Below are positions 1 to 64,000 of a stretch of 64,000 nt of DNA, piece by piece (the stretch's first letter is position 1; each line of letters starts with the position of its first letter). A model generated the notes under the pieces. The model saw nothing but the letters and a program-made list of their open reading frames with translations, was not told where the DNA came from and did no database searches. A program made the translations under genes and the position numbers. The DNA lies in NCBI GenBank assembly GCA_026874595.1, contig CM049306.1, forward strand, positions 50,914,019-50,978,018. Reading direction: 5' to 3'. Source of the DNA: Sipunculus nudus. Lineage: Eukaryota; Annelida; Sipuncula; Golfingiida; Sipunculidae.

Positions 1-155
1 TTTGGTTTATACAAAAGTTTCCTAGCAAAACCATCCCTGCACACAGTCACAGTACCTGGCACATGGCTGTTTAACACCTTGTTTTGGCTCTGTGTTTTGG
101 GAAACACAATCCAAGTGTGTCTGTTTACCATAACAAGGCCATGCCTGGAAGTCCA
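1..155. repeat. Dispersed repeat, inverted partner of 30893-31047
   Basis: The first ~155 bases match the reverse complement of 30893-31047. Shared blocks include the run around GTTTAACACCTTGTTTTGGC here versus its diverged complement there, then TCTGTTTACC and AACAAGGCC. It is an old interspersed element of unknown class, cut by the window edge. No coding potential is visible. Confidence 0.55.
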
Positions 156-392
156 GCCGTGTCACAACATGCTTTGTTTCAGCTAGCAGGAACATTTATT
201 ACATTTTTGGGCCAGGTCAGTCATGGCATATCTTGATTGACATGTATTCTGGCTCCGCGATGTACACTGCCCAACACACTGTGTTCATGTTGACACCTGT
301 GATCACGCCCACTCCACTGTTTTTAACACTCGCTTAAAGAAGTAAGCTAACAGTTTCAAGGCAATATTTTGGCAGGTACAGATTTACTTTAA

Positions 393-1250
393 AGGGAAAA
401 AGCTATTTTTCATGTTAATTCAACATGCTTTATATGTGATTGGGCCCCTTTAAAATATTTTTGACAGAAATATTTGACCTTTACTTTTGAAAGGACTGCA
501 TCTTTATTATTCTAAACATTATGGTAAAAAAAATCTCATGAATATGTCAGCTTGAGAAAAGGCATTATAGCCTTTCAGTATGTGTAAACAGATTTACCAA
601 CAGGCCAAGATTGTGTCTATACATATAAAAAGCTTGGCAAACTTCCAACTATTTCAGATTTGGCAACAAGCCAAAGGTCAGTCTAGATCTATTTACAGCT
701 TTGGCAGACTGCCAACTGTATCAGATTAGGCAACAGGTCAAGATTTCATTCAGTGCAGCCAGGTGCGGGACAAGAGTTCACTCAGTGCAGTAGCTGCGAC
801 TCTCCATTTGTTCTGGTTCACTTTGGGCAACTGCCTTCCTTACCTGAACTTGTGCATATTTATACATATCAGATAGCTTTGTTGTATACAAGAATGGTGG
901 CACCACTTATAATAATTTTTGTACAGTGTATGTCCTTGCTTATTTCACAGGAGAGGTTTGATATATCAGCCTGAAATTATACATGTCGATACATCTCAGA
1001 TCGTTTTGTTGTATGCAAGACTTATGGCACCACCTACAAATGTTTCATGCATCTGTGCACTTAGCCAAAGGGTGGTTTGAAGTATCTGCCTGAAATTTTG
1101 CATGTCTATATATCTTTGATGGCTTTCTGGTACACAATACTGGTGGTGCCACCTACAACCATTTTTGTTATGTGTATACCCCTGCCACTATTTCAGCAGT
1201 GACATTTGTGTAATTGGTGCTTATACTCGGGTTCAAAATGTTTAGTACTT
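393..1250. repeat. Dispersed repeat (copy 1; second copy near 16.4-17.6 kb)
   Basis: This stretch shares many diverged blocks with 16380-16725 and 17530-17640, such as AATATGTCAGCTTGA, the 'CAGATTT..C...AGGCCAA.ATTGTGTC' region, and repeated lines ending in 'CT(G)GTGG(C/T)(G/A)CCACCT'. The 'tatatatc...tggtggcaccacc' phrase occurs about three times within copy 1 at ~100-bp spacing. It looks like intronic interspersed repeat DNA with no convincing ORF; short ORFs here lack splice or homology support. Confidence 0.5.
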
Positions 1251-1564
1251 GCATTGTACATATAGATGGCACACATGTATCTCAAAAGTAAAGGTCAAGC
1301 ATGGAAGCATTATACCTGGTGCATATCCATTTGAACAGATTCGCATTAGGCCTGTAGGCCTTGTATTCAGTTTGAACCATGTAAAGCTTTTGTCATATCC
1401 CAAACCAGCCAAAAGTTATATGTGTCAACAAAAAAAAGACATGACAATACTTTCCAAATCTTAAATGAGTGACATTTCCTTTAAAAGACATGAAAGATAC
1501 TTAGAATGTAAATTCATGGGCACAAACAACATGTGAATCAAATGGTGAAATCATATCTTTACAG

Positions 1565-1730
1565 ATTTACAATGGATCCAGTAATGCTGCTACTCTTCTG
1601 GACACATTATGTGGAGCCACACTGCCCAATCCTATTTTCGCCACAGGGAGTAGTGTGTACATGGAATTCCGCACAGACAACTCTGTGCAGCACCCCGGTT
1701 ATGACATAACTTATCTTGCTTCAAATGAAA
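1565..1730 (+). CDS. CUB gene exon A (C-terminal half of first visible CUB domain)
   Basis: The acceptor TTTACAG and the donor GAAA|GTAAGT bound 166 bases (55 codons plus 1). The translation begins IYNGSSNAATLLDTLCGA and ends HPGYDITYLASNE. This matches the CUB pattern 'Y.G......L...CG...P....s....m.F.tD.s....Gf...Y'. The single left-over base joins CA of the next exon to give Thr. Confidence 0.88.
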
Positions 1731-4700
1731 GTAAGTTTAACAACCACAGCAGTCAATGAAGCAAATTAAACAAGAATCAAAGCAGCATGTTATGTATGGT
1801 TGAAAAAATTTAGAAAGATTTATTTTAAGTACATTAAAGTGCCAAATTCACTGTATTCAAGTATAAGCTGTAAGGCACTGTCCACATGTGAGAAACATTA
1901 GGATAATAAAAAAAATGGAGAATCAGATAATACAATATAAAAGATAAATTATTTATGTTTTTTTCTATCTTTTAGTCTGTTTATATTTACTTCTCTGGTA
2001 TCATGGTGTTTTATTTTGTGTTTGACTTTCTGTTGACCAGCAGGGCAAATTGAAGTACAGTTGCACTTTTCAGTTGCAGACATGGGTTTTACCTGTAACA
2101 GAGACAGACACTGGGTACAGAGGATACTTAAGTCTTTAAGTCATGGGGCAGTTAATTGAAGTGTCAGTTATTAAAAGGTGGCCATAATAGAGAGGTGTCT
2201 GCAAGTCGAGGTTTCTCTGTATACCCCTAGTTTAGTTTCCAGGTAGTTAATTTGGAATATATTACAGCCATATTTGTAAGCCATAAGGATTTTTAATTCC
2301 TGTTTCATCAAACATTAATTTCAGGTTCAAATGCTACAGCTACATTTAGTCCCTCCAGTGTGGCATAAAGGCTTTGTTGACTATAAAGGCTATGAAAAGG
2401 TTTCAGATTAGGGATAAAATTGCAATTTGATTGGCCTTAAAAGGAATGTGGTCAGTTTGTATAATGTGATGTTTTGTCTCCTGTACAAAAAATATATCTT
2501 TTGCATGACTGGCTATATGGAGGCTGTTTAGTGTGCAACTCCCACTAAATGTTGAAATGATTATCAAAAATTATTTAAATCTTAAGGAAACAAAGTTTTA
2601 GCCTAAGAAGTGGCTCAGAAACCCTGACTGAAAAGGTCATATGCTGAAAGCACTGGGGTTGAGGAGATGAAATTTATAAAATTATTAATTCAGCTGAGCA
2701 TCCTTTCCCCTGGACCACTTTTTCCTTAACATATTAAGGTCTCAAAACAGTAGCAGGAATATGCATAAAGAATGTTTTATTTTCTCCCTATAATTACTCA
2801 ACTTGTTTCTCTGGGACCACTTGACATGTACATATTCTGAAAGCCAGAAATGTTCCCCACAAGTTAGTATATAATAATTTAGGGATTTCCCAAAACTGTT
2901 GTTTTTTTTAAGATTTAAAAAAATATTGATTTTATATATTTTAAATGAAATATAGATATACTTACAATATATAAATATTATACATAATATAAAGCATTTT
3001 CTTAGTTTTTGCTTACATTTTATGAAAAGCATTTTATTTATTACAATTTAAAATAACTTTATACTTCCCATCATATGTCTCATGATGTTTATGTCGTATG
3101 TTTCCTACAGCATGTGGTGGAAACATGTATGATACCAGTGGCAGCTTCACTAGTCCCAATTACCCTGGGTCTAACCCGTCTACCACAGAGTGCAACTGGT
3201 TGATAACAGTTCCAGCTCATAGACAGGTTCAAGTACAATTCACAGCGTTTGACATAGGACCCACCGGTGCTGCCGACGCCTGTACTAACAACTACGTCAA
3301 GTTGTATAACGGGGGCAATGAGCAGGCATCTGTTGTCGGTACCTACTGTGGTACAGTAAGTATGTTTATTCAATGCACCACTATAAAAAATTATAAGCCT
3401 ATTACAAAGTGTATGGTTTACTGTACTGGATTGTATTTAAATTAATTATGATTCTTTTATTTTTTTTTTTTTTTTTTTTTTTTTTGGTGGAGGTAACCGA
3501 CTCAATTTTTTAATGCCTATTTAACTAATTCTTAACTAAGTATGTACATCTGCAGTGTTTCCATTTCGGTTTTGGGACTACTTGACAGGGCGGTAGCACT
3601 CGCTTCCTATCATTTTTAGCTCAGCTGACTTTCAGTCATGCTGGGCTATAGCGATGGGTCTTTGTCCGGCGTCCTTCCGTCCGTCCGGCCGGCCGGCCGG
3701 CCGGCCGGCCGTCCGTTAGCAGGGCACAAATCGTAACCGTAGGGGCTAGGGCCATGAACCCTATGCAGTCTTAGAGGTTATAAAAAGATCTCCTTGCAAA
3801 CCTGAAATTAGGTCACTGCGACCTATATTCTCGAAGTTATTGGGTGTGTTTGCACCCCCCAGAAATAACTCTTTGAGACAAAATTTTCATCCCAAACCTT
3901 CCATCTTTCACATACAGCTCACCTACCAACAGGGGAAGTACCATAATTTTTTTTAGGTCAAGAGGTCAAAGGTCAAGGTCACAGGAGCCTCTTCTTTGAA
4001 AAGCCTGTGGATGCATTTTAAGCCAACCCTTTCATCCCAATTCTTTGATCTTTCACATAAAGCTCACCTACTAAGTTGGAGAAGAATCCTATAGATTTTG
4101 AGGTCACAAGGTCAAAGGTCAGGGTCACAGGATCCACTTCTTTGAAAAGGTAGTGGACACATTTCAAGCTAGACTTTTCATTCCAAACCTTCCAGCACTG
4201 ATATCACTTCTCTGCCAACAGGGGAAAAGACCTGTTGATTTTGAGGTCAAAGGTCAAGTTCACAGCACCCACTTCTTGCGTGGAGTCATTTTCAGGCAAA
4301 CTTTTCAATCTGTACCTTCCATCTGTCATATATGACTTACCTACCAATAAGGGAAGAAGCCTATTGATGTTGAGGTCAAAAAGTCAAAGGTCAAGGTCAC
4401 AATATTTAATTGTTCTATAAATGCTTGTGAGCATATTTCAAGTGTAACTGTTCAACCCAAACCTTCAGTCTTTTACATATGCCACATCTATGCATCACTC
4501 AGTTTGACTCAAACTTCATATTTATGGGTCTTTTTGCTTGAATAAATAACTTATTGAATTTGGGGTCAGCTGGTCAGCAGGTTGAAGGTTGTAGGTCAAA
4601 GTTATTCACCTATTGGTTGCCAAGTAATTACACCAGATTTAAGTGGTCAGTAGTTACCCATCATTTAGAAAGAATCCAGTTGATATATGGGCAAAAGGCC

Positions 4701-7411
4701 AAGGTCATAGGTCAGGGATGTTCACAATTACTTATTTTATAGACCATCTCTATTTTTCTTGTATATATAACCATCCCACTCCAGCTGGTACATCTCCCTG
4801 TGTGGCTGTAATTGTGAGTGACACTGGTGACATATGACTCCCTTTTGTATCAGCCTATTAAGTGATAAGGCTCAGTGATAAGTACCTCGTTACCTCATAA
4901 CAAAAACACTGTTGTCAGAATGCTTCAGCCAGGCATTAAGACTATGAGAGTATAGTATTAAGGTTTAGCTACTGATTTATAAGATGATGGGAACATTTTG
5001 CAGTTTATTTTATGGAATCCTAGCAATAAACTTAGTTTCCTAGTAATCTGAATATTTTAATAAATATCACCACATATAAAAGCAAGTGTTTGTTCTCACA
5101 ATATGTGGATGTGTACCTTGATTTAGGATGGCTTTTTGTTTTATTTCAAGACTCTTAGTCATGCTTTCTGCATTTCTTTTCTTTCAGGTTTGGCAGTTTA
5201 CCTACCCTGCTGACCCCATTGAAAAGCAGAGTGATAATAAAAATATTGGACTTACACTTTTTACAATTGCATATCTATAAATCTTATATGAGGGCCTGGA
5301 CATGCCTTTTGAATTATTTTGGGCATTTATTACTGGATAATTTGCCCCAAGGTTGGTCTCTTATTGGAGAATGTGGGATATCAAATGTCATACTTGTCAG
5401 AAATCCATTATGTCTGCCAGTTAGCCACCTTAGAAATTCTTTCTTCAGGGCAGTTTCAGTAATTTTTCTTTAATGTTTGGTCCGATTTAGAGAATGTTTG
5501 TTGTCTGATTTCAGACTTGTCAGAAGTCCAATATGGCCACCAGGCAACCATCTTTTAATTCCTTTTGATCATATTATCTCAAGAACAGTTAAAGTGAATG
5601 CAGTTGGATGTATATTTATGTAATCTTGTAAAGGATTGGGTCAAATATTTCTGAATAAATATTTCCATCATTTATAAAAGTGCAGTACAGTTGGCTTGTA
5701 TTGAATAAAAATTCATACAGAAGCACCTGTTTCTCAATAATTCTTGCATGTATTTCCTTGATTTTTGCTATATATTTTGATCTTATATTTGCCCTTTGTG
5801 GTGTTCCTTTTGAGACTGACAGGTAGGTTTCAAGCAAGCTGTTGGAATAGTTCCTGATAGCTTAACAATCATGCATTTTCCTCAGACCATCAATTCACTG
5901 TGTTTTAACCAGACATAGGTGATATATATTTCTGTTGTCATAGAAAATTTTCAACAAATTGGCAAATTGGTTCTTCAAAATTTGACTGGAAGTTGTGAAT
6001 CTCAGCCCATGATGTCGCAGGTCATGCTTGGCAGCTGAGTGTCATGACCCATGGGTCACTTGTTATATCCTGGTGTCACCCAGGCCCGGTGTCTACCATA
6101 CCTGCGGGTCCATTTATTTATGATTCTTGTCAGAGCCATCAATGATCATGTCAAATACAGTCATTGATAATTAGTTGTAGTAATAGGTTGTAAAATCATG
6201 TTTGTTTATTGAATGAAATAAAATGACTAATTATCCATTTTAACTTGAATCAGTTTGTTTATGTACCTGATATATTACCATTAAATATACTGTATAGAAT
6301 CATTCCTAAAATATTAGCCGAGTGAATTAAGTCTGACTTTAGAAAAAACATGCTCAAAGGTCAAGGTAACCGTAGGTTGTTGACTTTTGTTCACCACACA
6401 AGATTTAAGGGGCCAAATCACCTACCTGACCTGTATAAACTAAAGGTTGTCTATATCATTGTGTTTATAATATGTGGGGCCCCGCCAAAATAATCAAAAC
6501 AAATTCAACAAGGACATCTGGCAGCATGTCAGATGAGCCTAGACCTTTGCAAATGTCATTTTGCAACAAGTGACCTTTTTACCTTCGCATATATGTGAAC
6601 CACCACCTTAGGTTATATGTTTTTCATGTTTGTCAACATTGCTGTGTTTACAAACATGTTGTTGATAAACAGATTCATACACCCTTTACAAATGCATTTT
6701 ATAAGAACTTTTCACAATCAAAATTATCCTTATATCATAAATATATACACAAAGGAAGCCAGAAATCACAAAAATTGTTTGTCAAAAGGTATGTGAATTG
6801 GCACTTTCAGTTTTCACTACTCTGTATACCATTTATCTTATGTCTCACTAGGTTAGGTTTTTTCAGGTTCATGTGTAAGGGTTTGTGATGGATTATGCAA
6901 AGATGTAACCAATTTAATTGATTATGAAGAAGACAATCAATCATTGATATAATTGATTAATTTGCACTCTACTATTGTAATCTGCATGACTTCTTGTATT
7001 AGCAATCAGTAATTGTTTTGGTCAACTGATATCATTTAACTGATCAATATGTTCCACCAGCCCTATTGTCTGACATTTACAATTCCCTTTCTCTCTTTGA
7101 AAATTTATGAAAATTCCAAAACAGAATAAATTTACTCAGTAGCACAATAAATCCTGATATTAAAATTAGTTTATTTGTTTATGGTTGGTATAATTTTTGC
7201 CCTAATAACAGAAGTACTTAAAGAAATATTTTATTACATTTTAAATGATTCCATTCATCATTATGTACTCACTACTATATGATTACTTATGTAATGATCT
7301 CTCTTCCAGAGTATCCCTGACAGCTACACTGGTGGTCGTAAGCTCTTCGTCAAGTACAAGTCTGATGCATCTAATACTGGGACAGGTTTCCGAATTAAAT
7401 TCACCAGCTAA
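1565..7411 (+). CDS. CUB-domain protein, 3' part of gene (three terminal exons, 5' end outside window)
   Basis: Three exons join in frame: 1565-1730, 3111-3355 and 7310-7411. Together they encode the second half of one CUB domain, a short linker (YLASNE plus a split Thr), and one complete C-terminal CUB domain ending FRIKFTS-stop. The complete domain has the family hallmarks: a CGG start, GxFxSPNYP, four cysteines (CGG; EC-NW; DAC; YCGT), an FxxFDI-like core (FTAFDIGP), a DxCxxNYVKLYNG segment and a hydrophobic GFRIKF end. CUB domains are extracellular beta-sandwiches that bind ligands, often with calcium. The protein stops directly after the domain, with no transmembrane segment, so it is probably secreted, or it is the tail of a multi-CUB protein such as a cubilin-like receptor. 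The introns (1380 and 3954 bp) are filled with repeats. Product identity beyond 'CUB protein' cannot be fixed without the 5' exons. Confidence 0.88.
3111..3355 (+). CDS. CUB gene exon B (most of the last CUB domain)
   Basis: The acceptor TTTCCTACAG and the donor GGTACA|GTAAGT bound 245 bases (2 plus 81 codons). It encodes TCGGNMYDTSGSFTSPNYPG at the start and VVGTYCGT at the end, with all four conserved CUB cysteines. An open reading frame runs on past the donor, but that extension is low-complexity and the donor is strong, so the exon ends here. Confidence 0.92.
3618..4740. repeat. CCGTCC-type dispersed repeat with AGGTCA clusters, in CUB intron
   Basis: It begins AGCTCAGCTGA, the same start as elements at 34010 and 34914. 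A (CCGG)n/(CCGT)n tract follows at ~3677-3716, then the phrase GGGCACAAATCGTAAC, also found at ~34426 and (diverged) 50191. From ~3880 there are 3-4 imperfect ~145-bp units, each carrying AGGTCAAAGGTCA. A motif seen at the ends of related copies (CTGAGYGTCATGACCCATGG) occurs at 6035-6064, so the full element may extend that far. It is preceded by a poly-T run at ~3460-3485. No ORF of note. Confidence 0.6.
4741..6404. other. CUB-gene intron, no gene seen
   Basis: This is AT-rich intronic sequence with no exon-like ORF flanked by splice sites. The only recognisable piece is the repeat-terminal motif CTGAGTGTCATGACCCATGG at ~6035. Confidence 0.6.
6405..6806. mobile_element. TTAA-flanked MITE, family A copy 1
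   Basis: It starts at TTAA then GGGGCCAAATCACCTACC and ends in a diverged inverted copy (GGTATGTGAATTGGCAC). The internal sequence matches copies at 15804-16338, 33103-33557 and 53268-53680, for example GCTGTGTTTACAAACAT and GGAAGCCAGAAATCAC. It is non-coding, about 400 bp, and inserted in the last CUB intron. Confidence 0.8.
7310..7411 (+). CDS. CUB gene terminal exon (end of CUB domain and stop)
   Basis: The acceptor CTCTTCCAG is followed by 34 codons in phase 0: SIPDSYTGGRKLFVKYKSDA, then SNTGTGFRIKFTS and TAA. This supplies the last strands of the CUB fold (K-L-F-V-K-Y-K-S-D.....G-F-R-I-K-F). The phase matches exon B exactly. Confidence 0.88.
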   Translation, partial: SIPDSYTGGRKLFVKYKSDASNTGTGFRIKFTS

Positions 7412-9170
7412 TCAGTGTGTTATTTTCTGTGAATATAAACATTTATATAGAAAATCAGATTTATAATATCTATGTGCACATCTTTTTATATAAGCATTAT
7501 TCTTTACAAAATATTATCACAATGCATGCATCATTTGTGCTTTTTTGTCATCTTCTGAGGTTGTTTTTGTTCTTTTTTTTTTAGATGCACATACAGAATA
7601 ATAGTATTTCCAAATCTGTATTTAGAATATTGTTGTGTGGAATATTACTTACACTTATTGTACAGACCAAGGTTACTGCATTTGAATTAGAATAATTGTT
7701 ATCCTGTGTGCAACATATTAAGTGTGTTCTTATAAATGCCCTGTGTTTAAATCCTGCATTCTGATCAGGTGACTTTGATTTAATTTGAATCAACTGTTAT
7801 CATGAAAATTGAGTCAGTGAAAGTCACATTCAGAATGAGTCCTGACATCCCATGTTCTGTGAGATTTTAGCTTTCATGAAAATCTATCATTAGCTTTCTT
7901 ACTGCTTGAAAAGGACAGTAAAAAAATTTATTAAGTTTGAGAACATTAAAGTGTTCAGACGGATTGACATAATAAACGGACAATCAGATGTTCATAAAAT
8001 CCATCTTGAGAACAGATGTCTTCTTTTTTTAAATGTATGAATTTTTAAACAGTTTAAAAGTTCTGCTAATATTTATCCCTTTCTTGTAGAAAATATGAAA
8101 ATATTGAAATCTTGATGTTACCTAAAGGAGTAAACAGGTTATTTTACTAAAATTGAAGACTTAAAAGTATTACACATATACATGTGTATACTAATTTTTA
8201 TTCTTTATTTTATATATTTAAAATATATATGGAAAAGCGTAATTGACAAGCTGTCACTTCCAAAATATATGAGAAGGAAGGAAAGGTATAAAATGGTTAT
8301 GTAATATAGATGCGTCTTGTCTCACAGCATTTTCTGTCAGCCTTGTGCACAAGAAATATTTTTTTCAAAACTTCTTTTTTTAAATATCTTGAAGTTTTGG
8401 TATATTTAGCATTGGATTCTTCTAGGAGCATAGTAGGAAATCATGTAAATCACTTGGCATTTATTGTGCAGCTTAAGTAGGTAAGTCATAACTGATCTCA
8501 TTATGGTCAGTATTATGATAATTCAAGGTGTCATTTACTCTGCATTTTGGTACTGTTTGTATTGGTGTCACCTGTGTGAATAATGATATGAAAAACTTAC
8601 TAAAATTTGACATTATGACGTGTCAGTAATGGAAGGAGAGCTCACTTTATTATACTCTTCACTCTTACATTAGCAATGTATACTGTGTTGATTGTATTGT
8701 TGTGTATTGTTTATCTTGATATTTTTACACATCAGTCCATTATAATAAAACTTTACTTGAGTCATTTGTAACACTTGGTTTATGATCAATTTCAGTGAAT
8801 GAAGAAGTGTATATTAAACTATAGGAAATTTTGATAGTTGTTCAGAGCTTCAAATTCTTTAACCATTATGAAATATATATTATATGAAAGTAGGAGATGA
8901 GAGATTTCATAAAATATCAATCTTAACAGCAGGAGAAATATCAAAGATGTGTATAAAACATCTTCATTACAAAAATGTAATAAAACATGTTTATGATCTG
9001 CATTTACCCACTGGTCAGTATGCGTACTTTTTTCTGTAGTTTATATGTGCCATTAGATCTATTTCACAGGAAGTGTAAAGCTGTAAATTTCATTCACCTG
9101 GACTCCAAATGTGAAAACTTGCATGATGTTCTGTACATTGTTGTAATAAAATGTAAAACTTAAGCTGCTT
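7412..9170 (+). other. Probable 3' UTR of the CUB gene
   Basis: No repeat family from elsewhere in the window is evident between the stop codon and ~9170. Three AATAAA hexamers followed by T/G-rich sequence lie at 8744, 8976 and 9145. Which one is used cannot be told from sequence. Confidence 0.5.
9145..9150 (+). promoter_or_regulatory. Candidate poly(A) signal for the CUB gene
   Basis: AATAAA lies ~1.73 kb after the stop codon and is followed by a TTACTGTTTGTTG stretch. An alternative AATAAA lies at 8744-8749. Confidence 0.4.
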
Positions 9171-9444
9171 TACTGTTTGTTGAATACGTGCACATCTCCC
9201 TGAAAAAAAATGTATTTTTGTGACTCAATCTTTGTGACTGTTCTCTCTGCTAAAGCTGTTTGTTTGTATTAGTCTTTAACTGTCTAGCACTACTTATAAG
9301 GTGTAAAATTTCAAGCTGCCACATGAGAAGTCAGGATAATGGCCTATGCTCTGGAGTTTACTTTAATATCATGATTCCCATACTACATCTATCCAGGATG
9401 GACTGATGGCAACTGGGCATTAGCATTTTGTTTTAAATGATAGT

Positions 9445-11128
9445 TACCTGCAAATATCTCACAGTCATCCAAATGTCCCGAACATTAGATACCTGCAAAC
9501 AACAATTATCCTATAGTCCAGACCACTAGAAAGCTGCAACACTTCACATCCATCCTATAGTTCAGACCACTAGATACCTGCAACACATCCATCCTATTGT
9601 CCAGACCATTAGATACCTAAACACCTTACATTTATCTTGTTGTCCAGTACATTATATACCTTTATACCATTCTATAGTCCAGACCATTAAATAACTGCAA
9701 AACCTTGCATTCATTTTATAGTCCAGACCATTAGATATCTGCAAGCATTGTAACATTCATATTATTGGCCTTACCATTATATACCTGTTAACACGTTCAC
9801 ATTCATATTATTCCCCGGACCACTGGGTATATGCAAACACCATCACATTTATATTATTGGCCTGATCATAAGATACCTGCAAAAACTACATTCATTCTAT
9901 AGTCCAGACAATTAAATACCTGCAAACGCCACATTCACCCTATAGTCCAGACCCTTAAATAGCTGTAAACACCTTACATTCATCCTATAATTCAGACCAT
10001 GAGATTCCTGCAAACACCACATTCATCCTATAGACCAGACCATTAGATTATTGCAAACGCCTTGCACTCATCCTATAGACCAGACCATTAGATAATGCAA
10101 AAAACACCTTGCATCCATCCTATAGTCAAGATCATTAGATACCTGCAAACACCTTATTTTCATCATAGAGTCCAAACCACTTGATCCCCGCAAACACCTT
10201 ACATTTATCCTATAATACAGACCACTAGATCACTGCAAACACCTTGCATTCATCCTATAGTCTAGACTATAAGATACCTGCAAACACCTTACATTCACCC
10301 TTTAGTCCATACAACTAGATACCTGTACACACCTAATATTCATCATATAGTTCAGACCACTAGATCCCTTCAAACACCTTGCATTCATCCTATCGACCAG
10401 ACCATTAGATACCTTCAAACACCTTTCATCCATCCTATAGTCTAGACCATTAGATACCTGCAAACTCCTTATATTCCTCCTATAGTCTAGACCATGAGAT
10501 ACCTGCAAACACCTTACATTCATCCTATAGTCCAGACCATTAGATACCTGCAAACACCTTGTATTCATCCTATTGTCTAGACCAGTAGATACCTGTAAAC
10601 ACCTTATATTCATCATATAGTTCAGACCACTGGATCCCTGCAAACACCTTATATTCATCCTATAGTCCAGACCACTAGATCCCTGCGAACACCTTATATT
10701 CATCCTATAGTCCTGACCAATTAGATACCTGCAAACACCATATTCATCCTATAGACCAGGCCATTAGATACCTGCAAAGACCTTACATTCATCCTAGTCA
10801 AAACCATATTAGATACCTTATAGACCATTAGATACACCTAATATTCATAATATAGTCAAGACCACAAGGTCCCTGCAAACACCTTACATTAATCCTATAG
10901 TCTAGACCATAAGATACCTGCAAACACCTTACATTCATCCTATAGTCCAGAAAACTAAATACATGTAAACACCTTATATTCATCATATTGTCCAGGCCAC
11001 TAGATCCCTGCAAACACCTTACATTCATCCTATAGTCCAGACCATTGGATACCTAGTACCTGCAAAAACCACATTCATCCTTTAGACCAGACCATTAGAT
11101 ACCTGCAAACACCAAATTCATCCTATAG
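9445..11128. repeat. 45-bp minisatellite (about 37 units)
   Basis: Tandem units of ~45 bp contain CATCCTATAGTCCAGACC and TTAGATACCTGCAAACACC. The left part (9445-9900) is diverged and the middle (10200-11030) is most regular. Because 45 is a multiple of 3, the reverse strand stays open as a shadow ORF with a 15-residue period (MNIRCLQGSSGLDYR type). I regard this as non-coding: unit indels break it, there is no start context, and there are no splice sites. It begins ~300 bp after the CUB gene poly(A) candidates. Confidence 0.9.
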
Positions 11129-11139
11129 CAGTGGCGTAC

Positions 11140-12600
11140 CTAAGGGGGGGGGCGGCATTTCGGGGAATTAGTATAATGAGTGGCATAAGGAGTTGCTCAA
11201 ACAGTACAAATTTGGCTTATTTTGTCCAATTTCAAGTCTTTCAGGAATTATAAACTGGGCAGTGGAACATACCAAATGATTAGCGAAAAATTCGCACATA
11301 AAGGGGGGGGGGGGGGATTTCGGCGAATTAGTATAATGAGTGGCAAAAGGAATTTCTCAAAAATACGAATTTGGATTTTTTGTCCGTTTTCAAGTATTTT
11401 AGAGATTATAAACTGGGCAGTGGAACCTACAAAATGAGCAGCGAACGATTTGTAAATTTTAGGGGGTGGCATTTCTGGGATTTAGTACATAATCAGTGGC
11501 ATAAGGAGTACCTCAAAAAGTACAAATTTGGCCTTTTTGTCCCATTTCAATTATTTTAGAGATTATAAACTGGGGAGTTGAACCTTCAAAATGATCAGCG
11601 AACGATTTGTACATTTGGTGTGTGTGTGGGGGGGGGGGGGGCATTTCTGCCATGGCATTTAGTATAATCAGTGGCATGAGGAGTTCCTCCAAAAGGTTCA
11701 AATTTGGCCTTTTTGTCCCATTTTAAAGTATTCCAGGTATTACAAACTGGGCAGTGGAATCTACAAAATGATCGGCGAACGATTTGTACATTTTAGGGGG
11801 CGGCATTTCTGGGATTTAGTACATAATTAGTGGCATAAGGAGTTCCTCAAAAAGTACAAATTTGGCCTTTATTGTCCGATTTCAAGTATTTTAAAGATTA
11901 TAAACTGGGCAGTGGAACCTAAAAAATGATCAGCGAACGATTTTTCCATTTGGTGTTTGTGTGAGTGGGGGGGGGGGATTGCATATCTGGGATTTAGTAT
12001 CATCAGTGGCATGAGGAGTTCCTCAAAAAGTTCAAATTTGGCCTTTTTGTCACATTTTCAAGTATTCTAGGGATTATAAACTGGGCAGTGGAATCTACAA
12101 AATAATCAGCGAACGATTTGCACATTTTGGGGGGCGGCATTTATGGGATTTAGTACATAATCAGTGGCATAAGGAGTTCCTCAAAAAGTATAAATTTGGC
12201 CTTTTTGTCCCATTTCAAGTATTTAAGAGATTATAAACTTGAGAGTTGAACCTACAAAATGATCAGCGAACGATTTGTACATTTATTGTGTGCGTGTGTG
12301 TGTGTGTGGGGGGGGGGGGCATTTCGGTGAATTAGTATAATGAGTGGCATAAGGAATTTCTAAAAAAAAATACAAATTTAGCTTTTTTGTCCCATTTCAA
12401 GTATTTTTGAAATTATAAACTGGGCAGTGGAACCTATAAAATGAGCAGCGAACGATTTGTTAGTTATAGGGGGCGGCATTTCTGGGATTTTGTACATAAT
12501 CAGTGGCATTAGGAGTTCCTCAAAAAGTACAAATTTGGCCTTTTTGTCCCATTTTCAAGAATTTCAGGATTAAAAACTGGGCTCTGGAACCAACCAAATT
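11140..12600. repeat. G-run tandem array, ~157/177-bp units alternating as a ~335-bp dimer
   Basis: About nine units contain GTGGCATAAGGAGTTCCTCA, ACAAATTTGGCCTTTTTGTC and AAACTGGGCAGTGGAACC. Each unit begins with a G run followed by GCATTT. Spacing between 'GGCATAAGG' landmarks alternates ~158, 151, 180, 160, 176, 159, 177, 162. The longer units carry an extra TGTGTGTG tract before the G run. The G runs of 5-14 bases could form G-quadruplexes. Confidence 0.85.
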
Positions 12601-12717
12601 ATTACCGGAAGGTCTCTATAGAGACAAGATATACGCAAAAAAAAGAACATATCTGTAGTTATTCTTTGTTAGATCTGTGGTCTTGCAATGTCGGAATGCC
12701 ATCAATAAACTGACCAA

Positions 12718-12948
12718 TCATGCAAAGGCCAGCATTTCAGGGCGGTCGTCTTTTACAGAAATCCCAAGCAGCAGCTGGTAATCACCAGGGAAAAACCCTG
12801 CCAGAAGACCAATAGCTACCTGTGGTGATGGGGGTGGGGTGTCTGTCGTCCACCTTGTGCGAACAATTTTTTGACGAATTTTGTTGCTCTTTCCTTGGAA
12901 TGTATAAAGAATTTCCATTCTTGAAACCTTGAATTTCCGATATTCCAT
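12718..12948 (-). CDS. Unrecognised ORF within the hAT-like element
   Basis: The 76-codon ORF starts MEYRKFKVSRMEILYTFQ and ends DYQLLLGISVKDDRPEM... then LAFA-stop. It stays open upstream of the Met for 14 more codons, back to a TGA. The composition looks protein-like and non-repetitive: a basic N-terminal half, a TPPPSP linker, then a hydrophobic VAIGLLAGFF segment. No family was recognised. It could be a fragment of a captured gene, a terminal exon, or chance. Confidence 0.25.
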   Translation of the reverse strand: MEYRKFKVSRMEILYTFQGKSNKIRQKIVRTRWTTDTPPPSPQVAIGLLAGFFPGDYQLLLGISVKDDRPEMLAFA

Positions 12949-13620
12949 GATATTTAAACGGTCTGAAACAACCTGAAGTGCCCTTTTTCAATGATTCTCC
13001 CTACTCTCACACCAGTCTCGTTAAAATACAGACGTTTACACTATCATGTATATAATGAGTACTACCTAAATGCCTGTCTTTTGATTACCCAACATGACCT
13101 GCATGATCTTTTATGTAACGTGAATAAACACAATGAACACCCAGACCTAAGTAGGAATCATTTTAACTTTACGATATAATTCTATTATAACTATCCGACG
13201 GGATTAATTCCCCTGGCCGCTTAGCCACATGTTCAATATACGTATCAAGCATCAGTTTTATTTTTAGAGTTTAAAACTTAAATTTAAGATATATTTACCT
13301 GTACTGTTAATACTAACAGTTTAATTATCCACTACCTACAGACAAGTGTCGTATATTGTGACAAATTATTTAAAATTAAAATATAATATGTATTTAAATG
13401 ATATAATTACTTGAAATTTATTTAAATACTTTAAAGGATAACAAATAGTCATAAGTTCATAAATAAAACCTCGAGTTCAAGTGTGCATATTCACTATAAT
13501 TCTAAAATGATTTCGATGTAGCCTTGAATTAAGGTATGTTTTAACTTTTAAGAAATTTGATTAAACCCAGTCAGTTTTTCCAAACATTTGATTTTTTTTT
13601 TGGAAATATTAAACATGCCC

Positions 13621-13623
<3 letters not shown>

Positions 13624-13690
<67 letters not shown>
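13624..13690. repeat. (TA)n microsatellite
   Basis: A pure TA dinucleotide tract of ~33 repeats inside the hAT-like element. Confidence 0.95.
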
Positions 13691-13692
<2 letters not shown>

Positions 13693-14198
13693 CCTAACTC
13701 ATGAAATTACGCGTTTTTAGTAAAGACTATAAAGTGCCTTGCAATCAGCCATGCCATGCATATCTCAATAGCTCTGTTAGGTGTACCTGCTGTCATATGC
13801 GATAACAAGAGGTGGAATTGTAGACGTGACAAGGTATTTGTATGCGTTGAGAATGGAATACCACCAAATAAAGTTTTTTTTCCCAAATTGAGTATAAAGT
13901 AATCATGAATTGTGTTTACATGAGTGATGAAAGATCACATTATATGTGTATCCTGCAGTTTAATCTGTTTTGGTTACAATATATTTGTTTAATTCCTTTT
14001 TGTTCACTTTATAATGAAATATACTTGTTTGAACTTCAAGCGATCTGTTGATTTACATTAGCAAAGAGATGTTTGCTCTTTAATATGTGGAGGAAGAATT
14101 CCCTGCCAGTGAATCCATCCATAAAACTGCGTTGCTGTCACGTACAAACCTGTAACAAGGATATATGACATGATATGTTTCAATATGTTATCCAGTTT

Positions 14199-14200
<2 letters not shown>

Positions 14201-14272
<72 letters not shown>
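14201..14272. repeat. (TA)n microsatellite
   Basis: A pure TA tract of ~36 repeats close to the right end of the hAT-like element. It gives a meaningless Tyr-Ile ORF. Confidence 0.95.
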
Positions 14273-14274
<2 letters not shown>

Positions 14275-14347
14275 GTTTTGTTAGAGTCGCGGCAATTTCT
14301 AAGACCGCCCCGGGCGGCAATGAGGCTAGGAACGCCGCTGCCTATAG

Positions 14348-15799
14348 TCCAGCCAATAAGACACCTGCCAACACCGAAGAACGCTGGTTCTGGAGAGATG
14401 AAAAGAAATTACAAACATGAATGCATTATTTTGTGGTGCTTAGAAAGATTTTTTTATAGGGAGCGATGTGTCGCAGATTGATGCGATACCACCTTTAAAG
14501 AAATACAGTTAAAGGCTCATAGTTCCATATATGATCCATGTAAGATCCATAAGCAAATTATAGCCTCAGGGCCAAGTATTTCAGGAAGATGGAAGGAAGG
14601 AAGGAAGATGGGTTGGGGGGGGGGGGTTATCGGCTTAGGGGGTTGGAGGGGTATCCCCCTCATGTAGTGTGGTAATTTATTACATTTTTCATACCTTATT
14701 AAAACAAGCTTAGCGAACCTGTTAGCGTATGCGGTATAATTGTGATCTGTAAAACTGTCGGATTGCGCTTATTTTGGGCTATCTGCGTCTTCTTAGTTTT
14801 TAAAGGTAAAAGCTGAAGAAACTTTTAAAATCGTTTTTCCGAAACTGACAACCGAATTGTTTAATATTTCATGTAAAAATTCCGAAAACAAGCTTTCTCA
14901 AGTTTGTTCGAATGGTCCCAGTTGAGGTACAGGAAACTGGGCATAGTTATTTGGCCAAAAATGCCATACTGTCGTATTACAATCTAAGAATTGGCAGGAG
15001 CTAGCATCAACAAATTATATGCAAATGTTGGTCACATGACTCATATTTGAAGCTGAGGTTTTGGTTGCACCACCTGCATTGACCTTTTTAGTATCTTTTT
15101 AGTACCTTTTTAAGAAAATCTTCTCCGAAATCATTCAGCATAATTGTCTCACTTCTATTTTTTTTATTTTTCCAGAGACTAGGGCTCTCAATTTTGTTCA
15201 AATGTTTCCCATTTGGTGAATTTTGTCCGAGTTTCAGGAATTTGTACTTAGTCATTAGGCAGAAGCTAGCATCACCAAGCTTTATGCAAATGAAATAGAG
15301 GTTTCTGTGGTGCCACCTGAATCGACCTGGTTTTTATAAGGGAAAAACTAGTAATTTACTTCTTTCAACCATTTATTTAAAAGTCATTTCTTATGAAACT
15401 GTCAGGCAAATTGTTATATATTTCACAAGAATGATCCTAGGGTAGGGTTCTCTCAATTGTACAAGAATAGATTAGGTTAAATGATTTTTGGTAGAGTCCT
15501 AGAAAGGTGAAGTTGGTGACGTTGCCAAATTAGCCTATATCAAACTGAGGGTAGCAATAGTCTTATTCTACAAAACTTTCAAATTGTAACATTGCACAAA
15601 AAATATTCTTCGATGGCCTTTGTTCAAGTTTACTCGTGATTTTTGGCAGAATTATTTGACCTTTAACAACGAAAGGACTGTGCTGTGAGATACTTTGGTT
15701 AACAAATCTAGCAGATTTTTGTAGTAACAGATTGTGAGCTCTGTGGGGATATATGCAGAACTGTACTGGCAATATAAATATTTGGTTTTCAACTCCAGC
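14348..15799. other. Intergenic, no gene seen
   Basis: A single last minisatellite unit (14348-14380) is followed by unique AT-rich sequence, a GGAAGGAAG/poly-G tract near 14600-14650, and diverged repeat phrases (AAGCTTTATGCAAATGA, GTGGTGCCACCTGAATC at ~15310) related to the 393-1250 repeat. No ORF with coding features. Confidence 0.6.
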
Positions 15800-15803
15800 T
15801 TAA

Positions 15804-16196
15804 AGGAGCCCAATCACCTATCTGACCTTTATAAACTAAAGGTATCCCTTGGAGCTTACATAATAAATAGGTTAGAAAACGAAGATATTACCACACAAAG
15901 GCTGCTTGTTTTGTTTATATCAACGTGTTTATTATATGCGGGGGCCCGCCAAAATTATCAAAAGAAATTTAACAGAGGCATCTGGCGGTAGATCAGATAA
16001 GCCAGAGCTTTGCAAATGGCGTTTTGCAACAACTGACCGTTCTACCTCGACATATAGGAACTCTGTCACCTTCCTTTACATGTTTATCCCGGTTGTCAAC
16101 ATTGATGTGTTTACGACATGTCACTGTTAAACAAATTCACACATCCTTCACGAAGGTTTTATAAGAACTTTTCACAGACAAAATTAACCATAGATC

Positions 16197-16285
<89 letters not shown>

Positions 16286-16338
16286 GGAAACGATAATCAC
16301 ATATAAATTCTTTTTCAAAAGGTAGGTGATTCGGCACC
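15804..16338. mobile_element. TTAA-flanked MITE, family A copy 2 (intact ends)
   Basis: This is the best-preserved copy by its ends. TTAA at 15800-15803 precedes AGGAGCCCAATCACCTATC, and GGTAGGTGATTCGGCACC precedes TTAA at 16339-16342. TTAA target duplications point to piggyBac- or Kolobok-type mobilisation. The copy is enlarged by a (TA)n tract at ~16199-16280. No transposase. Confidence 0.85.
16199..16280. repeat. (TA)n microsatellite inside MITE copy 2
   Basis: An almost pure TA tract with one AAATA interruption near 16250. The sibling MITE copies have only 'CATAAATATATAC' at this point, so the tract expanded after insertion. Confidence 0.9.
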
Positions 16339-16379
16339 TTAATATGTAAGATCAACGAGTAACCTCCTTGGTAAGATAA

Positions 16380-17640
16380 ATCTACGAATATAATATACCT
16401 ATATTCTGATTTTGCTTACAATATGCATCTTTTATTATTCCACACATTTTGATTATAAAAGTCTCTCGAATATGTCAGCTTGAAAAAGCATTGTAGCCAA
16501 AGTCTTTCAGTGTGTATAAACAGATTTGGCGAAAGGCCAAAATTGTGTCCGTATCTATAACTTTGCCAGACTGTCAACCTTTTCATCGTCAACACGCTAA
16601 ATTTTGTATGACTACACATCTTGGATAAATTTGTCGTATACAAGACTGGTGGCGCAACATTCGATTGTTTTTGGGTAACATGCATCTATGCTGTCTGTTT
16701 TATTATCGCAAGGATATTTTTAATGTGTTGTTGACGTTTGGTTCGTGAAGCACGCGTGGCTCGCTGCCGTGGCAGCATCGCCTGGCCGAGCCAAGCCGGG
16801 CCACTTGTGAACCCTGGTATGTTGAGACACGGCATTCTCTGTTCAAGATGTTTCCTGTAGCGTGTGTACTGTGTATTATGTATTGTTCTTTTCGATTGTT
16901 CGTGAAAACGGAATTTTCTAGAGTTTTCAGATGGAAGGTTATAAATAGGGGCTGTGTTTTAGAGCCGGAAGAGGGAGGTGAGAGAATATCCAAGCGACAC
17001 AGAAGAGTGGACCTTTTCCTATAATTGCAGCAGTTACAGCTTTTGTTCTAAATTTGTGACGGATTTTATATAGTCTTAAGTTTGCCTTTGGCATCACTAT
17101 CAGAACTTCAGTTTTGGATTACACCGGATTGATTTTGTGAATGAACTGGACTGTTATTCTCTGAAAAGATTTGTGTGGGCTGTTCGACTGGGTTGTACTT
17201 TATAAAGGACTTGTTATTGCTTTGACAGTGGTGGTATCCAGGTACTGAACACTTTATTTATATACTTGTATTTATTGACTGTTGTACTGTTGTTATACTT
17301 TGTAATTGTATTGATTAAGTGTATTGTAATGTTAGGATTATTTTAAGAATAAATTATAATTATTAGTTAACAAAAAACCACTGACTTTTTTATTCATTCC
17401 CCTAGACATTTCACGCTGCCTAGTGTTACAGGATGTGATTTTGTTTTTATCTCCATAACCAAATTTGTGCTCGTCACGACTACGTGATCTGTTGATAATA
17501 GGTTCCGTAACAATGCACATAACTCAAGGGTATATTGATGAATCGGTCTGATATACTGCGTGTAATTTTGTATGCTGGTGGCGCCACCTACAATTGTTTT
17601 TGCAAGTTAACTGATATTTGAGTGTGACATACCGTAGTTT
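16380..17640. repeat. Dispersed repeat copy 2, split by an LTR-like insertion
   Basis: 16380-16725 and 17530-17640 continue the same repeat seen at 393-1250 (AATATGTCAGCTTGAAAA, GTATACAAGACTGGTGGCGC, TGGTGGCGCCACCTACAA). The ~790 bp in between are absent from copy 1. Confidence 0.5.
16726..17512 (+). mobile_element. Probable solo LTR
   Basis: The segment starts TGTTGTTGACG and ends CCGTAACA (TGTT...AACA inverted ends) and interrupts a dispersed repeat. It has LTR architecture: a TATA box (TATAAATAG at 16940-16948) and an AATAAA at 17348-17353. A short direct repeat, ATG (or AATG sharing the terminal A), flanks it. No gag-pol sequence adjoins. The TSD is weak and the exact ends are uncertain. 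Confidence 0.5.
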
Positions 17641-17669
17641 TGCTCATATCTCATATTTTACGGTTTGAA

Positions 17670-18150
17670 CTATTATCACTAGAACATATCATCGTCACAT
17701 TACTCCAGTTCTGAAGGACCTGCATTGGTTGCTTATTCAGAGCAGACTTGACTTTAAGATACTGGTATGTACTTACCAGGCAACAGGATATGTGCGTGAT
17801 ATTCTCAGTATATATTCTCCAACCAAAAAGATCAGTTAACAAAACCTTCTCACTCTAGTCTCTCCTAATGTTTGAACCGCTACTTTTGACAATAGATGTT
17901 TTAGTTGGAGTGTATCTAGTCTGTGGAACAACCTACCATTCCATGTCAGAGACTCCAGTTCAGTTGACACTTTTAAACACTCTCTTATAAGACATTTAAA
18001 TTTAGCATATTACAATGAGTCTTAATTCTAGTCCCCCCCCCCCCCATCATTTTTAGTATCTGCTCTAGGTAGATTTCTTAATGTAAAGTGCTTTTTTACT
18101 TAATGTATGAAAAGAGCGCTATATAAATGTGAAATAATAATAATAATAAT
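17670..18150 (+). mobile_element. 5'-truncated LINE (CR1/L2-like) 3' end with (TAA)n tail
   Basis: The translation shows the typical C-terminal tail of CR1/L2/Rex-type LINE polyproteins: HITPVLKDLHWLLIQSRLDF then KILVCTYQATGY. After a stop and frameshift it continues CFSWSVSSLWNNLPFHVRDS then SSVDTFKHSL. The end has the characteristic GCGCTATATAAATGTGAA followed by (TAA)n. It is degenerate and inactive. A poly-C run at 18033-18046 interrupts the 3' UTR part. Confidence 0.8.
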
Positions 18151-18275
18151 CAACTCTGTGCAAAACTGTGCATATTAGAGAGAGTAACAATAACTGAAAT
18201 GATACAGTGAAATGAAGATACCATTTCAGCAGTCGCCCAGCACAAGCGTTTAGAACTTTATGCATGCAGCATAAG

Positions 18276-18649
18276 CTACGATTCCTTTTACGCGGTTGCG
18301 GCCGGGGTACGGTCGCGGTTGCGGATATAGTCAAATTTATGATATTATGAAGGACTGATCCTTTTTATGCGGTTGCGGTCGCGGTACTTATCCGTCCCGT
18401 CATCCGACAACATTTTTGTCGGATCATATAGTGACTGATTCGACAAAAAATTTTAAATGGATGGGGTCGTGTGTGTGTGTGTATACTAGTATATATCGTA
18501 CATAAATATTATATCACATAAAAAACATCGTTTTTGGAAATGAAATATATCATTAATTAGCATAGACTTTGGTCGCAACCGCGACCGTAAAAAAGGAATC
18601 GGCCTTGCCGCAACAAACCGCGGCCGCAACCGCGTAAAAGGAATCGTAG
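18276..18649. mobile_element. Inverted-repeat element (~374 bp) with ACGCGGTTGCGG arms
   Basis: The left arm CTACGATTCCTTTTACGCGG is mirrored by the right arm CCGCGTAAAAGGAATCGTAG. Homology continues to ~32 bp and there are further internal GGTTGCGGTCGCGG-type inverted motifs. No target duplication is clear. A miniature TIR or foldback element; non-coding. Confidence 0.7.
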
Positions 18650-18679
18650 TTTATTGCTCTGTCAGATCGTCCTCTTTCC

Positions 18680-19330
18680 CAAGGACAACGGCACATACCA
18701 GTGGCGGGTATATACCTTCTAATGTCTGTGTTAACCCGGTTTACGGTATATAGAATTAAATATAAGGTTTTAAAAAATAAGAAATTATGTTTCAAGTATA
18801 TGTTAAATCTAAATCAGGTTAAGATGTTTAATATTTCATATAAAGTAAACTGGGAAATGGAACCAAAGTCTATTATGCTAATTAATAATATATTTCACTT
18901 CCAATATATAAATATTTTTCTTTCAATATAACCCCCATCCCCCTTGCTAAAATTCGAGTGGGGGTGATCGATACATCCCCCCCCCCCCAATTAAAAAAAT
19001 CCGACACTGTTGGAGTTAACAATTTCGCACGCGGGGCCGGCGCGGGGACAAAAATAATACACAAGTTGGATTTTAACGGGCGGGACTCGAGCGGTGGCCC
19101 GAATGTATGGAAAGGCATCCTAAGTGGTAACCTAATTTGCATAATATGGAAGAGTGTAATATTATATTACACTCTTAGATATTATTACAAAAAAAGTTTG
19201 ATATACCATATTGGCTTACAGAAAAAAGATCAATATAAATAGTGCCACGTGTCGGTTAGAGTCGCTTAGAGTCAGGTGATCAATATTTGGTGATGGACCA
19301 AATACGGAATTAATATAATCAAATACGGCA
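18680..19330. repeat. Dispersed repeat copy 1 (partner near 19.79-20.39 kb)
   Basis: 18750-18990 resembles 20105-20360 (AGTATATGTTAA, AACCAAGTCTATTAT, CATCCCCCTTGCTAAAA, then a poly-C run). 19180-19330 resembles 19790-19910 (GGCTTACAGAAAA.AGATCA, then TGATCAATATT). The two blocks are in different order in the two places. A small perfect palindrome (AGAGTGTAATA/TATTACACTCT) sits at ~19151-19175. Unknown element class. Confidence 0.45.
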
Positions 19331-19789
19331 ATAGGCCTATACACATAATTTTAATGTCCATAAAAATACCATTATGAAAATAATTAATTTCATTTCATAT
19401 TCATTTTTTTCTACTAAATTTAAGGAACAGTTAATCTTCACATAAACGCATCAGTGATTGTATTTTCTGATTTAAAAAGACGTTTTGACTAACAGAAACT
19501 GTGTCTACTTAAGTGGCGCCATCTGCAGGCAGCTTATATAGTTACACGACAGTGTAAGTAAAATTTTGATACAAATGTCCGCAGCAGTTACTGCGATATT
19601 GGAAAACATGCATACTATATTGCATAGCATGATGTAACCATATGAAACCGTCGAGATATTTATGATATGAGAAACAAAGTTCAGTTCAACTAAATTCACC
19701 CTCATATAATAAATCTTTCTCTATACTAAGGAAAAGTCACCGTACTTTTCATAAGAAATCTGGGTTATATATTTTTGGCCTTACTGTGA

Positions 19790-20027
19790 AATAGGGGAAC
19801 ATGACATTTTGGCTCGCAGAAAACAGATCACCATAAAGGAGGCGCCACATACAGCTTGCATACACATTCCTTGAGTCACATGATGAATATTACTAAATGC
19901 CGCCTTTCCTGTGTTACTTGGTGACAAACATTACCTGATATCTGCATGCACGTATATCTTCAATTGATATTTCAATCATTTACTCCACAACTCATAGAAG
20001 ACTGACCTGATTCTGTTCAGACTTTGC

Positions 20028-20059
<32 letters not shown>

Positions 20060-20227
20060 ATTGTCTTTGTCTGTTCAAACATATCACAATTCAGTAGAAG
20101 GTTAAAAAAATAAGGTATGTTTCCAGTATATGTTAATTAATTCTATACCAGGTTTAGGTATATTATAATTCATAGTAAACTCATAAATAGAACCAAGTCT
20201 ATTATTCTAATTATTATTTAATTTTCA

Positions 20228-20272
<45 letters not shown>

Positions 20273-20385
20273 CACTCTGAACATCAGGCCATCCCCCTTG
20301 CTAAAAAGTGTGTGTGTTGGGAGAGGGGATATATACCTCCCCCCCCCTCCCCCCCACATATTGACGCCTCTGGTGGTCATCAGCA
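19790..20385. repeat. Dispersed repeat copy 2, with (TA)n tracts
   Basis: This is the partner of 18680-19330. It includes (TA)n at ~20029-20047, followed by GTGTGTGTGT, and at ~20228-20269, then a C-rich run at 20339-20356 and GACGCCTCTGG. Confidence 0.45.
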
Positions 20386-20791
20386 TGTATCAGAGCTATG
20401 TGAGATTAAGGATACTGTACAACATTTGCGGTAAGTTTTTTTTGTTTAATAAAATGTTATGACGGGGGTATATCAACTTTTTCTCAGGAAGTAAGGAAAG
20501 GCATCTGCGTGTTGCTGTTGGTTTAACTTCATTAGTCACGATTGGAAAAAAAATTGCGCGCATACGGAGACTCTGCAGGCGACATTCTCTGATAAATGCA
20601 TTTTTTTTAAATCCCCAGACTACTAATACTATTAGAGGCACAGTGCACAATGTTGACCAGTGTTGTGGGCGATGTGAATGTGTCTGGCGGAGACACTGGT
20701 GCTGACCCCTTCTGACACGAGTCAGACTGTTCCCGGCCTGTGGCGCCCTCTGTCTTAGGTTGGAAGAACTGAATTCCAGCAACACATGTGG
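20386..20791. other. Region upstream of the IMP4-proximal transposon, no gene called
   Basis: A 129-codon reverse-strand ORF covers most of this stretch (20396-20785), but its sequence is not recognisable and it overlaps a second open frame. In the pre-insertion genome this segment would have been directly upstream of IMP4, so it may hold part of the original promoter. The last 9 bp (CACATGTGG) are the target duplication of the next element. Confidence 0.4.
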
Positions 20792-21783
20792 GGCAGTGTG
20801 TAAAACCCGGACCCCACGGACCCCGGATCCTGGACCCCAAGAAAAAATCTATAATTCTTAAAACTCTCCTTTTATGGTAATTTGTCGAGATATTTAGCAG
20901 AATAGTATCTTAAGACTTTTCTTACATTATGTGTGTTAATGAAACATAAAAAATGGTCTGTTTTGCAACAAAAGTTGATAATTTACCCTACGGACCCTGG
21001 CGCACTGACCTCACGGATCCCACGGACCCCTTTTACTCGTTGTTTTACCATTTCTTTTGTACATATTTTAACATCCCGTTTAGGCATAACAACCATATGA
21101 TTTAATTATTGTGTTTTTGTATCTTTATTATTTTCATTTTGTCTTATTTTTTCTTCAGGTTCTTATATTTGCTATTTGTTTCATGTTTAGCGAAATAAAA
21201 AGTATAATAAGAACATTTTTAAAATCATTATGTTTCTACCTGTCGTTTTTTAAAATACAAGTCATCAACAATTACTTTGGGTAATTATATTGTTACCAAA
21301 TGTAAATTGCATTGTTTTCATGAATGGAACACAAACCCCGTGTTATGTGGAAGAGCTCTGATATCGATATATACTAGTATCAGTCTCAGGTCCGCATGCA
21401 TTGACCGCTGGCGCACTTCAGTGTACTTGCACTATAATATTTTCACTTGAAATGACAAATAATCATATTTAATGTTTGACACGAGTGCTTATTCTTTCTC
21501 ATGGAATCATAAATGAAAATATGAGCGGCGTTTCCCAGGGTCCTTTAAAAATGGAATAGTCATCAAAGTCAAGCAGTTGGGTCCATCTTCAGCAAAATAT
21601 TTTGTATACTTATAATTTTCATTGAAATGGTTATTTACAAAGCTTCAACATTGAGGGACTTTACTTTGTTCTTATATCAGCAACAGGGGTGTTTTTATCT
21701 GTATATATATAATCGACAGTGTGGAAATTGGTTTTTGGGGTCCGGGGTCCGGGATCCGTGGGGTCCGGGTTTTACACACTGCC
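20792..21783 (+). mobile_element. 992-bp TIR element with 9-bp TSD, copy 1, just upstream of IMP4
   Basis: It starts GGCAGTGTGTAAAACCCGG and ends with the inverse, CCGGGTTTTACACACTGCC; the terminal inverted repeats continue ~48 bp as CGGACCCC-type repeats. Perfect 9-bp target duplications CACATGTGG lie at 20783-20791 and 21784-21792. It has no transposase ORF. Nine-bp duplications fit MULE/Mutator-like or Merlin-like families; the class is unproven. The right end is 107 bp before the IMP4 start codon. Copy 2 (41070-42064) is in the opposite orientation. Confidence 0.9.
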
Positions 21784-21889
21784 CACATGTGGGGTGTTGT
21801 TGTTATGTGAGAAATCAAAATTAAAAGCGGGTTTACACTAAATTACAGCTAGGTTTCCATCTGAATCTGTTTCCATAAAACCTGCAGTT

Positions 21890-21892
21890 ATG
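21890..21892 (+). CDS. IMP4: IMP4 exon 1 coding part (start codon only)
   Basis: The protein must start with Met directly before [10 protein letters not shown] of exon 2, in phase 0. CAGTTATG|GTAAGAG at 21886-21899 is the only ATG followed by a strong donor that I find between the transposon and exon 2. The 5' UTR end and promoter are unknown, but at most ~97 bp separate the target-site duplication from the ATG. Confidence 0.75.
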
Positions 21893-22535
21893 GTAAGAGT
21901 TAATTTTACTTGTGTTAGTATAATTTATGTGATTCAGTTAGCTGAATTCTCTTGAATAATATGATATACACCGATTATCGCTCGGCCACCAGGTCAGGTA
22001 ACACTCCTAGAACTAGTTTAAGTCTTTACTGCATTATCATGCGGCGTATGTATCCTTTCCGGCACGGCTTTTTACCGAAACTGACCTATATAACCGAAAC
22101 TGACAGAAACTGACCGAAACTTGCTTTAAAATTTATTAAATTACATTTATTTTAAATTGACTTTTTTTTTACTTCTGTACATTGTCTTTTATATTTCTGT
22201 ATTTTTAGACAATTGTTAAACATAATGTAATACAGTAAAGATACAACAAAACATTTAAACAATAAATGAAAATCATGTGAAACAATTATATAAAAAAATA
22301 TCTCATTTTCCTGTTTTTTTTTGTTGTTGCAAATATTTGTTCAGTTTTAATATAATGTTTATTTTAATAATGTGAAGTGTTCAATTTCACGTAATTTTCA
22401 ATTTAATATACATCAGGAAAAGTATTGTTTCCTCAGCAAAATATAATATTTTCAGCAACCTTTTCCAAAAAAATTGTTTTGAAAAGCAAATGGAGTAGGC
22501 AATTTATTAACATAACATACATTCAACATATGAAA

Positions 22536-22566
<31 letters not shown>

Positions 22567-25500
22567 TCAAGGGTAGTGGTTAAGGTGTTAGCTTAAACTG
22601 GACTCATCTGGACTAGAAGCAGGTTTGCCCGTAAGTACTAGAAACCGTTTTATTGTAAACTAGATTAATGTAGACTGCCTTTCAAGCGGACTACAGATAC
22701 AGTAAACCAAACTGATGTTGATTAGTGGCCTAGTACAGACAGAGTTAACCGATTCAAGATCAGGATTATTTGATTGTGGAGATACTGCCTAAAAACACTG
22801 GGTGTCTTACATGAAAGAAATTGCTTCAGGCCTGCAGATAACGGAATAACGCACTGGCAGGGGAGGTTTTACGCTGAAGGTGTGCAGAGTAGCTGAGGGG
22901 CAGGTCTACTATACTCCACTTTTACCCTAAAAAGTTTGTGGCTTGAGGGCAAGCCCTCAAATGCCCTCAGCATTTGATGCCCCCCCCCCCCCCCACCATA
23001 TGTGATATGCATGTTGCTGAAAAAAATCGAGTGCAAACAAGACATTACTATGTGTATGCATATCTTTACTTGCAGTTAAGGCGTCAGACAAGACAGAGAA
23101 GAGAGTACATATATCGTAAATCCATTGAAGATCGAGAACGGACAATTGCTGAGAAGAAACAAAAACTGAAACTAGCACTAGATGGTAAGCTAAACTGTAT
23201 AATTTATAGTACACTACAGTTAATTAAGTTAATAGTTTGATTGAAAAACAGATATCTAATTTCTACTTTACCAGTCTGAAACATTACAGTATACAAAGTC
23301 AGTTAATTTGCCTTAATCAGGTAATGATATAAGTTATAAGATTTAATATCATGGGGTTTTTATATTAAGATATTTTGATGTTTTCCACAGTGGAACACCC
23401 TTACCGAAATTTAGAACAGTGTTCAAACTTCTTCTCTCATGTATCTTAATCCTGTTGTCGGTCCCCTTTAAACCTGTTTTTCTCATCTTATTTCTCTCTC
23501 TCTCTCTCACTTTTTCTCTCTGTGACTCTGTGAAAAGAAAAACAAATATTTTCAGGTGCGTTTCATTGATTATATCATTTTATGGTCATGTGTAAATTGT
23601 TTCATATAAAGTTATTTTGTTTTTCTTCTGCAGACAATAAAAAGATACCTACACATCTCAGGAAAGATGCACTTGACATACAGAAGACTCTGGCCTGGGA
23701 TGATGAAGGCGGAGAGGGTAAGTGATACTGTACAGCAGTGGAGTCAGACTCCAATCAGGACTTTTACTCTAATCCAGACTTGAATCCACATTTCAGGGAC
23801 TCTGACTTGGTCTTGGACCAGACTTTGACTTGAATAATGTGGACTCAAATACAACACTGCTGTAGGAGATCTGGTGCTGCCTGGATTCCAACAGATATTC
23901 ATTAAACAAAATGCTTTATACCACAACCCCAAGGTAAGTACAAAGCACCACTATGTGAGTAGGGGCCTCTTTGCAATATGTTATAAGAAGAGGCCTGAAG
24001 GCACCATGGTTCTAATCAGGGTTTGCTTGCATCATGGGATCAGAAAAACAGGCAAGGTGGTACCATTATACACTAAGAGGCCTGGTTGCCCCTGTTGTCT
24101 GGTAAAACACCTATTGACACCAAGAAATATGGAAATGCTGGTGGCATTAAAGTATAAGAAGAAGTTGAAAGGAGAGTCCGGCTAACACCATGGTACGGGG
24201 AGAGTCCTGGTGACACCATGGTACTAGGAGAGTTCAGGTGACACCATGGTACTGGGAGAGTCCTGATGACACTGTGGTACTGGGAGAGTCCTGGTGACAC
24301 CATGGTACTGGGAGAGTCCTGGTAACACCATGGTACTGGGAGAGTCCTGGTAACACCATGGTTATGGGAGAGTCCTGGTGACACCATGGTTTTGGGAGAG
24401 TCCTATTGACACCATGGTTATTGGGGAGTCCTAGTGACACCATGGTTATGGGAGAGTCCTGGTGACACCATGGATATGGGAGAGTCCAGGTGACACCATG
24501 GTACTGGGAGAGTCCTTGTGCATCATGGTACTTGGAAATTCCTGGTGACACCATGGTTCTGGGAGAGTCCTTAAAAATAGTTCCATATTTTATTTATGCA
24601 GTGATTTGCCTATTCATATAATAAATGTACAGTGGAACTCCACAAGTAAGACCACCCTGGGGACTGAGCAAAGTGGTCGCAATTTTGGGGTTGTTGTATT
24701 TGTGAAACTCTTTATCTTGGTTGCATATAACACGCTGATGATTAATGTGTATCAGTGTGTATCTATTGCATATCTTTAATGTGATTTATATCAAAATATT
24801 TCACTTAGTGGAGGACCCTTATTATGAACATACATATACACATACGTAGTGACTGATGATTAACATATAATTACACTACATATTGAACATAATACGTGGC
24901 TGTCATATATTTAGCCTTCTGCTTGAGTATATATTGCGTGCATTTGAGCTTTACTGACTGTGTCCTGGTGTTGATGTCTTGATTTACACAGCTTTCTCCT
25001 TCAAAGAGTGCTCTTTCCGAGGCATGGTCCCCCAACAGCAAGCTGTTTTAATGCAAACGGTACCAGTAGAGAAATTAACTAACAGCAATCTATCTGATAA
25101 GCAAGACAATGTGTGGGAATACCCCCATGCAGGCTTTATTAATACATTTTACTGACTGCTCAATACTCATTGTGAGTAAGGTATGAGCACATTTTGGATT
25201 AACTAGGTCATTAATTTGATCAATGAGGATCAAACAATATGTGATGAGTAGAAATATTAAGCTCTCAGCCCCGCACTTAGGGTAGCTGTACTACAGGTGA
25301 TCACTGAGGGGCAATAAGCATTGCTAGCTCAAAACCCCAGGGCAGATAGCCAGGCAGACCGGCATATTAAGTGATCAGGTCAATGGTTACCCTCTTTGAT
25401 ATATTACTTACTCCTCAATGAGTATCAGCGTTGACACCGAGTCAGGAAAAATGCTGGACCAGATTAACATTTGGGTTGGGAAACATAGTTACCCTCTTTG

Positions 25501-28500
25501 ATCTTTCGGTTAGGCGCCTGTATCAAGGTGCAGCAATTGACTCGAAACCTAATCTACTCCTAGGCTGGCTTCAATTACACTATATTTAACTAGCTAGCCT
25601 TTCATCAATTCAAAGAATTTGTAAAACATTGTAAGACTGTAAGTCGATTATAATTAATATTTAATGAATTTATTTCATATTCTATGAAAATATCATTTGT
25701 TGGATCCTGTCATATTCATTTTGTAATTTTACCTCTTATGTAAAATGTCTAGAATATAATTATATTCTAAATGATCTTGTTCATTATCTGTTTTATTCCC
25801 TTCAAAATGGTGTATCTGGAATAAATGTTTTCTGTTTTATAAATCTGATTAAAGATGATAAAAATCAAGCTGGCCTAAGATTAGATTAGGATTCTGATCT
25901 GGTAAGGCCCAGTTTAAAATCAGTCCACCACAGGATTGTAATCTTGACTAGCCCAGATCAAAATTTTGATCTGGGCCAGCCCAGTTAAAAAAAATCAGTC
26001 CACCACACGATAATAAACTTAACCAGCCCAGATCAAAATTATAATCTGGGCCAGCCCAGTTTCAAATCAGTCAAGACCAGATTTAAATTCTGAAGGCTTC
26101 ACCACAGGATTTTAGTCTGGACCGGCCCAGATCAAAATTATAATCTGGGCTGGCCCAGTTTTAAACTGGTCTGGCCCAGATTAGAATTTTGATCTGGGCC
26201 GGTCCAAATCAAAATTTTGATCTGGGCTGGCCCAGTTTTAAATTGGGTCAGATTCTAATCTGGGCCTCGACATATACATAATGTATTAAGATTAAGTGTG
26301 ATCTTTATGCTCATGGTACAGGATTGACTACCAGTCAAGATGATGAATATCAATGGGCAGGTGTAGAAGATCCAAAGATCATGGTGACCACGTCCAGAGA
26401 CCCTAGCTCCAGACTCAAACAGTTTGCTAAGGTAAGCACTCTAATGTCATGCACACCTTACTGTGTAAGGATGTCAGAGCAAATGTAATGTTACCAAGAT
26501 CATGGTGACCATGTCCAGAGACCCCAGCTCCAGACTCAAACAGTTTGCTAAGGTAAGCACTCTAATGTCATACACACCTTACTGTGTAAGGATGTCAGAG
26601 CAAATGTAATGTTACCAAGATCATGGTGACCACGTCCAGAGACCCCAGCTCCAGACTCAAACAGTTTGCTAAGGTAAGCACTCTAATGTCATGCACACCT
26701 TACTGTGTAAGGGTGTCAGAGCAAATGTAATGTTACCAAGATCATGGTGACCACATCCAGAGACCCCAGCTCCAGACTCAAACAGTTTGCTAAGGTAAGC
26801 ACTCTAATGTCATGCACACCTTCCTGTGTAAGGATGTCAGAGCAAATGTAATGTTACCAAGATCATGGTGACCATGTCCAGAGACCCCAGCTCCAGACTC
26901 AAACAGTTTGCTAAGGTAAGCACTCTAATGTCATGCACACCTTACTGTGTAAGGATGTCAGAGCAAAAGTAATTTTTACCAAGATCATGGTGACCATGTC
27001 CAGAGACCCCAGCTCCAGACTCAAACAGTTTGCTAAGGTAAGCACTCTAATGTCATGCACACCTTACTGTGTAAGGATGTCAGAGCAAATGTAATGTTAC
27101 CAAGGTCATGGTGACCATGTCCAGAGACCCCAGCTCCAGACTCAAACAGTTTGCTAAGGTAAGCACTCTAATGTCATGCACACCTTACTGTCTAAGGATG
27201 TCAGAGCAAATGTAATGTTACCAAGATCATGGTGACCACGTCCAGAGACCCCAGCTCCAGACTCAAACAGTTTGCTAAGGTAAGCACTCTAATGTCATGT
27301 TCACCTTACTGTGTAAGGATGTCAGAGCAAATGTAATGTTACCAAGATCATGGTGACCATGTCCAGAGACCCCAGCTCCAGACTCAAACAGTTTGCTAAG
27401 GTAAGCACTCTAATGTCATGCACACCTTACTGTGTAAGGATGTCAGAGCAAATGTAATGTTACCAAGATCATGGTGACCATGTCCAGAGACCCCAGCTCC
27501 AGACTCAAACAGTTTGCTAAGGTAAGCACTCTAATGTCATGCACACCTTACTGTGTAAGGATGTCAGAGCAAATGTAATGTTACCAAGATCATGGTGACC
27601 ACGTCCAGAGACCCCAGCTCCAGACTCAAACAGTTTGCTAAGGTAAGCACTCTAATGTCATTCCCTTCTTACTGTCTAAGGATGTCAGAGCAAATGTAAT
27701 GTTACCAAGATCATGGTGACCATGTCCAGAGACCCCAGCTCCAGACTCAAACAGTTTGCTAAGGTAAGCACTCTAATGTCATGCACACCTTACTGTGTAA
27801 GGATGTCAGAGCAAATGTAATGTTACCAAGATCATGGTGACCACGTCCAGAGACCCCAGCTCCAGACTCAAACAGTTTGCTAAGGTAAGCACTCTAATGT
27901 CATGCACACCTTACTGTGTAAGGATGTCAGAGCAAATGTAATGTTACCAAGATCATGGTGACCATGTCCAGAGACCCCAGCTCCAGACTCAAACAGTTTG
28001 CTAAGGTAAGCACTCTAATGTCATTCACACCTTACTGTGTAAGGATGTCAGAGCAAATGTAATGTTACCAAGATCATGGTGACCACGTCCAGAGACCCCA
28101 GCTCCAGACTCAAACAGTTTGCTAAGGTAAGCACTCTAATGTCATACACACCTTACTGTCTAAGGATGTCAGAGCAAATGTAATGTTACCAAGATCATGG
28201 TGACCACGTCCAGAGACCCCAGCTCCAGACTCAAACAGTTTGCTAAGGTAAGCACTCTAATGTCATGTTCACCTTACTGTGTAAGGATGTCAGAGCAAAT
28301 GTAATGTTACCAAGATCATGGTGACCATGTCCAGAGACCCCAGCTCCAGACTCAAACAGTTTGCTAAGGTAAGCACTCTAATGTCATGCACACCTTACTG
28401 TGTAAGGATGTCAGAGCAAATGTAATGTTACCAAGATCATGGTGACCATGTCCAGAGACCCCAGCTCCAGACTCAAACAGTTTGCTAAGGTAAGCACTCT

Positions 28501-31500
28501 AATGTCATGCACACCTTACTGTGTAAGGATGTCAGAGCAAATGTAATGTTACCAAGATCATGGTGACCACGTCCAGAGACCCCAGCTCCAGACTCAAACA
28601 GTTTGCTAAGGTAAGCACTCTAATGTCATTCACACCTTACTGTCTAAGGATGTCAGAGCAAATGTAATGTTACCAAGATCATGGTGACCATGTCCAGAGA
28701 CCCCAGCTCCAGACTCAAACAGTTTGCTAAGGTAAGCACTCTAATGTCATGCACACCTTACTGTGTAAGGATGTCAGAGCAAATGTAATGTTACCAAGAT
28801 CATGGTGACCATGTCCAGAGACCCCAGCTCCAGACTCAAACAGTTTGCTAAGGTAAGCACTCTAATGTCATTCACACCTTACTGTGTAAGGATGTCAGAG
28901 CAAATGTAATGTTACCAAGATCATGGTGACCACGTCCAGAGACCCCAGCTCCAGACTCAAACAGTTTGCTAAGGTAAGCACTCTAATGTCATACACACCT
29001 TACTGTCTAAGGATGTCAGAGCAAATGTAATGTTACCAAGATCATGGTGACCACGTCCAGAGACCCCAACTCCAGACTCAAAAAGTTTACTAAGGTAAGC
29101 ACTATGATGTCATACACACCTTACTGTGTATAAAGATGTCAGAGGATATGTAATGTTACAAAGATCATGGTGACCATGTCCCGGGACCCCAGCTCCAGAC
29201 TCAAACAGTTTGCTAAGGTAAGCACTCTAATGTCATGCACACCTTACTGTGTATAAAGATGTCAGAGGATATGTAATGTTACAAAGATCATGGTGACCAT
29301 GTCCAGGGACCCCAGCTCCAGACTCAAACAGTTTGCTAAGGTAAGTGCTGTGTCATACATGCTGTATTGTCTGTGAGTGTATTGTTGCATATGTAATGTG
29401 AGTGACTTGAAACCTTGATGTCGCTAATATAACAATATGTAATGTATATTAAGATAAATATATGATTGATATACAGTAAAAACTCTCCTGACCACTGCCT
29501 TGGTTTAGACTAACTCCATTATTTTGCTCTTGATATATAAATTCAAAGCCCAGAATAACGAGTACCTTTTTCTCAATTATTTGGGCATTTAATTTTGGTC
29601 CAATAAGGTGAACTGGACAGTTGTATAATAGAGTCAGCAAAATGCATTTAGTATTAATGTCTATTTTGTGCTAAATTTTCACCTGACAGGAGATGCGACT
29701 CATTTTACCAAACTCACAGCGTATCAACAGAGGAAATTATGAATTGAAGCAGCTTGTGGCAGCATGTAGGGCCAATGATGTCACAGATCTTATCCTGTTA
29801 TCAGAACACAGAGGACAGCCAGGTAAGATGTAACAATTTTGCCCCTATCTATCTTTGCCCATCCCCTTCTTCTGGGGAATGGGGGACTTTGATTTGGGTT
29901 TGTCTGTCTGTCTATCTGTCTGTCCGTATGTCAGGTTTTTGTTTCTGTGCAATAACTTTCCTAAATATTATCCGATTTCATTCAGATTTTGGTCATTGAT
30001 TGCGCTCATGCAAACCTTGGTTGGGATTGTTTTTTTAAGTGTCTGTCTGAAATAATTATTATCACCAGCTCCAAAACAAACAAAAATTTCCCTTTTTGTT
30101 CCCAATTCACAACAAAATTATGACATGTGGAGACATCTTCAGGGGACAATGAAAACTAGAACAAAGGCACTATGACATATGGAGACATCATCAGGGCAAA
30201 ATAAAAACTACAACATAATGAGAAAGCAAAAGGGGAAAACAAGGGGTGGAAGCGGGGGACATAAATTCAACAATTTGCTTGTTTCACCAGTTTGTCAGTT
30301 CATCTGCTTCTTTCTTCATTTGAGTATATAACCTCAGATAGATAGGGATGAATTGTCTCCCCTTCTATGGGGGGAGACATACAGAGCTTGGTCTGTCATC
30401 GTAGTTGTCATCTATAGTCGTCTGTCATTTTTTGTGAAAGTGTTAATTTTGAAGGACTCAACATTTTATCATGAAACATTAGCTTTAAATTGTTTCGACC
30501 AATATCTCGACATGTATCTGTTTTGTCATTGCATAAACAACCTCATTCTAGTTTTAATTAAAATGTGTAGAGAGATGTATATGTTAAGGGCTCTCAGACC
30601 GATAGTTTGTTCAGTAGTAAAGTAAAACTGAAACAATGTATATACATGCTCATGAGTCAGCTTTGAGACCTTGATGTAAAACAAAAATTACTTCACAGGA
30701 AGTTTAATGTTAAACAAAACAGCAAACTTAAAGAATATTTAGCATTTAAATGCAATGGCCCTAATATTTTGGTTATGAATACCTTTTCTAGTATTATGAA
30801 ACAGTGGTATGAAAGCCATAAATGTTAATTACTGGTATTATGTCTCCTTCCCAAAACCACGGCACCAACACCATGTGTTGCTGCTCATGAATTGACTTCC
30901 AGCCATGCGGCCTTGTTAATGTAAACAGACCCACCAGGAGTGTGTTTAACAACATGCAGAGCCATAACAAGGTGTAAAATAGTCGTATGCAAGGTACTGA
31001 GACTGTGCGCTGGAACGGTTTTGCTCAGAAATGTTTTGTATAAAGCAAAACTGAACTGATAGTGTGAAAAAAAGGCATTATATTGCTCCTGATTATGTCC
31101 CTTAAACTCTAAGGTAATTCACACATTAACACTGTTTCAGATGGTCTGATAGTGTCACACCTACCTTATGGACCAACTGCCTACTTCACTCTGGCAAACA
31201 CAGTTATGCGACATGACATCCCCGGGGTTGGCACGATGTCAGAGGCATACCCTCACCTCATCTTCCATAACTTTACGTCAAAACTAGGAAAAAGGGTTAG
31301 TCTTATAAATCTGATTAATGGTCAGATTACATCTTTGTATCACATTTTGTTCATATAACACAAGTGATTAAATAAGGAAGAAATTTGTGTGATTTGCTGC
31401 ATGACAATCAGGAAAATATTTTTTACATTAAAGAATATTAATAAGTGTAAAAAATAATTTATTTTATTATATAATTCTTATAATTTAAATGTAAAATGGG

Positions 31501-34500
31501 CATTGCTGACTATGAACGATAATTGAAGTAATACTCATGTAGCAGCCTAATTGATATTTACCTTTTAAGGAATGTTTGCAATATTAATATATATTAGCTT
31601 ACTCACCTGACATTAGTTTTATATCACATAAGGTAATTAAATGCTGCATTATGAATTTTACTTTAAAGAACACTTACACATCTTTCTCTCAGAAATGGCT
31701 TTAGTTTGTAACTTTGACATGTTGTGGTGTACAATGTCTCATCCGTTATAAATGTTAATTTTAAAATAATTCTTCTTTAGGTCATGAATATACTAAAATA
31801 CCTGTTTCCTGTTCCTAAAGAAGACAGTCGCAGAGTCGTCACATTTGCAAATGATGATGATTATATATCATTCAGGTGAGAGTTAATTATATTGGGTAAC
31901 CATTAGTGGTAGGAATTAGTTGTGAAATCATGTTCAAATTATTGGAAGAAATAAATTGAACTGATGATCTATTTTCATTCCATTATTTAATGCATATCTT
32001 CTATGTAACTGTCAAATCAGTTGTATATTATTATATCTGAAGTATTGATGGAGTAAATTCAGTGTTAACTTTTTCATCATGTCTAAAGGTAAGGCCAAAA
32101 TAAAATAAAGGTATGGTTCTCAGGCACTTTTTTCAGAAATCAATGCAGGCGGGCGTTTTTTTTATGTTTATCTTTTTGGTATGTTTCGATAAAAATGTCA
32201 GATGATAAGGCAAAAGCATGATAATAACAGATTTATTTTGCTGTACAAGTATAAGTACAACATAACAAAGGAAAGTGTATGATTTTATCTTCTTGAAAGA
32301 AATGTCTGAGCAGCTGTAGTTCAAAATTGGTAACTTACTTTGGAAAATCAAAATAAAAATTTTTGATGGGGGGTTTTAAATTGATGCGGGTGGTGCCTGA
32401 GAACCATACCTTTTATTTTTTTTGGCCTAACAGCCGCTTTGTTGACAAGATTCAATTTTAATGCTGTTCACTGCTTTATTTCCTAACTCAGGATTTAAAA
32501 TATTTTTTTTACTGTTTTATATGACATCTTTGCATTTGCATATATAATTGTTTGTGACTGATTATGCAAAAATGCAACCAGTTTGATAGATTATAAAAAA
32601 AAACAATCATTGATATAACTGGTTAATTAGCACACCACTGGTAAGCATTTCATTCACATCTTAGAACAGTCCATTGTCAGAAATAGTTGTGTGAGTTTAA
32701 AAGTGATACTGATATATTTCAGACTATTGAAGTATTCAATAATTTCAGTATCTAAGTATCTGACTTTTTATTACATTTTAAAGCTACTGTCACCATCAAA
32801 GATAGTTGCTATGTGTATATATAAATATATATAAAACTAAAGTCACCTAGAAAAATGTTGATCAGATGTTGGATGTTTTTAAGACTGTGCCAGCTATGTT
32901 AAAGAATGTTACAAATATGCTGGCATATGACAGAAATGCATGTTATCAGTAGGTCAAAAATAATCTTTATGATATCAGCTCCCAGCAAGTCAACTCCCAG
33001 CAAGATTGTCACACATTTCTGCATCCTAGTATCTTGAAACAATACTTAGTGGCCTGGTAAAATCTAACTACAGCCTCATGACTTTCATATCTTTTTACTT
33101 AAAGGGGTCAAATCACTTTATAAACTAAAGGTAATCCCTTGGAGCTTTGATAAAAATAGGCCATAAAATGTGGATATCACCGCACACAGTCTGCTTGTTT
33201 TGTTTATATCAACGTGTTTATAATATGTGGGGCCCACTAACATAATCAAAAGAAATTCAGTAAGGGCATCTGACGGCAAGTCAGATAAGCGAGAGATTTG
33301 CAAATGGCATTTTGCTACAAGTGACCTTTCTACCTCCGCATATATGAAACCTAACACCCTAGGTTACATGTTTTTCCCCCGTTTGTCAACATTGCTGTGT
33401 TTACAAACATCTTGTTTATAAACAAGTTCATTCATCCTTCCCAGAAGCCTTATAAGGACTTTTCATAACCAGAATTATCCTTCGATCATTAATATATACG
33501 CAGAGGAAGCCAGAAATCACATAAATTCTTTTTCAAAAGGTAGGTGAATGGGCAGATTTAAGATATTTCTAAGCCAAATCTTGGACTTGCAATAATCTGA
33601 AATTTATACATTGGCAAAGTGAGGCAGATGCTTTGCCTCATTGGGCCTTGCCGTTCAATTTGCCCTGTATCTTTTATCTTTTTTTTATTCAAACTTCTTC
33701 AGTCAACAGACAGTTGTGTTTTCACTTCAAAATTGACAAAACTAAAAGTAAAACAGCTCAGCAGATTTCTTTTATAACAACTTGAACAGACTGTGGAGCA
33801 GGGCCTAGAAAATTAAAATTTTATTCCCATGAAATATTAGCAATATCCATTTGTTAGAGAGATTTGATAGACACTTGATATACATAGATATTCAGTTTGA
33901 ATGTTAATCATGTGCCATAGAAATATTATATATGGTGTGTTTCAGAGGGAGTGAGAGTAAGCTCATTATGGCTTACCTTGGCTCTCTCCCACTTGTTTCA
34001 CATATAATTAGCTCAGCTGACAGTAAGTCATCTGAGCTTTAGCAATCACTCTTTGTCTGTCGTCCGTCCAGCCTTCTGGTCGTCTGTCCGTTAACAGGCA
34101 CAATTTGTAATCGCTGGACCTTGAATCTTCTAACTGTACATCCAGAGAGGTCCATGAAAAATCTCCTTGGACATCTGGAATTAAGTCACTGTTACCCATA
34201 TTCTTCGAGCTATGGGGCTCCAAAATACCCCCCAGATAAATGGAAAATTTGATACAAAAGCTCAAGTATCTGAACAACTAATGCATTGATCACCATGATT
34301 CTTTGCATTGATATTGATCATGGAGTGATTCATCAATTTCTGCAGGCTTGTGGCGTCACCTGTATTTTTTTCGATGTTTTTTCACTATTTTTGAGACCTT
34401 AAAAGATGCGGTCATCTGTTAACAGGGCACAAATCGTAACGACTGGACCTAGAATCTTCTATCTTGACTTGTGGTGAGGCCCATGAAAAGTCTCCTTGGA

Positions 34501-37500
34501 AACTTGGAATTAGGTCTCTGTTACCCAGATTCTTCAAGCTATGGGGATCTGAATTACCCCCAAGAAAAATGGAAAATTGATACAAAAGCTCAAGTATCTG
34601 AACAACTAATGCATTGATCACCATGATTCTTTGCATAGATATTGATCATGGAGTGATTCATCAATTTCTGCAGGCTGGTGGTGCCACCTGTATTTTTTCA
34701 ATTTTTTTTACAATTTTTTAACTCTATTTTTGATACCTTAAAAGATGCGGTCAACTGATAACAGGGCACAAATCATAACGACTAGACCTAGAATCTTCTT
34801 TCTTGATATGCAGGGAGGCCCATGAAAAAGTCTCCTTGGAGGCCTAAAATTAGGTCTCTGTTACCCAAAACCTCAGAGACTGAGACCTGACTGGTGGCGC
34901 CACCTGGTATTTTTAGCTCAGCTGACTATAAGTCATCTGAGCTATAGTCGTGGTCCATTGTCCGTCGTCCGTCCGTCTGTCCGTCCGTTCTTACAGCAGG
35001 CACATTGTGAGCCTAATTGTAGGTAGAAAGTGACATTGCGAGCCTAATTTTCCCAGTGAGACTAGTCTCACAAGGGGGGTTTGTTCTGTGTGTACAAGTT
35101 GACATAGTGAGTCATTTAAACATAGTTAAGTTCACAAGGGTATGGACGATTTTTTCTTGATTTGTCCAAGTTGTCCAAGTCCACATTGATGGACAAGTAT
35201 TTCAGGTGGCGCCATCTTGCGGAGGCTGGATGGAGTGACAGGTCACGTGGTTTAAAGCTCATAATGTACGGACATTTATTTAACTTGATTTCCACATTAA
35301 AATGTATGTGAATAAAAAGAATTGTTATGTTATTTGTAAATGTTTGAAGGGAACTAAAAATTTATATATCAAAAGGTTATAAAAATTTAAGTATTTTGAA
35401 GTAAACGCAATTTTCTAAGACGATGCGGGATGATTTTGGCGGGAAAATTTGCGACGTCTCACAGAGAGGGACTACTACTTTACGGTGCAGTTTACGGTCA
35501 AAATATTATAACTGTTTGCTTATTTCCGTGACTCGATATAAGTTTATTCAGATTAAGTTTTGACTACGTCAAGTGTAGGCCTAGCAGATATAATATGATA
35601 TTTCGAGCGTGATATTTACAACAGAAGACGGTCGGGTGTTTTTTTTTTTTGTTTTTTTTTGCCGTGCACTTATCGGCCCAATGATGCATGCGCAATGCCA
35701 AGACTGAAAATGGAGGACGAACCCAAAGCGAGGAAGCCCCGAGGCCGTGGCATTGCAAACGAAATTGTAATTATCAACATCATAGCCCGCAAGACAAGGC
35801 ATAGCGGGCTGTCTTAGTGAATATAAGTTTCATAGAGGTTTACGGATCAGTGCCTGTAGGTTGTGTTTACCAAACATTGGCTAACATCGCAGCAGTTTTC
35901 TGTGGGGCACGATATTGAGGAAAACGCAAAATTAATACTACTTTTAGATTTTTAATTGCTCATAATTAATAACGGTTCATGGTATAAACATTAAACTTAA
36001 TGTATATAATCTATAAATGTTTACCTTTCCTATGATATGAAAATTTGTCATGACATATCAGCAATTTTCTCTGTATAAGGAGGTTAAAATACTCTTTGCC
36101 TTACGGGCCTCCCGTTGCGTATTACTCGATTCTGAATGAGTGAAATAAAGCAAAATTATCAGAATATTGATGATAAAAATCGTCATCCTGATTCTGATAG
36201 CCCATAACATTCTCTATTCGGTGTTGAAATGGTTTTTAATAAGAAGGAACTATTTTTTTGAGCATTCAATTATGTCGTGGCCGGGATAAGTACGACGGTT
36301 TTGAATACTGACAGTTCAGTCGGCCAGCGTGATCGGGGATAAGTAGAGTAAGTAGAGAATGGGTGATCTAACTTATACTGTCATAATTTCTCAAGAATTA
36401 GCGTATAATTTAGTTAATCAAATATTTTGGGTAATTTTGTGTAACGAAATGTTTTTAAAATATCACTTTGACCGACGCTAAAGTGAATCGTATGTGAGCG
36501 ATTTTAAGAGAAATTAAGGAGAGTATCGACCAAAGCTTTGATTCCATGAACATGCTGCAGGGTTCGTACGTCCTTAAAAAGTCATTATTTTTGTGATTTT
36601 AAAAATCAGTACTTAAAAAGTCATGATTTTTTTAGAAAATTCTCAAAAGTCATGAAAAAGTCATGATTTTTCATTTTCTTACTGTTTAAAAATATTTTGT
36701 ATCAACTTTATTATTTTTTATTAAAGATTGAACGTATACGTGATACATGAAAACCACCGAAACCAGACTGCACCTGGGCATTTCTCCCCTTAGTGCTGTT
36801 GCAAATTAGGTTGGCATCCGCTCTTCCCTATCTTGACCGCAGCAACCTGTAGCTGCTCGATGAGCGTATACTTCTTTTGGCTTGGCTGCATGGGCGGTCA
36901 TTCCCCCATTGCCGTCATGCCATTCCTACGAATACTTTAGTAAAAATATGCCCGGGCAGTCTTCTTTCAGCTAAACATGCGATCAAGATACACAATTTCA
37001 AGAATTATGTATTGTTCGTAGGATACCAAACGAACCGAATTATAAGCTTTTCTTTAGCGGAGTTATCACAGCAGTGGCGAGTAATGATACGTAGGGGCCT
37101 ATACATTTGAGACAAATAAAAGTGGTGGGTATTTCACCGTCGTTTGCAATAAAAAATAATCACTTAAGCCTATGAGTTTAAGATGTTAAATCATAAATAA
37201 AAATTCTTTTTACATAATTTTCAGTGACGAAAGACTGTCGTGTGTTGAAAATTGCAATTTAAAAAATTTGATTTTAAAATGAAAGAAAAGTAGAATATGC
37301 TGTAATTTTCAGAAAGGTATAAATAACAGAATGTTGCTCTTATAGTCATTACGATGGCATCATTTAAATCCAGTTAGAGATTCCAACACTCCCGTTTTCC
37401 GGGAGTCTACCAAGTTTTGAGGCCTAATCCGTGCCCTCCCGGGCCTTCTGTTGCATCGCCAATTTATAATAATGCCCATACTCCAAGCATTCTTGTATCT

Positions 37501-39010
37501 CTTAAAGTTCATTACTAAACAAAAACGGATTAATATTATATATACTTGTAAGAAAGTCTTATAAAAAATGCCAATGAGGTCTCGTGTATGCACGTGTAAC
37601 ATTTCTTAGCCTGGGCATTCCAGGTGGTTTGGCGGGAAACCGCTGCCGCCTACACCTGTATTCACTGATTCGGCCCGTACTCCTGTCAGTAGAACTGACG
37701 GGACGTTATGAATACACAAGCCGGTCTGATAAATAATCGCCGAGTTAAAAAAAATATTTAATGTTTAATAATCAAAAATGGAGGATTGACGAAGAAATTG
37801 TCCTGACAGATGCAGCAGAAAAAAAGAGCCACGGTCTACTTCAATGGAATGAGTAAACGAAACCAAGAGCGCCAAAGTTTTCCCGCCTTTTTACTCCCCG
37901 GTAACTTTGATGGTGTTTTCCGGTGCAAAAAATTGTTGCATGCTTCTAAATGATATGTATTATTTAACTAGCTGAAATTTGCGTGGTGGTTAAAATTAAC
38001 TGTAATATCCCATATTTTTTCGAAAATAAATCTTCCTACAACTGGCTCTATTTCAACGCCATGTCCTGTACACAGCGTGTAAATGTGCGCGGCGGTGCAG
38101 ACGTTCATGCCTCATGGCTGACGGCAATTAAGGGATGTTATAACAGGACTTGACTGCTTAAGAACCGGCCAACCCTTATATAGGTGTAGTTTTACTTATT
38201 TTTTTTAAACAGTAATTGAGAAGATATTATTTTCCATGAATATGTAGACAGGGACATGATAATTCAAAATATTTCTCAGGTAACCGTAAGCGTTATGTGA
38301 GCGATAATAGGGGAATTAAATGCCGGCATGAGCTCATATTAAAGTGACAGGTTCACAGTCATCCAGTATTACTAACTAATGTCACTGGACCTCTTTAAGA
38401 AGGTTAAATTAATAAGATCTTTCAATGAATAATTTCAAATAGTAATACATCAAAGTAAATGGTGCAGTTCTTGTTAACCTCAATTAAACAGTGTATGTTC
38501 TGTGACACCATATACCACCCTGATTGGCTCTTGGGTTGTTACATCTCTGTGTTTGAAAGTAATTAAAATGACAGTTTGAAAGCTTGTCAGGTGTTATATT
38601 TCACTCTCAATATTAAACAGGTCCTGAAAAAGTCATGAAATTTTTATTTGCTGGAAGTGTATGAACTCTGTGCTGTTATGAGCCATAGAATGTTGATGAA
38701 AAATAATCATACGATTGTTTTGCAGCATAGATGGTTCTTTTACAAACAGATAGTGCAGATTCAAACATGCAGGTTAAGAATGTTTTTTTTTTTAAATTCC
38801 AAGTCCTTATTTCATATTTATCACTTTTGATGTGCAAAAATTCTAGTGTATTTATGAATATTTTTATGAACAATTTCTGTATATTTTACAATTTAACGTT
38901 TATTTTTGGAAGTGGCTAAACAACATAAACATACATACACAGACTAACACATACACATACATATATACACACATATAATGCATATATATATGTGTGTGTG
39001 AGTGTGTGTG

Positions 39011-39051
<41 letters not shown>

Positions 39052-42000
39052 TTACGCCCCCACCTTCTGATGGGGGATTTAGTGTTAGTTTTTCCATCAG
39101 TCAGTACATCAGTGGGTACGTCTGTCATAGAATGTTAAAGTTTATATTAAAGTTTTTCTTAGGGCCTTAAACATTCAGAATGCTTACAGATGTCTCTCAT
39201 ATTTAATAATAATGGTATTCACCTTAGGAAACTGGCTGCTGCTGGAGCATATATTTTATAAACATTTTCTTTTCTAGTTATATATACGAAGCCCACATTA
39301 GAATCTTGTCCTTTGTAAAACTGGGCCAGCCCAGATTCAAATTTGGATCTGGATTGGCCCAAATCACAATTTTAATCCAATTAAAATTTTGAACTGACCT
39401 TGTCCAGATTATAATCCTGAGTTGAAGACTTCACGATTGAGATCTGATCTGGGTTATTTTAAACAGCCCAGATTAAAATTTTGATCAAGGCCTGTCAAGA
39501 AAACAGACCTGTGGTGGACTAATTTAAACTGGGCCAGCCCAGTTCTGAACCATGAATTACTTCAATAGGCTAGCTTGACTGCAAGTTTTTTGTTTACAGT
39601 TGATTCAAAGAAAAATTCTTTTTAACTTGTATTGCAAATTAATTTTTTATTTCATCTATATTGCAAACAGGAAGCAACCTTTTAAACATGATAAAAAGAG
39701 TCTCTCTAATACATATGTGACCATTTCAGTTTTTTTCACACTTCCTCACTCAGGACTCCTGCAGGGGAGGCTTTATCTAGTTTCCATTATTATTTTAGTT
39801 TTAACATTATAACAATGAGCTGACAATAGAGTGCTGATTTATCAAATTAGATATTTTGCTGGTGTATATGTAAGAATTACCTTCTTACCTCATTTCACAA
39901 CACATTAGACTCAACAGTTTTAATTGGGTATAGCAGGTGAAATTTACCTTAATTAATGCATGCGCTTTTTCAGAGTGATATTCAGTAATTTCCATTATTA
40001 TTTTGACAATGAGCTTGCTATACAGTTATACATTATTTTGCTAGCTATTTTGCTATGCGATAGATTTTGTAATAAAAACATACCAGAAATGTAAATGTGT
40101 GTGGGGACATACTGCAAATATTATAGTTTGCTAGCAAATTATAGCAACAAAAACCACATTTTACTCAGTATTAATTTCATTTCACATTAAAAGAAATATT
40201 AACACAGGCAATGTGAAATAAAATGTGAAGCATAAAGACTGAATATACTATGTGAACTTCTCTGTGTCGCGTTAGGGCTCGCCACATCACATTTAGCGAG
40301 TTCCCAGTCTCAGTGGCGAAGTCTTTTTGTTTACTCCTCGCCACAGTGGCGAATCCCCCTACCATACTTAGTCCAGCAGCTGATTCTTGGGGAACCAGTA
40401 TCCTGAATAAATTTGTCTCAGAAGTCACAGAACATTCTAAGCTGTTTTGTAGTTTTTCCAGTTTTAAAATAATCCGAAGTAAGCGTCCCACTTGTGACAT
40501 CGGGAGTTTTGAGGATCCCGTCCAATCTTATATCCAATCAATGTATGCCGTTTTGTCACATTTTATGGTGATTAATACCGTTAACAAATTAGATAAGCCG
40601 GGAAGCGCGTTTAATACATGAATTTTTAGTCCTTAACGTTATATGTATCGCATATGAACTAATGCTTCCATTTTTTTGCATATTTAATTTACGTTCAGGA
40701 TCAAATTGAATACATAACAAGCCGTTTTGAATTAAGTGGTCCTTCTGATAAGACCTTGTATTCATATTCATAACTGGCACTGATCAGCGAAATAGTCCTC
40801 CCCACGAAATAGTACAGATTCTAAGCTTCAGTTTGGTATAAAAATCAACTGAGTTGGGATTATATTTGTAGAGCTGCTTGAATACAATGTGAATAAAAAA
40901 ATCCATCATTAATTTGGTTGAATTTATATTGAATTATGCAAAAAAAATATCAAAATGATCGATATTGTGTCTACTATCGACATATGATGTTAAAATATAG
41001 ATTTAAATTATCGCACACAAGCGCACCAAACGCACGTGCGGCAGCTAGCTCAGAAAGACAACAATATGGGGCAGTGTGTAAAACCCGGACCCCACGGATC
41101 CCGGACCCCGGACCCCAAAATCCAATTTCCACACAGTCGTTTATATATACAGATAAAACACCCCATGTTGCTGATATATGAACAAAGTAAAGTCCCTTAA
41201 TGTTGAAGTTTTGTAAATAACAATTTCAATGAAAGATTTAAGTATACAAAATATTTTGCTGAAGATGGACCCCAACTGCTTGACTTTGATGAGTTCCATT
41301 TTGACGAACCATAGTAAACGCCGCTCATATTTTCATTTATGACTCCATGAGAAAGAATAAGCACTCATGTCACACATTAAATATGGTTTTTGTTATTTTA
41401 AGTGAATATATGATAGTGCTGGCGCACTGAGGGAGGTTTATTTGAAGTGCGCAAGCGGTCATTGCATGCGGACCTGAGACTGATATATATCGATATCAGA
41501 GCTCTTCCACATAACACAGGTTTCGTGTTCCATTCATGAACAAACATGCGATTTAAAGTTGGTAATAATATTATTACCCAAAGGAATTTTTTATTACTTG
41601 CATTGCAAGAAACGACAGGTACAAACATATTAATGATTTTATAAATGTTCTTATTTATACTTTTTATTTCGATAAACATTAAACAAATATAAGAACACGA
41701 AGAAAAAGTAAGCCAAAATGAAAAAAAAAATAAAGATAGAAAAACACAATAACTAAATCACATGGGTGTTATGCCTAAACGTGATGTTAAAATATGTACT
41801 AAAGAAATGGTAAAACAACGAGTAAAACTGAGGGGTCCGTGGGATCCGTGATGTCAGTGGGCCAGGGTCCGTAAGGGTTAATTATCAACCTTTTTGCAAA
41901 AAAGGCCATTTTTATGGGTTTTTTAACACATTTAATATAAAATACGTCTTTAGATACTATCCTGTTAAATATCTCGACAAATCACCATGAGATTTTTAAG

Positions 42001-45000
42001 AATTATAGAATTTTCGTAGGGTCCGGGATCCGGGGTCCGTGGGGTCCGGGTTTTACACACTGCCACAATATGGTGACCTCATGGAAGGTGATAGAATAGT
42101 GAACCACTCACAAAAAGCGACCGTCTGCAGCTTATACTCTGTGTGTTTGATGTGTGTTGCATTTGATTCGAAAATAAACAATTTTTTGTTGAATTATTGT
42201 CAAAATAAAATATAAATTGTTCTAGATTTAACTGAATCGGTCATTAATTTGACAGTCTATTCATGCTCCATTGCTGCCACACGAGAATCCAAGCGGAGCC
42301 AAACCATTGCTAAGAATTATTTTTTATTTGACCACAAGCAGACATAACTGCTAATAAAAAGTGTGTGGTTTTGTACAGTAATAATTTTAGAATGCATCAA
42401 ATTTGGAAATGAAACTTAATAAGTCCAAAAAATAGGATTTTCAGAATGACACATGATGATGTTTTCACAACAGCCTGCATGGGTGATAATAAGGGAAATT
42501 AATGGAGCTGTCACGATGCATTCTTAAATTATTCACAATTTAAAAAAAAATTTTTAACAGTCCAAGCCAATTTTCATCCGGATTGTTGAGAATAAATCAA
42601 TATTACACAACCATATTACCATTGCAAAATAAATCACCATGATTATAAAAAAAACTAAAGTCTGTATACTAGCTAATACAAATAACAAATGAGAATACTT
42701 TTATTCCCAGGCGTTTAACTAGCCACTATATATGCAACCCAATTATTCCCCGGGCCCCAATGAAATAAAGCACATCAAGGCCAGCATGGGTCGTCTAAGG
42801 CTAGCTTTTTTTTTCAAAATTATATGAGTGTAACCAAAAAATTATTTATTTTAAAACATTATTGTGCTCTAAAGAAAATTCTTGGACTGCCAGGGCCCCG
42901 TTCAGGCCCTTCGAGCCCTGGTATGACCCCCCCCCCCCCCCGACGCCCTGTGCATTATTTTCATTTTTTGTCAATATATTATAAAACTTTCGCTTTATAA
43001 ATTATTTTTTTAATTCGTGATGATTATGATAAAAATGTTGCATGGCGTACACAACATAACGTAATTCGTTTTTATCGCTAACAATATTGTAATATATCAT
43101 TACCGCCAACAACATAGGCACACTCGGTAGGTTTAATAGTAGAGTTTTGCGGATACTATGTTTTCATTTCTCCGCCGCTGCTGTTAGGTGTCTTGAGACC
43201 GTAACCACTGAGTGGAATTTTACTAAACTCGTGATTTTTTTCGGGTCTGTGAACTGCTGAGCCCCAATTTTGTTTTGACCTCTGACCTCTCCTCTGTGCT
43301 CTGCGTCCATCTATGCGTCTGTGTTCACACATAAACCCCCATATCTCTGTACTCATTTGACCGATCGGGCTGAAATTTTCTAGTTATTTTTTATGCCCAG
43401 ACATTTGGACCCAAAATGGTAGTTGTGACAGGTAAAAATAACTGTAAGCCCACAAGCTTGCACATAAATGTAAGCCCAGAATGTTGGACCAACAGTGATG
43501 GTGGTGACAAGTAAATAAAAGGCCTGAAGGCCCAAAGAAGGGACACATTTCAAGGCTTAGAATGTTAGACACACTGATAGCTGTCGGGGTGAATAATCTT
43601 AATGCTTTAGGTGTAATTATCTTTTACTGTTCAGATTTATTTTTTTTAAATTTACACTATAATATTTTTAACATGTAATTATTTGCCTAATTTTCATTTT
43701 ATATTTATGAAATTTTCAACAATTGATTCGGAGATGAATTGCACCAGGTTCATAATTCATATAATACCTATTAACAAAGTCAGGAAAGTCAAGGGAAATT
43801 TGGACAATGAAGTACCTCATGAATTTAAAGTTAGCATAAATATTACTGTAATATCTACACCATACCTCTGGAGACAGTGAATATGGAGATAAATAAGGAA
43901 AATGGCCATTTGCACCTAATTCATAGCAGTTCTAGGTAATTTAGATTAAAGAAATACAATTAACATAAAAATTACACTTGTTCAAGTTTGAAAATGAATG
44001 AGTCCTAAAACTGAATATTATTTGTCTCATGATATTTAAATTAAATAGACTTATAACTAAGAATGAAAAATAAATGTATACCTTTAGGAAAATGGCCTTT
44101 TATAGACAGTAAAATGTCTACACTTGTCCAATTGAGAAAACTGAATAAATTTCAAAGGAAGATAAAGGTAGAGCATAGGCAAATATTCATTGAAAATGTG
44201 ACAAATATACATATAATTTTTTAAACGTTTGAATAGATCATTAATTATATTTTTCTGCATAATAACGTCCAGTATTGGTAAAATCTGCTGCCAGGAAGCA
44301 ATATTTGAAGAAAGTAAACACACAGCATAATTTTGTAATATTACTGAAATAATGTGGTCTCACATTATTTTGCATAATTTCATGAATTTTTACTTTGAAA
44401 TCATTAGTTATGTTTTAAAAGTCCTTATTTAAATTTCATCTGTTCAGCTTTATGGGCAAACAGTTAAAAATTAATAGATATTCATGAGGAATTAACAAAA
44501 ATAATAGAAGTATAACCTAAAAATGTAACATTTATATTTGACCTTAAACAATTAAGCCAAATAGGGAGTTAAGGTGTCAATGTCCTTTGCAAATAAAACA
44601 AATTGTGAACAGTAAAGCGATAAATGTAAGCCCAGAGTATTATGCCACCAGTGACTGACAGATATCCAAGAACATGAGAATAATGTAGGCCCACAAGAAG
44701 GAACACATTTGTTCTGCCCAGAATGTAGAATGGACAGTGATAGTTGTGGAAGCCAGTATGGCATGCAGGCCCACAAGCTTGGACAAAATGGAAGCTCAGA
44801 ATGTTGGACCCACAGTGATGGTAGCTCAGACATAAATGTTTAGCCCATAATGTTAGACACAGTGATGGTAGGTACTAAATATTCTGTAGGCCCACAAGTA
44901 AGAACCAGATTGAAGGCTCTGAATGTTGGATGCACAATGATATTTGTGGAAGGTAGTATTATCTGTAGGCCCACAAGCTTGGACATAAATGTTTAGCCCA

Positions 45001-48000
45001 TAATGTTAGACACAGTGATGGTAGGTACTAAATATTCTGTAGGCCCACAAGTATGAACACATTTGTTCTGCCAAGAATGTACAATGCACAGTGATAGATG
45101 TGGTAGGTAGTATGATCTGTAGGCCCACAAGCTTGGACAAAATGGAAGCTCAGAATGTTTGACACGTGATGGTAGGTACTAAATATTCTGTAGGCCCACA
45201 AGTAAGAACCAGATTGAAGCTCTGAATGTTGGATGCACAATGATATTTGTGGAAGGTAGTATGATCTGTAGGCCCACAAGCTCAAACATAAATGTTTAGC
45301 CCATAATGTTAGACACAGTGATGGTAGGTACTAAATATTCTGTAGGCCCACAAGTAAGAACCAGATTGAAGGCTCTGAATGTTGGATGCACAATGATATT
45401 TGTGGAAGGTAGTATTATCTGTAGGCCCACAAGCTTGGACATAAATGTTTAGCCCATAATGTTAGACACAGTGATGGTAGGTACTAAATATTCTGTAGGC
45501 CCACAAGAATGAACACATTTGTTCTGCCAAGAATGTTGAATGCACAGTGATAGATGTGGTAGGTAGTATGATCTGTAGGCCCACAAGCTTGGACAAAATG
45601 GAAGATCAGAATGTTAGACACAGTGATGGTTCATACTAAATATTCAATAGGCCCACAAGGTATACCTTGCTTGGGTAATGAGACTGTTTAAATTGTGTTT
45701 CAGGATACTTGCACTGATCATTTAATCATTCTGTAACCATTTTATTATTATTAATTGATTATAAGATTTTTGAGTAATTGCACTTATTTGAAGCATTTAA
45801 GGTTATAAAAGAGATTTTAAAATTGGAACTTTATGTGACCACTCCCTTTTATGTGATTTAACTTTTTAAATATATTTGGTTATGGAATGAATGCTAAGTA
45901 GTGTAAAATAATTAGTGCCAAACACTAATTCATCTTTATCCAAGGATACTAAAATTGTCAGAGTAATTGATTAAGTTTTTAAGACTAAAATGACCAAAAC
46001 AGGTTTTATGTAACTAATTTAAAAATTGTAGAGCTGAGAGAATTTGATCTCACAATTTTAATATAATTAATATTTTTAAAATACATTGACTACATAATAG
46101 GATTTCTAAGACATTTTTGAAGATAAGTTTTTTTTTTAAAACAGAACAGTTTTGTCTCTTTTCAGAATGTGTGTGAAAGATGCATTTATTAGTAAATTTG
46201 AATTTTCATGTTTGTCTTATTGTCATGGAACTGGTCTTAATACGTTTTATAATTGATTAGTATATTTGTTCACATAAAAGAATTGCTTTTCCTTATCTTA
46301 CTGGAAGTTTTATTTGACGGTCTAAGGTCTTAATTTTTTTCTGTCAAAGGCTTTTAATGTAATTCAGTTTTGAAATGCAAAAAGACTTTTTTTTTCCGAG
46401 AAAACATTTAAAATGTTTCCAGTAAATCTTTCTGTAAACAATAATAAATATATGGTATTGTGTATAATATTGTGATGCATGCATCAAGACTTGTATTGAT
46501 TTTATAAGTGATTAAACTCTGTGTTCACTTTAAAGAATTGCTATTCTTTATCTTGTTGCCAGTGTCATTGGATGTTCGAAGGTTTCATTCAGCTTTTGAC
46601 TCCTCTGCCATCCTTCTCATTGAAGGCCTGTTTAATATTTTTCTGACAAAGGTTTTAAATTTGTTTTGTCATGGAAAAAAGGCCTTCGTTATGAGAAAAC
46701 ACATTTTCCCCCAATAAATCTTTTGGAACAAAGTAATACACATGGTATTGTGTATTATCTTGTGATCCTTTATTCAAGACCAGTATTGATTGATAACCTT
46801 GAAGTGTATTATTACATCCCTGATAGGCCCACCACACATGGATATTGGTTACCATATTTCAGGCTCACAGAGTAGAGACCCAAATTAAAACAAGACTAAT
46901 AGGCTTAGTGTACAATGATCACTGGAATATTGGAGTGAAGAAATATAGAATGCAAAGACTGAAGGCTGAGAGAGCATGGACAGAGGCTGTGTAGTTACAG
47001 GTCCACAGAGTCCAAAAAAGTTAAAATTAAAGGCCCAATGTATGGATAAAAGTTGCAGTGATACTGGCTCACAGGGTACAGAACAATGTCACTATAATAT
47101 AGGCCCAGAATGCAGGGATATAGGTTACAATGATGCAAGCTCATAGAGACTAAGTTAACAATTATACAGGCTCATAATGTGTAGATGGTGGTTGCTGTGG
47201 TGAGCCCAAAGTGTATTGACAGTAAGGCTCACAATGTGTAGACAGTGGTTGCTGTGGTAAGCCCACAGTGTATTGACAGAAAGTCTCACAATGTGTAGAC
47301 AGTTGTTGCTGTGGTAAGCCCACAGTGTATTGACAGGAAAGCTCACAATGTGTAGACAGAGGTTGCTGTGGTAAGCCCACAGTGTATTGACTGCAAGGCT
47401 CACAATGTGTAGACAGTGGTTTCTGTGGTAAGCCCACAGTGTATTGACAGCAAGGCTCACAATGTGGCTCTGGTGTGTACACTGAATGGTAGTCTCCTAA
47501 GGGTGTTTTGTACACACACAAAGGCCCACAATGTCAGTGACACACAAAAGGCTCGTAATGTGGCTGTGGTAAGTAGTGCCGTCCGTCCGTCCGTAGATGT
47601 GGCACGTTTTGAAACCGTAAGACCTAGGAAGCCAAAATTCGGCATAATGTTAGATGTCCCCAAGATCTCCTACCAAGCCGAAAACTGGGTCTTTTCGACT
47701 TCGTTCCTTTGAGAAATTAAGGAAAAACCTCAATTTTTTTATTAAAAACCTATTTTAACACTTCAGGACTGCCTAATATCAAAACCACTCATCTGTTTTT
47801 CCTCATATATACCATAAATATTCCTCTATATAGTTCCTATGTACATTCAAGAAATTATGCCTGTATTATATAATTTAAAAAAGTTATGGGCCCAAACATA
47901 ATGCATTTTGTAAAAAATCAGGAAAGATATTTGATCACTTAACACAAAACATGTTAAAGCTATGGACCTTTTTTCCAGTAATATAACTTTAATTAATCAA

Positions 48001-51000
48001 AATTAAATTGTATACCCAAAATAAGATGAAAATCTTTTAAATTTTTTAAAATATTAATAAAAATAAAAAATTGGTACCTTAAATTTTGCCCAACTTTGAC
48101 CATGGCGCGTTTTTTTCCTGTGAGTACTGTGGATTTAATTTTCACAGCATGTTTTTGTTACCTTTTCAACTGTTAACACCAAAAATTTGAAACCAGTTGA
48201 TCAAAAACTGTAGATTTTATTCAAGTTTTCAAGCACCATGTAACATATTGTTAACATCAAGCTAGTGTTATGCAGTTTGCAAGAGCTCAGCTCCCCAGCT
48301 TCAGCTCTTAGTTCCTTAAATTCGGCATACAGCTAGATGTCTCCAAAATCCCCTACCATGCCAAGAATTTGGTCACTAGGACTTAATACCTTCAAGATAT
48401 TAATGAAAAACTTCATTTTTCCATTAAAAACCCATTGTTACTCTTCAAGACTGCCTAATATCAAAACCACTGATCTGACTTTAATCATAAATAATATACA
48501 TATTTTTCATTCTCTATGCACATGCCAGAATGATGTCAGTATTGCGTAATTGTTTCAAGTTATGGGCCCAAACATAATGCACTTTGTAAAAAATCAAGAA
48601 ATATATTTACTCCCTCAACAAGGGGATTGCTGAAGCTAGAGATTTTTTGTCAGGGATGTAACATTATTTAATCAAGATTCAATTGAATACCCAAAATTAG
48701 TTATGAATTTTTCAAATTATTAGTATAAATGTAAAATTAATAACTTAAATTTTGCCCAACTTTGACCATGGCACATTTGTTATCGTGAGCACTGTTGATA
48801 TAATTTTCATATCATGCACACATAAGGATTTCAGCTTTTAAGTTTAGAAAGCTGAAAGAAATTGGCCAAAAATTGTAGCTTTTATAAATGTTTTTATGAG
48901 ACCCTGTCAGACTTTGGCTCTCTCCAGCCCCTCTTGAGTCACCTGTATGTTGACCTTGTTGAACTTTCAGCAAATTATGCATGCTTGAGGCGAGGCATAC
49001 AGGGGAATCCAGGCAGCTTATGGCCAGCCACAGTTGATCCAGGTGTCCAACCCAACTCATCTAGTAGTTTTAACCAACTACATAACAATAAACAATAAAT
49101 TAATAAATTTTTATTGGTTTTTAATAAAAAATTAAAGAAAAATTGAAAAGGAATTTGTTAGTTTATAATAACAGGAAATTAACTTGCAGTTACTGATGAT
49201 ATAAGAATCTTGTATCGATGGATAGAATGTCACGTATTCCAAATAACAACATGCAGTCACCTATGGTATTTTTCAGTTCAATTTTAATGATAAAGAAGTA
49301 AATCATATCATTCATTACTAATCATTAGGGATCATATGATGGAAATTAATGATAGACAAAGATGGATTGATAATATTAATCTAGATTCCTACTGTGTCTA
49401 GTGTGTACATTGATGTGAAATTAGTCCAAAATGAATTTATTACAGTTATTTTTTAATATAAATAAAAGCCATAAAACCAGGTATTTATGATCATTATTTA
49501 AATGTGTGAATTTTGTATATTCTGGATTCTCAACATCATTGTTTGGTGAAAACTGAATAAATACCAGTCATGGTGCGAATACTTTGTAATTGTATTTAAA
49601 TACGAATATGATTATGTACTCCATTATAAAATTTCTTGCATAAAGAATGGGAATTAAGGTAAAAATGAAAGTATATGAATACCAGTGCAAATACTTTCAA
49701 AATGTATTCATGAATGCATTCATGAATATATTCTTTAATATTATTTTAATAATCATTTCAGTTATATTTCATTTAAGAAAATCATATGATTCTCTTATTA
49801 TTTAAAAAAAAATAATATTTGGGACAATATTTGTAATTTTTTTTAATTAATAGTTAAACCCTTATATTATATATTCTGCTTATAAGTTATATGGCCAAGT
49901 CAAAATCTGTGTGACAATAGCACTCCATATGTTAATAAAATAAATGAAATCAATCCTCTTCCCTGTCTCCAAAGGTACTATCAAAATCATACATAAGCTA
50001 AACAACAACAACTCATAATACAGCTTATATTTATTACCACACAAAACCAGCATGTGCCTCATTTCTAAATAATATTTTTTTATCATATATAACAGCTGAG
50101 CGTCGTGACCCATAGGTCCCTTGTTTTATTTTTTGTGTGATTTTTTTCTCTGTTTTTGAGACCTTTAAAGAAGCGGTCATCCTTTAACAGTGCACAAATC
50201 ATAACCATTGGTCCTAGATTCTTCTTACTTGACATCCAGGGAGATCCATGAAAAGTCTTCTTGGAAACATGAAATTAGGTCTCTGTTACCCATATTTTCC
50301 AAGCTATGGGGCTTACAAGTACCCCCCAGAATAACTGAAAATTTGATACCAAAACAGGGCACAAATCATAACCATTGGACCTAGAATCTTCTATTTTGAC
50401 AACCAGGGAGGTCCAGAAAAAATCTTGGAAACCTGAAATTAGGTCTCTGTTACCCATATTCTCCAAGCTATGTGGCTTATAAGCACCCCCAGAATAATTG
50501 AAAATTTGATACCAAAGCAGGGCACAAATCATAACCATTTGACTGTAATCTTCTTACTTGACATCCTGAGAGTTCCTCAGAAGGTCTCCTCTGAAACTTG
50601 AATTGAGGTCACTGTGACCTATATTATCTGAGTTACAGGCCATGTTTGAGAACCCCAGAAATGATGCAAAATACACAAAAATTGCCAGATTCCTCAGGAG
50701 CAGCTGGATGGATTGTCATCAAATTTGATGTGCTTGTTGATGTTGATGAACTTCAGCTAATATGCATGAACTATGATGCCACCTACATTATCTTAATTTG
50801 TTGCTGTGCAAGGATATATTGTCAACGTGCCAGTCGGCTGAGCGTCATGACCCATGGGTCACTTGTTTTAATATGGCTGTATATGACCTTTGGATAATAT
50901 TCATTGTGGAATAAAAGAGGAAGTGATGAATATTCATATTTTGTTGCCTCTTCAGGGAGCTATCCCAATACTTCTGGTCAGTTTGTCTTGTCACTGACAG

Positions 51001-52109
51001 GTTGAATGAGTGTATGTTCATTACATCTTTCAGGCACCATGTTTATAAAAAGGTGGATGGGAAAGACATTGAGCTCACAGAGGTGGGACCAAGGATGGAA
51101 ATGAAATGTAAGTACTTTTGTATATTTGTTTGTGTATTTTTGTATTTTTTGGGGTACATATTTTACTTATAATTTCTAAAGATATGATCTTTTAAAATAA
51201 TTGTAAACAATATAAAACCTTTTTCATTGTCAAAGCTTAAGCCAGTGGTTTAGGTCATGATAGACACAACACTGAGACAAGATTATTCCCAAACAAACAA
51301 GGTTTAAGTAAGTTAAGATATCACCCATGTCTGCTTCAGTCTTTCTGCAAAATATAAAAATAATATGGAGTGAATATTAAGATTACATTTTTGGGTTTCA
51401 GGCAGAGAAGAAATAACTTTACTTTGGAGTTTGCTTTGCACATAATTTTTTATGTTTGTATGTTTTTATGAGGAAGACTCATATAGTGCAATTTCCAACA
51501 GTTTGCTTTGATATTCTATGAAATAGAATTAGAAAAAAAAGAAAGCTGCACCATGTGAGAACATCTATGTTAAGCTTATTTTATAGTAAATAGTTAGGGA
51601 TAGGAACTCCTAGAAAATGGTGGCATTTGGAACATATTAAAAAATTATGGATGCATTTTGGTATATGGTATTGAATAGCAGACAGTTATTTGAAATTGCA
51701 TAGTGTATTGCCACAGAAAATAGTAGATATTCACTTATTGTAAATGTAGAGCATACATATTAGATTGCAACACCTGCAAGCTGAAGACACCTGTTGGAAT
51801 TTTTGTCCTGTTGGTGGCTTTCCTAGCCTGCGTTCATATATTTTCCTGTGATTGTTCACCAGTGAAAACCTTAGCATATCACAAAGTGGAGATATTTCAG
51901 AGAAATAAATGTTAGCTTGTTTCTGCCTTATGCCAGTCATATATAAATGATTCAGAATATATGATTTATCTCAAATTACTTTTATTTTTCTTTCAGTGTA
52001 CCAGTTATTATTAGGAACTATAGATGTTGCTGACAGTGCGGACACAGAATGGGTGCACAGACCTTATATGAGAACCACTAAAAAACGGAAATTCCTGAGC
52101 CAAGATTAA
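21890..52109 (+). CDS. IMP4: IMP4, U3 small nucleolar ribonucleoprotein component (complete, nine exons)
   Basis: Nine exons (21890-21892, 23076-23184, 23634-23717, 26322-26431, 29690-29822, 31141-31295, 31781-31875, 51034-51107, 51997-52109) join in frame to 291 residues. The translation aligns with IMP4 throughout: an N-terminal basic helix ([16 protein letters not shown]), [100 protein letters not shown] and [16 protein letters not shown]. The Brix domain spans about residues 82-265. IMP4 acts in the nucleolus with IMP3 and MPP10 in the SSU processome, helping U3 snoRNA pair with pre-rRNA for 18S maturation. All introns are GT-AG; intron 7 is 19,158 bp. Oddities are a transposon 107 bp upstream and a tandem array that repeats part of exon 4 within intron 4. 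Confidence 0.97.
22560..22660 (+). repeat. Possible tRNA-derived SINE fragment in IMP4 intron 1
   Basis: GGTAGTGGTTAAGGTGTTAG at ~22570-22590 resembles a pol III A-box region of tRNA-derived SINEs. A weak B-box-like GGTTTGCCCG lies ~50 bp on. It is preceded by (TA)n at 22541-22563. Weak call. Confidence 0.3.
22982..22995. repeat. Poly-C run in IMP4 intron 1
   Basis: A run of about 14 C at ~22981-22994, some 80 bp before the exon 2 acceptor. No function is inferred. Confidence 0.9.
23076..23184 (+). CDS. IMP4: IMP4 exon 2
   Basis: The acceptor CTTTACTTGCAG and the donor GATG|GTAAGC bound 109 bases encoding residues 2-37 plus one base of residue 38. This is the Arg/Lys-rich N-terminal helix ([20 protein letters not shown], then [16 protein letters not shown]). 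Confidence 0.95.
23634..23717 (+). CDS. IMP4: IMP4 exon 3
   Basis: The acceptor TTTTCTTCTGCAG and the donor GAGAGG|GTAAGT bound 84 bases: [20 protein letters not shown], then WDDEGGE. The human protein has the equivalent ...RREALALQGSLEFDDAGGEG segment. Confidence 0.95.
23733..23862. mobile_element. Short MITE with CAGCAGTG ends, 15 bp after the exon 3 donor
   Basis: The left end CAGCAGTGGAGTCAGACTCC is mirrored by the right end, which read inverted is CAGCAGTGTTGTATTTGAGT. The inside is built from GACTTGG/GAGTC phrases. About 130 bp, non-coding; probably a hAT-like miniature element. Confidence 0.6.
24170..24572. repeat. 28-bp minisatellite in IMP4 intron 3 (~14 units)
   Basis: Units of ~28 bp contain GAGAGTCCTGGTGACACCAT followed by GGTACTGG. 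More diverged precursors (GGCACCATGGTTCTAATCAG) appear from ~23950. Reverse-strand open frames here are repeat shadows. Confidence 0.9.
25878..26268. repeat. Chain of palindromes (CCCAGATC...GATCTGGG), copy 1, 53 bp before IMP4 exon 4
   Basis: At least five self-complementary blocks, such as GCCCAGATCAAAATT followed by its mirror AATTTTGATCTGGGC, are separated by CAGCCCAGTTTAAAATCAGT spacers. The whole can fold into several hairpins. A related block is at 39294-39550. It ends just upstream of the exon 4 acceptor. Confidence 0.85.
26322..26431 (+). CDS. IMP4: IMP4 exon 4 (source of the intron-4 tandem array)
   Basis: The acceptor ATGGTACAG and the donor GCTAAG|GTAAGC bound 110 bases: [20 protein letters not shown], then [16 protein letters not shown]. 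Its last 54 bases ([18 protein letters not shown]) and the donor are repeated 24 more times downstream. This original copy has CCT for the Pro of RDP, whereas all but the most diverged array copies have CCC, so the two are distinguishable. Confidence 0.97.
26378..29345 (+). repeat. 121-bp tandem array repeating the end of IMP4 exon 4 and its splice donor (25 copies with the original)
   Basis: The unit runs from ATCATGGTGACCA through TTTGCTAAG|GTAAGCACTC to GCAAATGTAATGTTACCAAG. Each unit holds 54 exon-derived bases (18 codons, phase 0), a full GTAAGC donor and 67 intron-derived bases. The first copy is the genuine exon 4 end; 24 more follow. Most copies are nearly identical; the last three are diverged and ~123 bp. 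Variant marks recur every 484 and 968 bp. Read-through from exon 4 meets TAA after 18 further codons. The array sits wholly in intron 4. Confidence 0.97.
29690..29822 (+). CDS. IMP4: IMP4 exon 5
   Basis: The acceptor TTTTCACCTGACAG and the donor CCAG|GTAAGA bound 133 bases: [20 protein letters not shown], then [20 protein letters not shown] and RGQP. Phase 0 joins it to the AAG of exon 4. Confidence 0.96.
29860..30060. repeat. CTGT/CCGT-type dispersed repeat fragment in IMP4 intron 5
   Basis: GGGGAATGGGGGACTTTGAT then a (GTCT)n/GTCCGT run, followed by GTGCAATAACTTTCC, typical of the CCGTCC-type repeats in this window. Non-coding. Confidence 0.5.
30893..31047. repeat. Dispersed repeat, inverted partner of 1-155
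   Basis: It matches the reverse complement of the first 155 bases of the window at roughly 75-80% by eye. It ends ~90 bp before IMP4 exon 6. Confidence 0.55.
31141..31295 (+). CDS. IMP4: IMP4 exon 6 (Brix core)
   Basis: The acceptor CACTGTTTCAG and the donor AAAAGG|GTTAGT bound 155 bases: [20 protein letters not shown], then [20 protein letters not shown] and [11 protein letters not shown]. This is the most conserved part of the Brix domain. The donor has the less common GTTAGT. Confidence 0.97.
31781..31875 (+). CDS. IMP4: IMP4 exon 7
   Basis: The acceptor AATTCTTCTTTAG and the donor TTCAG|GTGAGA bound 95 bases: [20 protein letters not shown], then [11 protein letters not shown], plus two bases of Arg completed in exon 8 across a 19.2-kb intron. 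Confidence 0.97.
32093..32427. mobile_element. Harbinger-like MITE copy 1 (IMP4 intron 7)
   Basis: The TIR GGCCAAAATAAAATAAAGGT, continuing ATGGTTCTCAGGCAC, is mirrored at the right end. The 3-bp target duplication is TAA (32090-32092 and 32428-32430). A TWA duplication is the signature of PIF/Harbinger transposons. 335 bp, no ORF. Confidence 0.85.
33103..33557. mobile_element. TTAA-flanked MITE, family A copy 3 (IMP4 intron 7)
   Basis: TTAA at 33099-33102 precedes AGGGGTCAAATCAC; the right end GGTAGGTGAATGGGCAGA is followed by TTAA at 33558-33561. The left arm has lost the CTACCTGACC segment. Confidence 0.8.
34010..35240. repeat. CCGTCC-type dispersed repeat with ~330-bp internal tandem units (IMP4 intron 7)
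   Basis: Two starts (AGCTCAGCTGACAGTAAGTC at 34010, AGCTCAGCTGACTATAAGTC at 34915) are followed by GTCCGTCCGTC-like runs. Between them the phrases CAGGGCACAAATCGTAACGA, AACAACTAATGCATTGATCA and GATCATGGAGTGATTCATC recur at ~330-bp spacing. A further degenerate copy starts at 34915 and fades near 35240 (GGTGGCGCCATCTTGCGG). No ORF of note. Confidence 0.7.
35241..38600. other. IMP4 intron 7 segment, mostly unique sequence with a CpG-richer patch
   Basis: There is little repetition against the rest of the window. 35400-35830 and 37600-38100 are visibly richer in CG than their surroundings. A short ORF lies at 35710-35817 (see findings). 36558-36700 begins GGGTTCGTACGTCCTTAAAA and carries repeated AAAAAGTCATGATTTTT phrases; a related CCTGAAAAAGTCATGAAATT occurs at ~38622-38642. 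No gene is called. Confidence 0.5.
38937..39050. repeat. CA/TG-rich microsatellite with (CA)n at 39013-39047
   Basis: Alternating ACATAC/TATATG, then GTGTGTGAGTGTGTGTG, then a pure (CA)n run of ~17 repeats that can fold back on the preceding (GT)n. Confidence 0.95.
39294..39550. repeat. Palindrome chain copy 2 (CCCAGATT/GATCTGG type)
   Basis: It has the same vocabulary as 25878-26268: ACTGGGCCAGCCCAGATT, GACTAATTTAAACTGGGCC, CCCAGATTAAAATTTTGATC. More diverged, so the palindromes are imperfect. Confidence 0.7.
39551..41060. other. IMP4 intron 7 segment, no gene called
   Basis: Unique AT-rich sequence. 40270-40380 has several CGCCAC/GTGGCGA phrases that make a 107-codon reverse-strand ORF (40177-40500); I do not recognise it and see no splice or start support. 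Confidence 0.5.
41070..42064 (-). mobile_element. 995-bp TIR element with 9-bp TSD, copy 2 (inverted; IMP4 intron 7)
   Basis: Same GGCAGTGTGTAAAACCCGG ends as 20792-21783, with perfect 9-bp target duplications ACAATATGG at 41061-41069 and 42065-42073. Internal sequence matches copy 1 in reverse complement (for example GCGGACCTGAGACTGATATA and ATCAGAGCTCTTCCACATAA). No transposase. The two copies are about 20 kb apart in opposite orientation. Confidence 0.92.
42074..43390. other. IMP4 intron 7 segment, no gene seen
   Basis: AT-rich unique sequence with a poly-C run at ~42927-42942 and a CAGGGCCCCG...CGAGCCCTGG inverted motif at 42891-42922. 43150-43380 resembles the ends of CCGTCC-type repeats (TTGACCGATCGGGCTGAAAT) but is short. 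Confidence 0.5.
43392..43590. repeat. Outlying units of the GGCCCACAAGCTTGGACA tandem family
   Basis: Two to three units contain AAGCCCACAAGCTTG, AGCCCAGAATGTTGGACC and CAGTGATGGTGGTGACAAGT. About 1 kb of unrelated sequence separates them from the main array at 44620. Confidence 0.7.
44620..45662. repeat. ~76-bp tandem units in ~152-bp dimers (GGCCCACAAG array)
   Basis: TAGGCCCACAAG recurs at about 44886, 44969, 45049, 45121, 45196, 45271, 45349, 45427, 45504 and 45581. Units alternate between an AAGCTTGGACATAAATG type and an AAGTAAGAACCAGATTGAAG type, giving a dimer. Reverse-strand ORFs here are shadows. Confidence 0.9.
46200..46800. repeat. Diverged tandem duplication (~290-bp unit, two copies)
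   Basis: AAGAATTGCTTTTCCTTATC at ~46279 pairs with AAGAATTGCTATTCTTTATC at ~46533. ATGGTATTGTGTATAATATT at ~46453 pairs with ATGGTATTGTGTATTATCTT at ~46743. No coding evidence. Confidence 0.7.
47164..47470. repeat. 57-bp minisatellite (about 5.5 units)
   Basis: The unit contains GGCTCACAATGTGTAGACAG, TGGTTGCTGTGGTAAGCCCA and CAGTGTATTGACAG, at exactly 57-bp spacing (for example 47228, 47285). As 57 is 19 codons, two reverse-strand frames remain open; both are repeat shadows. More diverged relatives start near 46860. Confidence 0.92.
47575..48840. repeat. ~680-bp direct duplication, with CCGTCCGT tract at its left edge
   Basis: AATTCGGCATAATGTTAGAT at ~47637 pairs with AATTCGGCATACAGCTAGAT at ~48320. 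ACTGCCTAATATCAAAACCA at ~47768 pairs with the same at ~48451. GCCCAACTTTGACCATGGCG at ~48088 pairs with GCCCAACTTTGACCATGGCA at ~48752. Spacing is constant at ~660-685. Non-coding. Confidence 0.88.
48841..50090. other. IMP4 intron 7 segment, no gene seen
   Basis: AT-rich sequence with ATTCATGAATG-type short palindromes at ~49706-49730. No ORF with coding character. Confidence 0.55.
50093..50872. repeat. CCGTCC-type dispersed repeat 3' portions, with ~165-bp internal tandem units
   Basis: The terminal motif CTGAGCGTCGTGACCCATAG (50097) and again CTGAGCGTCATGACCCATGG (50839) close two pieces. Between them GGCACAAATCATAACCATT occurs at ~50193, 50357 and 50520, about 165 bp apart, with ATTAGGTCTCTGTTACCCAT in phase. 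It ends 160 bp before IMP4 exon 8. Confidence 0.75.
51034..51107 (+). CDS. IMP4: IMP4 exon 8
   Basis: The acceptor ACATCTTTCAG and the donor GAAAT|GTAAGT bound 74 bases: [20 protein letters not shown], then MEMK. Confidence 0.96.
51997..52109 (+). CDS. IMP4: IMP4 exon 9 (terminal coding exon)
   Basis: The acceptor TTTTTCTTTCAG is followed by 113 bases: [20 protein letters not shown], then [16 protein letters not shown] and TAA. The basic C-terminus (TTKKRKFLS) corresponds to the (T)ARKRVFLS end of the human protein. Confidence 0.96.
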
Positions 52110-52569
52110 CTCAGGATTCACAAAGCAGGCCATCATATCCTTCCAAGGACTTTTTCTGTGATCATACCATGTAGATTATGAAGATGTCTCTCGTCATAGT
52201 CCAAGAAATCTCATGCTTTCCATGTTTTGTGCATAGTGCCTGACTGGATAAGGTGCTGGTGTCTATCCAGGAGTCTGGAACTTTTCTTTTTATGTCCCAG
52301 TTGGACTTAAACAAGTTTACTTTAAGTGTATCAGACACTTCAAGAAATGTAAAAAAATACATTGACCATGGTTGGCCTTTAACTTTTTCATCGTTTTTGA
52401 GGGTTCTGTTTTCACAATCTAACCATAAAGTGACTTTTACCAGTGTATTCATGAAGTAATTTAAATGTTAAAATTTTAACAAGTTCAGGGGAACATCGAA
52501 CAAGTGAAAATTCATGTTTTTTATTTGCGAGTTTATTATTGGCAAATAATACAAAAAGATTGTATATTA
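52110..52569 (+). other. IMP4: IMP4 3' UTR (proximal part)
   Basis: Unique sequence directly after the IMP4 stop codon; there is no AATAAA before the MITE at 52570. The UTR therefore either ends within that MITE (AATAAA at 52668) or runs on to ~55.0 kb. Confidence 0.5.
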
Positions 52570-52857
52570 GGCAAAAAAAAATGGTATGGTTCTCAGGCAT
52601 TTTTTATACAGAAATCTGTGCGGGTAGGTGGGCGTCATTTTATTTTTGACCTTTTTTTGTATGTTTCAATAAAAATATCATATGATCAGGGGAAAAGATG
52701 AAAATAACTGAATTTTATGGCTATACAGGTAAACGCACTACATAAAAAAGGAAATCTTATCAAAATTGTATTATTTTATCATCTTGAAAGATGAAAATCA
52801 AAATAATTTTTTGCGGGGTTAAAATTGAGAACCATACCTTTTATTTTTCTTTTGGCC
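52570..52857. mobile_element. Harbinger-like MITE copy 2, in the IMP4 3' region
   Basis: Left end GGCAAAAAAAAATGGTATGG, right end inverted GGCCAAAAGAAAAATAAAAG. Target duplication TTA at 52567-52569 and 52858-52860. Diverged sibling of 32093-32427. It carries the first AATAAA (52668-52673) downstream of the IMP4 stop codon on the + strand. Confidence 0.82.
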
Positions 52858-52860
52858 TTA

Positions 52861-53267
52861 CCAGTATTGACTGTATCAATCCCTGATTTACAGATAAAAA
52901 CAAATTTTTATTATTTATATGTGAATTTGCCTTTCGACTCTGCTGGCATTGATAACATTTATGATATGCTGGTTTCGCCAAAGATGCTTTATCCTGATTT
53001 GCTCTGCTCTACATCAGCAAATGAGATGCCAGTGATGGTATACTAAAATGACCAAGTCTGTTTACCTGTGCTGATGAAGATCTTATTCAGTATTATTTTT
53101 TTGTGGCAATTACCTTGCCAAGAATTAGAATGAGCTAACCACAATGTTTGGTTGTTTATGTGTGAGACGGCCTTGAATGATAAAATGTAACTACACAGCA
53201 ATACATTCCTTATAATAACGACTTTGTAAATTATCATATCCAACAAAATTCAAGTACCATGTTTGAA
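52861..53267. other. No gene seen
   Basis: Short unique stretch between two MITEs. Confidence 0.5.
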
Positions 53268-53680
53268 TCCCTTGGAGCTTTTATAAAAATAGGCCAGAAA
53301 ATGCAGATATCACCACAGACTGGGTGCTTGTTTTGTTAATATCAACGTGTGTACAATATGTGGGGGCATGCCAAAATAATCAAATCAAATTCAACAAGGG
53401 CATCTGGCAGCAAGTCAGATAAGCAGAGTTTTCAAGTGGCGTTTTGCAACAAGTGGCTTTCCACCTTAGAAATACCACCTTAGGTTATATGTTTTTCCCA
53501 CTTGTCAACATTGCTGTGTTTACAAACATGTTGTTTTTAATAAACAAAATCATACATCCTTCACAGAGGTGTTATAAGAACTTTTCATAACCAGAATTAA
53601 CCTTGGATCATGAATATACACACAGAGGAAGCCAGAAATCCCATTAATTCTTTCTCAAAAGGTAGGTGAATGGGCACCTT
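53268..53680. mobile_element. TTAA-family MITE, family A copy 4 (left end lost)
   Basis: It begins inside the element (TTGAATCCCTTGGAGCTTTT corresponds to 'ggtaatcccttggagc' of copy 3) and ends with an intact right arm, GGTAGGTGAATGGGCACCTT. The left TIR and TTAA are missing. Confidence 0.8.
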
Positions 53681-54970
53681 CAACTCCCTGGTATCTGCAT
53701 CTGGACATTTCCTATTCTAACAATTAAAAGAGCACAAGTCCCCCTTTAGTCTGGCCACACATACTGGTAACAATAGAGGCTGATGGCAACAAGGGTAAAA
53801 TGAATCAGACGGTAATTGTTAATATCAACCAGCCTGTGGTGGATCATCAGGGTAGAATTATGTTCCCCCTTTGATGCAGATCATTACTGAATTCTTTGTT
53901 TAAGAAGTCCCATATTCAGAGGGTTTAACAGAGGTGCAAAAAAAAACCCAACTGTTTTTATCATTATATTTAATAAATGTGTGAATGAAATCCGTGAAAG
54001 AGACTTGCCAACCCTGCTACATTAGAAGTTTCAAAATAAAAATTCCAAAATAAAATATTTAGTAGCCAGTTTTCGACAGCAAGTAACCTCTTCTACATCA
54101 GTTCATATACACACCCATAAAGTAACCCACTTTCATTGAAATAAAGTCCTGAAAAAGATATTTGTTGAGGTACTGTAGGTCTTTACTTCATCTAGACTTA
54201 ATTTTTTGGTTAAGTGTATTTTAATAAATTGCTTAGTTTTAAATATCATATATCAGACATAGCTCTTATTATAGATTTATATTAACAAAATATTAAAGCA
54301 AAGAATCATATTTACATATACCTAATCATATTCAATTTCAAATTGGCACCATATTGTCCATAAAACCTGGGTTTACAGAAAAACCCACTAGACTGGGCTT
54401 TGTGCTTAAAACCCAGGTTTTTGCCCAACCCTGGTCAGTTATTACACTGGCAATTAATTGAAACAAATACAAAGCTCATACTCATTTGAATTTCTGCTCC
54501 AGATGGAAAAAACAATAGCCACAGTGATTGCGTCATGAAAAAGTGCCTCCCATATCAAAGACTTGCATCAATGCAATATTTTATATAATATCTTCAAATA
54601 TCATAGCAAGAATGGAATATTCATTTTTCATATGTTCTTGTAGCAGATCATTATACTCTGTTGAATGCCACATGTAAACTGTCACAATGTTCTGATGTTC
54701 TCCATAATATGGCAAACATCTATTTTCAAATCGGGTAACATCAGTCACTGAAATTTATGGCTGATCATATTAAAATGTATCTATATGCTAGGTAATTGTT
54801 AAGTCTTAAATATGTGATATAAAGAAGATTAAAATATTCTGTTCTGTGTTAAAAGGCTAGTTTTTTTTATCAAATGATGAAAGTGGAATTTTCAATGGTT
54901 TGTTTCCCAAGTGTTGTTCTCAGTTGTGGTCAGTATAAGTAAATTTAAGTCATTTGTTTCCTCACTTTTC
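53681..54970. other. IMP4 downstream region, no separate gene seen
   Basis: Unique AT-rich DNA. A hairpin-forming pair, AAAACCTGGGTTTACAG and CTTAAAACCCAGGTTTT, lies at ~54362-54421. It may be distal 3' UTR of IMP4 if the poly(A) site is near 55.0 kb. Confidence 0.5.
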
Positions 54971-54992
54971 AATAAAACACTTCTTCAATAAA
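54971..54992 (+). promoter_or_regulatory. Two closely spaced + strand poly(A) signals
   Basis: AATAAAACACTTCTTCAATA puts AATAAA at 54971-54976 and again at 54987-54992. This is a plausible distal poly(A) site for IMP4, though it would imply a ~2.9-kb 3' UTR. Confidence 0.35.
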
Positions 54993-55024
54993 ACAACTCC
55001 CATTCTGAATCCATCAAAATATAT

Positions 55025-55030
55025 TTTATT
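55025..55030 (-). promoter_or_regulatory. Candidate minus-strand poly(A) signal of the WH2-type gene
   Basis: TTTATT on + is AATAAA on -. It lies 3.7 kb downstream of the minus-strand stop codon and only ~33 bp from the + strand signals, so the two transcription units may end tail to tail here. Confidence 0.4.
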
Positions 55031-58000
55031 CTAACATACAAATCTGATTGTACATGATTTGGTAAGTTTGATGACCAGTATATGACAATGACTGGATGAT
55101 AAGGCAGGAATGACAAGAAACCAGCACAGGACCCTGGAATATCTATGCCTGGAATATAGTTGGCGCCATTTCGTCCCTCTGAGAGTCTACGACAAGCACA
55201 CTGGCTGTCAGAGTGCTGTTACGTCTTTCAGCAAAGGAACGCACTGTAAGGCTCTATTAGGATGCAAATATGTTCCTCATGGCTTACAAGTATGCTGTCA
55301 CCTGACATAAACCAGACCAATCCTTAGCTGTTTAGTATATTTTCTAACAACAACTAACATGAGCAAGAATAATTCTGTTATAACTCAGCATATTAGTAAA
55401 TCCCTCTGCATGTTTGTTGAATTTCTGACCGTATGAATACAAATATCACTTGCACAGGTAACTGGATGCAGCCAACTTGTAGGCAATACAGTAAATGATT
55501 TGATACCATAGAAACAAGAGTTTCAGTTTTGGGTGTGAGTTTAAATGTGTTCTTTTCAGTCAATTCATCATTCATAGCCTTATGTTAAGATTATGGGTTG
55601 TTTACCAAGATATGAATGCAACTTGATGGAAGACCACTGAGATGCATTACTGGATATAAGATAAATATGGTATGAATTTTTTGGTGTATCAGAAACTGGC
55701 TATGGTTATCAGGTGAGAAACAAATAAGTGGGAATTAAAAGACAGGTTTATCTGACATATGAGACATTATTTCCTTAATATATAGCAATTTTATCAACTT
55801 GGCTATTGAAGATCTTTGGATAGTGATGATGTTAAATGTTCTTTAATATCTGCCACATATTGTGATTTAGATTATAAACACTTTATACAGTTTAGGTGTC
55901 TGACCATGATAAACTACAATGGACAAATCACCACAGGAACTTAGGGAATACAGGTAGACCTGTTAGCAAACAGAAAATTTATCACTCATCTTAATGGTTG
56001 TGAAAGATTACATTCTCATATTCATGTTTTACCCATTTGTACCAAAAGAGCTGCATAAACAACAAAGTATCCATGGTAGAAACCCTGTCCTGGATATCTG
56101 GTAAAACATTCAGTAAGTAATGGGTGAAAACCGAAATAGGGCTGTCTATAGATTCAAACCCTCAACCTGTGACACAAAAGGTAGGACATTCTAAATACTA
56201 AGCGTATAAAGCCAGCTTCATTGGCAACTCCAGAAGGAAAGCTTTTGTGTGCACAGCAGCATTCACCAACTCTGTTCATCAATGTTCTGTCCGCATAGTG
56301 TAGAGAACTATCCAAGGGTCACACTAATAAAGGGTATAGGAATGCAAGAACACCCCTCAACATATCATTTCTGACATCATTGTAATTATTAAAGTGTAAA
56401 TTTTTCAATTACAGTGCATTAGTTACCATAATCATGTTTGGTCTAGTGTAGATATTAAATGCTGCCATTAAAATAACTCTAAAAGGGTGTACTGTTCCAT
56501 TTAAAGGTTATATTTCCACCAACTGTTTTGTTACCATTCTACTGACTCTGGTATTATTTATTTAACATCTCTGAATATGGTCCCACCCACCATACAGTGG
56601 AATCGATTTTGCTATACCAATCTTTTCATTATGATAAAATTCATCTCATATTAAACGCACCTGCAAATACTGCTAGTTAATGGATTAGTGATAAACAGAT
56701 GAGGTACATAATATTTAGCAGAAAACTTTTGATATATAGTTAACTAAAACTAATTAACAATGATCACCCTTAAATGTGCACATAAAATATTCTTGTCATA
56801 AAACATGCAACAAACAGCTGTATTTGACACATACATTTGAATTACTGATATTATCATAAATCAGTATAACAAATAATATTAAACAATGTATATTAACAAC
56901 AAACAAAAAATATGAAGCACTGATAAAATAATGTTAAATGGTAAAGCTATAAGACGACGTGAGAATACATATAAGCAAAATAAACAATTAATAATATCTG
57001 GTTTACATTTCAGTCGCAGACTCTGTTGATACACGCAGACACTGCTCAGAAGTAACAGAGACTTTCAGAGAACCATAAACTTCATGACAGAGGAAGGGCA
57101 ACTGCCTTGGGATCTAATCTAAATAATGATTACAAAATATTTCTTCTTCATTAGCAGTTTACCCATAATTTCAATTATTCACAATTATTGTGACATCAGG
57201 TTTTAGTGTGTATGCAAAATGGCAGCCTCCATGAGCGGTTTTGACAAATTGGAGAAATAAACCTGTCAGAGATCATTATGGGCAAATGGATGCAGCATGA
57301 AGTACTCTTAGGAAAGTGTCTAGTGGAGGTTATTTTGCAGAGAGAATTTGTAGGCAAAGTTTATTGCAGTTAGCAATGTTTAGGGAGGAATAACACTTTT
57401 TTGGACCATGCCCAAATCCTCAAACCATAGTCAGATGTCTGGTAGTCTGTTAAATGTCCTAAGTTTCTAAACATTTTCTTGACTGATGGTCAGATATAGC
57501 AAGTGCTGGGTAAGACTTTTGAGTTGTGACAGCCTGGTGTTGGTTTGAAGTGAAATTTTGATGGAACTAAGATTTTTTTCTACCAGTAATCACATATTAG
57601 GACTGGGTCATTTCTAGGCCCAATAAATACAAACCTAGAACCCAGGAGGCTTAATCATTAAATATTCATTCCATGAAAAGATCAGTGGAAGAGGCATAAA
57701 ATCAAACAACTTTTCTTCACAGTTATAGACATCTGAATATCCCTATCTAGCCATTATCAAGGACTTATAAGCCATTAGAGAGAGATAATCCATTATTGAA
57801 ATCTGCAGACTTTCAATAAGTCTTTTCCGTAACAACACTATGTGCTGCAAGATATGTTTACAGGTGCATATGCAGCATTCTTGCACCAGTTGCTAAAGGT
57901 AATTACTGTATTGATAATGAGTTGTTTTTCAAGTTGTCCAAGATTTTCACCGGAACATTAAAATGTGTGTGACATTAAAGAAGTAACTTAATAGGGGATT

Positions 58001-58727
58001 GGTTGTGGCCTAGAAAAGTTACTTGACACATGTATGCTGTAACTTGAATACCGGGTCTCTAAAGATTAGGAACATGAGACAACAATGTTTGGTAAAAACT
58101 ATGTTCAAGCTGGGCATAATTAGACACAGCTTGTAAGCAATGCATGGTGTGTCTGGTTGTATTTTATACAGCCTTACATACATGATTCAGTGACAATCTG
58201 ACATCCACGACTGATTAACGAGTATTAAAATGTACATTTACATATAAACAACAGCAGATACTAGTGTGTCCATCCTCACTTGACATAACCTTCATCTTTG
58301 TTGATCATAATTTGTAAGTAAAGTTTAATTAATACATACGTAATTTGCAAGTCTGTCATTTTACCTGTCATACTTAAATATTTTAGGGACAGGCAAATCT
58401 AAGTGTAATTTGTGGTGTATATGTATATCTTTTAGTGATTTAGTCACAAAAGTAATATTCATAGCTAACTTTGTGTTATTGTATGTTGAACCGTTTATTG
58501 TTTAAATGATTAACAACTGATACCTTTTCATCATTGACAACTGCAACAAATAACAAAACTTGCATGGCACAAACAAGATACAACAAGCAGTGACACCTGT
58601 CAGTGATTTGGTGTACTAATCAACAAGACACACTGTAACAGTAAACTTCAAAGACATGATGAAAACAAGTGGATCATGACTTGTGGTGTGATATGTCTGG
58701 GTTAGATTCAAAGTAGTGGTAATAACT
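55031..58727 (-). other. Probable long 3' UTR of the minus-strand gene
   Basis: It is largely free of the repeat families seen elsewhere and has no coding exon on either strand that I can support. A tRNA-like SINE remnant lies at ~56100-56215. The lack of tandem repeats over 3.7 kb contrasts with the flanks and fits transcribed UTR, but this is inference. Confidence 0.4.
56100..56215 (-). repeat. tRNA-derived SINE head (degenerate, minus strand)
   Basis: Read on the minus strand: TGGCTTTATACGCTTAGTAT (A-box-like), then ~30 bp later GGTTGAGGGTTTGAATCT (B-box-like, GGTTCGAATC type). A short unique tail (AGACAGCCCTATTTCGG) follows. The spacing and order match a tRNA-derived SINE; the body has decayed. 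Confidence 0.5.
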
Positions 58728-58900
58728 CTACACTCTTGGTCCACTCTTGTCATTTGTCTCAGCTTTCTTTAACTTGTTCTTGCTGAAACCAGTGATGGAG
58801 CTGAGGAGGGCAGACCTTGCAGGACTGCCATCACCGATTGGTGCACGGTCCTGTCCATCCTCCACAGGAGGCGGGGCAGGAGCAGGAGGGGGCGGAGCCA
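58728..58900 (-). CDS. Terminal coding exon of a Pro-rich WH2/beta-thymosin-like protein
   Basis: On the minus strand the acceptor CAATCATTTCAG is followed by 2 + 57 codons ending in TAG. The translation is a Pro/Ala-rich stretch (APPPPAPAPPPVEDGQDR), then SPARSALLSSITGFS, then KNKLKKAETNDKSGPRV. The pattern 'LL..I..FsKnKLKKaET.DKS' matches the actin-monomer-binding WH2/beta-thymosin motif (amphipathic helix then LKKT/V-like). In many cytoskeletal regulators (WIP, IRSp53/MTSS families) such a motif follows a Pro-rich region. Only this reading frame is open across the exon. The rest of the gene lies to the right, beyond a >5-kb intron, so the protein cannot be named. Confidence 0.7.
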
Positions 58901-60204
58901 CTGAAATGATTGAAAAAAAATTACAACTAATATACTTTCAACAAGAAATCTCTAATAATTTTAGTAACAAATGTAAACAATATTTGTATGAAGAAGTATG
59001 TAAGCGTAACCCCTATTTTACTGACACCACAATGACAAACTATTTAACATATGAAAAATTTTGATACAGAAATGCCTATTCATTGCTAAACTGTCTTCAT
59101 ACTGTCTTCCAGAGACTTCATATATCTAGAAAACACATTTCCTGTTTGCAATAGTTTTAAAGTTTTATATAATATAAATTTCCTTAAAAGGACATGTAAA
59201 TAACAGAGGCAAGAGTAATATGAATTTACATTTATCTTATAATTGAAAAAATATTTAAATATATAATTATTACATGTATCATATTTGCACCTGTTCAATG
59301 ATGACAACTGTCATATTCAAAGAGATGCATGATTATATAAAAAAGATTAAATCATAAACACATGTTTTTTTTGAAGCGCTGACCATAACCCACAAGCATA
59401 TGTAACGTTGTCCATCTTTATTACACTACCAAACACACTTTGCAGTTGATATAGAGGAAGCTTTATTCATAACATAAACTGATTCATCGGTATCATGCAT
59501 ATTCACAAGATTAACCAACCAATAAGGGACCTCCAACTGAAAATGCATGATACAATTATTTGAAGCAGAGATTTTTAATTGTCACAAGCTGTGAAATTAA
59601 AAATAATTAAACTTGCAATGTGATCTGATCCTTTGCACTCTTTAATCAAGATGTGCTTATTTGACATTTTGTGTGTACTTTACAGTTTATGTGCTAGTTA
59701 AAAGCCTCTCTTGCCAATAAGTGACCCATGGGCCATGCTGCTCAGCTCATGAGCACAACCTTGGGTGCTATAATGTTATATCAACAGAAAAATTATGATC
59801 TGAGAGAAAGAAAAAAAAGATGAAATGGCATATGCAGCACAGATTGAGTGAGTAAATATATTTCGTAAATCTTACGTTGTGCCTAAGAAGATGCTGAAGA
59901 AGTGCTCAGGTTTTTTTTTTCTCAACCTGGCAAAGTGACAATTTTCTCATATTGTTTTTCTCTTTTATTTCTATTTCTGATATTTCCAATTTTGTGTAAA
60001 CTGGTTGGAATGTTTACAACTGAAGATAACTAATACCACGGGTTCTCCATAACTTCAAACAGTGAGGTGGGCATCCTTGCTTTTTTTTAGAGGAGACTGC
60101 TGCCCTGAAATTATTATATATTATGCAAAGTGCATTGACATTGTGACAGATATAAGCTCATCAATCACTAGCCTGCTTACTGTTCCCATCATTCTTGCCA
60201 GTGC
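58901..60204 (-). other. Intron of the minus-strand gene, no exon seen
   Basis: AT-rich sequence. A 105-codon + strand ORF at 58747-59064 is the antisense of the WH2 exon plus intron and is rejected. Confidence 0.55.
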
Positions 60205-60909
60205 AGAGCTCATGGCCAACAGTATGTGCATGTCAAGTAATGGCAATGCTCATGGCATGAGTGTGTGCATGTCCAGTACTGACCTGGCTCAAGGCTACCA
60301 GTGTGTGCATGTCCAGTATTAACCTGGCTCATGGCTAACAGTGGGTGCATGTCAAGTAATGGCAATGCTCATGGCATGAGTGTGTGCATGTCCAGTACTG
60401 ACCTGGCTCAAGGCTACCAGTGTGTGCATGTCCAGTTTTAACCTGGCTCATGGCTAACAGTGTGTGCATGTCAAGTAATGGCAATGCTAATGGCATGAGT
60501 GTGTGCATGTCCAGTACTGACCTGGCTCAAGGCTACCAGTGTGTGCATGTCCAGTATTAACCTGGCTCATGGCTAACAGTGGGTGCATGTCAAGTAATGG
60601 CAATGCTCATGGCATGAGTGTGTGCACGTCCAGTATTGACCTGGCTCTTGGCTACCAGTGTGTGCATGTCCAGTACTGACCTGGCTCATGGCTAACAGTG
60701 TGTGCATGTCAAGTATTGTCCTGGCTCTTGGCTACCAGTGTGTGCATGTCCAGTATTAACCTGGCTCATGGCTAACAGTGTGTGCATGTCCAGTATTGAC
60801 GAGGCTCTTGGCTACCAGTGTGTGCATGTCCAGTACTGACCTGGCTCATGGCTAACTGTGTGTGCATGTCAAGTATCGTCCTGGCTTATGGCTAATAGAG
60901 TATGCATGT
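60205..60909. repeat. 40-bp minisatellite with ~120-bp higher-order unit
   Basis: The basic unit is GTGTGTGCATGTCCAGTACT followed by GACCTGGCTCATGGCTAACA, ~17 copies. In the left half, three variants (…AAGTAATGGCAATGCTCATG, …GGCTCAAGGCTACCAG, …ATTAACCTGGCTCATGG) repeat as a ~120-bp trimer; the right half is less ordered. Open + strand frames are repeat shadows. Confidence 0.92.
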
Positions 60910-63900
60910 TATCAGCATTTGCCTTTATTATATATAGTCAGTTCTCGTTTCTTCTTTGTGACTTACATGTGTCCAGTATACAAAAAATACTAACTAGAGG
61001 ACTTATTTAAATTTGTCCTTCTCACATAAGGTTTTCACCAAATGTATCAGTGTCATGATACAGTCTTGTGCCGGTGGAATATACCACTCAGGTATAATAT
61101 GATTTTGGTGTGGACTCCTGTGTCAAGCCATACAACTAACACATAAACTAACAGCAGAATCAACAATATGAAGATACAAGATACACAGCACTACCTTATC
61201 TACAGTCATTATTATCTTCATCATTCTATGATTATAATAAACTTAATCATATTTACAATTATTATAAATTTCATCATCATTATCATTCATATGCATTACT
61301 ACAAGCTTATACTTCATTGCTGATGTGCAAAAAAAAGCACACTGAAGTCAACTGTGCACCTATATTGCATAGTAACAAAATACTGTTAAAAACTGCAAAA
61401 AAACCTTGCTACGTTATGTGTAATCTTACCAAATGAGATCACAAACTAATAAGAAACATGTCCCTCTGTTATTTACATTTACCTATCATTCTAGAATAGA
61501 ATGATGCAAATCTTAAATAAAAGTGAATATTCATGCACAAAGAAAGATAAAAGAACATAATAAATATACAGAATATCACTAAAAGTATGATGAAAATACA
61601 GTAATACTTCAGTTTTATCAAGTTTAGGTCTGGACATGAATTTTACGAAATTCCTAGTAGGAACAGAATCAAGAAGTTTAGAATACACAGAATTTTGGGC
61701 CACAAAAGTGTTAATGTAGTCAAATTAAGGATATTAACACTGCGAATAGTAGTTTACACTTTGAGCTTCAAGGCTGATAGGTACTTATATATCCTGAAAT
61801 GGTGAACTTTATTAAACACATGGACCAGCTTTAAGCTATCAAAACCCTTAAATAGGGAACACAGAATACAGAATACAGTTAGTTTGCAGTGTGTGCAAAA
61901 GAATGTGCACCTTCAGGTGCATGTTATACTTTTTGGACTTTTGGGTACTTGCAAATTCTAATTACTAGCCCTGGAGAAGTCCTTTGTGCACTGGCTTCTA
62001 CGTGAAAACAGGAAAATAATTTTAACTCTGCAGATGGCATTATGATAACTATGAAGGGTAACAGGACTTTGATTTCTCTGATACTTCCTCACTGATCTAC
62101 GTCATTCATGCTAAACGTGCTGCCATTTTAAGATTACCTACACAATTTCTATTTGGTCCTCTGTTGGCCCATACATGGATTATGATACACAAAAACTTTT
62201 ATATTTTCCTTCTCAGCATCTACATGCAAGCACCAGCTTATTCTATGTTAATGACTATCATATGTATGTAAATGTCATAAACATATGAATCAGATTAGTG
62301 CACCAAGCCCCGTCCATGCAAAACAGACTTAAAAATAATAAGATAATAAAGCAAAATACCCCAGAAAGATGTCACATCATGTAATCTAGCAAGAATACAC
62401 CAGCTAGAATTAGGTCCCTTTTTGTTCAGGAAATCTTGTTTCTCCAGCCATCTTTCTGATATTTGGACATTCAGGTTTACAAATCATAACTGCAGGTAGC
62501 TGCTGCCTTCTACTGGCAAGTTTGTGAAAAAAACTACAACTTAAATCTAATGCTTCAATGTATTAGTGCAATAGATATTGACACTACAAATATACACATT
62601 GATCTTACATGTCAGGCCAGGGCCAGAGAAACAAGTTTTCCTTGGTGAACTTAACACTATTTGCAAGACAGTACAGTAAAGCCAACTTCACTAAGGCCTA
62701 TAAACAGAGAGAATCAAGAGTATTTGCATGCTGCTTAAATATATTTATCATGATCTGACAAAATTGTCACACTCCACTTTGGCCATGTTATATTAATATT
62801 TTTAAGATAATGCACTGAAAAATGTCAGAACAACTGGGACAAGCAGTGGTGTAAGTTAAGCCATAGTCCTGAAAGGAACAAGGCTGCTAGACTATATAGA
62901 AAGGCCAAAGTTCAAATTCACAAATTTTAAACTTTTACAATTACAAAATTTAAACTATCAGCATCTGAAGTAAAATGAAGCGACGCATGATTGAATTTAT
63001 TGTAGATACTTGTTATATTGTACTTATTGTAGAAACCTGTTTTTAAAAACAGACATGACCTGTTTAAACAAAATAGATGGACATGACAGTTATATGTCAG
63101 ATCATGATAATATTTCATGTTTTCATTATGTTTGCACACCATGGTGGGTCCTCGGGTGAAAGCTTGATTATTCATCTAGAAGAGAGACATTAAAAGAAAA
63201 AACAGCTTCAAATAACATCAACAACTCATCAGTGATCATTCTATAGCCTGTTCCACCAACAGATGCCCATATAGTTTTTGAAAGATATCTGTATATCTGA
63301 TATACAGAATGCATCAGACACTCTGGCAATTATTAAGAATGTGACCGTCTCAAGAACTTGAAAAGACACGAGGCATATTCGACTTGTACTTTTAGGGGAG
63401 CAACTTTAAGCTTTGCCTGTTAAAAAGGGACCAGTCAAATGAAGTCTGATTAGTAAGTCCTGTAAAAAAGGCTGCTGGTGACACAAAGTACTGATCATGT
63501 GATTTATTCCTTTTACTGCTTACTACAGTGGGTTTTATTCTCAGAGTTTTTTCTACACACTCAGAGCGTTCGTGTAGCACAAGATACCAGCTGAATACAA
63601 AGTATGTAGAACAGGGAGAACATGCTACACAAAACTGACTAGTCGAATCAGACTTTTGAGACAAGGAATTAATTTAATATCAGAGTCAGAAAACAGTCTA
63701 TTTTGTCATAACATGATGACTTTTAAAAGTGACAGGGTTGTGGACACTGCAACAGGCATTGACTGGATGATGGTTACAGCTGGTTCCATAACATGAAAAA
63801 AATACACTGCCCTCTGGTGTCAACTAAAGACACCATCCGATGCTGTCACTTCACAAGGAAGCATCCATGCAGTTGTAACAAGATATTCAAAAGTTTGAAT

Positions 63901-64000
63901 GAAAATTTAAGTACTCTATTGCCAGAGGGCTTATACTGTTTGATCATTACCATATATTAAACAAAAAATAATAGCATTTCTCAATTTCAACTTAACCCCT
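60910..64000. other. Probable intron of the minus-strand gene, no exon or other feature seen
   Basis: AT-rich, largely unique. Short ORFs on both strands lack protein-like composition and splice partners. Small (TCAT)n/(ATT)n-like stretches occur near 61200-61300. Confidence 0.5.

Follow-up and report, generated by a model that had tools for sequence, protein, structure and literature searches.

Results

The window, a stretch of 64,000 nucleotides from the genome of Sipunculus nudus, carries on its forward strand the IMP4 gene, whose fourth intron opens with a large tandem array. Gene reconstruction places exon 2 at 23076–23184, exon 3 at 23634–23717, exon 5 at 29690–29822, exon 6 at 31141–31295, exon 7 at 31781–31875, exon 8 at 51034–51107 and exon 9, which includes the stop codon, at 51997–52109; the 110-nt exon 4 (26322–26431), which has the first of the repeated 54-nt pieces as its end, was placed likewise, in agreement with a gapless alignment to human IMP4. 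If intron 4 is spliced from its first donor, exons 2–9 and a supplied ATG give a product of 291 amino acids that aligns to human IMP4 without a gap over residues 1–290 (E=4.9e-131), in line with the identity given to the gene in an earlier note on this DNA; the placement of exon 1 with its ATG is uncertain. Apart from the array, coding exons 2–9 of the host gene are intact, and a Pfam match assigns the Brix domain to residues 90–256.

A genome search for a second IMP4 copy or retrocopy found none, all strong matches lying within the window gene. The best other place in the genome (L007) was classed as a divergent Brix paralogue, its exons showing 45–54 % identity, and not as a copy of IMP4, and two further loci with Brix matches (L001 and L002) were rejected as copies, having no significant match to human IMP4 (best E=0.44). 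Within the limits of this search, the claim that IMP4 is a single-copy gene in this genome is supported. Rfam returned nothing at gathering scores within the window.

The array occupies positions 26378–29340 of the forward strand and consists of 25 head-to-tail copies of the 54-nt 3' end of exon 4; in 24 of them, roughly 67 nt of unit intron come next. Tandem Repeats Finder (26375–29345, period 121, 24.5 copies, 97 % matches) and a direct scan starting at 26378 agree on the 121-bp unit, in which the last 54 nt of exon 4 precede a 5' splice site and some 67 nt of intron; both this unit and the number of 25 had been correctly described. Copy-to-copy spacing is 121 in 21 of 24 cases, 122 in one and 123 in two. 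Units 1–22 (26378–29040, direct scan) form a core of the 121-bp type, in which copies 8–15 and 16–22 resemble a duplicated block; units 23–24 of the 123-bp type make up the right edge (29041–29286), followed by exon copy 25 (29287–29340) and a single-copy intron flank (29341–29398) homologous to the unit intron, which matches copy 24 at 37 of 58 aligned bases. Every 54-nt exon piece is in phase 0 with a donor directly 3' of it; the tandem duplication crosses the exon/intron boundary of IMP4, and the splice signals are kept in the units, with AAG/GTAAG found in 25/25. No second locus of the unit was present among 33 genome-search matches.

Sixteen distinct unit sequences occur among the 25 copies, in an ordered block pattern; no N lies within the window, and single long reads span 3 kb, the length of the array. 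All this speaks against an assembly artefact, in which the true array would be much shorter or its copy number wrong, and which we regard as very improbable even though tandem arrays are often mis-sized and one lancelet 'mirage', as tandem minisatellites across exon/intron boundaries are called, came out aberrant in the draft genome assembly according to its authors (PMC3087553).

Tandem arrays are common in the genome at large. They make up 19.9 % of 200 kb sampled, a sample that holds 31 arrays with a period of at least 20 bp, three of which exceed 30 copies. Genome-wide, a triple AGGTAAG pattern gave 1516 + 1842 matches versus 455 + 737 for the reversed control, whereby overlapping matches within one array are counted many times; the matches listed extend to 2.8 Mb on C1, short of the window's array at 50.9 Mb. 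One array among the matches listed, with a 58-bp unit at C1:1041372, showed no evident coding exon at its left edge by eye and by open reading frames. A donor-like word by itself is therefore nothing unusual in this genome. The IMP4 array is remarkable for its copy number, for its housekeeping host gene, and for exon copies that have stayed near-identical while the outer intron at the right edge has drifted to 64 % identity.

The copies differ from each other in an informative pattern. Seven are identical, units 8/16, 14/21 and 15/22 form identical pairs, and a lag of 8 units yields the most identical units (4/14). Among core copies 1–22, 4 of 54 exon sites and 8 of 67 intron sites (21 copies) are variable (Fisher p=0.54), a comparison by which constraint on the exon part of the core copies was looked for and not found. 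Since exon and intron parts vary alike, there is no sign of selection keeping the exon copies in the core. The earlier view of in-frame exon copies holds (24/24), but the copies are not all alike in protein: the peptide of copy 1 is encoded by only 10 of 25 copies, copy 1 included. Codon 5 reads Met in 14 of 25, all of them among the 24 beyond copy 1, and Thr in copy 1, as it does in the human and yeast chains of the alignment; apart from codon 5, copy 23 departs from the consensus at three amino acids and shows no silent change. At the right edge, 1 of 54 sites separates exon copies 24 and 25, against 21 of 58 in their introns (p=1.8e-6). Near-identical core units beside distinct units 23–25 and a diverged outer intron correspond to concerted evolution from which the cluster edges are excluded.

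Such a pattern probably arose from an ancient tandem duplication of the exon 4/intron 4 junction, comprising 54 nt of exon and about 69 nt of intron (about 123 bp), followed by the spread of a derived 121-bp form through unequal exchange or replication slippage; in the course of this expansion a block of 7–8 units would have been duplicated, and the number would have risen to 25 copies. We infer the order and age of these events, as well as the neutrality of the array.

Joining of the first donor (GTAAGC, 26432–26437, forward strand) to exon 5 yields full-length IMP4, as it does for none of the other 24, in agreement with the earlier proposal. Donors 2–25 all lead to a shortened product of 120 amino acids (24/24), the predicted read-through stop falling after 18 extra codons and 64–2852 nt upstream of the next junction. 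The description of 25 nearly identical donors needs one correction: copies 1–24 read AAG/GTAAGC within an identical 13-nt context, CTAAGGTAAGCAC, whereas copy 25 reads AAG/GTAAGT in the context CTAAGGTAAGTGC, and for this last donor (29341–29346, forward strand) U1 pairing is predicted to be stronger, at −11.7 kcal/mol versus −9.5 for the other 24. Predicted RNA accessibility (0.0087 for the first donor, 0.0022–0.0296 across all 25) showed no difference among the 25 donors that would account for a choice of the first.

Splicing into a unit at ACCAAG/ATC had been suggested as a way of adding residues without a frameshift. This 54-nt form is indeed in frame in 24/24 copies, but a second in-frame acceptor upstream, CAG/AG, which yields 75-nt cassettes in 23/24 copies, had been overlooked. 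In-frame 18-residue repeats in IMP4 are possible as far as the sequence goes. Use of the copies as cassette exons, by which isoforms would gain one or several repeats of 18 or 25 residues behind residue 102, would also suit the AAG/GTAAG donor on all copies and the near-identity of the exon copies across the right edge despite the drift of the outer intron. Judged by the simple features of pyrimidine content, the −3 base and a close upstream AG, however, the cassette acceptors look poor beside all eight real IMP4 acceptors: the pyrimidine fraction is 0.44 in 23/24 and 0.50 in one for the 54-nt form, with A at −3 in 24/24, and 0.38–0.50 for the 75-nt form, with another AG 9–10 nt upstream, compared to 0.56–0.88 for the real ones. 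As the core copies show like variation in exon and intron, copy 23 has its three replacements and no silent change, and any insertion would land within the Brix domain, we consider cassette use quite improbable.

Discussion

We take the array most probably to be a mirage-type minisatellite that IMP4 tolerates as a passenger, the first donor being the one expected to be used. Exon definition would pair the acceptor of exon 4, at 26322, with the closest strong donor, at 26432, and so produce the 110-nt exon. This pairing is probably why the array is carried as intron, and the other 24 copies would be removed with it for want of a good acceptor. Where U1 binds every one of several strong donors, the intron-proximal site is often preferred. 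This preference and the better U1 pairing of copy 25 both argue against use of the first donor and for the protein-truncating copy 25; first-donor use in IMP4 splicing is something we infer.

The later donors could instead make the array a decoy that lowers IMP4 output by sending some transcripts to nonsense-mediated decay. Decay would be expected from the common early stop after residue 120 at its distance from the next junction, and U1 pairing of the later donors equals (23) or exceeds (one) that of the first. We nevertheless think this decidedly unlikely: the core copies show no sign of constraint, low-level use of later donors alone would not show regulation, and for the amphioxus Adh3 and globin examples the authors report regular splicing (PMC3087553, PMC3902484). 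In view of those reports and of the poor-looking cassette acceptors, the need for a special mechanism that silences the other donors, raised earlier, is not supported.

Against the passenger reading, the similarity of exon copies 24 and 25 beside their drifted introns could point to selection on the exon copies instead of an effect of the edge. The exon copies of an old mirage would then have a function in IMP4 expression: either splicing includes some of them, as repeats of 18 or 25 residues, or the donors serve to adjust IMP4 dose by way of decay. Such use would have kept the exon halves near-identical to exon 4 from the seed duplication onwards, as the intron half drifted; we hold this to be unlikely.

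Which donor is spliced to exon 5 distinguishes exon definition, under which the first wins, from a preference for the intron-proximal or strongest site, under which the last wins. With 24 5' splice sites of the same 13-nt context and one stronger site in one intron of a housekeeping gene, the locus offers a natural test of site choice.

Related arrangements are known from human genes. The human IFI6 gene (6-16, G1P3) contains a minisatellite that carries several splice donors (Turri et al. 1995) and has been cited for interfering with splicing (PMC3618361). Like the IMP4 array, it presents many 5' splice sites within one transcript. Its unit is said to measure 12 bp, and its donors are reportedly used only in part. 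In human segmental-duplication genes, boundary minisatellites expand and can change introns, but unlike IMP4 these are 30-bp units with about four copies on average in recent paralogues (PMC2812944). An abalone gene carries a length-variable minisatellite in intron 3, which we set aside as a precedent, the accessible text mentioning no splice boundary (PMC6905558).

The closest counterparts are the mirages of amphioxus Adh3, globin (BflGb6 and BflGb9), troponin C and PGBD5 genes, a precedent absent from the earlier note. They likewise repeat across a gene's exon/intron boundary, with AG/GT signals in many units, and their unit lengths span a range like the 121 bp of IMP4 (Adh3 10–72 bp, PGBD5 60 and 108 bp, globins 150–160 bp); in BflGb6, as in IMP4, inner copies are homogenised and the cluster edges are not (PMC3087553, PMC3902484). 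The IMP4 host, in contrast to the amphioxus examples, is a ribosome-biogenesis gene. The genome around it measures 1.43 Gb; that of amphioxus is smaller. A mirage in this species would show that such arrays occur outside lancelets too and can grow to tens of copies, which would bear on the gain of exons and introns. By its anatomy the IMP4 array appears to be a long example of a kind already known, with 25 copies against 3 and 6 in BflGb6 haplotypes and 2–7 for the PGBD5 repeats in two assemblies (PMC3087553, PMC3902484).

Results and Discussion

On the forward strand, IMP4 exons 2 to 8 were delimited by AG/GT splice sites in one joined frame at 23076-23184, 23634-23717, 26322-26431, 29690-29822, 31141-31295, 31781-31875 and 51034-51107, while exon 9 (51997-52109) has an AG acceptor and ends with the stop codon. 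For exon 1 there is one uncertain candidate at 21890, ending ATG|GTAAGA; the start codon of the joined frame was supplied as ATG. The joined exons 2-9 encode 291 aa with a Pfam Brix domain at 90-256, aligning without gaps over 1-290 to human IMP4 (7mq8_SM, E=4.9e-131). The alignment to yeast Imp4 (5wlc_SM, E=4.7e-89) contains a few gaps. IMP4 is essential in yeast. When the genome was searched with 165 residues of IMP4, the best candidates alone being scored, 33 places were listed: exons of this gene, copies in the array and a few weaker matches elsewhere. The best of these candidates outside the gene (L007, E=4.0e-5, 45 % identity) was rejected as a second IMP4, being a divergent multi-exon Brix paralogue. 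Intron 3 also holds a 28-bp minisatellite of 14.4 copies (24171-24571), and the 19-kb intron 7 contains a 153-bp (44829-45659) and a 57-bp array (47168-47466).

The earlier note had described a tandem amplification of the 3' end of exon 4 together with its donor, and this description was borne out. TRF calls a single array at 26375-29345 (period 121, 24.5 copies, 97 % matches), in which the 54-nt coding piece occurs 25 times in register, the first starting at 26378 and the last ending at 29340. Copies are spaced by 121 nt in 21 of 24 cases, by 122 in one and by 123 in two, and each carries a donor, with the context CTAAGGTAAGCAC in 24 copies versus CTAAGGTAAGTGC in copy 25. Dense overlapping inverted repeats with palindromic GATCAAAATTTTGATC-type words (25883-26251; arms of at most 72 nt with 82 % complementarity) stop some 70 nt short of the exon-4 acceptor, on its upstream side; adjoining the array, they might give rise to hairpins or to fork stalling.

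When each of the 25 donors is joined to exon 5, the first alone keeps the frame. The claim that correct IMP4 needs the first donor thus holds for all 24 others, as does the predicted TAA 18 codons into the read-through, which is the same stop for every one of donors 2-25. In each case the resulting product would be 120 aa long, and between its stop and the next junction lie 64 nt for donor 2, rising to 2852 nt for donor 25, which makes decay the expected outcome. Predicted U1 pairing stands at -9.5 kcal/mol in 24 donors and at -11.7 in copy 25; the seven IMP4 exon donors span -6.1 to -11.3 kcal/mol. Predicted local RNA accessibility did not set the first donor apart from the other 24.

We propose that exon definition would lead to use of the first donor; U2AF and U2 are described to be recruited more strongly to an acceptor when the exon that follows it has a donor at its 3' end (PMC8724738). 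The 110-nt exon 4 would be the shortest unit definable from its acceptor. When several strong donors are occupied, however, the intron-proximal one is often preferred, and the copy-25 donor, both intron-proximal and the strongest of the 25 by predicted U1 pairing, counts against first-donor use. Owing to this conflict, the locus is useful as a test of donor choice between exon definition and preference for the proximal or strongest site.

Array copies could alternatively be taken as extra in-frame exons. As anticipated for splicing at AAG|ATC, a 54-nt cassette keeps the frame in all 24 copies, and a 75-nt cassette via an upstream CAG acceptor does so in 23 of 24, copy 6 being thrown out of frame by a 1-nt insertion in the preceding intron. 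Judged by simple features, both acceptors are poor. Pyrimidines make up 0.44 of positions -20 to -5 in 23 copies of the 54-nt form and 0.50 in the remaining one, and all 24 have A at -3. For the 75-nt form this fraction is 0.44 in 16 copies, 0.50 in six and 0.38 in two; position -3 is C, and a second AG lies 9-10 nt upstream. The eight real IMP4 acceptors show fractions of 0.56-0.88 and C/T at -3, and their nearest upstream AG is 24-61 nt away.

Copies 1-22 are of a 121-bp type (with one 122 spacing) and copies 23-24 of a 123-bp type. Seven copies (6, 9, 10, 12, 17, 18 and 20) are identical, as are the pairs 8/16, 14/21 and 15/22; identical units are most frequent at lag 8 (4 of 14), a pattern that fits a duplicated block of 7-8 units. 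The single-copy intron past copy 25 is still unit-like (alignment score 8.7, where 1000 shuffles reached at most 5.8) and shares 37 of 58 bases with the copy-24 intron; recognisable yet diverged, it points to a seed duplication that is probably old. Between copies 24 and 25 the exon piece shows one difference in 54 sites (Fisher p=1.8e-6 when set against the introns), and between copies 1 and 25 three (p=6.3e-5).

A bolder reading of this contrast is that selection keeps the exon copies. Within the core copies 1-22, variable sites number 4 of 54 in the exon and 8 of 67 in the intron (p=0.54; intron sites counted in 21 copies, copy 5 being dropped owing to an insertion); pairwise, the copies differ by 1.5 % and 2.6 %, respectively. 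Codon 5 encodes Thr in IMP4 exon 4, as it does in the human and yeast chains aligned to it; copy 1 has ACG there, and of the other copies 14 have ATG, nine ACG and one ACA, which would fit CpG decay. Copy 23 departs from the consensus by three further amino-acid changes. None of this evidence calls for a function of the copies. The plain reading of the right edge is an edge effect, exon 25 lying inside the exchanged tract and the outer intron outside.

Tandem arrays abound in this genome. Twenty 10-kb stretches, spaced evenly rather than randomly over contigs C1-C5, hold 31 arrays of period at least 20 bp covering 39,801 of 200,000 bases (19.9 %; 866 N in the sample), three with more than 30 copies, and the window holds 16 covering 10,160 bases. 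In a genome so rich in arrays, chance inclusion of an exon end in some would be expected. None of the 31 sampled arrays contains at least four AGGTRAG words on either strand. Genome-wide, AGGTAAG triples at 102-132-bp spacing number 3358 versus 1192 for the reversed pattern, overlapping matches within one array being counted repeatedly. In the one array of this kind inspected (58-bp unit, C1:1041372-1045958, left edge in sample L031), many units carry AAGGTAAGTC, a near-perfect donor word, which the leftmost full unit replaces by AAAGTATGTC; no coding exon is evident at its left edge. Two samples at 25 and 35 Mb of C4 (L025, L026) consist almost entirely of tandem array, a 35-bp unit taking up 10,000 bases in one and a 129-bp unit 9,125 in the other, and four of the 20 stretches lack arrays of period at least 20 bp. 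Elsewhere in the window, 34090-34867 (328-bp period) and 50186-50563 (164-bp) share AACAGGGCACAAATC-type sequence, a repeat family, and an open frame at 3086-3445 with a CUB domain (PF00431, E=1.6e-19) is probably an exon of another gene.

For the mirage of Adh3, a minisatellite spanning an exon/intron boundary, Canestro et al. 2002 is the work cited; for the IFI6 minisatellite it is Turri et al. 1995. Such repeats received the name mirages in amphioxus Adh3 and are also described from globin genes; Adh3 data and globin RT-PCR suggest, by the authors' account, that regular splicing is undisturbed; the globin mirage has six versus three copies between haplotypes, and its cluster boundaries are excluded from homogenisation (PMC3087553). 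A second paper, which also cites troponin C, brings in PGBD5 and concludes, lacking transcripts across the PGBD5 repeats, that these leave splicing undisturbed (PMC3902484). Open-licence literature yielded no mollusc or IMP4 array of this kind in searches that hardly targeted molluscs and did not target IMP4, which is no evidence of absence. By every feature tested, namely its anatomy, its intact coding exons and its edge behaviour, the IMP4 array is like these systems and is probably a mirage.
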